Origin: Elusimicrobia bacterium GWA2_56_46 | Lineage (GTDB): Bacteria; Elusimicrobiota; Elusimicrobia; Elusimicrobiales; UBA9959 | Length of the DNA stretch: 49,178 bases | Direction: 5' to 3' | NCBI GenBank assembly: GCA_001799575.1 | Contig: MGTT01000018.1 | Span: forward strand, 77,404 to 126,581 | Part shown: one piece after another, positions 1-49,178 of the stretch | How the letters are laid out: each line of letters opens with the position of its first letter | How positions within the stretch are numbered: the first letter of the stretch is position 1 | Translations under genes and position numbers: made by a program | Notes under the pieces: model-generated | What the model was told of the DNA's origin: nothing | Databases searched by the model: none | What the model saw: only the letters and a program-made list of their open reading frames with translations

Positions 1-646
1 CGCGCATAGCCCCGCCGGCCGACCTGGCGATCACGGCCAGCGCCGAACCGGAAACATTCAATTTTTCTTTCGAAACCACTTCCGCGAGCCGCCCGGCTAT
101 CAGATCCTCCGGGATAGGCCGGAAGCGGAAGCACTGCGAGCGGGAAAGTATGGTGACCGGCACTTTGGTCTGTTCGGTGGTGGCCATGATGAACACCACG
201 TGGGCCGGCGGCTCCTCGATGGTCTTCAGAAGGGCGTTGAAAGACTGCTTGGACAGCATATGCACTTCGTCCAGGATATAGATCTTGTATTTATCGCGGG
301 AAGGGGCCAGCCCGACGTTCTCGATGATCACGTTGCGGACATTCTCCACGTCGGTGTGGCTGGCGGCGTCTATCTCTATCACGTCCATGGACTTGCTGTC
401 GGCTATCTCAAGGCAGGAAGAGCATTTGTCGCAGGGTTTGCCGTTTTTGGCTTCCCGGCAGTTGAGGGTTTTGGCCAGGATGCGGGCGATAGTGGTCTTG
501 CCGCAGCCACGGGGGCCGTAAAAAAGGTAGGCATGCGCCAGGCGGCCCAGCTTCACCGAATTGGCCAGCGTGGTTTTGATGGTTTCCTGCCCCATCACCT
601 CTCCGAGGTGCCTGGGCCGGTACTTGGCGGCAAGGTTTTCGTACAT
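1..646 (-). CDS. dnaX: DNA polymerase III subunit gamma/tau, N-terminal part (runs off the window)
   Basis: Clamp-loader ATPase that loads the beta sliding clamp at the replication fork. About 215 residues are visible and the gene continues past base 1. It begins [11 protein letters not shown] at the ATG 644-646. Seen in order: Walker A GPRGCGKT (about 44-51), a zinc-binding set C63/C72/C75/C78, Walker B with DEVH (about 126-129), and the sensor region [16 protein letters not shown]. These are the standard DnaX AAA+ motifs in the expected order and spacing. The start lies only 4 bases after the stop of the upstream outer-membrane gene, so the two are probably co-transcribed. Whether a tau form is made cannot be judged, because the C-terminal part is outside the window. 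Confidence 0.97.
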
Positions 647-650
647 GCTT

Positions 651-1523
651 CTAAAATCTCAGACCGGCGCCGACGGAATAGAAACCGTCCTTGGTGGAGC
701 CGTCGTCATAAAGCTCGTAGCTGACATTGACAGCCAACATGCTTATATCTATCGTGGCTCCGGCCATATAAGCTTTGGAGGTCTTCTGGCTCAGCTTGAA
801 AGTGGTCCGGGTGTACGACAGAAATGGCGAAACCATAGGCAGGGACGACCAGGCCAGGCCGAAGTTCCAGCTTGACACGGGGAAACCCTGTATGACGTTA
901 TTAAGACCGGTGATGTTTTCAACTTTCGGAACCGAGATTATACTGGCGGCCGAGAGAGTCTTGTCGTAGGAAGACCTGGTGTAAGTTCCGCTGACCCGGG
1001 CGGAAAGGATCTTGGCGCCGGCAAACAGCGACAGATCGGTCTGGTTGATGGTCTCGGTCTTTGCCGCCGTGAACCGATCCTTATGCGCGGTCAGTTTCAC
1101 TGCCGCGCCCACGTCAACCCTTGTAACCCCTTTGCCGCCGCGGCCCGAGGAGCCCGACCGGGGACCGGCCAGCCTGGATCTGCCGCCGCCGTCGGGGGTA
1201 AGAGTGAAAGTGATGTCCCCCCCGAAAAAACTGTTCTGGTAGCCGTTCAGTTTGGAGGTGCTGCCGAACTCCGCGCCAACTCCGTAGATGTCGCGGTCGT
1301 AACCGCCGCGCAGGGAATAGGTCTTGAAAGTGCCTCCCGTGCCGTCGGCCTTGTAAGAATTGAACATGGGCTTGAGGTAGAAAGGCTCCGAACCCACGAC
1401 AAGATACAGTTTGGAACCTCTGTAGCCGTGGGCGCCGGAAACCACACCGGCGCCGCCGTCGAAATAAGCCGCCGCGTTAAGTGAAAGACCCGCCAGCATG
1501 GACGCGATAATTATTTTTTTCAT
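651..1523 (-). CDS. Predicted outer-membrane beta-barrel protein
   Basis: 290 residues. It has a typical signal peptide ([19 protein letters not shown], cleavage likely near residue 19). The remainder alternates short amphipathic strands with Gly/Asn/Asp turns and ends in an aromatic residue (GAGLRF), the usual last-strand signal of outer-membrane barrels. A Gly/Arg/Ser-rich loop lies near residues 112-132. A purine-rich GGGGG Shine-Dalgarno precedes the ATG by about 7 bases. It sits 4 bases upstream of dnaX in the same direction, an odd partnership that may only reflect shared transcription. I do not recognise a specific family; pore, adhesin or structural roles are all possible. Confidence 0.7.
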
Positions 1524-1548
1524 TACAATTCCCCCTTTTTATTCATCC

Positions 1549-1627
1549 GTCATTCCTGCGTGCCGTTGGCAGGAATCCATAAATCTTCACTTAATGGATT
1601 CCGGCCAACAGATCGCCGGGATGACAG
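1549..1627. repeat. Repeat family D, copy 1 (two hairpins, outer ends inverted)
   Basis: Begins GTCATTCCTGCG and ends as the inverse of GTCATCCCGGCG. Each half is itself a hairpin (ATTCCTGC...GCAGGAAT and ATTCCGGC...GCCGGGAT), joined by a short AT-rich linker. Related copies are at 20987-21018 (one half only) and 27811-27887. It is intergenic, between the DHS-like gene and the outer-membrane gene. It looks like a REP/MITE-type dispersed element. Confidence 0.8.
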
Positions 1628-1633
1628 CCGCTA

Positions 1634-2683
1634 TTACCCCACTTTCGCCAGTTCCTTGTTCAGGAAATCGGAATAGCATTTCGCCTTGCGGTTCTTCCAC
1701 GCGCCCTTGTGATAGCCGTAGCCGGCGATAAGCGGCATGGCCAGCGTGGCTTCGGAGAAGACCATCTGCTCGTAGGTGGTCTCCACCTTGCCCCAGGAGC
1801 TGGCTTCTTTCAGCGTGGAGCTGGAGAGCGCGCCGTCGCGCACGTCCGCCACGGTCACCTGGACGGCGTACTTGTGCATGGGGCATTCCTTGCCGAGGAT
1901 GTCGGCCGCCACCACGGTGTCCTGGGTGAAATTCTTGGGCACGCCGCCGCCTATCATGAAGATGCCGGTGTCCCCCGCCTCTATCTTCACCTTGGTCAGT
2001 TCCAGGAAATCCTTAACCGAGTCCATGGACATATGTTTCGCGGGATTCTTCCACTGGTGCTCCACCATGCCGAAGCCGGCGGAACAGTCGGAGAAAGCGG
2101 GCACAAAAATGGGGACGCGCTTCTCATAGGCCGCCAGCACCACGGAATCCTTGTTCTTGCCATGCTTCGAGAGGTATCTTCCCATCTCCTCGATGAACTC
2201 GCGGGAGGAGTAGGGGCGCGGGTCCAGGGAATCGGCGATCTTCTTCGTGGTTTCGTCGCAGATGCGGAGTTCGTCCTCGTCTATAAAGGTGTCGTAGATC
2301 CTGTCGATATGCAGCTCGCGGAGGACATTGTCGTCTATGCCGTAAGGCGTGCCCTTGTAATGCTTGAAGCCGAGGCCCTCGAAGAAATCCTGATCCACGA
2401 TAATGGCGCCCGTGGAGACGATGGCGTCCACCATGTTATTGCGCACCATGTCCACCACCACTTTTTTAAGGCCGGCCGAGAAAAGCGACCCCGCCAGAGT
2501 AAGAATGACCGAACAGCTTTTGTCCGAGAGCATCATGTTATAGATCTGCGCCGCGCGGGCAAGATCCCTGGCGGAAAAAGCCATGTCGTCCATAGCGTCC
2601 ACCATGGGGATCACATTGTGCCGGGTGATCTCAAAATGTTTCACCGTGTCTTTAAGGTAATCTGATTTTTTGAATTTGGGCAT
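1634..2683 (-). CDS. Deoxyhypusine synthase-like / homospermidine synthase-like protein
   Basis: 349 residues, full length for the DHS family. The C-terminal block LKEASSWGKVETTYEQMVF carries the lysine (about K299) that in deoxyhypusine synthase forms the imine with the aminobutyl group from spermidine; upstream NAD-site motifs (STGAIIVDQD, MIGGGVPKN) are also present. In eukaryotes and archaea the enzyme modifies eIF5A, which bacteria lack. Bacterial relatives are thought to transfer aminobutyl groups to polyamines, making homospermidine or similar products, so a polyamine role is more likely here (inference). The start is set by a strong CCGGAGGAATC Shine-Dalgarno. A candidate -10 (2769-2774) and a word array (2708-2759) lie upstream. 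Family assignment is firm; the substrate is open. Confidence 0.9.
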   Translation of the reverse strand: MPKFKKSDYLKDTVKHFEITRHNVIPMVDAMDDMAFSARDLARAAQIYNMMLSDKSCSVILTLAGSLFSAGLKKVVVDMVRNNMVDAIVSTGAIIVDQDFFEGLGFKHYKGTPYGIDDNVLRELHIDRIYDTFIDEDELRICDETTKKIADSLDPRPYSSREFIEEMGRYLSKHGKNKDSVVLAAYEKRVPIFVPAFSDCSAGFGMVEHQWKNPAKHMSMDSVKDFLELTKVKIEAGDTGIFMIGGGVPKNFTQDTVVAADILGKECPMHKYAVQVTVADVRDGALSSSTLKEASSWGKVETTYEQMVFSEATLAMPLIAGYGYHKGAWKNRKAKCYSDFLNKELAKVG

Positions 2684-2707
2684 GATTCCTCCGGATAACG
2701 CAGATGT

Positions 2708-2759
2708 AAGGGTAGAGGGTTCAGGGTACAGGGCTTAAACCCTAACCCCTATCCCCTTA
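2708..2759. repeat. Degenerate word array, inverted (GGGTA/GGGTT type)
   Basis: Run of purine words (GGGTAGAGGGTTCAGGG...) followed by its imperfect complement (CCCTAACCCCTATCCCC). It lies in the untranslated leader of the DHS-like gene and could fold as a hairpin. It is built like the arrays at 24173-24259 and 28398-28510 but uses a different word. Confidence 0.6.
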
Positions 2760-2768
2760 TCTGGATAT

Positions 2769-2774
2769 ATTATA
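2769..2774 (-). promoter_or_regulatory. Candidate -10 box for the DHS-like gene
   Basis: Reads TATAAT on the minus strand, about 85 bases before the start codon. No convincing -35 is present. The 14-mer TATAATATATCCAG is repeated exactly at 23181-23194 upstream of another minus-strand gene. Confidence 0.35.
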
Positions 2775-2799
2775 CGATTTTTACCCAATTCCGCGTAAC

Positions 2800-2831
2800 A
2801 AAAAAACCCCGGGATCTCCCGGGGTTTTTTT
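2800..2831 (-). terminator. Rho-independent terminator (symmetric) after the five-gene envelope operon
   Basis: CCCCGGGA/TCCCGGGG stem with a very tight loop, flanked by seven A and seven T, 17 bases past the stop of the 1262-residue gene. The symmetric flanks would let it act on both strands, but only minus-strand genes flank it. Confidence 0.9.
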
Positions 2832-2847
2832 GGAAACATTCACCGGC

Positions 2848-5800
2848 TTATTTGCAGGGTTTGCCTACAAGGGAGCTATAATTCAGCATTTCGCCGTGGT
2901 TATACTGCGACCAGGTACGGTCGTAACTTATATCAGCGGTGAGTTTGGCCCCCAGATCCCAGCCGCCCGAGACCCTGCCGCCAAGCCTGCTGGAAATTGA
3001 AGCGGTGCCCTTTCTCATACCGGCATATTTTATTACCCAGCCGCTGGCGCCTTTGACGCACCCTATTTTCACCTCCATCTCGTACTCCTGGCGCTTCACA
3101 GACGGATCCTGATAATATGCCACGCCGTCGGAGGTGTAGATCGCGTGCGTGCCTTCCACCGGATCCCATTTGGTATGGGCGGCGAGCGGAATATTCTCGC
3201 CTTTGGGATTACCATAAGCGAGATAATAGTCGTTGACCTGAACCGTCACCTGTCCCCTTTCTTTTCCTGTGCAGACCGGATCGCCTGTAAAGGTGCTCTT
3301 GAGCCCCCAACCCCACTTGACACATTTTTCCCCGTACACCTTATTCCCCTGCTGGTCGTAGGCCGGGATCGTGGTTCTGCCTTTCACAAGCTGGACTCCG
3401 TCTATGGTAACCTCAGCTCTCATGCCCGGCTGCAGTTTCGGTTTAGACTCGATCTTGGACTTGGTTGGATCCGCCGGGGCAGGCGCCTGCGCGGGACGCG
3501 GGACACGGGGCGCGGTACGCGACGCGGCGGCGGCCGCTGAAGTTTTGGCGAGCCTAGCGGCCTCTTTCATATTGGCATCAAAGAGACGCGGATAAGACTG
3601 CGGGTTCTGGGCGTCCATATTCCTGCCTATCTGACTGAGCCGCGCTTCTATCTGGTCCAGCCGCGCCTGGGAAACAGGCTTATTTTTCAACTCCTGCCGC
3701 AGGGCCGACATCTCGTCTGCGTTCTGGATCATTATGATCTGGTTGCCCTTGGCCGCGGCCAGGGAGTCCTTGCACGCCCTGCTGACGCATTTGCCGCTGT
3801 TGGCGACCGCCTCGTATCTGCCGCCCGCGGACCCCAGTTGCGCGATCATATCCAGATGCGCGGCATACGCCGACTTGGAAAGGCCGTCCGCCCTGACGGA
3901 AGCGGCCGCAGGCTGAACGGAGGCCGCTCCCGCGCCAGCCGCCCCTGCGAGATTGCCGGCAACCGGTTTAGCCGATGCCGGGGGCTGGGCAGAGCCGGGT
4001 TTGGCTTGTTCTTCGGAAGACGACGGGGACACACCCGGGTCGTCCAGATTTATCTTATACGCGGCCAGCCTGGTTTTTACTTCCGTCATCTTCTCTTTGA
4101 CGGACGCCAGTCCATACATAGCCGAGGAGAGATTCCCTGAATTAGCATCCACGTCCTTCGGCATCTCCTCTTCACCTCTGATGGCGGCGGCGACGAGGCT
4201 TCCACCGGCAAGGTTATTCGTATCCTGTACTTCCGCTATATTCCCGAATTTTTTAAGCGGGGAAACCGCGGCCCACGCCGCCCGTTCGTCGGCCACGGTT
4301 TTGGAATCGTTAGCCTTGCCGGCCTTGTCATAGGGATCGGCCTTCGGCAAACCGCGCCAGAGAAAGGCGGAATCCAGCAATGAATTACCGCCGGCAAGGG
4401 CTTCCGCGGGATCGACTTTTTCTCCGACGGCATCCCTGTACTCTCCGTCGAATTGCGAGTACATGGCCAGCAATACCGGGTCAGCGGGCTTAGCGCGCGC
4501 CGTCTCTCCGGGAACCAGAGCGGGATCTATTCCGGAAATGGTTTTAAAATGCTTCACGATCAGCTCCCGCTGTTCGGGAGTCGGCGTGCCGCCGGCGTCC
4601 TTGACAGGCTGAAGCTCTGCTGTGATATCCTGGGCGGACTTGAGAACCCCGGCATACTCTTTCGCTATGGCCTCGGCGGAGGAGGCGATATAACCCGTCT
4701 GCTTTACATAAACCTCCGCCGCCTTTTTGTGTTCGGCGATATCTTTCTCAACGGCGGAAAGACGGGCCTCGGCCTCCTTTAACTCGGGGGCGGCCTGATC
4801 CAGGTAAGGCAGCACTTCCAGTTTTGTTTCCGCCGACATGGAAACGCCGTTGGACATGACAGCGCCGGACGCGAGCCTGCCCGCCTTAGCGGCTTTCGAC
4901 ACGTTCTCAAATTTGGTTTTAAAGACCCCGTATTCGGACTTAACCGCGGCCGCGGCCGTTTCGGCCTCCTGGACTTTCCGTTCGTAGTCGGCTATTTTGG
5001 TCTGCCTGGTCTTAAGAACTCCGTTCTTTAAAGTTTGGACGACATGATCAACCCTCAGGTTGGAGAAACCGCCGACGGCGAGCATGGTATGCTCAAGCAG
5101 TTTCGCTGGAGCCTTGGCCTTGGCGCCTTCCTCTACGTCGATGAGTATCTGTTTCAGGATGTCGTCATAATTGCCTACGGTAAGGCCGGCGGCCCCCGCC
5201 GCAGACTTGGGCGCCGCCGCCGCACCGCCGCCACCCCCTCCACCGGCTGACGTGTCCGGCTTGAGTGAATCGGTACCAGCGCCGGCAACAGTAGTGGTGG
5301 ACTTGGGATACGGATTATCATGCTGAGTTCCGCAAGGGCAGTCCAGCACTTGACTGTGCGCGGAATCTTTACCTCCGGATTTAAACACCTTTTCCGTCGC
5401 GGTTTCCGCTTCGCACAACTTGAGTACTGAACCCGGAACATCGCCATACCTCCTCAGGGCGATATTATAACAGTCCTTTGTCGTATTACAAATAGACGTA
5501 ACCCAGCATTTACCCGCTGGAGGGCCGTTCATGCCGAGAGCGCTCTTGGTCATATCACCCACGAACTCGGTCAACACACCGCCGACGCCGGTCAGCGCGG
5601 CTTCCAGTATCTTCTTGGGGATCTCGTACTGCTTGTAGAATTCCCATTCCAGCGCTTTCTGCATACGCTGTTTGGCGGCCATCTGTGCCAGCGTTTCGCC
5701 GCTGTTGTTTTTGGTGTCGCGGACGCTGGAATTGGAGGGCGCCTTGTTCTTTTCGTCCACGCCGCCCGCGCCAAGGCCGCCCGCGCCTTTGCCGGCGGCT

Positions 5801-6636
5801 ATGGACTCCGCCGCCGCCTTATCCAGCGAACTGATGGCGCTCCCGCCGCTGAAGCTGCCGGCGGCTTTGTCCGCCTGGCCGCGCAGTTTTTCAAAAGCGC
5901 CCTTGCTGGCGCTGTTGGGGCTTGAGGACACGCCTTTGTAGCCGGCCGGGGCCACCGGCCCCACCATGGAGCGCGAAGCCGCCTTGCCGGACGCGTTTTT
6001 GGCGTCTTCAAGTATTTTGCCGCCACTCAGGGAAGCGGTGGTCCTGGTGCCTTCGCCGCCGCCGAAGAAAGAACTCATCCCCCTGAGCGCCGCCTGCATC
6101 TTGGGAATGACGGTGGGAACCCCCGCCGATTTTGACGCCGCGGAGAAAGCGTTTTGCGCCGAGTCTTTCATGGAATCCCTGAAGCTCGTGCTGGGCGCGC
6201 TATTCATCATGGGCGCAGCCGGAGGCTGGGCAGGCTGCGCGCCTACGATAAGGGAAGCCGGATCCCTTGAACTCAGAGGCGTGATGACTTCCCCGGAACC
6301 GTCGGAAGAACCCTGGCTCAAAGCGTTTATGCCCGGCTCATAGAGCGGAGCGCCGCCGTCCGCGCGCGAACCGAAACCCGGCGTAAGCTGGTCGGCGCCG
6401 GAGGGCTTGGACATCATATACTCGGCCACGGGGGCCATGACCAGAACGCTCATACCCACCGCGACAAAGGCCATATCTTTTTTGGAAAGATTTTTAAGCC
6501 GTTCCATTATGCTTCCGGCGGCTTTGGAAAAAGCGGGCGGGCGGCCAAAAACGGAAGTTTTCTTGAAAGAGCCCCCGGGCTTGCCGAAGACAGGCGGCGC
6601 CCCGTCGTTTTTCTCATCTTCGTTGTTGAAACTCAT
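2848..6636 (-). CDS. Large Ala/Gly/Lys-rich membrane-anchored protein, last gene of the envelope operon
   Basis: 1262 residues, no family recognised. The N-terminus (1-52) is charged and cytoplasmic-looking; one membrane segment follows (about 54-73). Residues 75-360 are low-complexity. A short Cys-rich segment has C377, C383, C389, C408, C433 and C435, probably disulfides in the periplasm. Then comes a Gly/Ala linker and a long predicted coiled coil (about 545-660), more Ala-rich sequence, and a compact aromatic/Gly-rich C-terminal domain (about 1085-1262) with several Cys that may be a beta-sandwich. The start is fixed by GGGAGGATTTT before ATG. It shares the layout 'charged N-tail, one TM, long linker' with the next four genes upstream, from which a 182-base gap separates it. 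A possible internal promoter (6688-6716) lies in that gap, and a strong terminator follows. A structural, envelope-spanning role is inference. Confidence 0.8.
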   Translation of the reverse strand: MSFNNEDEKNDGAPPVFGKPGGSFKKTSVFGRPPAFSKAAGSIMERLKNLSKKDMAFVAVGMSVLVMAPVAEYMMSKPSGADQLTPGFGSRADGGAPLYEPGINALSQGSSDGSGEVITPLSSRDPASLIVGAQPAQPPAAPMMNSAPSTSFRDSMKDSAQNAFSAASKSAGVPTVIPKMQAALRGMSSFFGGGEGTRTTASLSGGKILEDAKNASGKAASRSMVGPVAPAGYKGVSSSPNSASKGAFEKLRGQADKAAGSFSGGSAISSLDKAAAESIAAGKGAGGLGAGGVDEKNKAPSNSSVRDTKNNSGETLAQMAAKQRMQKALEWEFYKQYEIPKKILEAALTGVGGVLTEFVGDMTKSALGMNGPPAGKCWVTSICNTTKDCYNIALRRYGDVPGSVLKLCEAETATEKVFKSGGKDSAHSQVLDCPCGTQHDNPYPKSTTTVAGAGTDSLKPDTSAGGGGGGGAAAAPKSAAGAAGLTVGNYDDILKQILIDVEEGAKAKAPAKLLEHTMLAVGGFSNLRVDHVVQTLKNGVLKTRQTKIADYERKVQEAETAAAAVKSEYGVFKTKFENVSKAAKAGRLASGAVMSNGVSMSAETKLEVLPYLDQAAPELKEAEARLSAVEKDIAEHKKAAEVYVKQTGYIASSAEAIAKEYAGVLKSAQDITAELQPVKDAGGTPTPEQRELIVKHFKTISGIDPALVPGETARAKPADPVLLAMYSQFDGEYRDAVGEKVDPAEALAGGNSLLDSAFLWRGLPKADPYDKAGKANDSKTVADERAAWAAVSPLKKFGNIAEVQDTNNLAGGSLVAAAIRGEEEMPKDVDANSGNLSSAMYGLASVKEKMTEVKTRLAAYKINLDDPGVSPSSSEEQAKPGSAQPPASAKPVAGNLAGAAGAGAASVQPAAASVRADGLSKSAYAAHLDMIAQLGSAGGRYEAVANSGKCVSRACKDSLAAAKGNQIIMIQNADEMSALRQELKNKPVSQARLDQIEARLSQIGRNMDAQNPQSYPRLFDANMKEAARLAKTSAAAAASRTAPRVPRPAQAPAPADPTKSKIESKPKLQPGMRAEVTIDGVQLVKGRTTIPAYDQQGNKVYGEKCVKWGWGLKSTFTGDPVCTGKERGQVTVQVNDYYLAYGNPKGENIPLAAHTKWDPVEGTHAIYTSDGVAYYQDPSVKRQEYEMEVKIGCVKGASGWVIKYAGMRKGTASISSRLGGRVSGGWDLGAKLTADISYDRTWSQYNHGEMLNYSSLVGKPCK

Positions 6637-6687
6637 AAAATCCTCCCGACAAGCTCGATTGAAGATTCCGGAATCTATAGAATCTCC

Positions 6688-6716
6688 CTTATACTTTACC
6701 TAATATCGCCGGACAA
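6688..6716 (-). promoter_or_regulatory. Candidate internal sigma70-type promoter before the 1262-residue gene
   Basis: On the minus strand TTGTCC, a 17-base spacer, then TATAAG. It is about 50 bases before the start codon, in the only wide gap of the five-gene cluster. It could give the last gene extra expression. Confidence 0.5.
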
Positions 6717-6818
6717 GCCAAGTGCCGATGGGCCCTGCCGCCCCTGGGCCTTTGTACCCTGGATCAGCTTGTGGAAGGCAAAGCAATTCAGGAAAATATC
6801 GGTTTGGAGGCGGACTGC

Positions 6819-8390
6819 TTACTCATCCTTTTTGAATCCGGATCTGGCATCCTTGTTCGCCGTTGTTACCGACCTGTACAGCGCTTCGGCCTGGGCCAGG
6901 GCGGCGGCCATGGCGGCGGCGATCCTGCTCATGATGTAGTTGTACATCAGGTATCCGACGATGGCGGCCGCCACGAACGCTATCAGCGGGCCGAGGATCA
7001 TCGCGACGACGGCAAAAACGGCGAGAACGATCATCAGCAGCATCATGAAGATATTGAACCTGCCGCTTGGCCTGCGGCATCTGCTTATGACCATGCCGCC
7101 GCTTCTGGTGTCCCTGAAATAGATGCCGCAGTCCATCGGGGTATTCGAGGTCTGGCACGCGTTCGCGAGTTCGGTCTGATTGGCGTTAAAATCCCGGCAC
7201 AGCTCCCCCTGCCGGGCGACGCCCGCGTTCCACGGGCCGATATCCCCGTAGCACGGCGGCGGCGAACTTCTCTGCGAGATCCGATCCATCTCGGCCGCGT
7301 CTTCCGACATTCTCGCGCCCTGCACGGACTGGGCGTTAGCACAGTTCTCGGCCTGCCGCTGGAGGCCGGTGACGTCGTTAAGACTGTCGGTAAAACCGCC
7401 CTCGGGAACGACCGGCGGATTGTCGTCGGTCTGTATGACGTCGAGGTTCACGTCGTTGCCGTCATAAGTGGAACCGGTATACGCGGCCTGGTACTCGTAA
7501 GCTGAATCCTGCGATCTTGAGGCCGAGCCGGTGGCGGAGTAGGTCTCCGCCAGTTGGAACAGGGGCCGCCTGCTGCCGACCTGTTTATCAACGGCCGCGC
7601 TCCTGGTTCTGTAGCCCACGTTCTTCCAGGAAAACCCGGAAACTCTGCCCATTCTCCTGGCGTTTACCCTCCGCGGCCCCCCGGGTATGGGCACCCTGGC
7701 GCCGGACTGATTCATGGCGGTGGAATATATACCCTCTTGCCGGCTGCCGGCGCCGGGCCCGGAAAGGGCGCTTCTATCCGCGTAAGGAGCGCTCCCTCCG
7801 GAGGAATAGCGATCCGCCAGGTTCTGTCCCATGGTATCGCCGTAAAGGCCGCTTTCAGGACTGACAGGGATCCCGGCCAGATCCACCGCTCCGCCGTCCT
7901 CTCCGCGTGCCCGTTCCTCGGCGTTGACCACACCCATCACCTGGCCGGAGCCGGCGCGTTTCCCGCCCGCCTTGCGGGAGACGGGCATACTTAGCTCGGC
8001 CCCGCCCGTTACCATGGCAATAGAAGAAACGTTAGAGCAGCCCTCTCCCCGGCACGGCAGCGCGGAGCTGACGGCGCTCATCAGCCTGTTCCAGTAGGAA
8101 GTCCGCGCGCTTTCCAGCGCCGCCCGGTCTATGGCGGCTTTCACGAATTCGCCGGAATACTTAGGATTAAAAGAAGCGGCAAGACCGCCCAGGCCCGCCA
8201 TCCTCAGCGCCGCGGCCACCGGCGGCATTTCGAACAGCCTGCTGAGAGTTTCGCCGGATATTACAAAAGGCAGGGACGCGGCCGCCACAAGCAGCGCGAT
8301 AGTGACGTACCTGGCCCGGCCCCTGACGATCAGCAGCAACAGGGTAAGCAGGGATTTACGTCTATGCTTGTCTACGAACTCGCTTCCCAT
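6819..8390 (-). CDS. Membrane protein with Cys-rich extracytoplasmic region (envelope operon gene 4)
   Basis: 523 residues, no family recognised. A basic N-tail is followed by one TM segment (about 29-46). The long central part is Ser/Gly/Arg/Tyr-rich, with cysteines clustered at about 345-440 (ENCANAQ, PPPCYGD, GELCRDF, NACQTS, DCGIYF, SRCRRP). Two closely spaced TM segments follow (about 445-486), then a short charged cytoplasmic tail. The topology puts the Cys-rich stretch outside the inner membrane. The start is supported by GGAG five bases before ATG. It lies 12 bases after the 479-residue gene. Its central motif order loosely resembles the two paralogues upstream, but I cannot show homology by eye. 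Confidence 0.78.
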   Translation of the reverse strand: MGSEFVDKHRRKSLLTLLLLIVRGRARYVTIALLVAAASLPFVISGETLSRLFEMPPVAAALRMAGLGGLAASFNPKYSGEFVKAAIDRAALESARTSYWNRLMSAVSSALPCRGEGCSNVSSIAMVTGGAELSMPVSRKAGGKRAGSGQVMGVVNAEERARGEDGGAVDLAGIPVSPESGLYGDTMGQNLADRYSSGGSAPYADRSALSGPGAGSRQEGIYSTAMNQSGARVPIPGGPRRVNARRMGRVSGFSWKNVGYRTRSAAVDKQVGSRRPLFQLAETYSATGSASRSQDSAYEYQAAYTGSTYDGNDVNLDVIQTDDNPPVVPEGGFTDSLNDVTGLQRQAENCANAQSVQGARMSEDAAEMDRISQRSSPPPCYGDIGPWNAGVARQGELCRDFNANQTELANACQTSNTPMDCGIYFRDTRSGGMVISRCRRPSGRFNIFMMLLMIVLAVFAVVAMILGPLIAFVAAAIVGYLMYNYIMSRIAAAMAAALAQAEALYRSVTTANKDARSGFKKDE

Positions 8391-8402
8391 ACGTTCTCCA
8401 GC

Positions 8403-9842
8403 TTATTTCCCGCCGGCCATGCTGCCCAGCAGGCCGAGTATGCCGGCTATTCCCGCCATCCACATAGGAGTTATAGGGCCGACGCTCTTGCCGGCCATCG
8501 CCATACCGGCCGCGGCCATGGCTACGCCGCCGCCGATAGTGTAAATAGTGCCCAGCATACCCTGGCCGAACGAACTCATCAATTTGATACCGATCATAAG
8601 AGCCATCGCGCCAAGCGCCAGCGCGGCCGCGCACAACGCCATACCTATCGCATAGAGTATCATACCGATGTAAGGTACGCTTCTCATACCGATAAGGATG
8701 CCGCCTATCATGGAAAGAACGGCCGACAGCATTATGTACATCATTGCCTGCTGCGGCAGTCCCTGCCAGGGGCTGACATCGACAGGAGCGCCCACATCGG
8801 GTATAACCGGATCATCAACCGTCCCGCCGCCACCGCCGGTGGAGGTGTTATCCAGAGAGGGAGACGTGACAATGCCGGAACCGCCTTCCCCGGGCGAGAC
8901 GCCCGCGCCGGCGGAGGAAGCCGACCCGTCGCCGGTGGAGCCTTCCCACGCCCTATCCTGCGTGGAACGGTTGGAGTCCACGTCCCTTCCGGTGTTGCTT
9001 CTCTGCGTGGCCCTTACGCCCTTGGCCTGGCCGTACGATCCCCTGCCTATGGGACTGCTGCCCAGGCCCCTGCTCCTTGAGAACACCGGCCGGGAGGAAC
9101 CTTTCATGGCCAGGAGTTTTTTCCTCTGGTCGAACCTGGGGCTGCTCTGGAAACCGCCTCCCAGGCTGCTGAGCCCGGCCTTGGGGCCGACCGCGCCGGA
9201 ATTGAACTTATTCCAGAAGCCGCCCATACCGCTGAATTTGCCGTCGCCGCCGCCCATGGAACTGGAAAGCCCGCCGCCGAAATTGCCCGCGGCAAGCTTG
9301 CCCGTCAGTTCCTGGGCCATACTGTTCTGCTCGGGCGCGGAGGCGGTGGCCTCCGGGGCCTGCCCGTCAGCCGCGTCCTGGTCTTTGGAACCGGCCTTGC
9401 CCTCGTTTTCCTTATTCAGATTTTCATCCATGCCCGCCGCGCCCTTGTTGGTTTCCCTCAACAAGTCCAACGAAGAGGCCTGGTTCCTGGTGTCGCGCAG
9501 AATAGCGGGCACATAATTGTCCGCCGGGGCCTTGTCGGAACTGAAAGCCCCGGTACTCACTCCGGGCGCCGGCTGGTTGTTCATATAAACGCCGGTACCG
9601 AGAGCCGCGGCGACTACGGCGGCGGTCAGCACAAGCCCCGCCTTTCCGGCCAGCAGGCCGCCTATGCCGGAAGAAGCGCCGAACTTCCCGGCGCCCAGGG
9701 ACGCCCGCCCGAGATTGGCCGCGCCCGGCAATTCGCCGCCTATGGCGCTGCGTCCGCCGAAGCCCAGGCGGGACCGGAACCAGGGAAGAAACCCTTTCTT
9801 CTCTTTTTTCTCCTTGAAATTTATCTCAGGTAGATCACTCAT
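8403..9842 (-). CDS. Multi-TM low-complexity protein, paralogue A (envelope operon gene 3)
   Basis: 479 residues. Lys/Glu-rich cytoplasmic N-tail (FKEKKEKKGFLPWF), then a Gly-rich stretch and TM1 (about 66-87). A long Ser/Gly/Asn linker contains SSLDLLRETNKG and GRGSYGQAKG. Four hydrophobic segments close the protein after the motif VSPWQGLPQQAMMYIML. The neighbouring 488-residue protein has the same blocks in the same order (STLDLLREQAKK, GSFGQAKFAG, VSPWKKYTDMAMYAML, GMKLMGEFGQ against GIKLMSSFGQ), so the two are tandem paralogues. The start is supported by GGGGAGG. Function unknown. Confidence 0.8.
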   Translation of the reverse strand: MSDLPEINFKEKKEKKGFLPWFRSRLGFGGRSAIGGELPGAANLGRASLGAGKFGASSGIGGLLAGKAGLVLTAAVVAAALGTGVYMNNQPAPGVSTGAFSSDKAPADNYVPAILRDTRNQASSLDLLRETNKGAAGMDENLNKENEGKAGSKDQDAADGQAPEATASAPEQNSMAQELTGKLAAGNFGGGLSSSMGGGDGKFSGMGGFWNKFNSGAVGPKAGLSSLGGGFQSSPRFDQRKKLLAMKGSSRPVFSRSRGLGSSPIGRGSYGQAKGVRATQRSNTGRDVDSNRSTQDRAWEGSTGDGSASSAGAGVSPGEGGSGIVTSPSLDNTSTGGGGGTVDDPVIPDVGAPVDVSPWQGLPQQAMMYIMLSAVLSMIGGILIGMRSVPYIGMILYAIGMALCAAALALGAMALMIGIKLMSSFGQGMLGTIYTIGGGVAMAAAGMAMAGKSVGPITPMWMAGIAGILGLLGSMAGGK

Positions 9843-9886
9843 ATAGCCTCCCCGAATTCATTTTTAAAATCGCCGCCGGTTTCAAC

Positions 9887-11353
9887 TTATTCCTTGCCGA
9901 TCTTGGCCCCCTCGCCTATGCACATCTCACTGTCCGGGTTTTTTTTGATCGTATTCTGCGTCGGCGCCGAGGGAGCGGCGGCGTCCAACGCTCCATTCCC
10001 GGTGTCTTTGTTGATATCCGCCGCGCTGCCCGCCTCCGCCCCGGCGAAAGCCGAGTAGGCTTTCCATATAAGCAGGCCGCCGGCGGCCAGATATATGACG
10101 CCGGTCCACTTCTGACCGAATTCGCCCATCAGCTTCATGCCGGCAAAGAGAACCAGCGCTGCCGCGGCGATAGCCAGGCCGGCCACGATTTTGGCGGCCA
10201 TGAACAAAGCGGCATTCGCCGGCGCCGGAGTCGCTTTCGCCTTATTGGACAGCATATTGGCGATGAAAATAAGCACGGCGGCGGCCAGCATGGCGTACAT
10301 GGCCATATCAGTGTACTTCTTCCAGGGAGACACGTTCTCAGGATTGGGCACCTTGGGAGGAGCGGACTCGTTCAGGTTCATGCTGGGATCGCTGGTTTTA
10401 AGTTTAGCCCCGTTTGCGATGCCGGAACCACCCAGTCCCGCGCCGCCTTCCGGAACGCCGACATCACCGCCACCGGAGGTCTCGCCGGAAAACGCTTCCA
10501 CCGCGCTGGTTCTGGCGCCGGAGGCGGACGCCGAATAAGCCGCCTGCCTGCCGACGTTGCCGGCGAACTTGGCCTGCCCGAACGAGCCCTTTCTGTTAAA
10601 GCCGGGAACGGAGTTCTTAGGCGAATGCCTTACCGCTGAGGCCAGGGAACCTTTCATGGCCGAGGACTTACCGGCGCTCTGGCCGGCCGGCGGCCTGTAA
10701 ACGGGCGAAAACTTGCCGTTGATGCCGGAGAACATCCCGCCGCCGCCGGAAAGTTTGGGCGTAACCGAAGCTGAGGCTGAGCCCTTGGATCCGCCGAAAC
10801 CGGCGGAAGCCTGCAGCTTAGCGCCGCCGCCCGCCGGTGCCCCTGACGCGGCATCCGCCGACGCCCCCCCGCCATAGTTATCATCGCCGGGGACTTCTCC
10901 CGCGGCGGCGTCCGCAGCCTTACCATCCGCGGCCGCGGCGGAATCCGCTCCACCGGCGGCAAGGCCGTCTTTTTTGGCCTGCTCCCTGAGAAGATCAAGC
11001 GTGGAGGCCGAGGCTGCCGACGCGCCGGTTTTAGCGCTGGAGCGCTCCAGGCCGGCGTTACCGGCCTGCTCCTCGTAGTAGGTGTCCTGGAAAAGCTGGG
11101 GGCTGTAAACGGGTTTGGAGGACGGGCCTATGAAATTATAGACTACGCCGACTCCGGCGGCTATCGTGGCTCCCCCCAGTACCATGCCCAGCATACCGGC
11201 CTTAGTGGCGAAAAGCCCTCCGAAGCCGCCCAGGCCCGCCCCGGTCGAGCCTAAACCGGAAGCGCCGCCCGCCGCGGACGTCCCTCCGCCGAAAAGGCTT
11301 GAAAGGAACGCCAGGATACCGCCTTTCTTTTCCTCTTTTTTAAATCCGTTCAT
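9887..11353 (-). CDS. Multi-TM low-complexity protein, paralogue B (envelope operon gene 2)
   Basis: 488 residues from the ATG at 11351-11353, chosen because GGAGG lies 8 bases upstream; a longer frame from 11419 would overlap the previous gene by 47 bases and has no such site. Charged N-tail, Gly-rich segment, TM1 (about 53-75), a long Ala/Gly/Ser linker, then three or four TM segments after VSPWKKYTDMAMYAML, and an Ala/Asp-rich tail ending in GEGAKIGKE. Paralogous to the 479-residue protein downstream. No known domain seen. The gap to the upstream 311-residue gene is 19 bases. Confidence 0.8.
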   Translation of the reverse strand: MNGFKKEEKKGGILAFLSSLFGGGTSAAGGASGLGSTGAGLGGFGGLFATKAGMLGMVLGGATIAAGVGVVYNFIGPSSKPVYSPQLFQDTYYEEQAGNAGLERSSAKTGASAASASTLDLLREQAKKDGLAAGGADSAAAADGKAADAAAGEVPGDDNYGGGASADAASGAPAGGGAKLQASAGFGGSKGSASASVTPKLSGGGGMFSGINGKFSPVYRPPAGQSAGKSSAMKGSLASAVRHSPKNSVPGFNRKGSFGQAKFAGNVGRQAAYSASASGARTSAVEAFSGETSGGGDVGVPEGGAGLGGSGIANGAKLKTSDPSMNLNESAPPKVPNPENVSPWKKYTDMAMYAMLAAAVLIFIANMLSNKAKATPAPANAALFMAAKIVAGLAIAAAALVLFAGMKLMGEFGQKWTGVIYLAAGGLLIWKAYSAFAGAEAGSAADINKDTGNGALDAAAPSAPTQNTIKKNPDSEMCIGEGAKIGKE

Positions 11354-11372
11354 ATGTGTATCCTCCACCCGT

Positions 11373-12308
11373 TTATTTGGCCGCCGGAAGACCGAACACG
11401 GAACCGAACATGGGGCCAAGCACGTTGCTTATGAGCATCTGTATTATCATCTTCTTCATCTCTTCGTCGCCCTTATCTTCCTTTACCGGCTTGGGCTCCG
11501 GCAGGTTCACTTTCTTTTTACTTAACTGAGGATCGTTGCGCTTCAGATCCTGCGCCGCCGCGCCCAAAGCCAGACCGGATACGGCCGCCCCTTTTTCCAG
11601 CCCCGAATTCAGCTCCTGGGAGCCGGCCTTGGCCGTCTTTTCAAAAGCCGCCGAGGAGCCGCCTCTCGACGCATCCGCGTTGAAAGATCCGGCCGCCTGC
11701 GCGCTCTTCTCTTCGGCTTTCTCCAGCATGGCCAGCATGGCGCCGCGCTTATCCGCGGCCGCCGGCTTTTTGGACGTCTGATCCGAAAGCGGGGCCAGCT
11801 CCGGCCTGGAAGCGGCCGCGCCGCTCCCGAAGAACTTATTATGCGCGCCGCCGGTGGTCATGGAGTTGGAATTGCCCGCGGTGATGGAAGGCACGGAACT
11901 CAGTTTGCCTTTCGGACCCTGTAGACCGGGGGCTTCGGCCGAAGCGTAGGCGCCGGAAAGAGGCGCGGAATTACCGGAAGCCGCGGCCGGGGCTTCCGGC
12001 GCCGTTTCCTCGTCCGGCTCCGCCCGGAAAAGAGATGAAGCGATCTCCTCGCCGGAAGTAGCGGGGTTATTGAGCATCTCTCCGCTGAGAGCGTACCCGG
12101 GCGCGCCGTTTTCCGAAGGCAGGTCGTTATGCAGGGAACTGACATTCGCGGTTCTCGTTTTAAAAAAATTGCCCGGATCCACCGAGGAATCCAGGGACGA
12201 GTTATGCATCAGCGGGATCGAGATCCAGGCAAAAAGCACGATCACGGCCACAGCGCCGCCTACGAGATACTGCGTGGACTTCGTTCTTCTCCCCATTATG
12301 TTCGTCAT
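11373..12308 (-). CDS. Single-TM Ala/Ser-rich protein (first gene of the envelope operon)
   Basis: 311 residues. A short basic N-tail (MGRRTKSTQ) precedes one TM segment (about 13-34). The outside part is low-complexity, with possible short helices (AMLAMLEKAEEKSAQAAGSF). Its C-terminus is a basic/acidic stretch followed by an amphipathic hydrophobic end (KKMIIQMLISNVLGPMFGSVFGLPAAK) that could insert in or pack on a membrane. It is the promoter-proximal gene. A second ATG four codons in is an alternative start. Function unknown; it shares the general layout of the rest of the operon. Confidence 0.75.
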   Translation of the reverse strand: MTNIMGRRTKSTQYLVGGAVAVIVLFAWISIPLMHNSSLDSSVDPGNFFKTRTANVSSLHNDLPSENGAPGYALSGEMLNNPATSGEEIASSLFRAEPDEETAPEAPAAASGNSAPLSGAYASAEAPGLQGPKGKLSSVPSITAGNSNSMTTGGAHNKFFGSGAAASRPELAPLSDQTSKKPAAADKRGAMLAMLEKAEEKSAQAAGSFNADASRGGSSAAFEKTAKAGSQELNSGLEKGAAVSGLALGAAAQDLKRNDPQLSKKKVNLPEPKPVKEDKGDEEMKKMIIQMLISNVLGPMFGSVFGLPAAK

Positions 12309-12400
12309 AGCCGTTCCGCCTGTCCAGCGACAAAATAACTTTAGACCTCCCCTGACACGATCTTACTAAAGTTCAGAGCGAAGCCGATTTTTCTATCAAT

Positions 12401-12429
12401 GTTATAGCAGATAACCCTTGACTTGTCAA
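12401..12429 (-). promoter_or_regulatory. Strong sigma70-type promoter of the five-gene envelope operon
   Basis: Minus strand: perfect -35 TTGACA (12424-12429), 17-base spacer, -10 TATAAC (12401-12406), about 90 bases before the first start codon. The -35 overlaps the stop codon of the upstream flavodiiron gene (12426-12428). This is the best promoter I see in the window. Confidence 0.85.
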
Positions 12430-13595
12430 GACCCAGGAGTCATTTTTACCGCTATAAGCGCGGCCAGATCGTCTATCCGCGCCAGATCGGCCTCCGTGGG
12501 CATACCTTTGACCATGACGGGGCTCAGAACCTCCGCCTTAAGGTTCGGGATCATGCCGGCTATGGTCTCAAGCGCCTTGCCGCCCCAGCCGTAAGAGCCG
12601 ATGACCGAAACGAACCTGGCTTTAGGCCTCAGTGCGTTAGCCAGATACGCCGCGTACACCGCCTTGGGGTGCGGCCCTGTGAGCACGGTAGGCGTGCCTA
12701 TAACTATGGTCGCGGCATCCACCAGGGCCATGGCCACCCGGCCCTCGTCCAACTGCTCCAGATTCAGTTTTTCCACGGAAATGCCGCTTTCCTGAAGGCG
12801 GCTTACCAGCCGGTTCACCAGCGCCAGGGTGCTGCCGTGCATGGAAACATAGACCACCAGCACGTTATTTTTGACAGGCCCGGCGGCCCAGTCCTGGTAA
12901 AGACCCGTAACAAAAGCGACGTTCTTATGCACGGGCCCGTGGCTGGGGGCGATCATGGCCAGATCGAGACCTTTGAGTTTCTCCAGATTGCCCCTGATAT
13001 TGGCGCTGAACGGCATCATGATCTCGGCATAATAGCGTTTCATCGGATCGTGAACCACATTCTCCTCGGAAAAAACGGCGCCGGTCGCCAGGTGCGAGCC
13101 GAAAAAATCGCAGGAAAACAGTATTTTATCCTCTTTGAGGTAAGTAACCATGGTTTCCGGCCAGTGCACCCAGGGGGTGTAGATGAACTGGAGGGTTTTG
13201 CCGCCCAGATCCAGCGTGCCGCCATCCCTGGCCTCGATGAATTTTTCCGCCGGGATATGCAGATGGCTCATCAGAAATTCTTTGCACTTGGGATTAGCAA
13301 CCACCCTGGCCATGGGATATTTTTCCAGCACGAACGGGATCGAGCCGGAATGATCCTGCTCGGCGTGATGCGAGATCACGTAATCAATGGTTTTCACGTC
13401 TTTAAGAAAATCGAAGAGCGTTTCTTTTTTCTCCGGGTCGGCGGTGTCCATCAGGGCCGTTTTGGACGAACCTTTTACCAGGTAGGCGTTATAACTGGTG
13501 CCCGCCGGCAGCGGAATGAGCGAATCGAAAAGCTTCCTGTTGAAGTGATTGATCTGCAGAAAGAACACGCCGTCCGAAAGTTTAACCGGTTTCAT
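12426..13595 (-). CDS. Flavodiiron protein (FprA/ROO-type O2 or NO reductase)
   Basis: 389 residues, two domains. The N-terminal metallo-beta-lactamase-like domain carries the di-iron ligands H77-x-E79-x-D81-H82, H144, D163 and H219. From about 245 a flavodoxin-like domain begins (NNVLVVYVSMHGST) that binds FMN. Such proteins reduce O2 to water or NO to N2O in the cytoplasm using rubredoxin or similar donors, and protect anaerobes. No rubredoxin domain is fused and none is adjacent. It follows the MoaD-like gene by about 58 bases, a spacer that holds a word array. Confidence 0.95.
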   Translation of the reverse strand: MKPVKLSDGVFFLQINHFNRKLFDSLIPLPAGTSYNAYLVKGSSKTALMDTADPEKKETLFDFLKDVKTIDYVISHHAEQDHSGSIPFVLEKYPMARVVANPKCKEFLMSHLHIPAEKFIEARDGGTLDLGGKTLQFIYTPWVHWPETMVTYLKEDKILFSCDFFGSHLATGAVFSEENVVHDPMKRYYAEIMMPFSANIRGNLEKLKGLDLAMIAPSHGPVHKNVAFVTGLYQDWAAGPVKNNVLVVYVSMHGSTLALVNRLVSRLQESGISVEKLNLEQLDEGRVAMALVDAATIVIGTPTVLTGPHPKAVYAAYLANALRPKARFVSVIGSYGWGGKALETIAGMIPNLKAEVLSPVMVKGMPTEADLARIDDLAALIAVKMTPGS

Positions 13596-13616
13596 TTTTC
13601 TTCTCCCTTATTCCGC

Positions 13617-13647
13617 GCTAACCACTGGCCACTAACCACTGACCACT
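13617..13647. repeat. Degenerate word array (CCACTAACCACTGAC type)
   Basis: Direct words ACCACTGGCC, ACTAACC, ACTGACC between the flavodiiron and MoaD-like genes. Words of the same kind appear in inverted form at 28398-28510. Confidence 0.55.
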
Positions 13648-13653
13648 TTCTGC

Positions 13654-13932
13654 CTACCCTCCCGAAACCGGCGGGAAGACGTGGAGAATGTCGCCGGCTT
13701 TCACTTTTACTTTTTTTGTTTTCCTATTGTCAAGCAACTCCGAATTAAGGGTGAGCACAAAATGGTTGCGCACCGCGCCGTCGTCTTCGAACAACATTTT
13801 CGAGATATCGGTCATTCCGGAGACCGCGAGCTTCAAAAGAAGCTCGTGCACCGTCCCCCCCTCCAGCTCCGTCCTTGAAAACCCCAGCCGTGCCCGCAAA
13901 GTAGTATAAACCATCACGGTTATCTTAACCAT
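13654..13932 (-). CDS. MoaD/ThiS-like beta-grasp sulfur-carrier protein
   Basis: 92 residues from the ATG at 13930-13932. Beta-grasp fold pattern (VKITVMVYTTLRARLGF at the start, DILHVFPPVSGG at the end). The C-terminal Gly-Gly is the site that is adenylated and thiocarboxylated by an E1-like partner. That partner is the next gene upstream. It may serve molybdopterin/tungstopterin synthesis or another sulfur transfer. A frame starting six codons earlier at 13950 would begin inside the CATCCCT array; I prefer the ATG that precedes VKITV. The array itself supplies the GAGGGAT Shine-Dalgarno-like bases upstream. Confidence 0.85.
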   Translation of the reverse strand: MVKITVMVYTTLRARLGFSRTELEGGTVHELLLKLAVSGMTDISKMLFEDDGAVRNHFVLTLNSELLDNRKTKKVKVKAGDILHVFPPVSGG

Positions 13933-13933
13933 A

Positions 13934-14031
13934 CATCCCTCATCCCTCATCCCTCATCCCTCATCCCTCATCCCTCATCCCTCATCCCTCATCCCTCATC
14001 CCTCATCCCTCATCCCTCATCCCTCATCCCT
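13934..14031. repeat. Tandem repeat, 14 exact copies of a 7-bp unit
   Basis: CATCCCT repeated 14 times with no mismatch (98 bases). On the coding strand the unit reads AGGGATG, so every copy offers both a Shine-Dalgarno-like AGGG and an ATG. It overlaps the last codons and stop of the E1-like gene and ends one base before the MoaD-like start codon. Confidence 0.97.
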
Positions 14032-14763
14032 CTTACCGCACACCCCACATGCCCGCCGCCTTTTAAGCCGCACGGAATGGGCTGCGCCGTGAGCGAAATC
14101 GTATATGACCAGCCGGCCCCGCAGATGCGGCAGTCCGCATATGATTTTTATCACTTCCGCGGCCTGCATCGCCCCGATGGCGCCGGGCGCCGGTCCGGGC
14201 GCGGGGGTATATCCTTTCAACCGCGGCGGCATATGCGGGAAGACGCACTTAAGGCACGGCCCCCCTCGCGGCGCTATAACCGCAAGCTGCCCCTCAAAAC
14301 CGTAAACCGCGCCATGAACCAGGGTACGCCCGGCCCTCACGCAGGCCTTGTTAAGCTCGAAGCGGGCCTCAAAATTATCCGTGCAGTCCGCCACCAGGCC
14401 GTACTTCTTCAAAAGCGGCGCCAGGTTCTCCGAGTCCAGTTTCAGGCGCAGCGGTTCCAGCCGGACGCGCGGGTTAAGATCTTTAAGGAAAGACGCGAGC
14501 AGACGCACCTTGGCGCGGCCCAGATCCCGCGTCTTATAGAATATCTGCCGGTTAAGATTGGAAAGTTCCAGCAGCCCCGGATCAGCGAAGCCGAGCCGCC
14601 CCACGCCGGCCGCGGCCAGGTAGGCCAAAACCACGCCGCCAAGCCCTCCGGCGCCGGCCACCAGCACCGAAGCGTTCTTAAGCTTCGCCTGACCCCTGAG
14701 GCCGATGCCGGGGACTATCAACTGGCGCGAATATCTCTCGCTCTCCTGTCTGGATAGAGGCAT
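14017..14763 (-). CDS. E1-like adenylyltransferase (ThiF/MoeB/HesA family)
   Basis: 248 residues from the ATG at 14761-14763. Opens SRQESERYSRQLIVPGIG, typical of MoeB/ThiF. The nucleotide site GAGGLGG is at about 37-43, followed by SNLNRQIFY and DCTDNFEARF. Two CxxC pairs (PCLKC and CGVC) probably bind structural zinc. It should adenylate the C-terminal glycine of the MoaD-like protein encoded next. The last residues and stop codon (KRDEG) are read from the CATCCCT array. The upstream spacer is also a word array and no clear Shine-Dalgarno is seen, so the start is uncertain; a GTG at 14779-14781 would add six residues. MoeB and ThiF roles cannot be separated by eye. Confidence 0.88.
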   Translation of the reverse strand: MPLSRQESERYSRQLIVPGIGLRGQAKLKNASVLVAGAGGLGGVVLAYLAAAGVGRLGFADPGLLELSNLNRQIFYKTRDLGRAKVRLLASFLKDLNPRVRLEPLRLKLDSENLAPLLKKYGLVADCTDNFEARFELNKACVRAGRTLVHGAVYGFEGQLAVIAPRGGPCLKCVFPHMPPRLKGYTPAPGPAPGAIGAMQAAEVIKIICGLPHLRGRLVIYDFAHGAAHSVRLKRRRACGVCGKRDEG

Positions 14764-14791
14764 ACAAGTCACAAGACACACGTCACAAGTA
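14764..14791. repeat. Degenerate word array (CACAAGT/CACAAGACA type)
   Basis: Words ACAAGTCACAAGACACA... fill the spacer between the MurC-like and E1-like genes. The same vocabulary forms the 14-bp array at 25824-25893. Confidence 0.55.
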
Positions 14792-14798
14792 CAAAATC

Positions 14799-16169
14799 TC
14801 AGACTTTCTTTTTTATTTCCGCAAAAAGCTCTTTGGCGAAATCGGAAAGAGTCCAGTCCCGCGCGCCCATCACTATGAAAATATCCCCTGGGGCGGCCAG
14901 TTCGATGGCTTTGCCGAGGATCTCACCGCGCTGTTTAAAATAAAAAGCGGTCCGGCCCCGGGCTGAGATCTCCTCCACCAGGTCTTTGGACGAGATATCC
15001 CTGGCCACCGTGCCTCCGGCGTAGTAGATCTCCGGCATCAGCAGGATATCTCTGGCGGCCAGATCTTTGACAAAGGTTGCCGCAAGCTCGCGCCGCAGAT
15101 GGCGCGTGGGCGAGTAGCCGTGCGGCTGGTAAATCACTATCACCCGCCTGTCCGCCTTAGGCGGATGCAGGGCCCCGAGCACCGCGGAGATCTTGGCCGG
15201 GTTATGAGCGTAATCGTCCACCACAGTGATGCCGCCGGCCTCCCCGGCCAGCTCGAAGCGCCGGTGGATGCCGCGGAATTTTTTAAGCCCCCCGGCGCAG
15301 CCGGCAAGCGTCACACCCAGATCCAGCGCGACGCGGACGGCGGCCAGGGCGTTCTCAATATTGTAAAGCCCCGGCGCCGGCAGAATAAAATCCACGCCGT
15401 TCAGCCTGAAACTGGAGTTAAACATCCCCAGTCTTAAATTTTCAATCTTGAATCCGAAATCGTTTTTTCCGAACAGCTCCGCCCCATCCCTGAAACCGGC
15501 GAGTTCGGGATCGTCGGCGTTGACATAAAGTTTTTTGACGTTTTTGGCGAACTGCCTGAAGATGGCCTTGATCTCCTCCACATCCTTGTGATCCTTGCTG
15601 ATATTGAGTATCAGGCCGGCCGTCGGATGATATTTAGCGATAGTGCCGTCCGATTCGTCCGCCTCTATTACCAGGATCCCGCCCGTGCCGCGCCAGGCGT
15701 TGCCTATGAGCCCGCGCTCCCTGAGCGCCACGAGGGGGCCGCCGGTGATGACACCCGGGCCAAAGCCTGCCTCCTCCAATATGGTGAAAAGCATGCCGAC
15801 CACCGTGGATTTTCCGCTGGTGCCCCCGACCGCCACGGTCTTGTAACCGTCCACGTACGAAGCAAGAAGCTCCGACCGGTGGAGAAGCCGCGCTCCGACG
15901 GACTTTGCCGCGGAGATCTCCGGGTTGGCTTCCTCGATGGCGGTGGAAACTACCACTTCTTCGGTGGCCGCGTCTATCCCGGAACCGTCCTGGCGGAAGA
16001 TCTTTATCCCCAGCCGCTCAAGCGCCTCTTTGAAAACCAGGTTTTTCCCGTTATCGAAATCCCGATCCGAGCCGGTCACGCCGCGGCCCGCCATGGCCGC
16101 CATCTGCGACAAAGCGCTCATCCCGGACCCCCCGATCCCGGTAAAATGTATCTTTCCAGTTGTCCCCAT
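14799..16169 (-). CDS. Mur ligase family protein, MurC-like (UDP-MurNAc:L-alanine ligase type)
   Basis: 456 residues with the three Mur-ligase domains. N-terminal Rossmann domain IHFTGIGGSGMSALSQM (about 7-23), as in MurC/Mpl. P-loop GTSGKST (116-122), where MurC usually has GTHGKTT. The central motif VIEADESDGT is present, and the C-terminal block has VVDDYAHNPAKI and YQPHGYSPTRHL, matching MurC's DDYxHxP and FQPHRYTRT. ATP-dependent joining of an amino acid or peptide to UDP-MurNAc in the cytoplasm is the family reaction. The altered P-loop and the lack of other mur genes nearby mean it could be a divergent MurC, an Mpl-like recycling ligase or a relative with another substrate. It heads a run with the E1-like, MoaD-like and flavodiiron genes. 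Confidence 0.82.
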   Translation of the reverse strand: MGTTGKIHFTGIGGSGMSALSQMAAMAGRGVTGSDRDFDNGKNLVFKEALERLGIKIFRQDGSGIDAATEEVVVSTAIEEANPEISAAKSVGARLLHRSELLASYVDGYKTVAVGGTSGKSTVVGMLFTILEEAGFGPGVITGGPLVALRERGLIGNAWRGTGGILVIEADESDGTIAKYHPTAGLILNISKDHKDVEEIKAIFRQFAKNVKKLYVNADDPELAGFRDGAELFGKNDFGFKIENLRLGMFNSSFRLNGVDFILPAPGLYNIENALAAVRVALDLGVTLAGCAGGLKKFRGIHRRFELAGEAGGITVVDDYAHNPAKISAVLGALHPPKADRRVIVIYQPHGYSPTRHLRRELAATFVKDLAARDILLMPEIYYAGGTVARDISSKDLVEEISARGRTAFYFKQRGEILGKAIELAAPGDIFIVMGARDWTLSDFAKELFAEIKKKV

Positions 16170-16175
16170 AATTTA

Positions 16176-16225
16176 AAGAGGAGCCAGCCTCCTTTTGACC
16201 CCCAAAAGGAGGCTGGCTCCTTTTT
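16176..16225. terminator. Inverted pair of family A palindromes acting as a terminator
   Basis: Two family A palindromes (arms AAAAGGAG and CTCCTTTT, loop CCAGC or its complement) face each other, giving one long stem ending in T/A runs. It lies 14 bases past the stop of the secreted repeat protein and just upstream of the MurC-like gene. Other copies: 16907-16929, 22370-22418, 23566-23586. Confidence 0.8.
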
Positions 16226-16238
16226 GTGTAAACTTTTT

Positions 16239-16820
16239 TTACTTCTTTCCGGCGCGCTGTCCCCGTTTCCCGGCGCGATTCCGCATACGCTCGCCCTGGT
16301 TCTGCATCCTCTCGCCCTTTTTCTCCAGCATTTCGCCCCTGCGTTCTTTGTTTTCGGCCGCGTTTTCCAGCCTTTCGGCGGCCACGGGATGTCCCTGCTC
16401 TCTCAATTCCTCAGCCTTCTGTTCCATTTTCTGCGCGTTCTCCTGCATCCGTTCGCCCCTATTTTCCAGCCTCTCGCCCCTGCGCTCCCGGATCACGCCT
16501 CTGCGCCCGACACGCCGCCCGGGTCTTACCCTGGGTTTCCGCGCGCCCGCCCCGGGTTTCTGCTCATTTACTTCCGGCTTCCGCTCATTCGCCCCTGGCC
16601 CCTGCTCGTTCACTTCGGGTTTCTGCTCATTCGCTTCGGGCTGCTGCTCTTTAATTTCGGACTGCTGCTCTTTGACTTCGGGCTTCAGATCTTTCAATTC
16701 AGGAATGTTCTCCTGCGCGACAGCCGGGGCCTCGGACTGCGCCGCGGCCTGATTCTCCTGCGCAATGGCCGCCCCCGAAAAAAACGCCGCCGCCACAATT
16801 ACGATCAAAGACTTGTTCAT
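16239..16820 (-). CDS. Secreted low-complexity protein with heptad repeats
   Basis: 193 residues. Signal peptide at 1-20 (ends GAAIAQ). Residues about 45-90 are six 7-residue repeats of the type NEQKPEV. The rest is a highly charged Arg/Glu/Met-rich stretch (RRGERLENRGERMQENAQKM and similar), probably one long helix or coiled coil, with a very basic C-terminus. No enzyme motif. Likely periplasmic or surface-exposed; it could bind polyanions such as cell-wall polymers or nucleic acid, but this is a guess. A GGGAGGG Shine-Dalgarno supports the start. Bounded by family A palindromes on both sides. Confidence 0.72.
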   Translation of the reverse strand: MNKSLIVIVAAAFFSGAAIAQENQAAAQSEAPAVAQENIPELKDLKPEVKEQQSEIKEQQPEANEQKPEVNEQGPGANERKPEVNEQKPGAGARKPRVRPGRRVGRRGVIRERRGERLENRGERMQENAQKMEQKAEELREQGHPVAAERLENAAENKERRGEMLEKKGERMQNQGERMRNRAGKRGQRAGKK

Positions 16821-16857
16821 GCCAATTCCCTCCCAACGATAGTTTTACTCCTGAAAC

Positions 16858-16863
16858 ATCTTA
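16858..16863 (-). promoter_or_regulatory. Candidate extended -10 for the secreted heptad-repeat gene
   Basis: TGCTAAGAT on the minus strand, about 40 bases before the start codon. No good -35 is visible. Confidence 0.35.
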
Positions 16864-16906
16864 GCAAAAAAGCCGTTATTTCTTAAAAATCGGCCGCCGC
16901 AAAAGC

Positions 16907-16929
16907 AAAAAGGAGCCAGCCTCTTTTTT
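16907..16929. repeat. Family A palindrome, single copy
   Basis: AAAAAGGAG, CCAGC loop, CTCTTTTTT; one mismatch in the stem. It overlaps the stop codon of the MNT antitoxin gene (16928-16930) and would serve as its terminator. Confidence 0.75.
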
Positions 16930-17266
16930 AGCCTATTTTCCCCTGGATGACTTCGTATTTTGAAAGTATGATTTTTTTAAAGCTCTCATCGGTATCGCAC
17001 CAATCCACAATATCCACCGCAAAAGGCAGGTCGGAATCCGAAAACGCTTCCCGCAGATTGCCGATCTCTTGTAGCGAAAGTCCGTTATCCGAGATTACGG
17101 CCAGATCAAAGTCCGAATGCTCTTTGACTTTTTGCGGCGCGCGGTCGGCGCTGTTTTCCGGCGGACGGGAAACCCTTGAACCGAAAGCCAATACAGCGGC
17201 GGCGGGCACAAACCGCCCAAGTATAGCCTTGATGACCGCAAGTTGTCCGGGTTTAAGTTCCAGCAT
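16928..17266 (-). CDS. mntA: MNT-type nucleotidyltransferase antitoxin
   Basis: 112 residues. Minimal nucleotidyltransferase fold: FGSR at about 28-31 and SDFDLAV with D52 and D54 as metal ligands. The spacing between GS and the DxD is longer than usual because of an insert (about 36-48). In HEPN/MNT systems this protein neutralises the HEPN RNase, in known cases by AMPylating it. The start overlaps the end of the HEPN gene by 14 bases, so the two are translationally coupled. The stop lies in a family A palindrome. Confidence 0.88.
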   Translation of the reverse strand: MLELKPGQLAVIKAILGRFVPAAAVLAFGSRVSRPPENSADRAPQKVKEHSDFDLAVISDNGLSLQEIGNLREAFSDSDLPFAVDIVDWCDTDESFKKIILSKYEVIQGKIG

Positions 17267-17648
17267 TTTTGCGGAGCCTCAATTCCGCCAGCAGTTCTTT
17301 GGCACGGATTAAAAATTTCCCCGCCTCTCCATATACCTCTTCGGCCTTGCCCTCGTTATACGTATGAGCGGTCTCATTTCTGGCCTTGTGAAAATCGAAC
17401 CACTCCAGGGGGTCGGCGATAAGGCCTGTTTCCGCGCCTTTTCTATAAAGGTCTTTAATGCCCAGTCTGTCGGCACCGGCATAGCCGGACTCGGTTTCCA
17501 GCCACCGCTTGATAAATTTCCAGCACAGTTCATATGTGTATTCAAAGCGCTGGATAGCGGCATCCCTTATAAACACCGTTTTTTTCTGCCTTAAAACTTC
17601 ATCCAAAGAGGCCACCGCTTTTTCAAGAGAGGTAAGATCTAATTCCAT
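17253..17648 (-). CDS. hepT: HEPN-type toxin (HI0074 family)
   Basis: 131 residues, all-helical. The HEPN RNase motif R-x4-H-x-Y is present as R90-N-E-T-A-H95-T-Y97. Family members pair with an MNT protein, and the partner follows directly with a 14-base overlap. It should cut RNA when not neutralised. Good Shine-Dalgarno (CAGGAG). Older annotation calls this family 'nucleotidyltransferase substrate-binding protein'. Confidence 0.9.
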   Translation of the reverse strand: MELDLTSLEKAVASLDEVLRQKKTVFIRDAAIQRFEYTYELCWKFIKRWLETESGYAGADRLGIKDLYRKGAETGLIADPLEWFDFHKARNETAHTYNEGKAEEVYGEAGKFLIRAKELLAELRLRKNAGT

Positions 17649-17705
17649 AGTTTACGCTCCTGCTTATTTTCCTGCCGTAATCAGCATCACATATGCCGCG
17701 ACTAC

Positions 17706-17731
17706 GGAAATAGGGCGCTGTCCCCATTTCC
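17706..17731. repeat. Palindrome family C (REP-like hairpin)
   Basis: GGAAATAGGG, loop CGCTGT, CCCCATTTCC: 9 of 10 stem pairs. Intergenic, upstream of the HEPN gene. Its form resembles hairpins used by REP-associated tyrosine transposases, but none is encoded here. Confidence 0.6.
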
Positions 17732-17792
17732 ATCCATGCCCTGTAATTAAACGATATTACCGCCCGCAGGTTCAATGAACCCGCCAACTTTA

Positions 17793-17813
17793 AAAAGGTA
17801 GACGCTACCTTTT
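17793..17813. repeat. Palindrome family B, copy 1
   Basis: Perfect 9-bp stem AAAAGGTAG/CTACCTTTT with loop ACG. Five bases past the stop of the 721-residue gene; likely also its terminator. The copy at 20961-20981 has the complementary loop CGT, so the two are inverted relative to each other. Confidence 0.85.
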
Positions 17814-17817
17814 GCTC

Positions 17818-19983
17818 TTACGGGTATTTGCGGACGGCTCTTATGCCTTCGGGGGTCATTATGCGCCAGCGGGAGGCTTTCGGCTTGGCCGGATCGATCA
17901 GGATAACGCCGAAGTTTATGCCTTTGTTGAAGATCCTGAACCTTGAAGTCATGACCCCCGGATATTCGCAGGCGTTTATCACGTTTTGCGTCCCGTCAAA
18001 AAACCTCAGGCCGCAGTCCCAGGTTTGGGTTTCGGTAGACCCGGCTATATTGTAATTGGCCAGCCCGCCCCAGTTGCGGCTGCCCAAACGCGCATAATAC
18101 TCAACCCCGCAGCCCAGGCCAATAACGGTCAAAGTGCTCAAGTTGACGTTGACCGTTACGCTTGAAAAAACCGCCCCGGTAAAATCAGCGGCGGTGGACA
18201 ACTCGACTTTATACCCTTCGCAGGTCGTGCTTGACGGCGAAACCGGACGCGGCAGCCAGTTAAAGGTAACGCTGGTATAGAAAACCCGGTAGATCTGCTC
18301 CCCGGAAACCGGCAGGGCCAGCGTGGAAACGGAGCCGAACAGAATGTATGTGGCAGTGGAAGCTCCGGCGGAAGGCGCGCCGGCCGCGAAATAGGTGGTA
18401 TTCGGCGTCAGGTTCTGGAAGGTTGCCCAAAGATTTACCGTGTCCGAGGATAGAACGGCCCCGGTAAAATTAGAAGCCGTGGAAAGCTTGGTATAGTAAA
18501 CAGTGTCCGGCGGCGAAGTGGAGTCCCAGTTCACCGTCAGGCTTGAAACCCACACAGGGTTGAACCAGCCGCCTGGGATCCTGAACATGGTGTCCGCGCA
18601 GTAGGAGCCGGTATTGCCGCCCTCGTCCCTGGCGCGCACGCGCCAGTAGTAAGTGGTGCCTCCCGAAAGCGACTCAGCCCCGCTCACCTGATACTGGTTG
18701 GTGGTTGTTGTTATCAGGTCGCCGGATTTTATTAATTTGGAAAGCGTAAGCGGGTCGGTCAACGGCGTGGTGAGATCCAGCTCCAGCGTGTAGCTTATCC
18801 GGTTCTGCGTCACCGTGAATGAGAACGTCGAGCTGGTCAGCGTTGTGCCCGCGTCGTCCATCGTCTTCACACGCCAGTAATAGGTCGAGCCGCGCGTAAG
18901 CGCTTCGCCGCCGCCCAGCGTATAATAACCGGTCGTCAGCCCGGACGCGGACGCCGCGCCGCTCATGTTCTGGTTTACGCTCCACTCGGCTGTGAATAAA
19001 ATGTCCGTCAGGCTCGCCGGGATTGACCATTGCAAGGTCGGCGTCTTGTCCGCGATGATATCACGGTCGGCAGGGAACATAAGCGCGGCCGTTGAGATAG
19101 TGTTTATATAGAACATGCTCACGCTGGAGATACTTACATCCGACCCGGCCAATGCACGCACCCGCCAGTAATAGGTGGTCAGATCCGCAAGCGCGTCCGC
19201 AGTCTTCACCTGGTAGCGCGACAGCGTGATGGCCGCCGACGAGATCTTCAGCGGCTGGAAATCAAGCGACGTGGAAACATACAATGTGTAACTCGACCCG
19301 GCCACGTCCGTCCAGTCCAGCAGCGGCACGCCCGACAGCAGCCGCTTGCCGTTGGCCGGCGGGCCCAGGATAGGCGCGGCCAGCGGATTGGCCGTAACGA
19401 ACTTCGTGTCCGTGCAGTACGGCCCGATATTACCACCCTCGTCCACGGCGCGCACGCGCCAATAATAAGTCGTCGCGTCCAGGAGCGACTCGGGCATCAG
19501 CGTCTGGTACTGGTTCGTCGTTGACGATATCAGGTCCACCGACTTCAGGAACCTGCTGAAATTAAGCGGCAAAGCCAGCGGCGTGGTCGTGTCCAGCTCC
19601 AGCGTGTAGCTTATGCGGTTCTGCGTCACCGTGAACGAGAATGTCGAAGAAAATACGCTGTCGCCTGTGGCGTCGCTGGCGCGCACGCGCCAGTAATAAG
19701 TGGAACCGCGCGCCAGCTCTTCGGCGCCGGCCAGTGTATAGGAAGAGAAATAAATGGCGGCGGAGGAAACGGTCACCGTGGCAAAATCGGCGGCGGTGGC
19801 GACTTGCACGGTGTAAGTGGAACCCGCCACATCGCTCCAGTCCAGTGCCGGAGTTTTATCGGAAATTATGTCCCGGTCGGCGGGAAACGCGGGTGCGGGC
19901 GCGGCGGGCGCGGCGGACAAAGGTGCGGCCCAGCCCATAAAAAACAGGGCCGCAGCCATTATGCCGGGAACTAATTTTCGCAT
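17818..19983 (-). CDS. Secreted fibronectin type III-like repeat protein
   Basis: 721 residues. Signal peptide at 1-24 (ends PLSAA). Then about seven modules of roughly 90 residues, each with 'TPxLxWSxVAGSxYTxxV' and 'GSTYYWRVRAxD' strands, the pattern of fibronectin III or related Ig-like modules. Two module pairs share almost identical stretches (STFSFTVTQNRISYTLELD occurs twice, and the DNA is nearly identical), a recent internal duplication. The C-terminal 60 residues contain CEYPGV and end SRWRIMTPEGIRAVRKYP; this tail differs from the FlgD-like tail of the giant protein at the right end of the window. Probably surface-exposed or secreted. It follows the 308-residue module protein by 34 bases. 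Confidence 0.8.
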   Translation of the reverse strand: MRKLVPGIMAAALFFMGWAAPLSAAPAAPAPAFPADRDIISDKTPALDWSDVAGSTYTVQVATAADFATVTVSSAAIYFSSYTLAGAEELARGSTYYWRVRASDATGDSVFSSTFSFTVTQNRISYTLELDTTTPLALPLNFSRFLKSVDLISSTTNQYQTLMPESLLDATTYYWRVRAVDEGGNIGPYCTDTKFVTANPLAAPILGPPANGKRLLSGVPLLDWTDVAGSSYTLYVSTSLDFQPLKISSAAITLSRYQVKTADALADLTTYYWRVRALAGSDVSISSVSMFYINTISTAALMFPADRDIIADKTPTLQWSIPASLTDILFTAEWSVNQNMSGAASASGLTTGYYTLGGGEALTRGSTYYWRVKTMDDAGTTLTSSTFSFTVTQNRISYTLELDLTTPLTDPLTLSKLIKSGDLITTTTNQYQVSGAESLSGGTTYYWRVRARDEGGNTGSYCADTMFRIPGGWFNPVWVSSLTVNWDSTSPPDTVYYTKLSTASNFTGAVLSSDTVNLWATFQNLTPNTTYFAAGAPSAGASTATYILFGSVSTLALPVSGEQIYRVFYTSVTFNWLPRPVSPSSTTCEGYKVELSTAADFTGAVFSSVTVNVNLSTLTVIGLGCGVEYYARLGSRNWGGLANYNIAGSTETQTWDCGLRFFDGTQNVINACEYPGVMTSRFRIFNKGINFGVILIDPAKPKASRWRIMTPEGIRAVRKYP

Positions 19984-20017
19984 GGCGCTCGCCTTTTTAT
20001 TGACAGCCCTCCACTAT

Positions 20018-20944
20018 TTACTCGCTGCCCGAGGTCACCGGGCTCCAGTTGAACAGCGGTGTCTGGGTCGGAATGGTGGAATCGGCGGCCGGCTGATTAG
20101 GCGTCGGCGCCGGAGGCGAACTGGTGTCCACAGTGAAAGTTGTGGGGATGCTCCACCTTTCCCCGTAAGTTCCACCGCGGGGTTTAAGCCGGGCATAATA
20201 ACTTCCCCCATTAGTCAAAAGTTCCGGCGGAGTTCCATTCAGTGTGTAATTGAGCACGCTACCGGTTATAGTTTTATCTATTAGAGCGCCTGAATTGAAG
20301 AACGGCACCTCGTCTATCTGTAGCTGATACGAGGTGGAGCCGGTCAGCGCCGCCCAACTGATAGCCGGCGTAAGGCTATTGGTAAATCCGCCATGGCTGG
20401 GAGTGCTGAGCACAACCGGCGTATATTCCATTTCCAATATGAATAATACTTGTGAGATACCTCCAACCGTCTGATATTTGATTTGGTTATACATGCTGCT
20501 CGGGTAATTTGTCGCCGATATGGTATTCGTCACGCCGGGAAGATACCAACTGATGGTAGGAAACTTTGTAAATGGCTGGCCTGCATAAACGCAACTTGGG
20601 TTTGACACGACATTGGACTGTCCTAGACTATTCCCGTTAAAAGATATAAACGCCGATGCATTTTCGGACTGAGCATATAACCAAGTGTAATTCAAAACAA
20701 GCGAGGTTATATTAGCCGGAAGCACCATATCCCCGATGAAACTGCACGTCATGACCACGTTTGCGGTATACATCCCGCGGCCGCCGGCGCACGGATAATT
20801 GGCAGTCCACCCCGAGCAGGCACTTTCGGGAATGTAATACGTTTTCCTGGCGGCCACCGCGCTTTCGCTCATAAACGCCAGGCACAACAGCACCGTCCCC
20901 AAAATCCGCCCCGCCTCAACAACATAACCTTTATTCATTCGCAT
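20018..20944 (-). CDS. Secreted protein with fibronectin-like modules, apparently truncated
   Basis: 308 residues. Signal peptide with cleavage near residue 32 (AVAARKT). The N-terminal domain of about 150 residues is unique, with Cys (ACSGW, YPCAG, MTCSF, PSCVY) and many aromatic residues. A fibronectin-like module follows (TPAISWAALTGSTSYQLQID ... SYYARLKPR), then a second module that stops after its first strand (TPLFNWSPVTSGSE). The break in mid-module suggests a premature stop or a split from the downstream 721-residue gene, which starts a new signal peptide 34 bases on. Function unknown; surface binding is plausible. Confidence 0.7.
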   Translation of the reverse strand: MRMNKGYVVEAGRILGTVLLCLAFMSESAVAARKTYYIPESACSGWTANYPCAGGRGMYTANVVMTCSFIGDMVLPANITSLVLNYTWLYAQSENASAFISFNGNSLGQSNVVSNPSCVYAGQPFTKFPTISWYLPGVTNTISATNYPSSMYNQIKYQTVGGISQVLFILEMEYTPVVLSTPSHGGFTNSLTPAISWAALTGSTSYQLQIDEVPFFNSGALIDKTITGSVLNYTLNGTPPELLTNGGSYYARLKPRGGTYGERWSIPTTFTVDTSSPPAPTPNQPAADSTIPTQTPLFNWSPVTSGSE

Positions 20945-20960
20945 AATTCATTCTCCTTCA

Positions 20961-20981
20961 AAAAGGTAGCGTCTACCTTTT
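20961..20981. repeat. Palindrome family B, copy 2 (inverted relative to copy 1)
   Basis: AAAAGGTAG, loop CGT, CTACCTTTT: perfect 9-bp stem. Upstream of the 308-residue gene. With copy 1 it brackets both fibronectin-like genes. Confidence 0.85.
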
Positions 20982-20986
20982 GCCCG

Positions 20987-21018
20987 GTCATTCCTGCGTG
21001 CCGTCAGCAGGAATCCAT
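20987..21018. repeat. Repeat family D, half copy
   Basis: GTCATTCCTGCG...GCAGGAATCCAT matches the left half of copy 1 (1549-1579) with few changes; the right half is missing. It touches palindrome B copy 2. Confidence 0.75.
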
Positions 21019-21027
21019 AATTTTCTC

Positions 21028-22302
21028 TCAAGACCTCTTTAAAAGCCACTTCCAGACCGGGGTTACCGCTATCCCTATTCCCTGCTCGGGAAAAGCTTCT
21101 TCCTGATCCATGGTAAGGATAAGCCCTTCACTCAGGCCCAATTCCTTGCAGGCGGCAACAAGACCGGCTGTTTCCCTCTTGCGGTTGCCCATGTTCAAAT
21201 CGTAACAAACCTGGCAGGCAAGAACAAACTTACGGCCCCTGCGGCACACAAAGTCGCATTCGACGCTGTTGTTTTCCCAGTAGAAGAATGAGAAATCCCC
21301 GGCGGCGGCGCGCCGCCGCAATTCAATTGCCACGAGATTTTCCAGAAGCTTCCCCTTGTCCGGAGAGCCGCCAAGGGATAACGCCTTAATAAGCCCGTTG
21401 TCCGCCACATAGACTTTACGGAACGTGGAAAGTTGCTCCTTGACCTTGTAAGAGAACCGGTTAAGCGTGAAAAGCAGGAACGTGTTTTCCAGATATCCGA
21501 GGTATTCCCTCGCCGTGTTGGAACTTTTAATCGCCAGCGCGGCGCTGATCTTGCGTAGCGACAGTTTGCCGGTAAAATAGTTCACGACGAGCAGGGCAAA
21601 TTCCTCCAGCGCGGCGGTATGCCTGACGGCGTACCGGATGGCGATATCTTTTGTGATAATGGAGTTAAACAGGCTTCTGGCAAATTCGTCTCCGAATTTG
21701 TGGCATTCAAAAATGCCGCCGCTCAGCAGATATCCGGAGAACAGCCCATGCAGCCCGGCTTTGGCCCTGCTTGAACGCAAAGAGTCCCCTGTTACCCTGA
21801 ATGAATTGAAACGGGCATATTCGCCAAAACTCAATGGGAACAGTGTGTGCGCCACAAACCTGCCGGTCAGCCGGCTGGCCAGTTCGGAACTAAGCAGGTT
21901 GGCGTTGGAGCCTGTGACGATAAGCCTGTGATTTTCGCGCAGGCGGCTGACAAAGAGCTCCCAGTTCTTAATGTTCTGAATTTCGTCCAGAATGAGAATC
22001 TCCCAGCCGGAGTAAAGCTCGTGACAGCACTCCAGGAGCATATTAAAATCTTCCGTTTTGAACCCCGCCAGGCGCTCATCATCGAAGTTCACAAAAGCAT
22101 AGCGGCTTTTTCCGGCCAGCAAATGCGCGAAAACGGATTTACCGGCCCGCCGCATCCCTGTCACCAGAAGCACGTTGGGATGGCTGATGTATTTCGCCGC
22201 GGCGTTAAGCCCGTCCCGGCGGATAATATGCTCCGCCTTCAGTTTCTGCGCGAAGGTTTCGCGCTGGTCGGATAGGACAGTTTTTAGAGTATCCTTATTC
22301 AT
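21028..22302 (-). CDS. AAA_14/DUF4143-type ATPase
   Basis: 424 residues. Walker A GMRRAGKS (49-56), Walker B ILILDEIQN (102-110), the arginine/sensor segment LIVTGSNANLLSSELASRLTGR, then a C-terminal DUF4143-like part with a nuclease-like strand set (NNSVECDFVCRRGRKFVLACQVCYDL). Proteins of this family are common accessory genes in anaerobes; their role is not established, and some resemble STAND or restriction-like ATPases. The upstream DNA is unusually AT-rich compared with the neighbours, and the gene is framed by palindromes of families B, D and A, suggesting it was gained as a module. Confidence 0.88.
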   Translation of the reverse strand: MNKDTLKTVLSDQRETFAQKLKAEHIIRRDGLNAAAKYISHPNVLLVTGMRRAGKSVFAHLLAGKSRYAFVNFDDERLAGFKTEDFNMLLECCHELYSGWEILILDEIQNIKNWELFVSRLRENHRLIVTGSNANLLSSELASRLTGRFVAHTLFPLSFGEYARFNSFRVTGDSLRSSRAKAGLHGLFSGYLLSGGIFECHKFGDEFARSLFNSIITKDIAIRYAVRHTAALEEFALLVVNYFTGKLSLRKISAALAIKSSNTAREYLGYLENTFLLFTLNRFSYKVKEQLSTFRKVYVADNGLIKALSLGGSPDKGKLLENLVAIELRRRAAAGDFSFFYWENNSVECDFVCRRGRKFVLACQVCYDLNMGNRKRETAGLVAACKELGLSEGLILTMDQEEAFPEQGIGIAVTPVWKWLLKRS

Positions 22303-22350
22303 AATATATATAATATCATATTATATGCATTGGTAATACATATAATTAAA
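22303..22350 (-). promoter_or_regulatory. AT-rich promoter region of the ATPase gene
   Basis: About 45 bases almost free of G and C, in a GC-rich genome. TATAAT on the minus strand at 22320-22325 is the likely -10; no clear -35. Confidence 0.45.
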
Positions 22351-22369
22351 ACACCGGCGCCGCTTGCCG

Positions 22370-22418
22370 AAAAGGAGCCAGCCTCCTTTTGGCCTCAAAA
22401 AGGAGGCTGGCTCCTTTT
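22370..22418. terminator. Inverted pair of family A palindromes
   Basis: Two 21-22 base palindromes (22370-22390 and 22397-22418) in opposite orientation with six bases between, followed by a partial GGCTCCTTTT. Located 18 bases past the stop of the fibre-like gene; a strong hairpin for termination. Confidence 0.8.
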
Positions 22419-22435
22419 CGGGCTCCTTTTCGCTG

Positions 22436-23161
22436 TCAGTCTGTCCTTATCCATGCCTGGCCCACTGCCGGAGCGGGCGGGTCGCCTGTCCTGTTTTCTA
22501 TGACCAGGTTGCGGATATTGGTTACTCCTGAAGATGAAATCGAGAGGATCTGCTGGCCTGGGTCGGATCCGGTGGAAACGATGAGGGCATAGGCCGACGC
22601 CGGGGAGCTTTGAGCGTGCAAAACGGCCGCCGGGGACGAGGCGCCAACCCCGAGACTGCCCGTCACAAAAACATTGGTGCTGAATGTGACACCGACACCA
22701 ACGCTGGTTATCGAACTGACCGTGATCGTAGACACGCTGGTTATGTCGAAGTTGTACATATTGAGCGTGGTCGTGGCGACATGATTACCCAGGTTGTCGC
22801 CCGCAGGCGCAGCCACGGTTCCCCAAGCGGCAAGCCCCGCCGCGTCAGAGGTAAGCACTTTGCCGGCGCCGGGATCGCCGCCGGTTATCTTTACCTGACC
22901 GGCGACTTCCAACTTCGCGTCCGGCGCTACCGTGCCTACGCCAACATTGCCTTCGGTGGAAACAAATAAATGAGGAGTTACCGTGGAAGTGGAGGCCCAG
23001 AGGCTTGCGGACTGCGTAACCGGCGCTATGATGGTAGCGGAACTTAAAAGCGTAGTCGCGCCGTTAACTACCAGCTTATCCATCACTTCAAATTCTACGG
23101 CGCACCCGGGCCGCGCCGCCAGCAAAAGCGTAAAAACCAGGATTTTATTCAGAAGTCGCAT
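22436..23161 (-). CDS. Secreted fibre-like protein
   Basis: 241 residues. Signal peptide at 1-21 (ends PGCA). The body is beta-rich with repeated short strands (ATTLLSSATI, STSTVTPHLFVST) and the motif NVGVGTVAPDAKLEVAGQV, typical of tail-fibre-like or trimeric beta-structured surface proteins ('VGIGTxxPxxKLxV'). A second, degenerate copy of the motif is SLGVGASSPAAVLHA. It ends APAVGQAWIRTD without a peptidase or chaperone domain. Probably extracellular. It lies upstream of a double family A palindrome. Confidence 0.72.
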   Translation of the reverse strand: MRLLNKILVFTLLLAARPGCAVEFEVMDKLVVNGATTLLSSATIIAPVTQSASLWASTSTVTPHLFVSTEGNVGVGTVAPDAKLEVAGQVKITGGDPGAGKVLTSDAAGLAAWGTVAAPAGDNLGNHVATTTLNMYNFDITSVSTITVSSITSVGVGVTFSTNVFVTGSLGVGASSPAAVLHAQSSPASAYALIVSTGSDPGQQILSISSSGVTNIRNLVIENRTGDPPAPAVGQAWIRTD

Positions 23162-23188
23162 AATCCTACTCTTTCCCGAACTGGATAT

Positions 23189-23194
23189 ATTATA
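23189..23194 (-). promoter_or_regulatory. Candidate -10 for the fibre-like gene
   Basis: TATAAT on the minus strand, within a 14-mer (TATAATATATCCAG) identical to the one at 2761-2774 before the DHS-like gene. About 28 bases before the start codon. Confidence 0.4.
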
Positions 23195-23295
23195 TACAAC
23201 GGCGCAGCGCCAATCCCGAAGAAATTACGAAGTTTTGAAAATACCCGTAAAATGGGTTTTTTGTTGAAGTATACTGACAACCCACCCTCTCCTCC

Positions 23296-23508
23296 ATTAA
23301 GATACCGCTCGCGGATCTGTTTTCCGACGTGCTCAGGGCGGGGATCTCCGCAGTTTCCGCCGCCGGTGAAAAGACCGCGGTGTATATTCATGTGGAAAAG
23401 GACCATGATCTGCTCTCCCTTATCAAAGCCATCCGCAACAACTCCCCGAAAGACCGCAAACGCATCATCCAGATAGCAAAATCCCTCAGCGCCAGTCTCA
23501 AAAAGTAA
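23296..23508 (+). pseudogene. Orphan 70-codon frame without a standard start codon
   Basis: In-frame translation from 23296 begins IKIPLADLFSDVLRAG and ends IIQIAKSLSASLKK before TAA at 23506-23508. Codon use (G/C at third positions) looks like real coding sequence. The frame is open only back to a stop at 23275-23277 and contains no ATG or GTG before LFSD; the first codon could be the rare start ATT, but no Shine-Dalgarno precedes it. It is therefore either a decayed N-terminally truncated gene or a small protein with an unusual start. No family recognised. The charged C-terminal half looks helical. Confidence 0.45.
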
Positions 23509-23565
23509 AAAGACAGGACTGGTTTGGTCAGCGGGGGACAAATTTTATACCATATGTTATATGTT

Positions 23566-23586
23566 AAAAGGAGCCAGCCTCCTTTT
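23566..23586. repeat. Family A palindrome upstream of the DUF6485 gene
   Basis: Perfect 8-bp stem AAAAGGAG/CTCCTTTT with loop CCAGC. It ends 11 bases before the DUF6485 start codon; the following GAAGG forms the ribosome-binding site. In this position it could act as an attenuator. Confidence 0.8.
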
Positions 23587-23597
23587 GAAGGTGACAT

Positions 23598-23801
23598 ATG
23601 GACTGCAAGAAAAACGTCGACATTAAAGACTGTTCGTGCACTTATGAACCGTGCCCGCGAAAGGGGGTGTGCTGCGACTGCGTGGCTTACCACCGTGACA
23701 GCGGAGAACTTCCCGGCTGTTTCTTTACCAAAGAAGCCGAAAAGACCTACGACCGTTCCATCAGGAATTTCATAGCCTCCAGCAAAGGAAAATATTCATG
23801 A
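23598..23801 (+). CDS. Small Cys-rich protein, DUF6485-like
   Basis: 67 residues. Eight cysteines in the first 41 residues ([26 protein letters not shown]), followed by [11 protein letters not shown]. The pattern and the order 'CxC-TYEPCxRKGxCC' match the small uncharacterised DUF6485 family found in anaerobes. It probably binds zinc or an iron-sulfur cluster, which is inference. The stop overlaps the ridA start (ATGA), so the two are coupled. Confidence 0.85.
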
Positions 23802-24178
23802 AAACCATCATCTCTACGCCCGGCGCTCCGGCCGCCATCGGGCCGTATTCCCAGGCGGTGGAGGCCGGCCCTTTTATTTTCATCTCAGGCCAGCTCCCCG
23901 TAGACCCCGCCACCGGTAATATCGCCGGGGCGGATACCGCCGCGCAGACCGAAGCCGTCATCAAAAACATAGCCGCTATCCTCGGCTCACGCGGCCTGAC
24001 CCTTGAGAACGTGGTCAAGACCACCGTCTTCATGGCCGACCTCAGGGAATTTCAGAAAATGAACGAAGTTTACGCCCGTTTTTTCGCCAAAAATCCGCCG
24101 GCCAGGGCCACTATCGAGGTTAAGGCGCTGCCCAAGGCCGCGCTGGTGGAGATAGAGGCGATAGCAGTAAAGCAGTAA
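23798..24178 (+). CDS. ridA: RidA family reactive imine/enamine deaminase
   Basis: 126 residues, full length. Hallmarks are [44 protein letters not shown] and the closing block [25 protein letters not shown], including the conserved arginine that binds the substrate carboxylate. The trimeric enzyme hydrolyses 2-aminoacrylate-type intermediates released by PLP enzymes. Translationally coupled to the DUF6485 gene. Its stop codon lies inside the left arm of the inverted word array 24173-24259. Confidence 0.95.
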
Positions 24179-24266
24179 CCGGTATCCGGTAATCGGTAAC
24201 CGGTTTACAGAACATCCGAGGCCTTTTACCGGTTACTGGTCACTGGTTACCGGATACTGTTTTTTT
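24173..24266 (+). terminator. Inverted word array followed by T7 (terminator- or attenuator-like)
   Basis: Two 32-base arms (24173-24204 and 24228-24259), built from words such as GGTAACCGGT, pair at 26 of 32 positions around a 23-base loop. Seven T follow (24260-24266) and abut the malQ ATG directly. The ridA stop codon is in the left arm. No Shine-Dalgarno for malQ is visible. Confidence 0.7.
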
Positions 24267-25823
24267 ATGCATCCTTTACTTGAAAAGAAACATACGGGCG
24301 CGCTGCTGCCGCTTTTCGCCATGCGCTCCAAAAAGGACTGGGGCATCGGAGATATCTCAAGCCTGGGCCTGTGGATAGACGCCCTCGCGGCGCTTAACCT
24401 GGATCTTGTCCAGTTCCTGCCGCTCAACGAGATGCCCCCCGGCGTCTCCTGCCCCTATACGGCCCTCAGCGCTTTCGCGCTGGACCCGCTCTTCATCGCC
24501 ATAGAGGAGATTCCCGAACTGGCCGAGTGTCCGGAACTCAAAGAAGAGATCTCCTCAAAAAGATTCCAGACGGTCCTGCGCCATCTGCGCGGCTCGAAAA
24601 CTATCTATTACAACGACGTCAAGCAGTTGAAGTTCGACATCCTCTGGAAACTTTACTGCCGCTTCCATGAAAACCACATTCTCAAAGGCACCGCCCAGGC
24701 CGCCGGGTTCTTCGCTTTCGCGGACAAAAACGATTACTGGCTGCGCGACTACTCGCTCTTCCGGCGCCTCAAAGACACGCATAGCTGGACCTCCTGGACG
24801 CACTGGGAAGAACCGCTGCGCCGCCGCGACCCGAAAGCCCTTAAAGAATTCGAAGCCGCCAATGAGAACCAGGTGAGGTTCTTCAAGTACCTCCAATGGG
24901 TGATAGACCGGCAGTGGCGCGCCGCGAAAGAAAAAGCCGCGGCGAAAGGCGTCCGGTTTATAGGCGATCTGCCTTTCATGGTGAACCAGGAAAGTTCGGA
25001 CGTCTGGGCCCGCCAGGGAGAGTTCGATATTCACAAGGAGATCGGCGCTCCGCCGGACGCTTTCAGCGAGACCGGCCAGAGGTGGGGCCTGCCCGCTTAC
25101 CGCTGGGAAGAGGCGGAAAAGAACGATTTTGAATGGTGGCGGCTGAAAGTCAAAAAAGCGGAGGAACTCTACGACCTTTTCCGCATAGACCACATGGTCG
25201 GTTTTTTCAGAACCTGGCTCATCCCGCATGACGCGGCGCTGAAGCCGGATTTCGACATCAGGGATGAGAAAGCCCAGCGCGAGCGGGGCAAACGTTTTCT
25301 TGAAGCCATCCTCCGCGCGAGCCGCATGCTGCCGGTGGCGGAAGACCTGGGGCTGATCCCGCCTTTCGTCTACGAAGTCCTGGCGGAACTGAACATCCCG
25401 GGCTACAAAGTCATGCGCTGGGAAAAAAAGGCCGGTAAATATACCGAGCCGGAAAACTATCCGCGCGTCTCGCTGGCGACTTCTTCCACCCATGATAACG
25501 AACCCCTGGCCGACTGGTGGGCCGCGGTGGAGTACGGGGAGAAAAAACTTTTCTGGGCCATGGTCTCCGGCCAAAGCGGCAAGCCCCCCGTTTTTTCAAA
25601 AGCGAGGGAGGCTGTGCTCCGGAAACTGCTCAGATCCGCCTCCAGCCTTGTCATCCTGCCGATCCAGGACATCTTCGGCTCGCGCGACAGAATAAACGTC
25701 CCCGGCACCGTGGGCGGCCACAACTGGACATACAAGTTCCCGACCCCGGTGGAGGATTTTTTCAGGAAACACGACGGGCTGCTTAAAAATTTCGCCGCGC
25801 TGGTCAAAGAGGAGAGAAAGTGA
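24267..25823 (+). CDS. malQ: 4-alpha-glucanotransferase (amylomaltase, GH77)
   Basis: 518 residues, normal GH77 length. It transfers maltosyl or longer alpha-1,4-glucan segments, a cytoplasmic step in glycogen/maltodextrin metabolism. Active-site motifs: FRIDHMVGF with the nucleophile D308, VAEDLG with the acid/base E359, and STHDN with D410. The N-terminal RSKKDWGIGDISSLGLWIDALA and PYTALSAFALDP are also typical. The start abuts a T7 run after a large hairpin and lacks a clear ribosome-binding site. The stop overlaps the GTG start of the next gene. Confidence 0.96.
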   Translation: MHPLLEKKHTGALLPLFAMRSKKDWGIGDISSLGLWIDALAALNLDLVQFLPLNEMPPGVSCPYTALSAFALDPLFIAIEEIPELAECPELKEEISSKRFQTVLRHLRGSKTIYYNDVKQLKFDILWKLYCRFHENHILKGTAQAAGFFAFADKNDYWLRDYSLFRRLKDTHSWTSWTHWEEPLRRRDPKALKEFEAANENQVRFFKYLQWVIDRQWRAAKEKAAAKGVRFIGDLPFMVNQESSDVWARQGEFDIHKEIGAPPDAFSETGQRWGLPAYRWEEAEKNDFEWWRLKVKKAEELYDLFRIDHMVGFFRTWLIPHDAALKPDFDIRDEKAQRERGKRFLEAILRASRMLPVAEDLGLIPPFVYEVLAELNIPGYKVMRWEKKAGKYTEPENYPRVSLATSSTHDNEPLADWWAAVEYGEKKLFWAMVSGQSGKPPVFSKAREAVLRKLLRSASSLVILPIQDIFGSRDRINVPGTVGGHNWTYKFPTPVEDFFRKHDGLLKNFAALVKEERK

Positions 25824-26779
25824 GACAAGTCACAGGTCACAAGACACAGGACACAAGACACAGGGCACAAGACACAGGGCACAAGACACGGGTTTTTTCA
25901 CTGCCGGCGACCCTACGCTCGCTGCATCCGGAAGCTCTCACCCGTTCTATTCTCTGCTCGCTATTCCCCATTTTATCGCTTATACTTTCCGGCTGTTCCG
26001 TCAACCGGATGGCGGTCAGGGCCACGGCCTCGGTCATAGATACGGGGCTGCCGGCGGTCTACAGAGAAAGAGATCCGCAGTTCGCGCGGGAAGCGCTGCC
26101 GGCCAATCTTAAACTCATGGAGATCCTGCTGGAAAGCGACCCCGGCAACCAGACCCTGCTAGTGGACGCGGCCATGGGCTTCTGCGGTTACGGCTTCATG
26201 TTCATAGAGGACGAGAGCGAAACCCGGGCCTCCGCCCTGTATGAAAAAGGCGGCGCCTACGCCCTCAAAGCTCTCGCGCTCAGAGGAGTGGTTGAGGACG
26301 GCCTGGTCTCGCCCCGCGCGCTGGATAAGAATTCCGCGCCGGCCGCTTTCTGGCATACTTTCTGCCGCGCCGCCTACGTGAACCTGAACCGCGACGATCC
26401 CGACGCGCTGGCCGAACTCCCTAAGATCATGCCGGTGGCTGAAAGGGTGGCGGAACTTACCCCCTCCTACTATTACAACGGGGCATACGCCATGCTGGGA
26501 ACCTACTACGCCCTGAGGCCGAAGATACTCGGCGGCGATCCGGTGAAAGCGAAGCTGAATTTCGACAAAGCCCTGGAAGGCGCGGGCTCTGATTTTCTCC
26601 TGAACAGTTACATGGCGGCGAAGATGTACGGAGTGGCCGCGCAGGACCAGGATTTTTTCGAGAACGCGCTGAACGCCATACTCGCCGCCGAACTGAAAGA
26701 CGACGGCGCCAGGCTGCCCAACGAAGTTGCCAGGATCAAAGCCCGGAAACTGCTGGAGAAAAAAAATGAATTGTTTTAA
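25820..26779 (+). CDS. TRAP-associated TatT-type lipoprotein (TPR-like)
   Basis: 319 residues from the GTG at 25820-25822, which overlaps the malQ stop and has GAGGAG about 7 bases upstream. A lipobox ILSGC places the lipidated cysteine at about C59, after an unusually long leader. Residues about 5-24 are translated from a 14-bp tandem array. The mature part is helical, with a TatT-like arrangement of helix pairs (YEKGGAYALKALAL, PSYYYNGAYAMLGTYYALRP, GGDPVKAKLNFDKALE). In Treponema, TatT forms a complex with the TRAP binding protein; here dctP, dctQ and dctM follow directly, matching that arrangement. It probably hands ligand to the binding protein in the periplasm. Confidence 0.88.
   Translation: MRQVTGHKTQDTRHRAQDTGHKTRVFSLPATLRSLHPEALTRSILCSLFPILSLILSGCSVNRMAVRATASVIDTGLPAVYRERDPQFAREALPANLKLMEILLESDPGNQTLLVDAAMGFCGYGFMFIEDESETRASALYEKGGAYALKALALRGVVEDGLVSPRALDKNSAPAAFWHTFCRAAYVNLNRDDPDALAELPKIMPVAERVAELTPSYYYNGAYAMLGTYYALRPKILGGDPVKAKLNFDKALEGAGSDFLLNSYMAAKMYGVAAQDQDFFENALNAILAAELKDDGARLPNEVARIKARKLLEKKNELF
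25824..25893. repeat. 14-bp tandem array inside the tatT coding region
   Basis: Unit CACAAGACACAGGG: copies at 25838-25851, 25852-25865 and 25866-25879, a degenerate fourth at 25880-25893, and a partial one before. The unit is not a multiple of three, so gain or loss of one copy would shift the tatT frame. Confidence 0.9.
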
Positions 26780-27797
26780 AAAAAGTCACAAGCCGGCAAT
26801 TTTAATAACGCTGTTCGCTGCTTACTGTTTACTGTTTACTGTATGCGACCTTCAGGCGCAGACCATAGTTAAATTCGCCACGCTGGCGCCGGAAGGGACG
26901 GCCTGGATGAAGACTATGCGCCGCTTCAACGACGACATAGAAGCGAAGACCAAAGGGCGGGTCAAGTTCAAGATCTACGCCGGCGGCGTGAGCGGCGACG
27001 AGAAAGACGTCGCCAGGAAAATACGGCTGGGCCAATTGCAGGCGGCGGGCTTCACCGGCTTCGGCCTGGGAGAAATAGCCCCGGAGACGCGCATTCTGGA
27101 TACGCCGTTCCTTTTCAAGAACACGGCCGAGATAGACCATATTTACAAACTGCTGGACGCGGATTTCCGTAAGATCTTCGAGGCCAGGGGCTATATCCTG
27201 CTCGGCTGGACCGAGGTCGGCAATGTCTACCTCTTCGCCAACGTTCCGGTGGCCGCGCCGGCGGATCTGCAGAAAGTGAAGATGTGGATCTGGGAGGGCG
27301 ACCCCATAGCCGAAGCCACTTTCGCCGCCATGAAGATAAAGCCCATACCGCTTTCCATCACCGACGTCATGACTTCCCTGCAGACCGGCATGATAAACGC
27401 GGTCTACAGCGCTCCGGCGACCGTAATCCCGCTTCAATGGTATACCAAGATGAAATACGTCATGACCCTGCCCATCGCCACCGCCTCCGGCGCCGTGGTC
27501 ATTTCCAGGAAGAGCTTCGATTCGCTTTCCAAAGAGGATCGGAAGATCCTGCTGGCGGCCGGCGACAAACATTTCAGGGAACTGACGGCCGTCAGCCGCG
27601 GCGACAACGAACGTTCGTTAGCCACGCTAAAAAAAGAAAAAGTCGTTTTCACAGAACCGGCCGGAGCGGACACGATCGCGGCTTTTGAGCGGATGGGCGA
27701 GGAGGCCCGGCGTTCGCTGGTCGGCAAACTTTACTCCGCTGAACTGCTTGAAAAAATAGAAAAAGCTTTGAAACAGTTCAGAACGAAGAAAAACTGA
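26766..27797 (+). CDS. dctP: TRAP transporter substrate-binding protein (DctP family)
   Basis: 343 residues from the ATG at 26766, chosen for the GGAG upstream and the signal peptide it gives (MNCFKKSHKPAILITLFAAY, cleavage near QAQ). Periplasmic solute-binding protein with the DctP pattern IVKFATLAPEGTAWMKTM, LGQLQAAGFTGFG and SITDVMTSLQTGMINAVYSAP. In most DctP proteins the segment after 'DLQ' has a conserved arginine that binds the ligand carboxylate (LKIRV); here it reads KVKMWIWEGDP with no arginine, so the ligand may not be a simple carboxylate. A 7-bp tandem (TTTACTG) lies in the signal-peptide region. Overlaps tatT by 14 bases. Confidence 0.93.
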   Translation: MNCFKKSHKPAILITLFAAYCLLFTVCDLQAQTIVKFATLAPEGTAWMKTMRRFNDDIEAKTKGRVKFKIYAGGVSGDEKDVARKIRLGQLQAAGFTGFGLGEIAPETRILDTPFLFKNTAEIDHIYKLLDADFRKIFEARGYILLGWTEVGNVYLFANVPVAAPADLQKVKMWIWEGDPIAEATFAAMKIKPIPLSITDVMTSLQTGMINAVYSAPATVIPLQWYTKMKYVMTLPIATASGAVVISRKSFDSLSKEDRKILLAAGDKHFRELTAVSRGDNERSLATLKKEKVVFTEPAGADTIAAFERMGEEARRSLVGKLYSAELLEKIEKALKQFRTKKN

Positions 27798-27810
27798 CAT
27801 ATTGGAAGCT

Positions 27811-27887
27811 GTCATCCCGGCGATCTGTCAGCCGGGATCCATTAAGAAAGAATTTATGGATTCCCGCTAACAACCCGCGGGAATGAC
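27811..27887. repeat. Repeat family D, copy 3
   Basis: Begins GTCATCCCGGCG and ends GCGGGAATGAC; two hairpins with an AT-rich linker, like copy 1 but in the opposite order. The first in-frame ATG of dctQ (27883) lies inside its right end. Confidence 0.8.
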
Positions 27888-28410
27888 GATAATGAGCCTG
27901 AATTTCATGAAACTTATCTTTAAAATTGAAAGCTATCTCGTCAGGGCTGAAAAAGCCCTGGTCGTGTCTTTTATCTTCCTGATGATAGCGTTTTCCTTTC
28001 TGCAACTCGTGCTCCGGCTCGTTTTCCATTCCGGCATAGTCTGGCTGGATCCCGCGCTCCGGCACATGGTGCTGTGGACCGGACTCACCGGCGCCGTGCT
28101 GGCCTCCAGATACGCCGGGCACTTCGCCCTGGACGCCCTGGTCAAATTCCTGCCGGAGCGCTTTCACCGGCCGCTTGCCGTTTTCACCGACATTTTCACT
28201 ATAGCGGTGGCCGGCGCGCTGTTCCGCGCGGCCTGGAAATTCATCCGGGACGAATTCGCCTCCGGTTCGGTGGCTTTCTATATCGGGAACCTGGGGATAA
28301 AAGGCGGCTGGGCCGGCATGATCCTCCCGGCGGTCTTTCTATTGATAGCTTTCCATACCGCGATCAACATTTTCCGCACGGCAGCAGCGCAGAGAAACAG
28401 TGACTCGTGA
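27883..28410 (+). CDS. dctQ: TRAP transporter small membrane subunit (DctQ)
   Basis: 175 residues, four TM segments (about 26-48, 60-80, 100-125, 143-165). Typical sequence WLDPALRHMVLWTGLTGAVLASRYAGHFALDAL, shown here as two blocks: WLDPALRHMVLW and ASRYAGHFALDAL. With DctM it forms the sodium-driven membrane part. The start is uncertain: the ATG at 27883 is inside a repeat; 27892 and 27907 are alternatives. The stop (28408-28410) lies in the next word array. Confidence 0.9.
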   Translation: MTIMSLNFMKLIFKIESYLVRAEKALVVSFIFLMIAFSFLQLVLRLVFHSGIVWLDPALRHMVLWTGLTGAVLASRYAGHFALDALVKFLPERFHRPLAVFTDIFTIAVAGALFRAAWKFIRDEFASGSVAFYIGNLGIKGGWAGMILPAVFLLIAFHTAINIFRTAAAQRNSDS

Positions 28411-28510
28411 CTCGTGGTTAGTGGCTCGATGTAATGATACACTTATGGTCTCATTGTAAATTTTCTCGCGAGTCACCAGTCACGAGCCACCAGTCGCTAG
28501 TCATTAACCG
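28398..28510. repeat. Inverted word array (GTGACTCGTGACT type) between dctQ and dctM
   Basis: Left block of TGACTCG/TGGTTAG words and right block of the inverse words (CGAGTCACCAGTCACGAGCC...), about 40 bases apart. The arms match imperfectly (about 20 of 29 by eye). It includes the dctQ stop codon and ends just before dctM. Confidence 0.6.
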
Positions 28511-28513
28511 CTT

Positions 28514-29770
28514 ATGGCTTTACTCCTCACTTTAATCATCCTGGCCCTGGCCTTCCTGGGCGCGCCAGTCTTCTCGCTTATCGGCGCGGGCGCGCTTTAT
28601 CTTTTCGGCGCGGCGGACATAGACTCGTCGGCCGTCATCGTGGAGATGCTGCGGCTGGCAAGCCTTCCCGCCCTGATCGCCATTCCGCTTTTCACTTTCG
28701 CCGGCTATGTGATGGCGGAAAGCGGCTCGCCCAGACGCATGCTCCGGCTCGGCACGGCGATGTTCGGCTCGCTGCCCGGGGGGCTCGCCATAGCCGCGCT
28801 CTGCGCCACGGCCATTTTCACCGCTTTTACGGGGGCCTCCGGCGTGACCATCATCGCCCTCGGCGGCCTGCTCTATCCGATGCTGATCAAGAACGGCTAC
28901 CCCGAAAAATTCACGCTTGGCCTGCTCACCACCACGGGCAGCCTGGGGCTGCTGTTCCCCCCCAGCCTGCCGATCATACTTTACGGACTCATCGCGAAGA
29001 TAAGCATAGACGCGCTCTTTAAGGCGGCGCTGCCGCCCGGCATCTTCCTGCTGGCGGTGCTGTCGGTTTACGCGCTGATAACGGCGAAGCGGGCCGGGAT
29101 ACAAAAACAGCATTTCTCCCTGGCGGAGCTGAAAAGCGCCGTAAGGGAGAACGCCTGGGAACTGCCGCTCCCTTTCCTTATAATAGGCGGCATTTACATG
29201 GGTTTCTTTACCGCCAGCGAAGCCGCCTCCATCATGGCTTTTTACGTGCTGATAACGGAGGTTCTGATCCACCGGGAATTGAATCTGTTCCGGGACATAC
29301 CTAAGATCGCGGTAAAGAGCATGATGCTGGTGGGGGCTATCTTCGTGGTGCTGGGAACCGCGCTGGGATTCACTAATTATCTGGTGGACGCGCAGATCCC
29401 GGACCGGATCTTCGCCTGGCTGCATTCTTTCGTGGCCAGCAAGGTGGTCTTCCTGATCCTGCTGAACGCTTTCCTGCTGGTGATAAATATGGTGGAAATT
29501 TTTTCGGCGATCATTATCGTGGTGCCGATAATAGTGCCTGTGGCGATGAATTACGGCATAGACCCGATACACCTGGGGGTTATTTTTCTCCTGAATCTTG
29601 AGATAGGGTACATGACGCCGCCGCTGGGCCTGAATCTGTTCCTCTCAAGTTCGCGCTTCAATAAAAAGCTGCCGGCGCTCTACGCCGCCTCTTTCAATTT
29701 CTGGCTGATCCTGCTGGGCGTCCTGGCCCTGGTGACCTATTTCCCCGCCCTGTTCCTGATAAACCCGTAA
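28514..29770 (+). CDS. dctM: TRAP transporter large membrane subunit (DctM)
   Basis: 418 residues, about 11-12 TM segments, the full DctM length. Signature regions are PALIAIPLFTFAGYVMAESG, TAFTGASGVTIIALGGLLYP and NLEIGYMTPPLGLNLFLSSS. It carries the ion-coupled substrate translocation path. Fourth gene of the tatT-dctPQM set. No clear ribosome-binding site, since the preceding spacer is a word array. Confidence 0.95.
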   Translation: MALLLTLIILALAFLGAPVFSLIGAGALYLFGAADIDSSAVIVEMLRLASLPALIAIPLFTFAGYVMAESGSPRRMLRLGTAMFGSLPGGLAIAALCATAIFTAFTGASGVTIIALGGLLYPMLIKNGYPEKFTLGLLTTTGSLGLLFPPSLPIILYGLIAKISIDALFKAALPPGIFLLAVLSVYALITAKRAGIQKQHFSLAELKSAVRENAWELPLPFLIIGGIYMGFFTASEAASIMAFYVLITEVLIHRELNLFRDIPKIAVKSMMLVGAIFVVLGTALGFTNYLVDAQIPDRIFAWLHSFVASKVVFLILLNAFLLVINMVEIFSAIIIVVPIIVPVAMNYGIDPIHLGVIFLLNLEIGYMTPPLGLNLFLSSSRFNKKLPALYAASFNFWLILLGVLALVTYFPALFLINP

Positions 29771-29840
29771 CCCCGCTGGGGCTATAGCGGCGCTTCCCTC
29801 GGCGACCTGCGGGACGAAAAGGCTTGGCCCCGGCACCCCT

Positions 29841-32030
29841 CTACTTACTTACGCGGAAAGAGCCGGTTAGGCCGCCTTCCGACGAGGTGGATATCCAGAC
29901 GGTCAACTCACCCGGTTCAACCTTAAAGCGGAACTTTTCGTCCAGAAATCCAAGCTCTTTGTGACCAAGTTTGAACTCGATCCTGCGTTTCTCGCCGGGG
30001 AGGAGCGTCACCCTGGTGAAACCGCGCAATTCCCTGACCGGCCTGGTGCTGGAGGCCGCTTTCCGCCGTATATACAACTGCACGACTTCGTCCCCGGCGC
30101 GGGAAGAAACATTTTCCAGCAGCGCGGAGGCAATCAGCGAGCCTTTCGCCGGAATGACGGACGCGCTGAGCTCAAAACCGGAAAGCGTAAAACTTGAATA
30201 ACTGAGCCCGTAACCGAAAGGGAACTGGGGCGTGATCGCGAGATCCAGGTACCTGGAACTGTACTTGGCATCCGGGTTGGCGGGCCGCCCGGTGTTGCGG
30301 TGGTTGTAGTAGAACGGAACCTGCCCGGTGGCCCGCGGCCAGGAGAACGGCAGTTTTCCGCCGGGAGACGCGTCTCCGAAGAGTACGTCGGCGACCGCGC
30401 CGCCCGCCATCGTGCCGGGATGCCAGATCTCCAGCACGGCGGAAAGATTGTCGGCAAGCCAGCCTATTTCAAGCGGACGGCCGTTCATAAGGACGGCTAT
30501 GACCGGTTTTCCGGCGGCACGGAGGGCTTTGAGCAGTTCAAGCTGATTGCCGGGCAGGGCAAGCGAGGAGCGTGAGGACGCTTCGCCGCTCATCTCCTGG
30601 TTCTCCCCCACCACAGCTATAACGGCATCCGCGCCCCTTGCCGCTTCCAGGGCGCCGCTGAAATCCGTTGACTTATCCAGCGGCCCGCCCACGGGCGAAT
30701 ACGAAACTTTTATACCGGCGCCGGCGCGCTCGCGCAGGCCGCGCAGAATGTCCACCGTATCCCGGGCGCGCCCGTCCCCGACCCAGGGGCCGAGAGGGGC
30801 TTCCTTGTCCGCTGCCAGGGCGCCTATAACGGCTATGGAGGACAGGGCTCCGGAAAGCGGCAGCGCTCCGTCGTTTTTCAGGAGGACGAACGAGCGCACG
30901 GCCGCGTTACGGGCCGCTTTCAGATGCGCGGGCGCCAGAAGAACGTCCGCCTCTTCCTTCTCATCGGCCAGCGGCGAATCGAAGATGCCAGCGCGGAATT
31001 TAACGCGCAGGACGCGCCGTACCGCTTCATCAAGCTGTGCGGGCGAAATGCGCTTCTCTTTGAGCAGACGCGCACCTTCCGAGTTATAACTGCGGCTGAC
31101 CATCTCCATGTCCACCCCGGCGGTAAGGGCCTTGGCGGCGGCTTCCGCGCCGTCCGCGGCTATTCCGTGGTTTATGAGCTCATCCACCGCGGTATAATCG
31201 CTTACGACAAAACCCTGGAAACCCCACTCTTTGCGCAAAATGTCGGTCATCAGCCAGCGGTTGGCGGTGGCCGGGACGCCGTTCAGATCGTTGAACGCGC
31301 TCATGAAAGTGGCCACGCCTTCTTCCAGGGCGGCCTTAAAAGGCGGGAAATAAATCTCGCGCAGAGTACGTTCCGACACATCGGTGGAGTTGTAGTCCCG
31401 CCCGCCTTCGGCCGCTCCGTAGGCGGCCCAGTGCTTGGCGCAGGCGGCTATCTTCCCCGGAGCGGAGTAGTCCGCGCCCTGGAAGCCGTTCACGCGGGCG
31501 CGGGCCATGGCGGAACCGAGCCAGGTGTCCTCACCGGAGCCCTCCACTATTCTGCCCCAGCGCGGATCCCTCGCTATGTCCACCATGGGAGCGAAAGTCC
31601 ACCGGATACCCGCGGCGCGGGACTCCGCCGCCGCCACGGAAGCCGCTTCCCGGACGATGTCCGTGTCCCAGGAAGCCGTTTCAGCGAGCGGAACCGGGAA
31701 AATAGTGCGGTAGCCGTGAATAACGTCAAAGGAAAAAAGAAGCGGTATTTTAAGGCGGGACGCGAGCGCCGCTTTCTGCAGTTCGTTGACCCGGGCCGCG
31801 CCGCGCACGTGGAGCGTGGAACCCAGGGCGCCTTTTTTCGCCAGGACAAGATGCTCCGGGTGCAGATCCCCGTTGGCCTCTCCCGCAAGCTGCTGGAGCT
31901 GGCCGAGCTTTTCCTCCAGGGTCATCCGCGAAAGAAGGGCGTTGACCCGGCGCTCTATCCCGGCCTGATCCACGGCCCCGGCCGGGGCGCAAAAAACGGC
32001 CGCTGCAAGAACGGCAATGATGATTTTCAT
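29841..32030 (-). CDS. bglX: Secreted beta-glucosidase, GH3 (BglX-like)
   Basis: 729 residues from the ATG at 32028-32030, chosen for its AGAGG site and for the signal peptide (MKIIIAVLAAAVFCAPAGA) it yields; a frame from 32081 adds 17 residues before it. GH3 N-domain: FDVIHGYRTIFPVPLAETAS, APMVDIARDPRWGRI, KHWAAYG, and the nucleophile D278 in VVSDYTAV. The second domain carries VVGENQEMSGEASSRS, the acid/base region. A fibronectin-like C-terminal domain follows, as in BglX. Likely periplasmic, releasing glucose from beta-linked oligosaccharides. Divergent from the GH16 gene. Confidence 0.95.
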   Translation of the reverse strand: MKIIIAVLAAAVFCAPAGAVDQAGIERRVNALLSRMTLEEKLGQLQQLAGEANGDLHPEHLVLAKKGALGSTLHVRGAARVNELQKAALASRLKIPLLFSFDVIHGYRTIFPVPLAETASWDTDIVREAASVAAAESRAAGIRWTFAPMVDIARDPRWGRIVEGSGEDTWLGSAMARARVNGFQGADYSAPGKIAACAKHWAAYGAAEGGRDYNSTDVSERTLREIYFPPFKAALEEGVATFMSAFNDLNGVPATANRWLMTDILRKEWGFQGFVVSDYTAVDELINHGIAADGAEAAAKALTAGVDMEMVSRSYNSEGARLLKEKRISPAQLDEAVRRVLRVKFRAGIFDSPLADEKEEADVLLAPAHLKAARNAAVRSFVLLKNDGALPLSGALSSIAVIGALAADKEAPLGPWVGDGRARDTVDILRGLRERAGAGIKVSYSPVGGPLDKSTDFSGALEAARGADAVIAVVGENQEMSGEASSRSSLALPGNQLELLKALRAAGKPVIAVLMNGRPLEIGWLADNLSAVLEIWHPGTMAGGAVADVLFGDASPGGKLPFSWPRATGQVPFYYNHRNTGRPANPDAKYSSRYLDLAITPQFPFGYGLSYSSFTLSGFELSASVIPAKGSLIASALLENVSSRAGDEVVQLYIRRKAASSTRPVRELRGFTRVTLLPGEKRRIEFKLGHKELGFLDEKFRFKVEPGELTVWISTSSEGGLTGSFRVSK

Positions 32031-32095
32031 AAGTTTAACCTCTGTATATTCCAAACCCTGTATGACTTTAGTAAAACGCATATCGCGCTGTTTTC

Positions 32096-32125
32096 AGTTT
32101 AGCATAGTCCCATTTCAGTCTTCAA
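32096..32125 (-). promoter_or_regulatory. Candidate promoter of the GH3 gene
   Basis: Minus strand: TTGAAG, 18-base spacer, TAAACT, about 65 bases before the GH3 start. Faces the GH16 promoter 20 bases away. Confidence 0.45.
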
Positions 32126-32144
32126 ATGCGCACGAAAATTGCCC

Positions 32145-32173
32145 TTGAAAATACACGAACGGTCAGGTAGACT
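32145..32173 (+). promoter_or_regulatory. Promoter of the GH16 gene
   Basis: TTGAAA, 17-base spacer, TAGACT, 33 bases before the start codon, with a strong CAGGAGG ribosome-binding site downstream. Confidence 0.65.
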
Positions 32174-32206
32174 ATAGAAACAAAGGGAACACCAGGAGGC
32201 GGCGTT

Positions 32207-33055
32207 ATGCGACACCGGATATCTCGTTTTTTGCTGACCGTGTTTGTGATGTCGGCCGCCTCCTTTCACCGGGCGGAAGCGGCCGATCCGGACGACCGTT
32301 CTGCCGGCGAAGGCTGGCGTCTTACCTGGTCGGACGAATTTAACGGCGAGGCGCTGGATCTGAAGAACTGGTCATACGAACTGGGCGGCGGAGGCTGGGG
32401 CAACCAGGAATTGCAGATATATACCGCGAACCCGGAAAACATCCGCGTGGAGAACGGCAGCCTGGTCTTACAGGCCTTATACAACGGCGGAGGGGCGGAC
32501 GGCTATAATTACACGTCCTCGCGGATACTCTCCCTGGGAAAATCGGCGGTACAGTACGGAAAAATAGCCGCGCGCATCAAACTGCCGCGGGGGCAGGGCC
32601 CCTGGCCCGCGTTCTGGCTGCTGGGAGAAAATATCCAGACCGTCGGCTGGCCGGAGTGCGGCGAAATAGACATAATGGAAAGCGGGGGCTACGGCGGCCG
32701 CGATCTTATCACCGGCGCGATCCATTTCAAGGGGGAAACCGGATACCATTCCTATTTTTCGAAAAGGGCAAGCCCCTCCAGCGGGACATCGTACGACAGT
32801 TATCACACCTACGAGATCGAATGGGATAATAAGCGGGTTTCCTGGTTTATGGACGGGGAAAAATACTTCGAGCGGCCCATTACGGGGCCTTATATGCGGG
32901 CGTTCCACAAACCGTTCTTTCTGCTCCTGAACCTGGCCGTTGGAGGCCCGGACACGCCCTACACCGGCCGCAAATCCCCGGACACAACCGTCTTCCCTCA
33001 AAGTATGTATGTGGACTGGATCAGGGTCTACGAAAAATATCCGGAAGATAAATAA
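32207..33055 (+). CDS. Secreted GH16 endo-beta-1,3(4)-glucanase
   Basis: 282 residues. Signal peptide to about residue 25 (HRAEA). One GH16 domain: WRLTWSDEFNGEALDLKNW, the catalytic GEIDIMES with nucleophile E153 and acid/base E158, and the closing MYVDWIRVYEK. The form with the extra Met between D and E is usual for laminarinases and related beta-glucanases. It should cut beta-glucan outside the cell or in the periplasm, giving oligosaccharides for the divergently transcribed GH3 enzyme. The exact linkage cannot be told from sequence alone. Confidence 0.93.
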   Translation: MRHRISRFLLTVFVMSAASFHRAEAADPDDRSAGEGWRLTWSDEFNGEALDLKNWSYELGGGGWGNQELQIYTANPENIRVENGSLVLQALYNGGGADGYNYTSSRILSLGKSAVQYGKIAARIKLPRGQGPWPAFWLLGENIQTVGWPECGEIDIMESGGYGGRDLITGAIHFKGETGYHSYFSKRASPSSGTSYDSYHTYEIEWDNKRVSWFMDGEKYFERPITGPYMRAFHKPFFLLLNLAVGGPDTPYTGRKSPDTTVFPQSMYVDWIRVYEKYPEDK

Positions 33056-33082
33056 GCCCGGGGCTACGACAACAATTTTTAA

Positions 33083-34408
33083 TCAAAGCGAAAAAAGTTC
33101 GGAATGGATCCTGGTTCTGGAAACGCCAAGACCGGTGAGCGCGGCGGAGACGGCGGCGACCATGGGCGGCGGGCCGCACAGGAAAGCGTCCCTCTCCGCG
33201 AAGTCCGGAACCAGGCGTTTTATCATCCCCGCGTCAATACGGCCTTTCTCCCCCTGCCAGTCCGGCTCGCCGCTCAGGACATGGTGCACCCTGAAACCGC
33301 CCTCCTGTTCCAGTTCCGCCAGTTCCCGCCTGAAAACTATATCTTTCTGCGCGCGGTTCGCGTAAAGCAGAACGCAATCCTTGCCGGAAGACAGCAGACT
33401 TTCACCCAGCGCGCGCAGGGGCGTTATCCCTATGCCGCCGGCTATCAGCAGCGCCTTGTCGCCAAGACATTTCTTTTCCGTAAAAACGCCGTGAGGCCCG
33501 TCAATGATGACCGGCGTGCCGGGCTTCAAGGAATTATGCACCGCGCTGGTGAAGTCGCCCGACTTCTTTATAGTGAAGCGCAGATACCGGCCGTCCGGCG
33601 GCCTTGAAACGGAAAAAGGATGGGCCTGGGTCCTGAAACCCGGCGCCCAGAAACGCAGCAGGGCGAACTGTCCGGCCTCCGCCGGCACGGAAGCCATGCC
33701 GCGCCCCGTTATCCAGATGGACTCCGCCTCCGTGGTCTCCGGCACGATCTTTTCCACCACAAATTTATTGGCGCGGTAAAGCCAGAGCGGTTTTAAAACC
33801 CGGCCCCAGGCCAGATTAGCCAGGACAAAAGCATACAGCGCATACCAGATCCGGGCAAAATACGGCGGCTCAGAGGAGAGGTCGCCCCCCAATCCGAACT
33901 GATGGCCTATGGAAAACGCCAGGCCGAGATAAGCGCCCAGGTGGGCGCTATGCCAGGCCTCGTAACTGAGCCGGCGGCGGGCGAACGGAAGCGAAAGTAT
34001 CACGGCGGTGATTATAAGGAGCCCCCCGCAGGCGGCCGGCAGCGCTCCCTCCCAGCCGAGCACCGTCAAATACTGGGCCAGAAAGCCGTTCCCTGTCCGC
34101 AAGGCATGGCTCCAGACGACCAGCGGCGGGTGCGCCAGGAGGGCCAAAGGGATAATGAGCCCCGCCAGGTGGTGAAAGCGCGTAAGGCGATCCAGGCCGA
34201 AAAGCGGCTCAAGCCACCTGGCCCGGGAGATCAGCAGCAGCTGCCCCATGACGCCCAAAGCCGCCATAATCCCGGCCAGCCGGCCGAAAGCCAGGACAAG
34301 GCCGGCCTTGCCGGCAAAGAAAGCGCCGCCTGTAGTATTATCGAAATACCACAGATAAAGTACCGCGGCGCCGCCGACTGGAAAAACGTAAAGTAAAATC
34401 TTTTTCAT
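33083..34408 (-). CDS. Ferric reductase-like transmembrane flavocytochrome
   Basis: 441 residues from the ATG at 34406-34408; an open frame continues upstream to 34759 but is antisense to the cyclophilin gene and is not believed. Six TM segments, with paired histidines on two helices (FHHLAGLIIPLALLAHPP and WHSAHLGAYLGLAFSIGHQF) for b-type heme. Then a ferredoxin-reductase-type FAD domain (HPFSVSRPPDG, IDGPHGVFTE) and an NAD(P) domain (AGGIGITPLRALGE, FLCGPPPMV). It should pass electrons from NAD(P)H through FAD and heme to an external acceptor such as ferric iron or oxygen. No 2Fe-2S domain. Divergent from the cyclophilin gene. Confidence 0.9.
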   Translation of the reverse strand: MKKILLYVFPVGGAAVLYLWYFDNTTGGAFFAGKAGLVLAFGRLAGIMAALGVMGQLLLISRARWLEPLFGLDRLTRFHHLAGLIIPLALLAHPPLVVWSHALRTGNGFLAQYLTVLGWEGALPAACGGLLIITAVILSLPFARRRLSYEAWHSAHLGAYLGLAFSIGHQFGLGGDLSSEPPYFARIWYALYAFVLANLAWGRVLKPLWLYRANKFVVEKIVPETTEAESIWITGRGMASVPAEAGQFALLRFWAPGFRTQAHPFSVSRPPDGRYLRFTIKKSGDFTSAVHNSLKPGTPVIIDGPHGVFTEKKCLGDKALLIAGGIGITPLRALGESLLSSGKDCVLLYANRAQKDIVFRRELAELEQEGGFRVHHVLSGEPDWQGEKGRIDAGMIKRLVPDFAERDAFLCGPPPMVAAVSAALTGLGVSRTRIHSELFSL

Positions 34409-34430
34409 AACCAGGTTTCTCTCGACCGAT

Positions 34431-34440
34431 ATTATATAAT
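34431..34440. promoter_or_regulatory. Palindromic AT box between divergent genes
   Basis: ATTATATAAT reads the same on both strands and contains TATAAT in each direction. It could serve as the -10 of both the flavocytochrome and the cyclophilin genes. No clear -35 on either side. Confidence 0.35.
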
Positions 34441-34490
34441 TTCCCGGCCCCGATGTTGAAAACCCATTCCAAAAAAGGCAAAATATAGCC

Positions 34491-35240
34491 ATGAAAATCG
34501 CGGCTGTCCCCGGACTTATCGCTTTTTCAGTCTTGCTTGCCGCCGCGGCCTGCTCCAACAACAAGCAGGAACCGGCTCCGGCCGCGGGAATACCCGCCGC
34601 CGCAACCCAGGCTGCGGGCCAGCCGGACAACCTCACACCGTCGAAGATCGCACAGGAGACAAAAACCGATATGCAGGCACTTTTAAACCCTTCAAAAGCC
34701 AACGAAAAAGCCCCCGCCGCGTTCAAGGCGAAGTTTAAGACTACCAAAGGCGACTTCACTATCGAAGTAACCCGCGCGTGGGCCCCGCTCGGAGCGGATC
34801 GGTTCTACAACCTGGTCAAGGCCGGGTATTTCACGGATCTCGCTTTCTTCCGCGTCATCTCCGGCTTTATGGTGCAGTTCGGCATTCACGGAGATCCCGC
34901 CGTCAGCGCCAAATGGCGCGAGGCGGCCATCAAGGACGACGAAACGGCGCAATCCAATCTTAAAGGTTACATCACCTACGCCATGGCCGGCCCCAACACC
35001 CGCACCACCCAGCTGTTCATAAATTACGGGGATAATTCCCGCCTGGACGACATGGGCTTCGCGCCTTTCGGCAAAGTGACGGACGGCATGAAAACGGTGG
35101 AGAGCATTTATTCCGGTTACGGCGAGGGCGCCCCGGGCGGCATGGGCCCGGATCAGCGCCGCGCCCAGATGGAAGGCAACGCCTACTTTAAGAAAGATTT
35201 CCCCAGGCTGGATTACATTATAAGCGCCACGCTGGAATAA
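34491..35240 (+). CDS. Cyclophilin-type peptidyl-prolyl isomerase lipoprotein
   Basis: 249 residues. Lipobox LAAAAC puts the lipidated cysteine at C21. After an Ala/Pro-rich linker the cyclophilin domain begins (FKTTKGDFTIEVTRAWAP); recognisable blocks are FYNLVKAGYFTDLAFFRVISGFMVQ (as FYNLVKAGYF and FFRVISGFMVQ), TYAMAGPNTRTTQLFINYGD and FAPFGKVTDGM. These match the catalytic Arg/Phe/Gln positions of the family. A periplasm-facing folding helper. Convergent with the LtaS-like gene, 13 bases apart. Confidence 0.93.
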   Translation: MKIAAVPGLIAFSVLLAAAACSNNKQEPAPAAGIPAAATQAAGQPDNLTPSKIAQETKTDMQALLNPSKANEKAPAAFKAKFKTTKGDFTIEVTRAWAPLGADRFYNLVKAGYFTDLAFFRVISGFMVQFGIHGDPAVSAKWREAAIKDDETAQSNLKGYITYAMAGPNTRTTQLFINYGDNSRLDDMGFAPFGKVTDGMKTVESIYSGYGEGAPGGMGPDQRRAQMEGNAYFKKDFPRLDYIISATLE

Positions 35241-35253
35241 CCCCGGCGCGGTC

Positions 35254-37161
35254 TCAGGGCAAGCGGTTAAGCCTGTTCTTGTGCAGGTAGTTGGCGGTCT
35301 GGTAAAAGGCGATCCCCTCGTCTTTTAAGCCGGCGGTTTCCGGCCCTTCGGACAGGGTTTCAGCCCTCCCCTCGATGCGGTAAGTCTTTACATATTTCAT
35401 CGGGCCGAGCACGGCCAGAAAATCCCCCTTTAAAAACCCCAGCTTCTGGTAGGTGGAGACAAAAGCCCGGCCCGCGGCCGGGCCGCCTTTCATGGCGTCC
35501 CGCCCCAGGAAGATGCTCTCATAACTGAAATTCAACAAACCGAGAACCGTGGGCGCCACATCCGGCTGGCCGGCCAGGACTTCCGACACGCCCGGCTTCA
35601 CATGGGCCGGTGAGTAGATCAGCAGGGGAATATGGTAATTCCGGACCGGCATTTCGGTCCGGTCGGCCGAGTTGGCGCAGTGGTCGGCGGTAATGATGAA
35701 AACCGTGTCCCTGAACCAGGGCCTGTTTTTTGCGTCCTTAAGAAATTTGCCTATGGCGTAATCCGCGTATTTTATCGCGCCGCGCCGGCTTTGGGAAGAC
35801 GGCGGGATATCTATGCGCCCTTCCGGATAAGTGAAAGGCCTATGGTTGGAAGTGGTCATGACCAGGCTGAAAAACCGCTTGCCGGCCTTGTAGGACTTGT
35901 CCGCTTCCGTTATGGTCCTGTTCAGGAGATCCTCATCGGACACGCCCCAGACATTGGCGAACGCTATTTCGCTTTTAGCGAAATCGGCCCGGTCCACGAT
36001 ATCAAAGCCGTTTCCCGCGAAAAACGAATTCATGTTATCAAAATATCCATAACCGGCGTAGATGAATTTATTATCGTAGCCGCGTTCCCGCATCAGGCCG
36101 CCCCAAGAAAAAAAACCGCCGTTATCGGGCCGCTTTATGATGGACGTGCCGGGGAGCGGCGGCATGGAAAGGTTGAGCGCCTCAAGGCCGCGCACCGTCC
36201 TGGTGCCGGAGGCGTAGAATTTTTTGAAGAAGAGGGATTTCGGCGCGAGGGAGTCCAGATTCGGCGTGACGCCCTTGTTCCCGCCCAGTGCCTTGAGGTA
36301 TTCCCCGCTCAGACTTTCTTCCACTATCAGGACGAGATTCAGTTTTTTTTCCGGCCCTGAAGCGGTTATCTTCCTTTTTATATTCCGGAGCTCCGGGCCG
36401 AGGAAGCGGACACCGGAACCTTTAAGATCATCACGCAGCAGCCTGAACGCCGCGTCCGCGTCCATGGAGGCGTAAAACTTATCATAAGGCAGCTCATTGT
36501 TCCTCAGGGCGGAAAAGAAAGAATAGACGCCGTTGGAGGAAAGTTCGTTGGCGTATTCGTTACGGCTTATCCGCGCCCAGTTCAGGGTGACGAAAGCGAA
36601 ACCCAGGACGGGAACCGCCAGCATAACGGCCGCCGGCAGGAGACGTTTTCTGAAAGGCCCGGCCGCGGCGAGCGCCCGGTCAAGGGGTTTTTTAGCCAGG
36701 GCCAGTACCCCGGCGGAAAGCACAAAGAGCGCCGGCAGGATCAGCGCCAGGTTGTAGGACTCCCTGATATTCCCCCACACCTCGTTCGTATAGACCAGAT
36801 AATCCACGGCGATAAAGTTGAACCTCACGCCGAACTCATAGAAAAACAGATACTCAGCGGTTCCGTTGAACGCCAGGGCGTAAGCGGACAGGAAAAATAC
36901 GGCCCGGACGGCGTAACGGTGCCATTTGGACGAATACACCCCCGCTGGAGCCAGAAGCGTCCAGAACACCAGCGGCAGGGCCGCGTAGGAGAACGTGAGG
37001 ATGTCAAAAAAAAGACCGACGGTGAAAATCTTGGCGAGGAGAGGGATGCCGTGTTCCAGTTCCGGCCAGGCGTAAACGGCAAGCGCGGCCCTTGTCAGGA
37101 ACGAAGCCGCCAGGAACAGAATCAGGAACACGTTGACCAGGGAAAACCTGTTTTTATCCAT
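35254..37161 (-). CDS. LtaS/MdoB-like membrane phosphoglycerol transferase (sulfatase fold)
   Basis: 635 residues. Five TM segments in the first 195 residues, then an extracytoplasmic sulfatase-fold domain. Metal/active-site features: LVLIVEESLSGEY with E281/E282, ASGTRTVRGLEAL with the likely nucleophile T322, TTSNHRPFTYP, and FIITADHC. This set is typical of lipoteichoic-acid synthase and MdoB-like enzymes that transfer phosphoglycerol or phosphoethanolamine from lipids to surface glycans. In a Gram-negative context the acceptor is probably a periplasmic glucan or a lipid-linked glycan (inference). Upstream lies the MITE at 37186-37450. Confidence 0.9.
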   Translation of the reverse strand: MDKNRFSLVNVFLILFLAASFLTRAALAVYAWPELEHGIPLLAKIFTVGLFFDILTFSYAALPLVFWTLLAPAGVYSSKWHRYAVRAVFFLSAYALAFNGTAEYLFFYEFGVRFNFIAVDYLVYTNEVWGNIRESYNLALILPALFVLSAGVLALAKKPLDRALAAAGPFRKRLLPAAVMLAVPVLGFAFVTLNWARISRNEYANELSSNGVYSFFSALRNNELPYDKFYASMDADAAFRLLRDDLKGSGVRFLGPELRNIKRKITASGPEKKLNLVLIVEESLSGEYLKALGGNKGVTPNLDSLAPKSLFFKKFYASGTRTVRGLEALNLSMPPLPGTSIIKRPDNGGFFSWGGLMRERGYDNKFIYAGYGYFDNMNSFFAGNGFDIVDRADFAKSEIAFANVWGVSDEDLLNRTITEADKSYKAGKRFFSLVMTTSNHRPFTYPEGRIDIPPSSQSRRGAIKYADYAIGKFLKDAKNRPWFRDTVFIITADHCANSADRTEMPVRNYHIPLLIYSPAHVKPGVSEVLAGQPDVAPTVLGLLNFSYESIFLGRDAMKGGPAAGRAFVSTYQKLGFLKGDFLAVLGPMKYVKTYRIEGRAETLSEGPETAGLKDEGIAFYQTANYLHKNRLNRLP

Positions 37162-37185
37162 GACTCAGGGCTGGAGAGGCTTTAA

Positions 37186-37450
37186 GGAGCCGTGACAGAA
37201 TAATTTGAGCATTTGGCTGACCGATTTTGGGCTGCAACAAGGAACGAGGAGCGCGGCGTACTAATTGGTACGTAAGCGACGAATGACGCAGTTGCAGCCC
37301 AAAAGCGGTCAGCCCCCCGGGGGAGGCGCATCTTTGGCCGGCTGCTGCGTTGCTCCTCCTCTATGCAGCCCAGCTGCACCATCGTCGTCGCGCCTTGCAT
37401 CCGACTCAAAGCTGTGCCTCCAAATGCTCAAATTATTCTGTCACGGCTCC
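37186..37450. mobile_element. MITE-like element with 31-bp terminal inverted repeats
   Basis: Perfect 31-base inverted ends (37186-37216 and 37420-37450), starting GGAGCCGTGACAG and reading ...GAGCATTTGG inwards. The direct repeat TAA flanks both sides (37183-37185 and 37451-37453), a candidate target duplication. Inside are two further imperfect hairpins: 37216-37314 (GGCTGACCG...CGGTCAGCC, with GGGCTGCAAC...GTTGCAGCCC) and about 37322-37420 (GGAGGCGCATCTTTGG against CAAAGCTGTGCCTCC). No coding capacity. The right end overlaps the SRAP gene and provides its last five residues and stop codon. Confidence 0.88.
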
Positions 37451-38068
37451 TAAGCATTCCGGGGAATTATTCTCCGGGGAATTGACCACGGCCGACACCT
37501 TGTAGCCGTGCATAAGGGCGGAATCGAAGGCGCGCAGGATGGGCAGCAGTTCCTCGGTATTGCTGGAGCGCAGATCCAGCCAGAGCTTTTCCCGCTCTCC
37601 GTCCAGAATGACAGGCATCCGGTGATGCACCGTTTTGACCAGGGCGTTGGCCAGGCAGGTCACCACGGCGTAAGTTCCGGTGGCCTCGTCATAGACGCCG
37701 GCCATGGCGAAAAGGCCCTTGTCCCTCAGTTCGAATCTGTACGGCACTTTCTCACCCGCGGTATGGGCCCACTCATAGAAACCGTCCGCCGGCACTACGC
37801 AGCGTTTGTTGTAAAAAGCGTTTTTGAAAGTCGGCCTGGAAGCTATCCCCTCCGCGCGGGCGTTTATGAACCCTTCCCGCCCGCCGCTTCCCGCCCAGCC
37901 GGGGATAAACCCCCATCTCAGCATCTTGATTACGCCTCCTGCTATAACAGGGGCTTCCTGCCCGGCCGAGATATTATAACTCGGGCGCACAGGCATGCTC
38001 GGCGGTTTCACATGGAAACGCTTCACAAGTTCGCCGGCTTCAAAAGTTTGGGAATATCTTACGCACAT
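37433..38068 (-). CDS. SRAP-domain protein (YedK/HMCES, abasic-site DNA-protein crosslinker)
   Basis: 211 residues. Catalytic Cys2 (MCVRYS), N69 in FINARAE, E99 in VPADGFYEW, and H148 in VKTVHHRMPVIL, the set needed to form a thiazolidine crosslink with abasic sites in single-stranded DNA. Length is close to normal. The natural-looking end NNSPECL is followed by GAVTE and a stop, all encoded by the inserted MITE, so the original C-terminus was replaced. The start codon overlaps the stop of the response regulator by one base (TAATG), so the two are coupled. Confidence 0.93.
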   Translation of the reverse strand: MCVRYSQTFEAGELVKRFHVKPPSMPVRPSYNISAGQEAPVIAGGVIKMLRWGFIPGWAGSGGREGFINARAEGIASRPTFKNAFYNKRCVVPADGFYEWAHTAGEKVPYRFELRDKGLFAMAGVYDEATGTYAVVTCLANALVKTVHHRMPVILDGEREKLWLDLRSSNTEELLPILRAFDSALMHGYKVSAVVNSPENNSPECLGAVTE

Positions 38069-38430
38069 TAAAGTTTCGCCGCTATTTTATTCACTTCCGC
38101 CGTCAGCCTGTCAAAATCCACCGGTTTAGGCATTATAAGCACGTCTTTCGGAATCCCCGCGTCCGCCAGTTCGTTCCTGTCGGCGCCCGTGATCATGATG
38201 ACGGGGATGCCGGCAAGCGGCGGGTACATATCTATCATGGCGATCATAGAATTGCCGGTCATCTCGGGCATATGCATATCCGTGACAATGAGATCCGGCC
38301 TTTCATCCAGAGCCAGTTTCACCAGTTCGGTACCGTTCTCGCTGGTCCGGATCGCGTGACCCAGCTCCGTTAAAAAGGCCTCCAGCATTTCCCGCACGAG
38401 AGCGTCGTCTTCAGCGATAAGTATTCTCAT
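38068..38430 (-). CDS. Single-domain response regulator (CheY-like receiver)
   Basis: 120 residues from the ATG at 38428-38430 (GGAAGGTGG upstream); a frame from 38475 is less likely. Receiver domain: acidic pocket E7/D8/D9, phosphoacceptor D51 in LIVTDMHMPEM, the Thr of MITGAD, and the Lys of PKPVD. No output domain, so it acts through protein partners. No histidine kinase nearby. Coupled to the SRAP gene. Confidence 0.93.
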   Translation of the reverse strand: MRILIAEDDALVREMLEAFLTELGHAIRTSENGTELVKLALDERPDLIVTDMHMPEMTGNSMIAMIDMYPPLAGIPVIMITGADRNELADAGIPKDVLIMPKPVDFDRLTAEVNKIAAKL

Positions 38431-38506
38431 GATGTCCACCTTCCGGCGATCCGGCAGACTGCCCGGCCCCGTCAAGCCGGCAGTACCATTGTATCATTAT
38501 CTTATT

Positions 38507-38533
38507 AAAAAACCGGGGCTGAAATAAACCCCG
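38507..38533 (-). terminator. Terminator after the winged-helix/nucleotidyltransferase gene
   Basis: Minus strand: CGGGG, a 10-base loop, CCCCG, then G and TTTTTT. About 70 bases past the stop codon. Confidence 0.6.
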
Positions 38534-38604
38534 TCTGCGGGCATGGCTCCGCCCAGGAACCCAAGGCGGATAATTCCAACCGCAATTTCCGGAAGGTTAG
38601 ACTG

Positions 38605-39123
38605 TTACACCAACTGCACCGCTTCGGCGCCCAGCATCCCCCTGAGGATGGCGTCGCCGCCGAACTGGAAAGGCGTCAACTTAAAAATGTTCACCCTGCG
38701 CCCGATATCGGCCTGGGCCGTAAGGAGCCTCTGTTCCACGGCGCCGCCGGCGGCGTCGCCCACCACCACCAGATCCACGTCCCCGCGCATATTCATATAA
38801 CCGCCGAAAGCGTAACAACTCTGTACGCCTTTCATGTTTATAAGCGCCCGCTCAAGCCGTTCCTCGATGCGGGCCCTTTTCATGAATATGGTCTTGTAGT
38901 GATGATAGAACAGCGTATCGGCCGCGGCGGAAAAATACCGTTGTTTTCCGCGGCGCCGGCTTTTGAGTACCCGCTCGCGCTCCAGTTTTAGAAAAACACG
39001 TTCCACGTTCCGCGGTTTCTCCCTGAGAAGCTTGATGCATCTTTCCAGGGTCAATTCCCGGTCTTCGTTGGAAACGAACCAGGCAAACACTTTTCTGAGT
39101 GTCTTGGATCTTAAACTTATCAT
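38605..39123 (-). CDS. Winged-helix protein with a C-terminal nucleotidyltransferase-like domain
   Basis: 172 residues from the ATG at 39121-39123 (GGGGGG upstream). The N-terminal half looks like a winged helix (KVFAWFVSNEDRELTLERC, KLERERVLKSRRRGKQRYFS). The C-terminal half resembles a minimal nucleotidyltransferase: AFGGYMNMRGDVDLVVVGDAAGG, written here as AFGGYM and GDVDLVVVG. The first motif has GG where active enzymes have GS, and the gap is short, so activity is doubtful. Possibly a regulator that senses nucleotides or a solo relative of MNT antitoxins. A TACAAT box with an upstream TG lies just before the gene. Confidence 0.8.
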   Translation of the reverse strand: MISLRSKTLRKVFAWFVSNEDRELTLERCIKLLREKPRNVERVFLKLERERVLKSRRRGKQRYFSAAADTLFYHHYKTIFMKRARIEERLERALINMKGVQSCYAFGGYMNMRGDVDLVVVGDAAGGAVEQRLLTAQADIGRRVNIFKLTPFQFGGDAILRGMLGAEAVQLV

Positions 39124-39208
39124 TCTACCCCCCCAGGTCCTTAATAAGTCAGGATAATTGTACCACATGCGGAACGCGGCGGGGTATGACGGAGGTCAAC
39201 CGGCGGCG

Positions 39209-40213
39209 TCAGAATGTCAGGGTGACCTTTTTCAGGCCTTTGGGGTTGTCGGGGTTCAGGCCTTTGTCGGCGGCCAGGTGCAGGGCTGTCAGCTTCATCT
39301 CTATGTCGGCCAGCAGGCAGTTGAAAGGGAACTTGCCCTTCGCCGGAGCTATCACGCGGTAAGGGGTTTTTCTCTCCTTCAGCGCAAGCCTCACCTTTTC
39401 CATGTCCTCCGGCAGTTCCCTGGAGGGGCTGAAGAGAAAAACGAAATCCTTTGAAGTATAGGCGCCGACCGGCCCGTGCAGGAATTCCGCCGCGGAATAA
39501 CCCAGGGCATGGGCCTTTGCCATTTCCCTGAACTTTAAAGCCGAATCGTCGGCCACCGCGTTATACGGCCCGCGTCCGACGAAACCTATGACGCCGGCGT
39601 TCCTGAGCCCGGGCCAGAAACCGGCTCCGGACGGATCGAACCCGGAAGCCAGGAACTCCCTGATAAGCGATACCGTCCCGCTGAACTCCTTGGCCCTGAA
39701 ACAGCCGCTCCAGTACCGCGCCGTCCACAAAACGGCCCAGAGCTGAAGGATAAAGCTCTTCGTGGCGGCCACGGGCACCTCTTTCGAACCGGAGAGCAGG
39801 ATATGCGTATCGGCCAGACGGGCGAGCGGATTATTCCTCAGGTCCGCCTCATTGGTCACGGCCACGCTTTTGGCGCCCCACCCCATCAGTTTTTTAACGC
39901 AGGCAGCCACGTCCGGACTTCTGCCGGACTGCGAGAAAGCCCACACGACCTGATCCCTGAAACGCAGGGGCACGCGGGCTTCGAAGATGGAATGCGGATG
40001 TATGAAATTAGTAATGACTCCGGAGTAACCTTCCCAGATATACTTGGCGAACAACGTGGCGTTGCCGGAAGAACCCCGGCCCACAAGATAGACCGCCCTG
40101 TCTTTGGATCTCAGCGCGCCGGCCTTGAGCGCGGAAGCGCGCCGGGAGAAATCCTCCAGCAGGGCCGGTATCTCCATTATGTCCTTATAGGTGAGAGTGT
40201 CAGAAGGTTTCAT
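39209..40213 (-). CDS. SIS-domain sugar-phosphate isomerase (GlmS-isomerase-like)
   Basis: 334 residues, two SIS domains, no glutaminase domain. Motifs typical of the GlmS isomerase part: GRGSSGNATLFAKY, SQSGRSPDVAA, SKEVPVAATKSF, EFLHGPVGAYTS and the C-terminal KGLNPDNPKGLKKVT. It probably isomerises or deaminates an amino-sugar phosphate, as AgaS/GlmS relatives do. The start overlaps the HAD gene stop (TAATG), so it works with a phosphatase. Confidence 0.9.
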   Translation of the reverse strand: MKPSDTLTYKDIMEIPALLEDFSRRASALKAGALRSKDRAVYLVGRGSSGNATLFAKYIWEGYSGVITNFIHPHSIFEARVPLRFRDQVVWAFSQSGRSPDVAACVKKLMGWGAKSVAVTNEADLRNNPLARLADTHILLSGSKEVPVAATKSFILQLWAVLWTARYWSGCFRAKEFSGTVSLIREFLASGFDPSGAGFWPGLRNAGVIGFVGRGPYNAVADDSALKFREMAKAHALGYSAAEFLHGPVGAYTSKDFVFLFSPSRELPEDMEKVRLALKERKTPYRVIAPAKGKFPFNCLLADIEMKLTALHLAADKGLNPDNPKGLKKVTLTF

Positions 40214-41058
40214 TATTCCCCTACGGCCTTACGCTTCATTTCCCTGAGCGCCAGGATCCCGTCGTCAATGTCTTTCACATCCATCCCCGTGCGGCCGTAA
40301 TGAGCGTGTTCTATCGGCGAGTCGGGGCAGATATAAGTGCCCCGCCGCACGCCCTTAGAGTCCTTTTCAAGCCCCAGCCAGATGAGCCAGGGATAGAGAT
40401 CGCCAAAATTCCTGACGATAAGCTCGGCGCCGCTGCGCGAGACCAGTCTCTCGTCTCCGAAGCCGTCCAGGACGGCCGCGGAATGATAGCCGGCGTCCTT
40501 GGCCGCGGCTACATCCAGGTGGGTATCGCCCACGACATAGACGTCGGCCGGGCGGATCTTCGCCTTCAGAAGTTTCTCCGCCCTCTCAACGGCTTTCATC
40601 AGCACTTTGCTCCTGATATGGGAATCGCAGCCGTAGCCTCCGAAAGCGAAGTATTTATTAAAACCGGAGGGCTCAAGTTTTACCAGCGCGCCCTCTTTCA
40701 GATTCCCGGTTCCAAGACCGACCATCACGTCTTTCCTTTTCGAAAGCATGACCAGGAGTTTTTCCACGCCGTTCAGCTTGGAATAATTCCCCGACTTCAG
40801 CGACCGCTTCACTTCCGCCGGGAGGAAGCCCAGGTATTTAAGCTCCAGTTCCCTGAACTGTTTCACGGTCGGCTTTTTGCCGCAGGCGTGTTTAAAGGCG
40901 ACGGCGAAATTTTCCTTGTCCGTGGCGCCCTGCAGTGAAAACTTATCGCAGATCTTATCCACGCCGCACATTTCTTTTACCGCTTTATTAAGCCCCCGCG
41001 CCCCCGCCCCCCCCGCCTTAATAAGCGTCCCGTCGATATCAAAAAGCACTATCTTCAT
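40213..41058 (-). CDS. HAD-family phosphatase
   Basis: 281 residues. Motif I FDIDGTL (D6, D8), motif II GLGTGN, motif III Lys region, motif IV VVGDTHLDVAAAKDAG. A phosphoglycolate-phosphatase-like core with a helical cap (about 15-90) and an extra C-terminal segment of about 50 residues (from KGVRRGTYICPDSP). Substrate likely a sugar phosphate, given the coupled SIS isomerase, but this is inference. Confidence 0.9.
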   Translation of the reverse strand: MKIVLFDIDGTLIKAGGAGARGLNKAVKEMCGVDKICDKFSLQGATDKENFAVAFKHACGKKPTVKQFRELELKYLGFLPAEVKRSLKSGNYSKLNGVEKLLVMLSKRKDVMVGLGTGNLKEGALVKLEPSGFNKYFAFGGYGCDSHIRSKVLMKAVERAEKLLKAKIRPADVYVVGDTHLDVAAAKDAGYHSAAVLDGFGDERLVSRSGAELIVRNFGDLYPWLIWLGLEKDSKGVRRGTYICPDSPIEHAHYGRTGMDVKDIDDGILALREMKRKAVGE

Positions 41059-41088
41059 GGTGTAATCTCCCGGAGTATTAAGCGTATA

Positions 41089-42072
41089 CTAAAACTTCTT
41101 TTTGAGGGTGATTTTCTGGGCGTCGCCCAGGACGCCGAAAGGGGTCACCGAATAATCCACCTGCGTGCCCAGCAGATTCACGCCCGCGCCTACGCTGAAA
41201 CCCCTGTTCCTGGTATCGATGACGGCGTTATTCATCATGTAACCGGTTCTTAAGGCGAAACCGGGTATAAAGCTGTATTCCGTGCCTACGCTTACATCCG
41301 TCTGTTTATCGTATATCAGCCGCTTGACGTCCAAAGCCATGTTGAAGCCCGGCACGATGTTAAACAGAAGCCCGGCGGCGAACGTTAGAGGCAGCGGATC
41401 TTTCTGGCTTATATATTTCATCGGGGTACCCAGATTCTGGACCGACAGGCCGGCGCTGACCGGCAGCTTGCCTAAGCCACTGGTCATACCCAGATCCACA
41501 GCCACCGCCGAAGCCTTTTCACCGGCGATAGCCCCTTCAACATATTTGACCGCCATGCCCAGCCTGGATACGCCCATTGATCTTGCCAGGGCGATGGAAA
41601 CGGACTGGTCATAAGCGCTGAAACTGCCCGAAGCGCGCCTGTCCGCCCCGCGGGTCTCCATGGAACCGCTGGTCAGCCGCGTAACGCCCAATCCGATAGC
41701 CAACCCCGCGCCCCGCAGCCCGCTTCCCGTCCCCAACCCCATCGGCAGCCCAATGCCGATGAAGTCATGTTTGGAATCCAGCAGCCAGTTGGTATGGCTG
41801 AAGCCGAATTCCACGCCCCTTAAGGAGGCCAGCCCCGCCGGGTTATAAGAGATCGCGTTGACGCCGTCGGCCGCCGCGGTATAAGCCGACCCCATGGAAA
41901 CGGCCCGGGCGTCGGTATCTATTCTAAGAAATTCCGCGCCGGATTCCAAAGCCTCGCTCATTTTGGCGGCGGGCATGAAGACAAAAAACAAGGCCAGGAT
42001 CAGGAACCAGGGCCGGGACGCGATATAAATCGCTTCATTCAACCAGTTCTTTTTTGGGTTCGGTATATTCAT
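41089..42072 (-). CDS. PorV/PorQ-type outer-membrane protein
   Basis: 327 residues. Hydrophobic export signal at about 21-43. The block GAEFLRIDTDARAVSMGSAYTAAADGVNAISYNPAGLA, seen as DARAVSMGSAYTAAADG and ISYNPAGLA, is the hallmark of PorV/PorQ barrels. The body is a 14-stranded-type barrel and ends ITLKKKF with a terminal aromatic. In type IX secretion PorV carries cargo with a C-terminal tag across the outer membrane. It begins 10 bases after the giant protein gene, whose C-terminus looks like such a tag. Confidence 0.88.
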   Translation of the reverse strand: MNIPNPKKNWLNEAIYIASRPWFLILALFFVFMPAAKMSEALESGAEFLRIDTDARAVSMGSAYTAAADGVNAISYNPAGLASLRGVEFGFSHTNWLLDSKHDFIGIGLPMGLGTGSGLRGAGLAIGLGVTRLTSGSMETRGADRRASGSFSAYDQSVSIALARSMGVSRLGMAVKYVEGAIAGEKASAVAVDLGMTSGLGKLPVSAGLSVQNLGTPMKYISQKDPLPLTFAAGLLFNIVPGFNMALDVKRLIYDKQTDVSVGTEYSFIPGFALRTGYMMNNAVIDTRNRGFSVGAGVNLLGTQVDYSVTPFGVLGDAQKITLKKKF

Positions 42073-42082
42073 AAGATTTCCC

Positions 42083-45000
42083 TTACCTCACCACGGCGAA
42101 TTTGCCCGTCTTCTTTAACTTCTGCCCCGCTTTTTCGGCTTTGACAGCGTAATAGTAGACGCCGCTCGGGATATGCCCGTCCCAGGTATATTCATAGGCG
42201 TAAGCCAGGCCGTTTCCGTCGTCCAGGACGGCCGGCGCGGCGGTCAGTGCGCGCTCATGCGCCAGCCTGCCGGAAACCGTGTATACAGTTATGTCCACAC
42301 TGTCGGCTATACCGACCTCAATATGAAACACCGGCTTCGCCCCGCCCTTGGCCGGGTTCGGGAACACATACACCTCGCCCAGCCTGAACGCCGGATCCGC
42401 CGCCGGCACGCTCCCCGCCACCCGCATCCCGCTGCCCGCCTCCCGCGGATCGTCCACGGCTGAAACGACCGCCTGGTACTGCGAGAAATGCCGCACGGCC
42501 GCTTTAACCACTTGTCCGGCCGAGTCCACGCTGGATTCAAGCGGCTCCCATTCCTTTTGGGACGGGTTCCAGTAAGCCACGCCTATTTTCTCAACGGACT
42601 GGTCATACGGCTCGTACGGCAGGCTTATGACCACTGATCCGCGGAAAATCGCGCCCTCGGGGCCGAAGTCATACGCCGCGCCGCGCCTTTTGAGGCCTTT
42701 CGCGGACAGGGCCCGCTCCTTAATACTCTCTTCCTCTTCGGACGAACCGGCGTCCTCTATGGTGACGGCGAGGTCGCCGGCCAGCGCGCCGCCGGAGATC
42801 TCAGCGGAAGCGCCCTTGTCATGCCGCACCGCGCCGCCTTTCCGCGACGCTATCGTCTTCTTGACCACCACGCCCCATTCACCGCGCTCACGCGCCAGTT
42901 CCTCGTCAAACGGCGTGAATCCGGGCGTAAAAGAGGATGGGCTTATACTGTATCTGACTATCCGGTTATGGAAAGTGTCCGCGACCCACAGGTCTTTCCC
43001 CGGGGAAAAGTCCAGGGCGGACGGCGCGAAGATCCGCTTCCACCCGCGCGCCTCCGTAGTCCCGCCGAAGTTCAGAAGCGTTTGTCCGTCCGGCGCGAAT
43101 TTAAAGATGCCGCCGCCGCCCAGATCCGCCGCGTAAACCGCGCCTTGTGAATCGGTTCCGATGCCGCCGGGCCGCTTCAGGCCCGCATCACCGGCTGAGA
43201 TCGTCCGCAGCAACACGCCCTCGCCGCTGAATTCGATCAGCATTCCGCGGTTTATATCGCTCACCCATAAATTGCCGCCGGCGGCCAGCGCCAGCCCGTA
43301 CGGCCTGCCGGAGTTATTATAGAACCGCTTATACTCCGCCCAGCCGCACTCACGCGCCTCGTCCTCGCCGGGCTCCGCGCCGTCCCAATCCCTGGAGGCT
43401 TCCATGACCCCCGTGGCGAATGATCTGATAAAATCGCCCTCAGGGCCGAATATCTGCACCCGGCCGTTGTTCTTGTCGGCCGCGTAGATCAACCCCGCGC
43501 TAGACACAGCCACGTCGGTGGGCTGGATGAATTCCCCGCGCCGCCGGCCGGGGCCGGACTGATCCCGGCGCCCTGTCTTTTTTCCGATCTCAAGAACTAT
43601 CCGGCCGTCGCCCGACAATTTCAGCACTCTGTGGTTATCCGTGTCCGCGACATAAAGATAGCCTGTTGCGTCCACGGCCAGGCCGTGCGGCTTTGAGAAG
43701 TCGGCGTCGTCGTCGGCTTCCCATTTCCCGCGCCCGCTGCCCGCTTTCCAGTGACGCCGCCACTTCTTCCGGCCGCCCAGCTCAGCCAGCACGTCCCCCT
43801 CTTCGCTCAACTGGAGCAGACGGTTATTGCCGGTGTCCGAAACCCAGATCGTCCCGTCGGACGCGACGGCTATGCCGCGCGGGTGGTTAAGATCCACTTT
43901 CAGTTTCTCCCACCGGCCTATGGCCTGCGTCAGGTACGGCTTACCTATAAACACGCCGGATCTGACCAGCGCCGCGTTGCCCACCCTGTCCACGGCTTTC
44001 AGCCGCAGCGTATACCCGCTGGAAAGGCCGGCGGTGTTCCAGGGCGACAGAACTCCGGAGGCGGCCGCCGCGCCCGACGCTATGAAGACATAGCCGGAAG
44101 CGGCGCTCTCACCGGCCGCGTATTCAAGCGTCCAGGATGAAAGGACAAGATCGGAAACGCTCCCCTGCACGGCGAGAACGCCTTCCACCGCCTTTTCAAG
44201 CCCCACCGCGCCCGAGGCCGGGAAGTCAAGCGCCAGCAGCGGAACCGTCGCGTCCGCCGTAAACATCGCAGTACGCGCCGGTTCGCGGTTACCGGCTTTA
44301 TCAACACTGTAATACGCCACGCTCTGCGCCCCTTCCGAGGAAACGTACACCGGCCCCGAAACAGCCGCGAACGGCGCGCCGTTTAACGAAACATAGGCAG
44401 CCGCCGCGCCCGTGCCCGCGCCATCGCCGCTTATCAGCAGATCGTCGGACGCGCTGAACGACAACGGGGTATTGAAATTGATGAAAGTCATTCCTCCGGC
44501 GGAGTAACTCGGCGCGCCCACGGCAAGCAGTGTTACCGGCGGCACGGTGTCGTGTATTACCTCGAACGCGCCGGACACCGCGTAAACCGGATTGTCGGCG
44601 AAATCCGTGGCCGAAACCGTAAGTTCCCAGATACCGTCGTCCAGTCCTGCCGGATCCACATTCTGACCGACGGCAACGGCAACAACGTCCGGCATGCTCC
44701 CGCCGGGCACGCCTCTGTCTTCGATACGCGCCAGATACGCCGCTGTCCCGCGTACGCCCGATAAGCCGTCCGTCACGCTGAAATTTATACCCACGCCGTC
44801 TATTCCCGCCGTATATCTGCCGCCCGCCGACGGGCTGGAGATCGAGATAAGAGGCGCGTGTTTGTCTATATTGATATCCGGCACGGTCACTACGGACACA
44901 TTGCCGGCCAGATCCACGGCTTCGCCGCGCGCGGAAAGCCCGGCTTCCTCCACGGTCAATGCCAGGCCGCCGGGACAGCGCTCCACGCCGGACAGATTAT

Positions 45001-48000
45001 CGGAGCAGTTGAAATTTACCGCCACATCGGTATTGTTCCAGCCCGCCGCGTTCGGCGGCGTCCTTGAATACGCCAGCCGCGGCGCGGTGGTGTCTATACT
45101 GACAATTAAGGAAGCGCCGGCCGATAGACCCGCGTAGTCCATACAATGTCCGACGATGATCCGGCTTGAAACCTCCACGCCGATCGTTTCGGCCGGGGTG
45201 CAATAGGCTATGCCCGATACGGTGTCGGTTCCGGAGAATATCACCGAGACTGGAGTGTTGTTCCAGCCATAAGCGTTGCGCTCAGGCGTCCGCGAAACAG
45301 ATACTACCGGATTTGTAAAATCCATTTTCAACGCGGAGCTGGAGCAGGCCGTATTACCCAGACCGTCCGAAGCGTCGTACTTCAGGGTATGGACGCCCTC
45401 GGAAGGCCCGGCAAAGGGCGATGAGTAAACCGTAAAAGTATCGGTATCCAGCGCGTAATGAACGGCTTGTACGCCCGACAGCGCGTCGGTGGAAACAAGC
45501 GCCACCGCGCCGGGGGACACATACCAGCCATTGGCGCCCGCGGTACCGGCCGGCGCCATAGATATTTCAGGAGGGGTGTTATCCAAGGCGATCGTGCTTC
45601 TGCCAACCGCCGCGATATTGCCCAATACATCCCCGGCATTGTAATCCATGTAGTAAAATCCGTCCGCCGCGCCCCAGGCGGAAAAAGAGAAAGTGGAGAC
45701 AAACGCCTCTCCCTGCTTCGGCTCCGGATTCTCAAAAGTCAGCTCTTTAACTATCGCACCGCCGGCTTTCAAACTTATAACCTGTCTTCTTACGCCCAGG
45801 CCTATCCCGTCGCCGGACAGCGCCAGATCGTCCAGGCTTGCGAGCTTCAGCTCCGTCTCTTTCCTTATATACGTGCTCCCGCCGCCCTCGTACCGCGGCC
45901 CGCTCACCGTCAGTTCCGTCACCGGCGCCAGAACATCGTGCACCACCTCGAACGTCCCGCCGGACAGCGCGCTTGAATTATCAGCGAAATCCGTCGCCGA
46001 AACCATAAGTTTCCAGACACCATCGTCTATGTCCAGCGGCTCTATGACTTGCCCGTCTGCCACGGCCACGCGCGCCGGCCGGCCGCCGCGAGGACTGCCC
46101 CTATCACCGGTCTGCTCAAGCCAGGCGGTAAACCCCGGCGCCGGGTCAAAATTATCTCTCACCGCGAATCCGACCCCGATCCCGCCGCGCGTCGCCACAA
46201 AAACGCTTCCCGCAGCGGGCGAAGAAATAGTTATAACCGGCGCGGAGCCGTCCGCATTCACCGGCGACGATTTGACCGCTTCCAGATTACCAGCTCCGTC
46301 CGTGCTTCGGAATTCAATGATATGCGTGCCCTCCGTGAGTGCGAACGGGCCGGAATAAAGCCGAAAAGGCGTGGAACTGCCGGCGTCAATACGATATTCC
46401 GTGAACGCAACCCCGCTGGATGTGGCGTAAACGACAGGATCCTGCGCTCTTAAAATGATACTTGATGCCGCGTTTACATACAGTCCGCCGTCAGGCGAAT
46501 GATGGGATAGGCTGGAGAATTCCAATGCTGTGGACGGCGGGACATTATCAGTGCTCTCGCCGAAAATGCCGAAGACAGAGGCCAGCAGCGTTATCTCGAC
46601 CCGGATCTCTTTTCTGTAGAAATCGCGGATTTGGCCGGGCACCTTCGCCAGCGTGCCGTCCGCCTCATAATGATATAGATAAATATCGCTTTCTGCGATA
46701 TTGAACTGCGCCAGCGTAGAAGTGGAATACCGGAAAGTCAGCATGAGCGGCGGAGAAAAAGACACATTTTCAGGGCCCACCTGATATATCCCGCTGACCG
46801 GGTAAATCCCTTCCGCCTCCGCTGCGCCCAGAATGACGGCGCCCGCGCCGGACGACGTCTCCACGGCGGCCAGTTCAATCGGCAGGCTCGCGTTGGCAAA
46901 AACTTCCGGCTGTTCGGAAATCATGGAAGCGCTGGCCGCATAATACGCCCCTACCGTGCCATATGCGCCGGCCTGGGCAAACCCTCCCCCTATGCCCCCG
47001 CGCACGGTAATGGATCCGCCGAAATTTCCGTACAAACCGACACGCCCGCCGGATCCCCCGCCGCCGCCGCGCTGATTTCCCGCGCCGCCCGCGCCGCCGT
47101 CTACGTCTACCAGACCCGCACCGTTCAGAATACCGGCCCTTATATTTATGCCGCCGCCGGATCCCCCGCCAGCGCCGTAATCCCCGTTTGTCGAACCAGC
47201 CCCGCCTTTGGAGATCAAGCCGCCATTAACTGTGAGCATCCTGCCCACGACAAGATTTATCGTGCCGCCGCCCGCGCCGCCGATAACACCATTTCCGCCC
47301 CCGCCGCCCGAACCCGCATCCTCGGGCCAGCTTATGGAACCGTAACTTATCCCCCCCAAAGCGCCGCCGTGGCCTTTCCCGCCGGAACCGCCGTAGCCTG
47401 CTCCCCCGCCGCCGGCCGACAAAGAACCGGCCCCGCCGCCAGCACCGGATCCGCCTATTCCGGACAAACCGCCCGTGTAACCCAGACCGCTCACATCCAC
47501 GCTGCCGCCGGCCTCCACTACCATGTCATTTATTACCCTTATGTTAACCGCATATGACTTTTGCGCGCCGTTGGCCCGATGCGTAACCTTGCTGCCACTT
47601 TTCACTAAAAGATTGCCTATCGTCCACTGCGATAGTCCCGTTTGTTCCAGCACGGAACCGCGCCCGCTGCCGCTTTCAAGCACCACGCTGCCGAGCGCCG
47701 TCAGGCTCGATATCCGCAGCGTCGCGCCAGAAAGCGTAAGCGTGGATACAGACGGGAATGTCATCGTTGCGATACTGATATCATTTAACCCGGGCAGTAG
47801 CACGCTCCCGCCGGGGAAATTGCTTTCACCAGTTAAGTTCTCAAGACGGTTCACACCGCTGAATTCCGCAGTGCCCATAATGTTGATGCGCTCCACTCCG
47901 CTAAACCGCGTTTCGGAGTTCCCGAACATAACCGCGTCCACCGTAATAGTTGACGCGCCCAACATAGCCGACGTAATAACGGTCACACCGGATAAACCCG

Positions 48001-49178
48001 CGCTGCCGGCCGATGTACGCGATACCACCAGCCTGGACTTAGCACCGCTGTGTACATAAATTGTCCCGGCGCCGCCAACACTACCCTGACCACTATACCC
48101 CCCGTCTGCGCTCATTATCAGGTTTGAATTGTCGGATTCTGAAGCGACCACGACTATCCGCCCGCCGGCGCCGCCGCCAGCCCAACCGCCATAACCTCCG
48201 TCGGCGTTCAACCGCCCGTTCCCAATTAGATTCCCGGTTTTTATATTTATGCTGCCGCCGCCGCCAGCGCCAGAGCTGTTATCTCCATCGTTTCCCCGCA
48301 CGTCTATGAAACCATTCAATGCTACGCTGCCCGCCTCAAGGATAAATGCGCCGCCGCCGCTGCTGCCGATGGATTGGTTCTGTCCATGCCCGCCGCCGCT
48401 GCCCAGATCCATGGGATCTATAAGCGACCCGTAGCCGCGCCCGCCAACACCGGCATTATAAGATGCCGCCGTGCCGCCATCGCCACCATGCCCGCCACCA
48501 CCTCCGCGGCCCCAACCACGGTAGGACTCGCCTCCGCCGCCGGGGCCATACCCGCCCCTGTGCACGTACGGATCGCCACCCGAATAGCCAAGCCCCCTCA
48601 AACTCACCGACGCGCCTTCTTCCATGACAAACTCGCCCGATACTTTCAAACTCACGACGTAAGAACGCGTTGTGGTATTGCCCGTGTGCTCCAATCGCGA
48701 GCCCGAACGCAGCGTCAACGCGGATAAATCTATCTTGTAGCCGGTATTCTGCGCCAGCACCGCGTTGCGATGCACAACAACGCTGCCCGCTGATAATGTC
48801 CCGGTTGAAAGCAACAGGGTCGGCGACTTTGTCCCATCGTTCCCGCCCAGCGCAAGCGAACCGAATGAAATGGCAGGGTTCGTGGAATAAGTCACAACCC
48901 TGACGTTTTCATTAATGATTACAGGTTCGCCAGCTGCTGGAACCGCGCCGTTATCCCAGTTCGCAGCATTGTTCCAGTCACCGCCGCTCGCGCCTACCCA
49001 GGTCTCACCCGGATTACGCGGTGTGCGTGTGGAATCCAGAACTGTAAATTCGGATGCTACCATTCCATTGTTCATAACGGCAACGCGCGCGTAATATGTG
49101 GTATTCCCGGATAAGCCGGTGAATGCCACGCTCGTGCCGACCGTTGCCGATGATATGATCCCAGAACTAAAATCAGAC
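42083..49178 (-). CDS. Giant multidomain surface protein with NHL repeats and C-terminal sorting-like domain (5' end outside window)
   Basis: At least 2364 residues; the frame continues past the right edge, where it reads SDFSSGIISSATVG. Order from the N-terminal side: a fibronectin-like module (about 49178-49000), two Gly-rich beta-helix-like regions full of GGxGG (about 48590-48120 and 47490-46980), several Ig/HYR-like modules with 'DTxPPVTxL' and 'YxVDxAGN' motifs (about 46500-43930), a six-bladed NHL propeller (repeats such as HPRGIAVASDGTIWVSDTGN; about 43925-42945), a ZU5-like segment (about 42790-42460), and a C-terminal domain EVYVFPNPAKGG...GVYYYAV...KTGKFAVVR (42385-42083) resembling T9SS type A or FlgD-like tails. 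Probably a cell-surface adhesin exported with the help of the adjacent PorV-like protein. Confidence 0.9.
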   Translation of the reverse strand, partial: SDFSSGIISSATVGTSVAFTGLSGNTTYYARVAVMNNGMVASEFTVLDSTRTPRNPGETWVGASGGDWNNAANWDNGAVPAAGEPVIINENVRVVTYSTNPAISFGSLALGGNDGTKSPTLLLSTGTLSAGSVVVHRNAVLAQNTGYKIDLSALTLRSGSRLEHTGNTTTRSYVVSLKVSGEFVMEEGASVSLRGLGYSGGDPYVHRGGYGPGGGGESYRGWGRGGGGGHGGDGGTAASYNAGVGGRGYGSLIDPMDLGSGGGHGQNQSIGSSGGGAFILEAGSVALNGFIDVRGNDGDNSSGAGGGGSINIKTGNLIGNGRLNADGGYGGWAGGGAGGRIVVVASESDNSNLIMSADGGYSGQGSVGGAGTIYVHSGAKSRLVVSRTSAGSAGLSGVTVITSAMLGASTITVDAVMFGNSETRFSGVERINIMGTAEFSGVNRLENLTGESNFPGGSVLLPGLNDISIATMTFPSVSTLTLSGATLRISSLTALGSVVLESGSGRGSVLEQTGLSQWTIGNLLVKSGSKVTHRANGAQKSYAVNIRVINDMVVEAGGSVDVSGLGYTGGLSGIGGSGAGGGAGSLSAGGGGAGYGGSGGKGHGGALGGISYGSISWPEDAGSGGGGGNGVIGGAGGGTINLVVGRMLTVNGGLISKGGAGSTNGDYGAGGGSGGGINIRAGILNGAGLVDVDGGAGGAGNQRGGGGGSGGRVGLYGNFGGSITVRGGIGGGFAQAGAYGTVGAYYAASASMISEQPEVFANASLPIELAAVETSSGAGAVILGAAEAEGIYPVSGIYQVGPENVSFSPPLMLTFRYSTSTLAQFNIAESDIYLYHYEADGTLAKVPGQIRDFYRKEIRVEITLLASVFGIFGESTDNVPPSTALEFSSLSHHSPDGGLYVNAASSIILRAQDPVVYATSSGVAFTEYRIDAGSSTPFRLYSGPFALTEGTHIIEFRSTDGAGNLEAVKSSPVNADGSAPVITISSPAAGSVFVATRGGIGVGFAVRDNFDPAPGFTAWLEQTGDRGSPRGGRPARVAVADGQVIEPLDIDDGVWKLMVSATDFADNSSALSGGTFEVVHDVLAPVTELTVSGPRYEGGGSTYIRKETELKLASLDDLALSGDGIGLGVRRQVISLKAGGAIVKELTFENPEPKQGEAFVSTFSFSAWGAADGFYYMDYNAGDVLGNIAAVGRSTIALDNTPPEISMAPAGTAGANGWYVSPGAVALVSTDALSGVQAVHYALDTDTFTVYSSPFAGPSEGVHTLKYDASDGLGNTACSSSALKMDFTNPVVSVSRTPERNAYGWNNTPVSVIFSGTDTVSGIAYCTPAETIGVEVSSRIIVGHCMDYAGLSAGASLIVSIDTTAPRLAYSRTPPNAAGWNNTDVAVNFNCSDNLSGVERCPGGLALTVEEAGLSARGEAVDLAGNVSVVTVPDINIDKHAPLISISSPSAGGRYTAGIDGVGINFSVTDGLSGVRGTAAYLARIEDRGVPGGSMPDVVAVAVGQNVDPAGLDDGIWELTVSATDFADNPVYAVSGAFEVIHDTVPPVTLLAVGAPSYSAGGMTFINFNTPLSFSASDDLLISGDGAGTGAAAAYVSLNGAPFAAVSGPVYVSSEGAQSVAYYSVDKAGNREPARTAMFTADATVPLLALDFPASGAVGLEKAVEGVLAVQGSVSDLVLSSWTLEYAAGESAASGYVFIASGAAAASGVLSPWNTAGLSSGYTLRLKAVDRVGNAALVRSGVFIGKPYLTQAIGRWEKLKVDLNHPRGIAVASDGTIWVSDTGNNRLLQLSEEGDVLAELGGRKKWRRHWKAGSGRGKWEADDDADFSKPHGLAVDATGYLYVADTDNHRVLKLSGDGRIVLEIGKKTGRRDQSGPGRRRGEFIQPTDVAVSSAGLIYAADKNNGRVQIFGPEGDFIRSFATGVMEASRDWDGAEPGEDEARECGWAEYKRFYNNSGRPYGLALAAGGNLWVSDINRGMLIEFSGEGVLLRTISAGDAGLKRPGGIGTDSQGAVYAADLGGGGIFKFAPDGQTLLNFGGTTEARGWKRIFAPSALDFSPGKDLWVADTFHNRIVRYSISPSSFTPGFTPFDEELARERGEWGVVVKKTIASRKGGAVRHDKGASAEISGGALAGDLAVTIEDAGSSEEEESIKERALSAKGLKRRGAAYDFGPEGAIFRGSVVISLPYEPYDQSVEKIGVAYWNPSQKEWEPLESSVDSAGQVVKAAVRHFSQYQAVVSAVDDPREAGSGMRVAGSVPAADPAFRLGEVYVFPNPAKGGAKPVFHIEVGIADSVDITVYTVSGRLAHERALTAAPAVLDDGNGLAYAYEYTWDGHIPSGVYYYAVKAEKAGQKLKKTGKFAVVR

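What the first reader, a model, noticed from the sequence alone, without database searches (positions are those of the whole stretch)
2848..12308. Five-gene operon of low-complexity, membrane-anchored proteins: candidate undescribed envelope machine
Five genes in one direction from a near-perfect promoter encode proteins of 311, 488, 479, 523 and 1262 residues. Each has a charged N-tail, a membrane segment, then a long Ala/Gly/Ser-rich linker; three end in clustered TM helices and two have Cys-rich outer segments. None matches a family I know. Shared layout, tight spacing, one terminator and tandem paralogues argue that the products form one complex spanning the inner membrane and periplasm.
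Basis: partly seen in the sequence, partly recalled or inferred. Interest (0 to 1): 0.75.

Follow-up and report, generated by a model that had tools for sequence, protein, structure and literature searches.

The report
Unnamed add-on to Tad pilus machinery
Five neighbouring genes in an uncultured Elusimicrobiota bacterium encode membrane-anchored proteins with long flexible tails that match no catalogued family, and in related bacteria the same genes sit inside the gene set for a Tad (type IVc) pilus, so they are most likely an undescribed add-on to that surface-fibre machine.

Summary
Five minus-strand genes (311, 488, 479, 523 and 1262 aa) run from a TTGACA-17-TATAAC promoter to a strong terminator, and none matches Pfam, NCBIfam, PADLOC or PDB beyond generic coiled coil. 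The low-complexity linkers are under selection: column identity is 0.38-0.54 against 0.07-0.09 for shuffled sequence. Genes 1, 2 and 3 share homologous linkers. A sixth relative, 'g0', lies upstream in sister species.

The interpretation changes. The order g1-(g2/g3)n-g4-g5 recurs across several families of the class, including reduced-genome gut members. In many of these (43 genomes with g5 15-38 kb from tadZ-tadA) the array directly follows tadG-tadE in a complete Tad pilus locus (CpaB/RcpC, secretin, TadZ-TadA, TadB, TadC, TadE, TPR, sensor kinase). Of 159 genomes with g5, 154 carry the same TadZ-TadA. In the window's own genome the Tad locus is on another contig and retains a g0 homologue right after tadE.

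Best reading: an undescribed inner-membrane-anchored accessory module of a Tad pilus, probably a periplasmic scaffold around the pilus base. Tad association is well supported; the scaffold role is inferred. This is a new variant of a known kind.

The parts
12401..12429 (-). promoter TTGACA-17 nt-TATAAC with TG before the -10 box, overlapping the 3' end of the upstream ODP/flavodiiron-type gene
   Evidence: sequence read (11 of 12 consensus bases); the scan requires TATAAT-type last T and so did not list it
11373..12308 (-). g1, 311 aa: basic N-tail, TM 15-33, A/G/S-rich linker with conserved motifs (APGxxLSGEM, NPATSGE, HNKFFG, AFxK, LKxNDPxL), amphipathic C-terminus
   Evidence: homologous linker with g2 (E 2e-10; E 2e-9, above all 20 column shuffles)
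9887..11353 (-). g2, 488 aa: K-rich N-tail, TM about 50-75, conserved linker (SSLDxxRE, GQAKFAG, AFSGET, LKxxDPxxN), C-terminal TM cluster
8403..9842 (-). g3, 479 aa: paralogue of g2 with the same layout and a C-terminal TM cluster
   Evidence: g2-g3 hhalign E 2e-38
6819..8390 (-). g4, 523 aa: N-terminal TM, linker (model confidence under 50 for about 75-340), Cys-bearing helical hairpin about 341-440 (mean pLDDT 83-95 over most of it), two C-terminal TM helices
2848..6636 (-). g5, 1262 aa: N-tail, TM 57-75, very conserved linker, Cys pair, variable coiled-coil middle, beta-rich C-terminal domain
5512..6636 (-). g5 N-terminal module (aa 1-375: tail, TM, conserved linker with LSARDPxSLI and PRMxxxLRGxGSFFGGG), the part conserved across families of the class
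2851..3450 (-). g5 C-terminal beta domain (aa 1063-1262), not universal; also the C-terminus of stand-alone proteins of about 540-600 aa elsewhere in relatives, several with a visible signal peptide
   Evidence: no PDB fold match better than E 0.42
2800..2831 (-). intrinsic terminator AAAAAAACCCCGGGAGATCCCGGGGTTTTTTT

Best explanation
g1-g5, with the sixth relative g0, are an undescribed accessory module of the Tad (Flp, type IVc) pilus apparatus of the class Elusimicrobia. Shown: the genes form a co-conserved array; in many relatives it sits directly after tadG-tadE inside a full Tad locus; it occurs in the genomes that carry this TadZ-TadA subtype; a g0 homologue follows tadE in the window's own genome. 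Inferred from sequence: the proteins are N-in, inner-membrane anchored, and expose about 280-300 aa extended segments to the periplasm. Inferred from homology of the linkers in g0-g3 and a weaker shared motif in g5: those conserved short motifs are docking sites for a common partner or for each other. Proposed mechanism: several copies ring the TadB/TadC platform and reach through the periplasm toward the outer-membrane secretin, which here is only 240-260 aa with a short pre-secretin part. They would thereby align or stabilise the growing pilus, while their different C-termini (TM bundle in g2/g3, Cys hairpin plus TM in g4, coiled coil and beta domain in g5) form the periplasmic or membrane collar.
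For: Array order is conserved in the window's family, in f7/f8 and in the gut family f2, where one-to-one matches are fA-g1, fB-g2, fC-g3, fD-g4 and fE-g5. Complete Tad loci sit immediately upstream: TadE PF07811 E 7e-12, RcpC/CpaB PF16976 3e-19, secretin PF00263 7e-42, T2SSE plus MinD-like 2e-62, two T2SSF. Collinear maps of six genomes show tadG-tadE2-g1..g5. In 43 genomes g5 is 15-38 kb (median 21) from tadZA on one contig (from the coordinates). 154 of 159 g5-positive genomes carry TadZA at E <= 1e-100 (against 60). A g0-like protein follows tadE2 in the window genome (hhalign 97.4%, E 1e-11). The f10 genome without a g5 hit shows, by eye, a g1-like protein after tadE2 at a contig end. Linkers are conserved and Cys-poor, charge bias is N-in, and the g4 linker is modelled at very low confidence. 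Short secretins appear.
Against: In the window's family the array is unlinked to the Tad locus (C18 against C11; also G012, G013, G024). No physical interaction was tested. Tad loci of other classes of the phylum lack the array, so a Tad pilus does not need it. g4 has no significant linker homology to the others. The scaffold role rests on layout and inference only, and co-occurrence is confounded by shared ancestry.
Confidence: 0.62

Rival explanations
1. The proteins are cargo or tip/adhesin components displayed or secreted through the Tad pilus rather than a basal scaffold: pilus-associated surface proteins whose variable C-termini contact targets.
For: They follow the tadG and tadE minor-pilin genes, whose relatives form variable tips in Kil/Tad pili (PMC12075869). 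The g5 C-terminus varies strongly between species and one version also occurs in stand-alone proteins, some with signal peptides. In f7/f8 large proteins of 880-1217 aa, some with visible signal peptides, follow g5.
Against: They lack the class III prepilin motif (3 of 87 orthologues against 7 of 7 tadE1 and 9 of 9 tadE2). They keep an N-in signal anchor and, in g2, g3 and g4, several C-terminal TM helices, which do not suit export. The conserved part is the membrane-proximal linker, not the tip.
Confidence: 0.15
2. An independent envelope machine that is only neighbouring the Tad locus in some lineages.
For: Array and Tad locus are on different contigs throughout the window's family, and other classes have Tad without the array.
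Against: Direct adjacency to tadE2 in f2, f7 and g19 genomes, a g0 homologue at the same place in the window genome, 43 linked genomes and near-complete co-occurrence with one TadZ-TadA subtype.
Confidence: 0.13
3. Highly diverged versions of known Tad parts (RcpB, TadD, TadF, extra TadG).
For: Same locus; known Tad systems include small envelope proteins of poor sequence conservation (own knowledge).
Against: No Pfam or NCBIfam match for any of the five. tadE, tadG, a TPR protein, CpaB and the secretin are separately present in the same loci. Size, linker layout and paralogous arrays are unlike those parts.
Confidence: 0.06
4. A surface-sensing or regulatory module that reports pilus state to the linked histidine kinase and response regulators.
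For: A sensor kinase and response regulators lie in the same loci, and the conserved cytoplasmic tails could signal.
Against: Five to six bulky paralogues are more than a sensor needs; no signalling domain was found in them.
Confidence: 0.04

Closest known systems
Tad (Flp, type IVc) pilus system
   Same: In relatives the array is embedded in a locus with TadE, RcpC/CpaB, secretin, TadZ-TadA, TadB, TadC, TPR and TadG-like genes; Tad systems in Elusimicrobia were reported by Denise et al. 2019 (PMC6668835).
   Different: The array's five to six protein families matched nothing in Pfam, NCBIfam, PADLOC or PDB and are not described in the papers found. TadZ and TadA are fused and the secretin is short.
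RcpC/CpaB alignment complex of Tad pili (PMC12307814)
   Same: Works-like comparison: inner-membrane anchored by one TM helix, periplasmic, proposed to bridge platform and secretin.
   Different: RcpC is a folded dodecamer and a separate RcpC/CpaB is encoded in the same loci; g0-g5 are linker-dominated, several paralogues, with extra TM helices.
Tad/Kil tip complexes of minor pilins (PMC12075869)
   Same: Encoded beside tadE/tadG; variable C-terminal domains.
   Different: g0-g5 have no prepilin cleavage motif and several have C-terminal TM bundles.
TonB/TolA/VirB10-type proteins
   Same: N-in tail, one TM, long low-complexity periplasmic segment (recalled resemblance, not tested as homology).
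   Different: No family match and none of the partner genes turned up in the neighbourhoods examined.

Membership tests
Tad/Flp (type IVc) pilus system, for the locus that carries the array in relatives | TadA-type secretion ATPase with TadZ | tested here: met
   fused MinD-like plus T2SSE protein, PF00437 E 2e-62; in window genome at C11:120003-122213
Tad/Flp (type IVc) pilus system, for the locus that carries the array in relatives | two separate platform proteins with one T2SSF domain each (TadB, TadC) | tested here: met
   (E 3e-17 and 4e-15). In the window genome tadB was called; tadC was masked by an opposite-strand ORF in my gene caller, while sister species G002 has both
Tad/Flp (type IVc) pilus system, for the locus that carries the array in relatives | RcpC/CpaB and an outer-membrane secretin | tested here: met
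   PF16976 E 3e-19, PF00263 E 7e-42; homologues in window genome
Tad/Flp (type IVc) pilus system, for the locus that carries the array in relatives | TadE-type pilins with GxxxxE processing site | tested here: met
   PF07811 E 7e-12; motif in 7 of 7 tadE1 and 9 of 9 tadE2
Tad/Flp (type IVc) pilus system, for the locus that carries the array in relatives | major pilin Flp and prepilin peptidase TadV | not tested
   not searched for
Known Tad protein families, for g1-g5 themselves | match to a curated Tad family model | tested here: not met
   no significant Pfam or NCBIfam hit
Type IV pilins or pseudopilins, for g0-g5 themselves | class III signal peptide with G/A before xxxxE and hydrophobic stretch | tested here: not met
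   3 of 87 orthologues, scattered
Alignment-complex function (works-like, not membership) | periplasmic contact with platform and secretin | not testable with these tools
   needs interaction or imaging data
   no interaction data available

The most novel reading that the evidence does not exclude
The paralogous linkers are a new kind of trans-periplasmic scaffold: several different membrane-anchored, largely disordered proteins co-assemble through shared short motifs into a flexible collar that takes over the periplasmic spanning work normally done by secretin N-domains and a folded alignment ring in Tad pili.
Probability: 0.25. Interest if true: 0.85.

Novelty: new variant of a known kind. 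Interest (0 to 1): 0.64.

Why it matters
If right, several families of bacteria, including host-associated lineages with 1.1-1.7 Mb genomes that have lost much else, keep a five- to six-gene set of uncatalogued proteins devoted to one pilus type. It would add new parts to the Tad pilus, whose periplasmic assembly is only now being resolved. It offers a case of strongly conserved, apparently disordered membrane-anchored linkers with a testable role. It also gives a functional context to proteins that otherwise have no family assignment throughout the class.

Tried and rejected
(1) Single-sequence search suggested the gut sister family f2 lacks g5 (0 of 16); the class-wide profile reversed this. 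(2) The adjacent outer-membrane-barrel gene ('bar', 651-1523) was tested as partner and rejected: outside the window's family it lies on other contigs and occurs in genomes without g5. (3) The downstream polyamine-type synthase (1634-2683) and the upstream ODP, ThiF and Mur genes are housekeeping-type neighbours seen beside the array only in the window's family. (4) Fold search of the g5 C-terminal domain gave nothing better than E 0.42 on a medium-confidence model. (5) PDB hits to g5 are generic coiled coil; the weak g4 hit to CagY (E 0.14) is not significant. (6) PADLOC: nothing. (7) Prepilin-type processing of g0-g5: not supported. (8) Literature searches found no description of the module; the E. 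minutum genome paper and the groundwater Elusimicrobia paper are not held.

Full report
**What is there.** The five ORFs are at the stated places, on the minus strand, with the stated lengths. Upstream of g1 is a promoter TTGACA-N17-TATAAC at 12429-12401. Downstream of g5 is a near-perfect GC hairpin with a T run at 2831-2800 (z = -5.0). Gaps of 19, 44 and 12 nt join g1-g4; g5 follows after 182 nt. The polyamine-type synthase, the outer-membrane barrel gene and the ODP gene on either side are ordinary neighbours. The window belongs to a 2.66 Mb genome; close relatives are named Elusimicrobiales or Elusimicrobia bacteria.

**The proteins.** None has a significant match in Pfam, NCBIfam, PADLOC or the PDB sequences, apart from generic coiled coil in g5. 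All have a positive tail, one TM segment and then a linker of about 280-300 residues with 44-55% A/G/S/P/T, no excess of charge and mostly no Cys. Flanking charges give an N-in topology. g2, g3 and g4 end in TM clusters; g4 has six conserved Cys in a helical hairpin that AlphaFold predicts well (mean pLDDT 83-95 over most of 351-440), while its linker is modelled below 50. The low-complexity linkers are not neutral filler: pairwise column identity is 0.38-0.54 in g1-g5, against 0.07-0.09 when residues are shuffled within each row. Short motifs recur: g2 and g3 are paralogues (hhalign E 2e-38), and g1 and g2 share their linker (E 2e-10). In linker-only comparisons against column shuffles, g0-g1, g0-g2, g1-g3 and a short g0-g5 segment also exceed every shuffle; g4 shows no significant match.

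**Conservation.** In the window's family the order g1-g2-g3-g4-g5 is constant, with a sixth member g0 upstream of g1 in most species. The window genome lacks g0 by profile search. A class-wide profile of the g5 N-terminus hits 159 of 295 genomes of the phylum, including nearly all of the gut family f2 with genomes of 1.1-1.8 Mb, and families f7, f8 and f12-f14. A g2/g3 profile hits 102 genomes, 99 of which are g5-positive (one search compared). In f2 the five genes match g1, g2, g3, g4 and g5 in order. In f7/f8 the g2/g3 type is expanded to three or four copies.

**The link to Tad pili.** The genes directly upstream of the array in f2 and f7/f8 are a TadE-like and a TadG-like minor pilin. Reading further upstream gives a complete Tad locus: TadE, RcpC/CpaB, a 244-259 aa secretin, a fused TadZ-TadA, TadB, TadC, a TPR protein, a sensor kinase and regulators. 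Collinear maps of four f2 genomes, of G146 and of G176 (f7) show tad genes - tadG - tadE2 - g1 ... g5, with an FtsH-like protease inserted in f7. On the coordinates printed, 43 genomes have g5 15-38 kb from tadZA on one contig. Of the 159 g5-positive genomes, 154 carry this TadZ-TadA at E <= 1e-100. Families f3, f4 and f9 have neither; f6 lacks g5 and has at most a weak TadZA match. f5 has a more distant TadZA and at most a weak g5-like protein. In f10 a protein that by eye is g1-like follows tadE2 and the protease at a contig end. Other classes have distant Tad loci without recognisable array genes in the three examined.

**In the window's own genome.** The Tad locus lies on contig C11 (tadZA at 120003-122213), away from the array on C18. 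Immediately after tadG-tadE2 there is a 440 aa protein homologous over its length to g0 (hhalign 97.4%, E 1e-11). One member of the family therefore still sits in the Tad locus, and the rest of the array has moved. Large contigs in G013 and G024 show that the separation is real in this family and not an assembly effect.

**How it most likely works.** Shown: genomic embedding, co-occurrence, conservation and paralogy. Inferred: the proteins are anchored in the inner membrane next to the TadB/TadC platform and extend into the periplasm; the shared motifs dock on a common partner or on each other; the module aligns or stabilises the pilus between platform and secretin. The short secretin is consistent with this. 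In Pseudomonas the RcpC ring fills the gap (PMC12307814); an RcpC/CpaB is also present here, so the array would add to it and not replace it. The proteins lack prepilin processing motifs and are unlikely to be pilins or tips.

**Limits.** Gene calls are by a simple longest-ORF procedure, which masked tadC in the window genome with an opposite-strand ORF. Kinship labels are those of the tool. Phyletic co-occurrence shares ancestry and is weaker evidence than the synteny. No interaction or expression data were available. The g5 C-terminal domain model is of medium confidence and matched no fold. I found no paper describing the module, but the two most relevant genome papers are not in the library.

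Noticed in passing
L024:7124-8794, L025:5960-7723, L026:6815-8536, L027:5849-7663, L028:2829-4448: Stand-alone proteins of about 540-600 aa in the window's family, several with a visible signal peptide, carry the g5 C-terminal beta domain and lie next to a Sel1-repeat gene and, in several, a TPR-protein-kinase gene.
   Followed up: partly
L073:13095-16502, L078:1630-5145, L081:13807-16902, L091:4490-8143: In f7/f8 a conserved protein of 880-1217 aa with no Pfam match follows g5 directly; some copies have a visible signal peptide.
   Followed up: partly
L075:17263-18972, L077:1115-2839, L089:17659-19362: An FtsH-like AAA/M41 protease gene is inserted between tadE and g1 in f7/f8/f10 Tad loci.
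   Followed up: no
window 1634-2683 (-): Gene of the deoxyhypusine synthase superfamily, best NCBIfam hit 1,9-bis(guanidino)-5-aza-nonane synthase (E 5e-180), often beside the array in the window's family.
   Followed up: no
window 42083-49129 (-): 2348 aa ORF with NHL repeats (E 6e-31).
   Followed up: no
window 651-1523 (-): 290 aa predicted outer-membrane barrel with no Pfam match, widespread in the class and partly beyond it, independent of the array.
   Followed up: yes

Follow-up and report, generated by a model that had tools for sequence, protein, structure and literature searches.

In the genome of Elusimicrobia bacterium GWA2_56_46, a gene of the SRAP family ends inside a short inverted repeat, a situation that raises the question of what kind of element occupies this locus, how it came to supply the end of a gene, and by what means such elements are moved. 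The stretch of DNA analyzed (49,178 nucleotides of contig MGTT01000018.1, henceforth the window) had received a first-pass annotation, in which the repeat was described as a MITE inserted at the end of the SRAP gene. The features of the locus are as follows, in window positions.

37165-37182, minus strand: stranded native SRAP end, KPLQP-stop (orthologue ends CLKPPQP-stop and others)
37183-37185, unstranded: left target duplication, 3 bp, TAA (TTA on the minus strand), read from the sequence
37186-37450, unstranded: MITE, 265 bp
37186-37216, plus strand: left inverted end, type A, 100% complementary to 37420-37450
37215-37314, plus strand: core hairpin 1, with G-A-rich halves at 37246-37253 and 37276-37282 on the plus strand
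37314-37323, unstranded: linker CCCCCGGGGG joining the hairpins, midpoint of the element's large-scale symmetry
37322-37421, minus strand: core hairpin 2, whose G-A-rich strand is the minus strand
37348-37358, minus strand: motif half CGTTGCTCCTC (minus strand GAGGAGCAACG)
37385-37395, minus strand: motif half TCGTCGCGCCT (minus strand AGGCGCGACGA)
37420-37450, minus strand: right inverted end, type A
37451-37453, unstranded: right target duplication, TAA, an L codon (TTA) in SRAP
37433-38068, minus strand: SRAP gene (PF02586, E 4.5e-55), whose last five sense codons and stop (37450-37433) lie inside the element

The Window Copy and the Gene End It Rewrote

The element is flanked by a copy of TAA on each side, and its two 31-nt arms are 100% complementary (or 32 nt when the A/T of the duplication is included); its length of 265 bp, its perfect 31-bp inverted ends and the flanking TAA, all put forward in the first-pass annotation, are thus borne out by coordinates and arm complementarity. 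No other perfect inverted repeat in the whole window reaches 26 nt with its copies no more than 3 kb apart. The coding capacity of the element is limited to chance ORFs (62 and 75 aa), inside it or crossing its edge. The predicted fold consists of an outer stem and two hairpins, the three-way junction that had been proposed, with an energy of -153.1 kcal/mol when computed for RNA and -91.6 for DNA (z -13.5 and -12.6, respectively); none of the shuffled sequences folded as well (0/200 as RNA, 0/200 as DNA).

On the minus strand, SRAP passes through the TTA of the duplication and continues with GGA GCC GTG ACA GAA TAA, ending as L-GAVTE-stop (GAVTE codons at 37450-37436, stop at 37435-37433), and the old end, AAG CCT CTC CAG CCC TGA, survives beyond the element at 37182-37165. 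Deletion in silico of the element and one TAA restores a SRAP end that reads ...CLKPLQP-stop. Four close SRAP orthologues, any of which might have carried GAVTE without the element, lack it and end in CLKPPQP-stop, CLKPVEE-stop, CLKPLLP-stop and CLKPLLP-stop. The replacement of the native C-terminus is therefore well founded on the stranded KPLQP-stop, the restored empty site and the orthologues. Insertion took place in the TTA of the series C-L-K-P, as a consequence of which SRAP now terminates in GAVTE-stop instead of KPLQP-stop. The same GAVTE-stop had been described as readable outward from each end; it is present from both sides, but the direction of reading is into the element, not outward. 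In this case an insertion rewrote the end of a gene, and the earlier state can still be read from both flanks.

Before the insertion, 3 nt separated the SRAP stop from the start of a co-directional gene with a sulfatase domain (TGA gtc ATG; 37161-37182), and approximately 270 nt of strongly folding DNA now lie between the two; in the relative G002, another gene is found next to SRAP. Other repeats of the window include a short palindrome, approximately AAAAGGAGCCAGCCTCCTTTT, present in five copies (16175-16201, 16907-16933, 22369-22395, 22397-22423 and 23565-23591) and possibly terminator-like or REP-like, as well as tandem arrays of the heptamer CATCCCT (13934-14045) and of a 14-mer resembling GTCACAAGACACAG (25822-25891).

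Copies in Elusimicrobiota and in Other Phyla

The first-pass annotation had made its reading depend on the existence of further copies, and these were found: the genome itself holds 10 core loci (the window copy and nine others), and matches occur in 24 of the 61 genomes searched, all from one family, with no match in the 24 genomes of another family of the same order. Across the phylum Elusimicrobiota, the core motif is present in 41/340 genomes and a reversed control pattern in 0/340, and inverted repeats surround the core in 66 of the 70 loci examined. The two type A copies of the genome (for end types, see below) differ at 9/32 arm positions, yet each is perfectly paired. Searches of IMG/VR with the exact core motif pattern, and of plasmids and phages by blastn with the window element, gave no match; a related betaproteobacterial element has one plasmid match, annotated as a hypothetical protein.

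Identification of the window element as a MITE is thus supported by its inverted ends, its duplication, the empty site and the dispersed copies, together with a non-coding length within the 50-500 bp expected of such elements, and, taken by itself, the window copy represents an ordinary MITE insertion, if one with a neat effect on SRAP. The evidence demonstrates the insertion with its 3-bp duplication, the reconstructed empty site, the existence of a family of copies and the conservation of the fold (see below).

A scan of a genome collection for the hairpin motif recovered at least 119 stretches, from which 80 loci were taken for placement in phyla. At least 11 phyla are represented among the matches listed for the core hairpin motif: Pseudomonadota (18 loci), Acidobacteriota (15), Gemmatimonadota (14), Myxococcota (12), Elusimicrobiota (8), Omnitrophota (3), Verrucomicrobiota (3), Nitrospirota (2) and three other phyla with 1 each, 2 loci being unplaced. 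These 80 loci correspond to 85 motif occurrences among the same listed matches; terminal repeats, which form 31 tip clusters, accompany 57 of them, and of the 28 occurrences without such repeats several lack room for them. In 48 of the 57 listed cases, 55-60 bp lie between the motif and the nearer end of the element, the ends themselves being unrelated, and the elements take one of two forms among these matches, with one hairpin (approximately 160 bp) or with two (approximately 265-280 bp). Two loci of OX639991.1 (Longimicrobiales; L236 4718-4936 and L252 7058-7448) carry tandem copies of the core motif, spaced 171-172 bp apart, indicating that the element can form arrays too.

Genome G005 (L148, L160, L161, L162) and genome G013 (L163) contain core-less palindromes of 39-50 bp, which consist of two type B ends with CTAG on the flanks. 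Half elements and such core-less hairpins (39-50 bp) are common in G005, which shows that palindromes of this kind rearrange readily.

A Core Conserved as a Fold

The search motif consists of two halves, AGGCGCGACGA ... GAGGAGCAACG, the stretch between them being left free by the pattern. When the structure of the window copy is imposed on an alignment of 55 copies, 83.7% of cells are paired, as opposed to 69.4% after shuffling and 30-45% when the structure is slid along the alignment; changes on both sides are seen at 76 of the 99 pairs of this structure, with much of the signal coming from the ends. Within the free stretch, none of 1000 shuffles reaches the values seen for pairs 1, 2, 7, 9 and 10 (54 sequences), and the covarying pairs are of several types. 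Moreover, in a cross-phylum set of 79 distinct sequences, which are related, so that the counts overstate certainty, GA shifts in step on the two sides: it is mirrored at positions 3-4 in 26 of 29 sequences and at positions 2-3 in 9 of 13, and is on neither side in 34 of 37. A mirrored GA on one strand amounts to tandem G-A mismatches within a hairpin and does not form a symmetric site in the duplex, which points to selection on the folded strand. On these sequence comparisons, we read the core as probably being under selection as a folded single strand.

Several Kinds of Ends on One Core

Full copies were sorted into end types A to D, labels set in the present analysis. Type A ends (GGAGCC, GGGCTC and similar) are flanked by TAA/TAA in 12/34 rows and by TTA/TTA in 11/34, giving a perfect pair in 23/34; in the remaining 11/34 rows, the lack of a perfect TWA pair is due in part to decay and in part to boundaries misplaced by the script. 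Type B ends, GTGTAGTG, are flanked by TA/TA in 6/10 cases, type C ends, CTGAG, in 9/13 (row L145 being mistyped), and type D ends, GTGCTCTG, in 3/3. The target duplication is hence TWA for type A and TA for types B, C and D, and at least four kinds of inverted ends are carried by one folded core.

In the alignment of full copies (55 of the 57), the left and right arms of the same copy agree at 92-96% over 30 positions for types A-C, as opposed to 32-52% between the left arms of different copies of the same type, a low estimate in that the arms were not realigned. The sharpest comparison comes from genome G007, where L100 (type A) and L102 (type C) share 193 of 218 core positions (88%) but only 12/29 and 9/31 positions of their arms (<45%), and where the likeness stops at the same point on both sides. 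A tree of the core calls for at least 11 changes of end type, the minimum possible being 3, and in none of 200 bootstrap trees is type A, B or C gathered into a single group, although the sequences are related, not independent, and these counts, like those of covariation, overstate certainty. End types are nevertheless clustered on the core tree relative to shuffled labels, and the changes are thus repeated rather than frequent. It is this combination that makes the family unusual, in that the folded core is kept while both ends, including the target duplication, change together. The loop of hairpin 1 is also found in two versions, AAGGAACGAGGAGCGC.. and GAAGCGGCATGAAGCGAC.. (columns 55-132 of the 55-copy alignment), which combine with different end types, so that the core itself looks modular.

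The reading that we favor, and consider probable, is that of a MITE with 31-bp ends that is moved in trans with a 3-bp TWA duplication and whose core has repeatedly been given new ends. A transposase acting in trans on the ends of the element would duplicate the 3-bp TWA target; its action in trans is inferred, given that the searches described below brought no autonomous type A element to light. The core would repeatedly gain the paired ends of different transposons, an exchange that could start by recombination at the shared inner stem and be completed when one arm is copied onto the other in a hairpin intermediate, the arms thereby staying matched. The fold of the core would, most likely, help the movement of the element or its tolerance.

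These observations could alternatively be accounted for by a single fast-evolving IS630/Tc1-like lineage of transposases that moves all types, the ends and the 2- or 3-bp duplications drifting without any swapping. The presence of TA within every duplication, letters that A and C ends have in common by eye (GAGC, AATAA) and a gradual series of ends inside type A all speak for such drift. The G007 pair, with cores 88% identical in one genome and ends whose likeness stops at one and the same point left and right, speaks against it, as does the fact that A, B and D ends match IS630 ends no better than shuffles do, whereas C ends do; we regard this explanation as unlikely, albeit one to be taken seriously.

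The Search for a Transposase

A transposase with matching ends was sought. Type C ends, compared to full-length elements of the IS630 family (approximately 1.1 kb), reach a mean best match of 16.2/25, as opposed to 10.5 for shuffles, and the transposase at L346 is a DDE_3 protein by profile match. Types A, B and D match IS630 ends at shuffle level only, and no autonomous partner was found for any of the three. For type A, tip patterns were searched in the genome itself and in 37 genomes without yielding an autonomous partner; 40 tip loci, nearly all of them single tips, were checked for a second tip and gave no autonomous type A element; inspection of the ends of DDE_Tnp_1 transposase loci in 25 genomes revealed none with type A ends; and DUF4096 was absent from 61 genomes. 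The matching transposase that the first-pass annotation had hoped for did not, therefore, emerge for type A from the tip, DDE_Tnp_1 and DUF4096 searches. L214/L340, considered as an IS630 element with a type B end (a DDE_3 gene followed some 110 bp behind by a type B tip), was rejected, the tip belonging to a small B-type MITE beside the DDE_3 gene. This small MITE (L340, ~2055-2185) has unequal arms and another core and lies directly behind the IS630-type transposase gene.

The window copy, whose duplication is TWA (3 bp) and whose ends match IS630 ends no better than shuffles do, thus differs from MITEs derived from IS630/Tc1 elements, and its type C relatives display both the TA duplication and the IS630-like ends. 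Type A, with its TWA duplication and ends that begin with GG, is reminiscent of IS5-group and PIF/Harbinger elements. Many known MITEs are orphans; the missing type A partner consequently lowers certainty regarding the mover, not regarding mobility.

A different kind of mover would be required if the element were REP/BIME-like, with a tyrosine (HUH) transposase that reads hairpins in single-stranded DNA and ends that are merely structural. Two inverted hairpins with conserved internal mismatches do recall BIMEs, as these are described in the accessible part of PMC3733652, and a folded strand under selection would suit such an enzyme. Clear 3-bp and 2-bp target duplications, ends of 30 bp, and the match of type C ends to IS630 elements, which are of the DDE type, argue in the opposite direction, making this explanation very improbable.

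Gene Ends and Stop Codons

The element had also been portrayed as suited to landing in gene ends harmlessly, with a gene-end location anticipated for other copies. Many copies do lie at or just inside gene 3' ends: 30 of the 52 flanks with an ORF pointing at the copy run into it, and the native stop is known for 29 of these, of which 22 lose no more than 13 codons, stop included. Stops in all three frames are present in 65% of type A ends, 56% of type B, 21% of type C and 6/6 of type D, the corresponding values for shuffles being 19%, 7%, 7% and 3%, in a set of copies that are related. Neighboring genes show no striking pattern of orientation (11 convergent, 41 unidirectional, 8 divergent and 2 undetermined; n=62).

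At 13 flanks, involving 12/34 copies (L087 counts twice), the duplication of a type A copy touches the stop codon of a gene, and nine of these duplications coincide exactly with the TAA stop of the neighbor; in the window, 28 of 141 eligible TWA sites touch a stop codon, 21 of them exactly. The resulting excess at stop codons is weak (P = 0.010 for touching, computed with 13 and slightly overstated, and 0.056 for exact coincidence, both crude and uncorrected), and no special targeting of gene ends is claimed beyond it. Harmless landing is therefore supported by the small losses and by stops above shuffle level, but purifying selection in a dense genome (the window is 93% coding) may be enough to explain the gene-end location, and gives a similar picture.

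The strong fold and the many copies close to gene 3' ends could also suggest a regulatory RNA, such as a terminator or mRNA stabilizer, spread at gene ends and retained for the host. No family exceeds the gathering score when Rfam is compared to the window, two microRNA models falling below threshold (E 0.51 and 0.88). The G-A strand is unbiased with respect to flanking genes, with 9 in the same and 11 in the opposite orientation (20 unidirectional cases among the 85 occurrences in the matches listed), and the half elements and core-less hairpins of G005 are common enough to indicate that single copies are not maintained. A role of this kind is thus highly improbable, and a mobile element with exchangeable ends remains the preferred reading.

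Relation to Known Elements and Significance

Small palindromic elements of other bacteria share individual features with the present family. RUP of Streptococcus pneumoniae, for which IS630-Spn1 is the proposed mover, resembles type C in being a small non-coding palindrome with TA at its ends that relies on an IS630 transposase in trans, but it measures 107 bp and has short ends of one kind, and a shared core with unrelated ends is not described in the accessible part of that source (PMC2229807). Correia/NEMIS elements of Neisseria are likewise MITEs, of 100-160 bp, with ends of approximately 25 bp, TA at the ends, folding transcripts and a location near genes; according to the same portion of PMC2229807 they have one end family in one genus, in contrast to the several end types and many phyla of the present core. 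REP/BIME sequences (GTAG and CGTC superfamilies) are similar in their inverted hairpin pairs, their conservation across phyla and their frequent location at gene 3' ends, yet, as far as the accessible part of PMC3733652 describes them, they are 20-40 bp long, carry a GTAG or CGTC tag, depend on tyrosine transposases where any is known, and lack 30-bp ends and TWA/TA duplications. The window element, with its 265 bp, 30-bp ends and duplications, differs from a class defined by 20-40 bp, a tag and no target duplication. TIMEs, miniature elements derived from Tn3, are also non-autonomous and generate mosaics, but have Tn3-type ends, and a core with unrelated ends is not described in the portion of PMC4133298 available. 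Triplex motifs (PMC4666352) and the MITEs of Thiomargarita (PMC4853749), judging from the accessible parts of these papers, are something different. The main text of a review (PMC10969869) mentions neither stop codons, chimeras nor Elusimicrobia, and searches of the open-access literature brought up no description of the present core, the papers retrieved with motif strings bearing unrelated titles.

One folded core with exchangeable ends, occurring far beyond Elusimicrobiota, is a new variant among MITEs. It is conceivable, although we advance this tentatively, that the hairpin core, with its mirrored tandem G-A mismatches and its fixed distance of approximately 55-60 bp to the end, is an old mobility module of at least 11 phyla that has repeatedly been re-equipped with the ends of different transposon families; on that same tentative footing, it is the core, and not the ends, that would constitute the lasting identity of these elements.

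MITEs are usually classed by their ends, each being seen as the shrunken derivative of a single parent element. In the present family, the ends are the replaceable part, and the folded core persists across phyla. If this is true, it would explain orphan MITEs that have no parent and would offer another route to classification, and it would raise the question of what role the fold of the core plays in an element that is moved by any transposase at hand.
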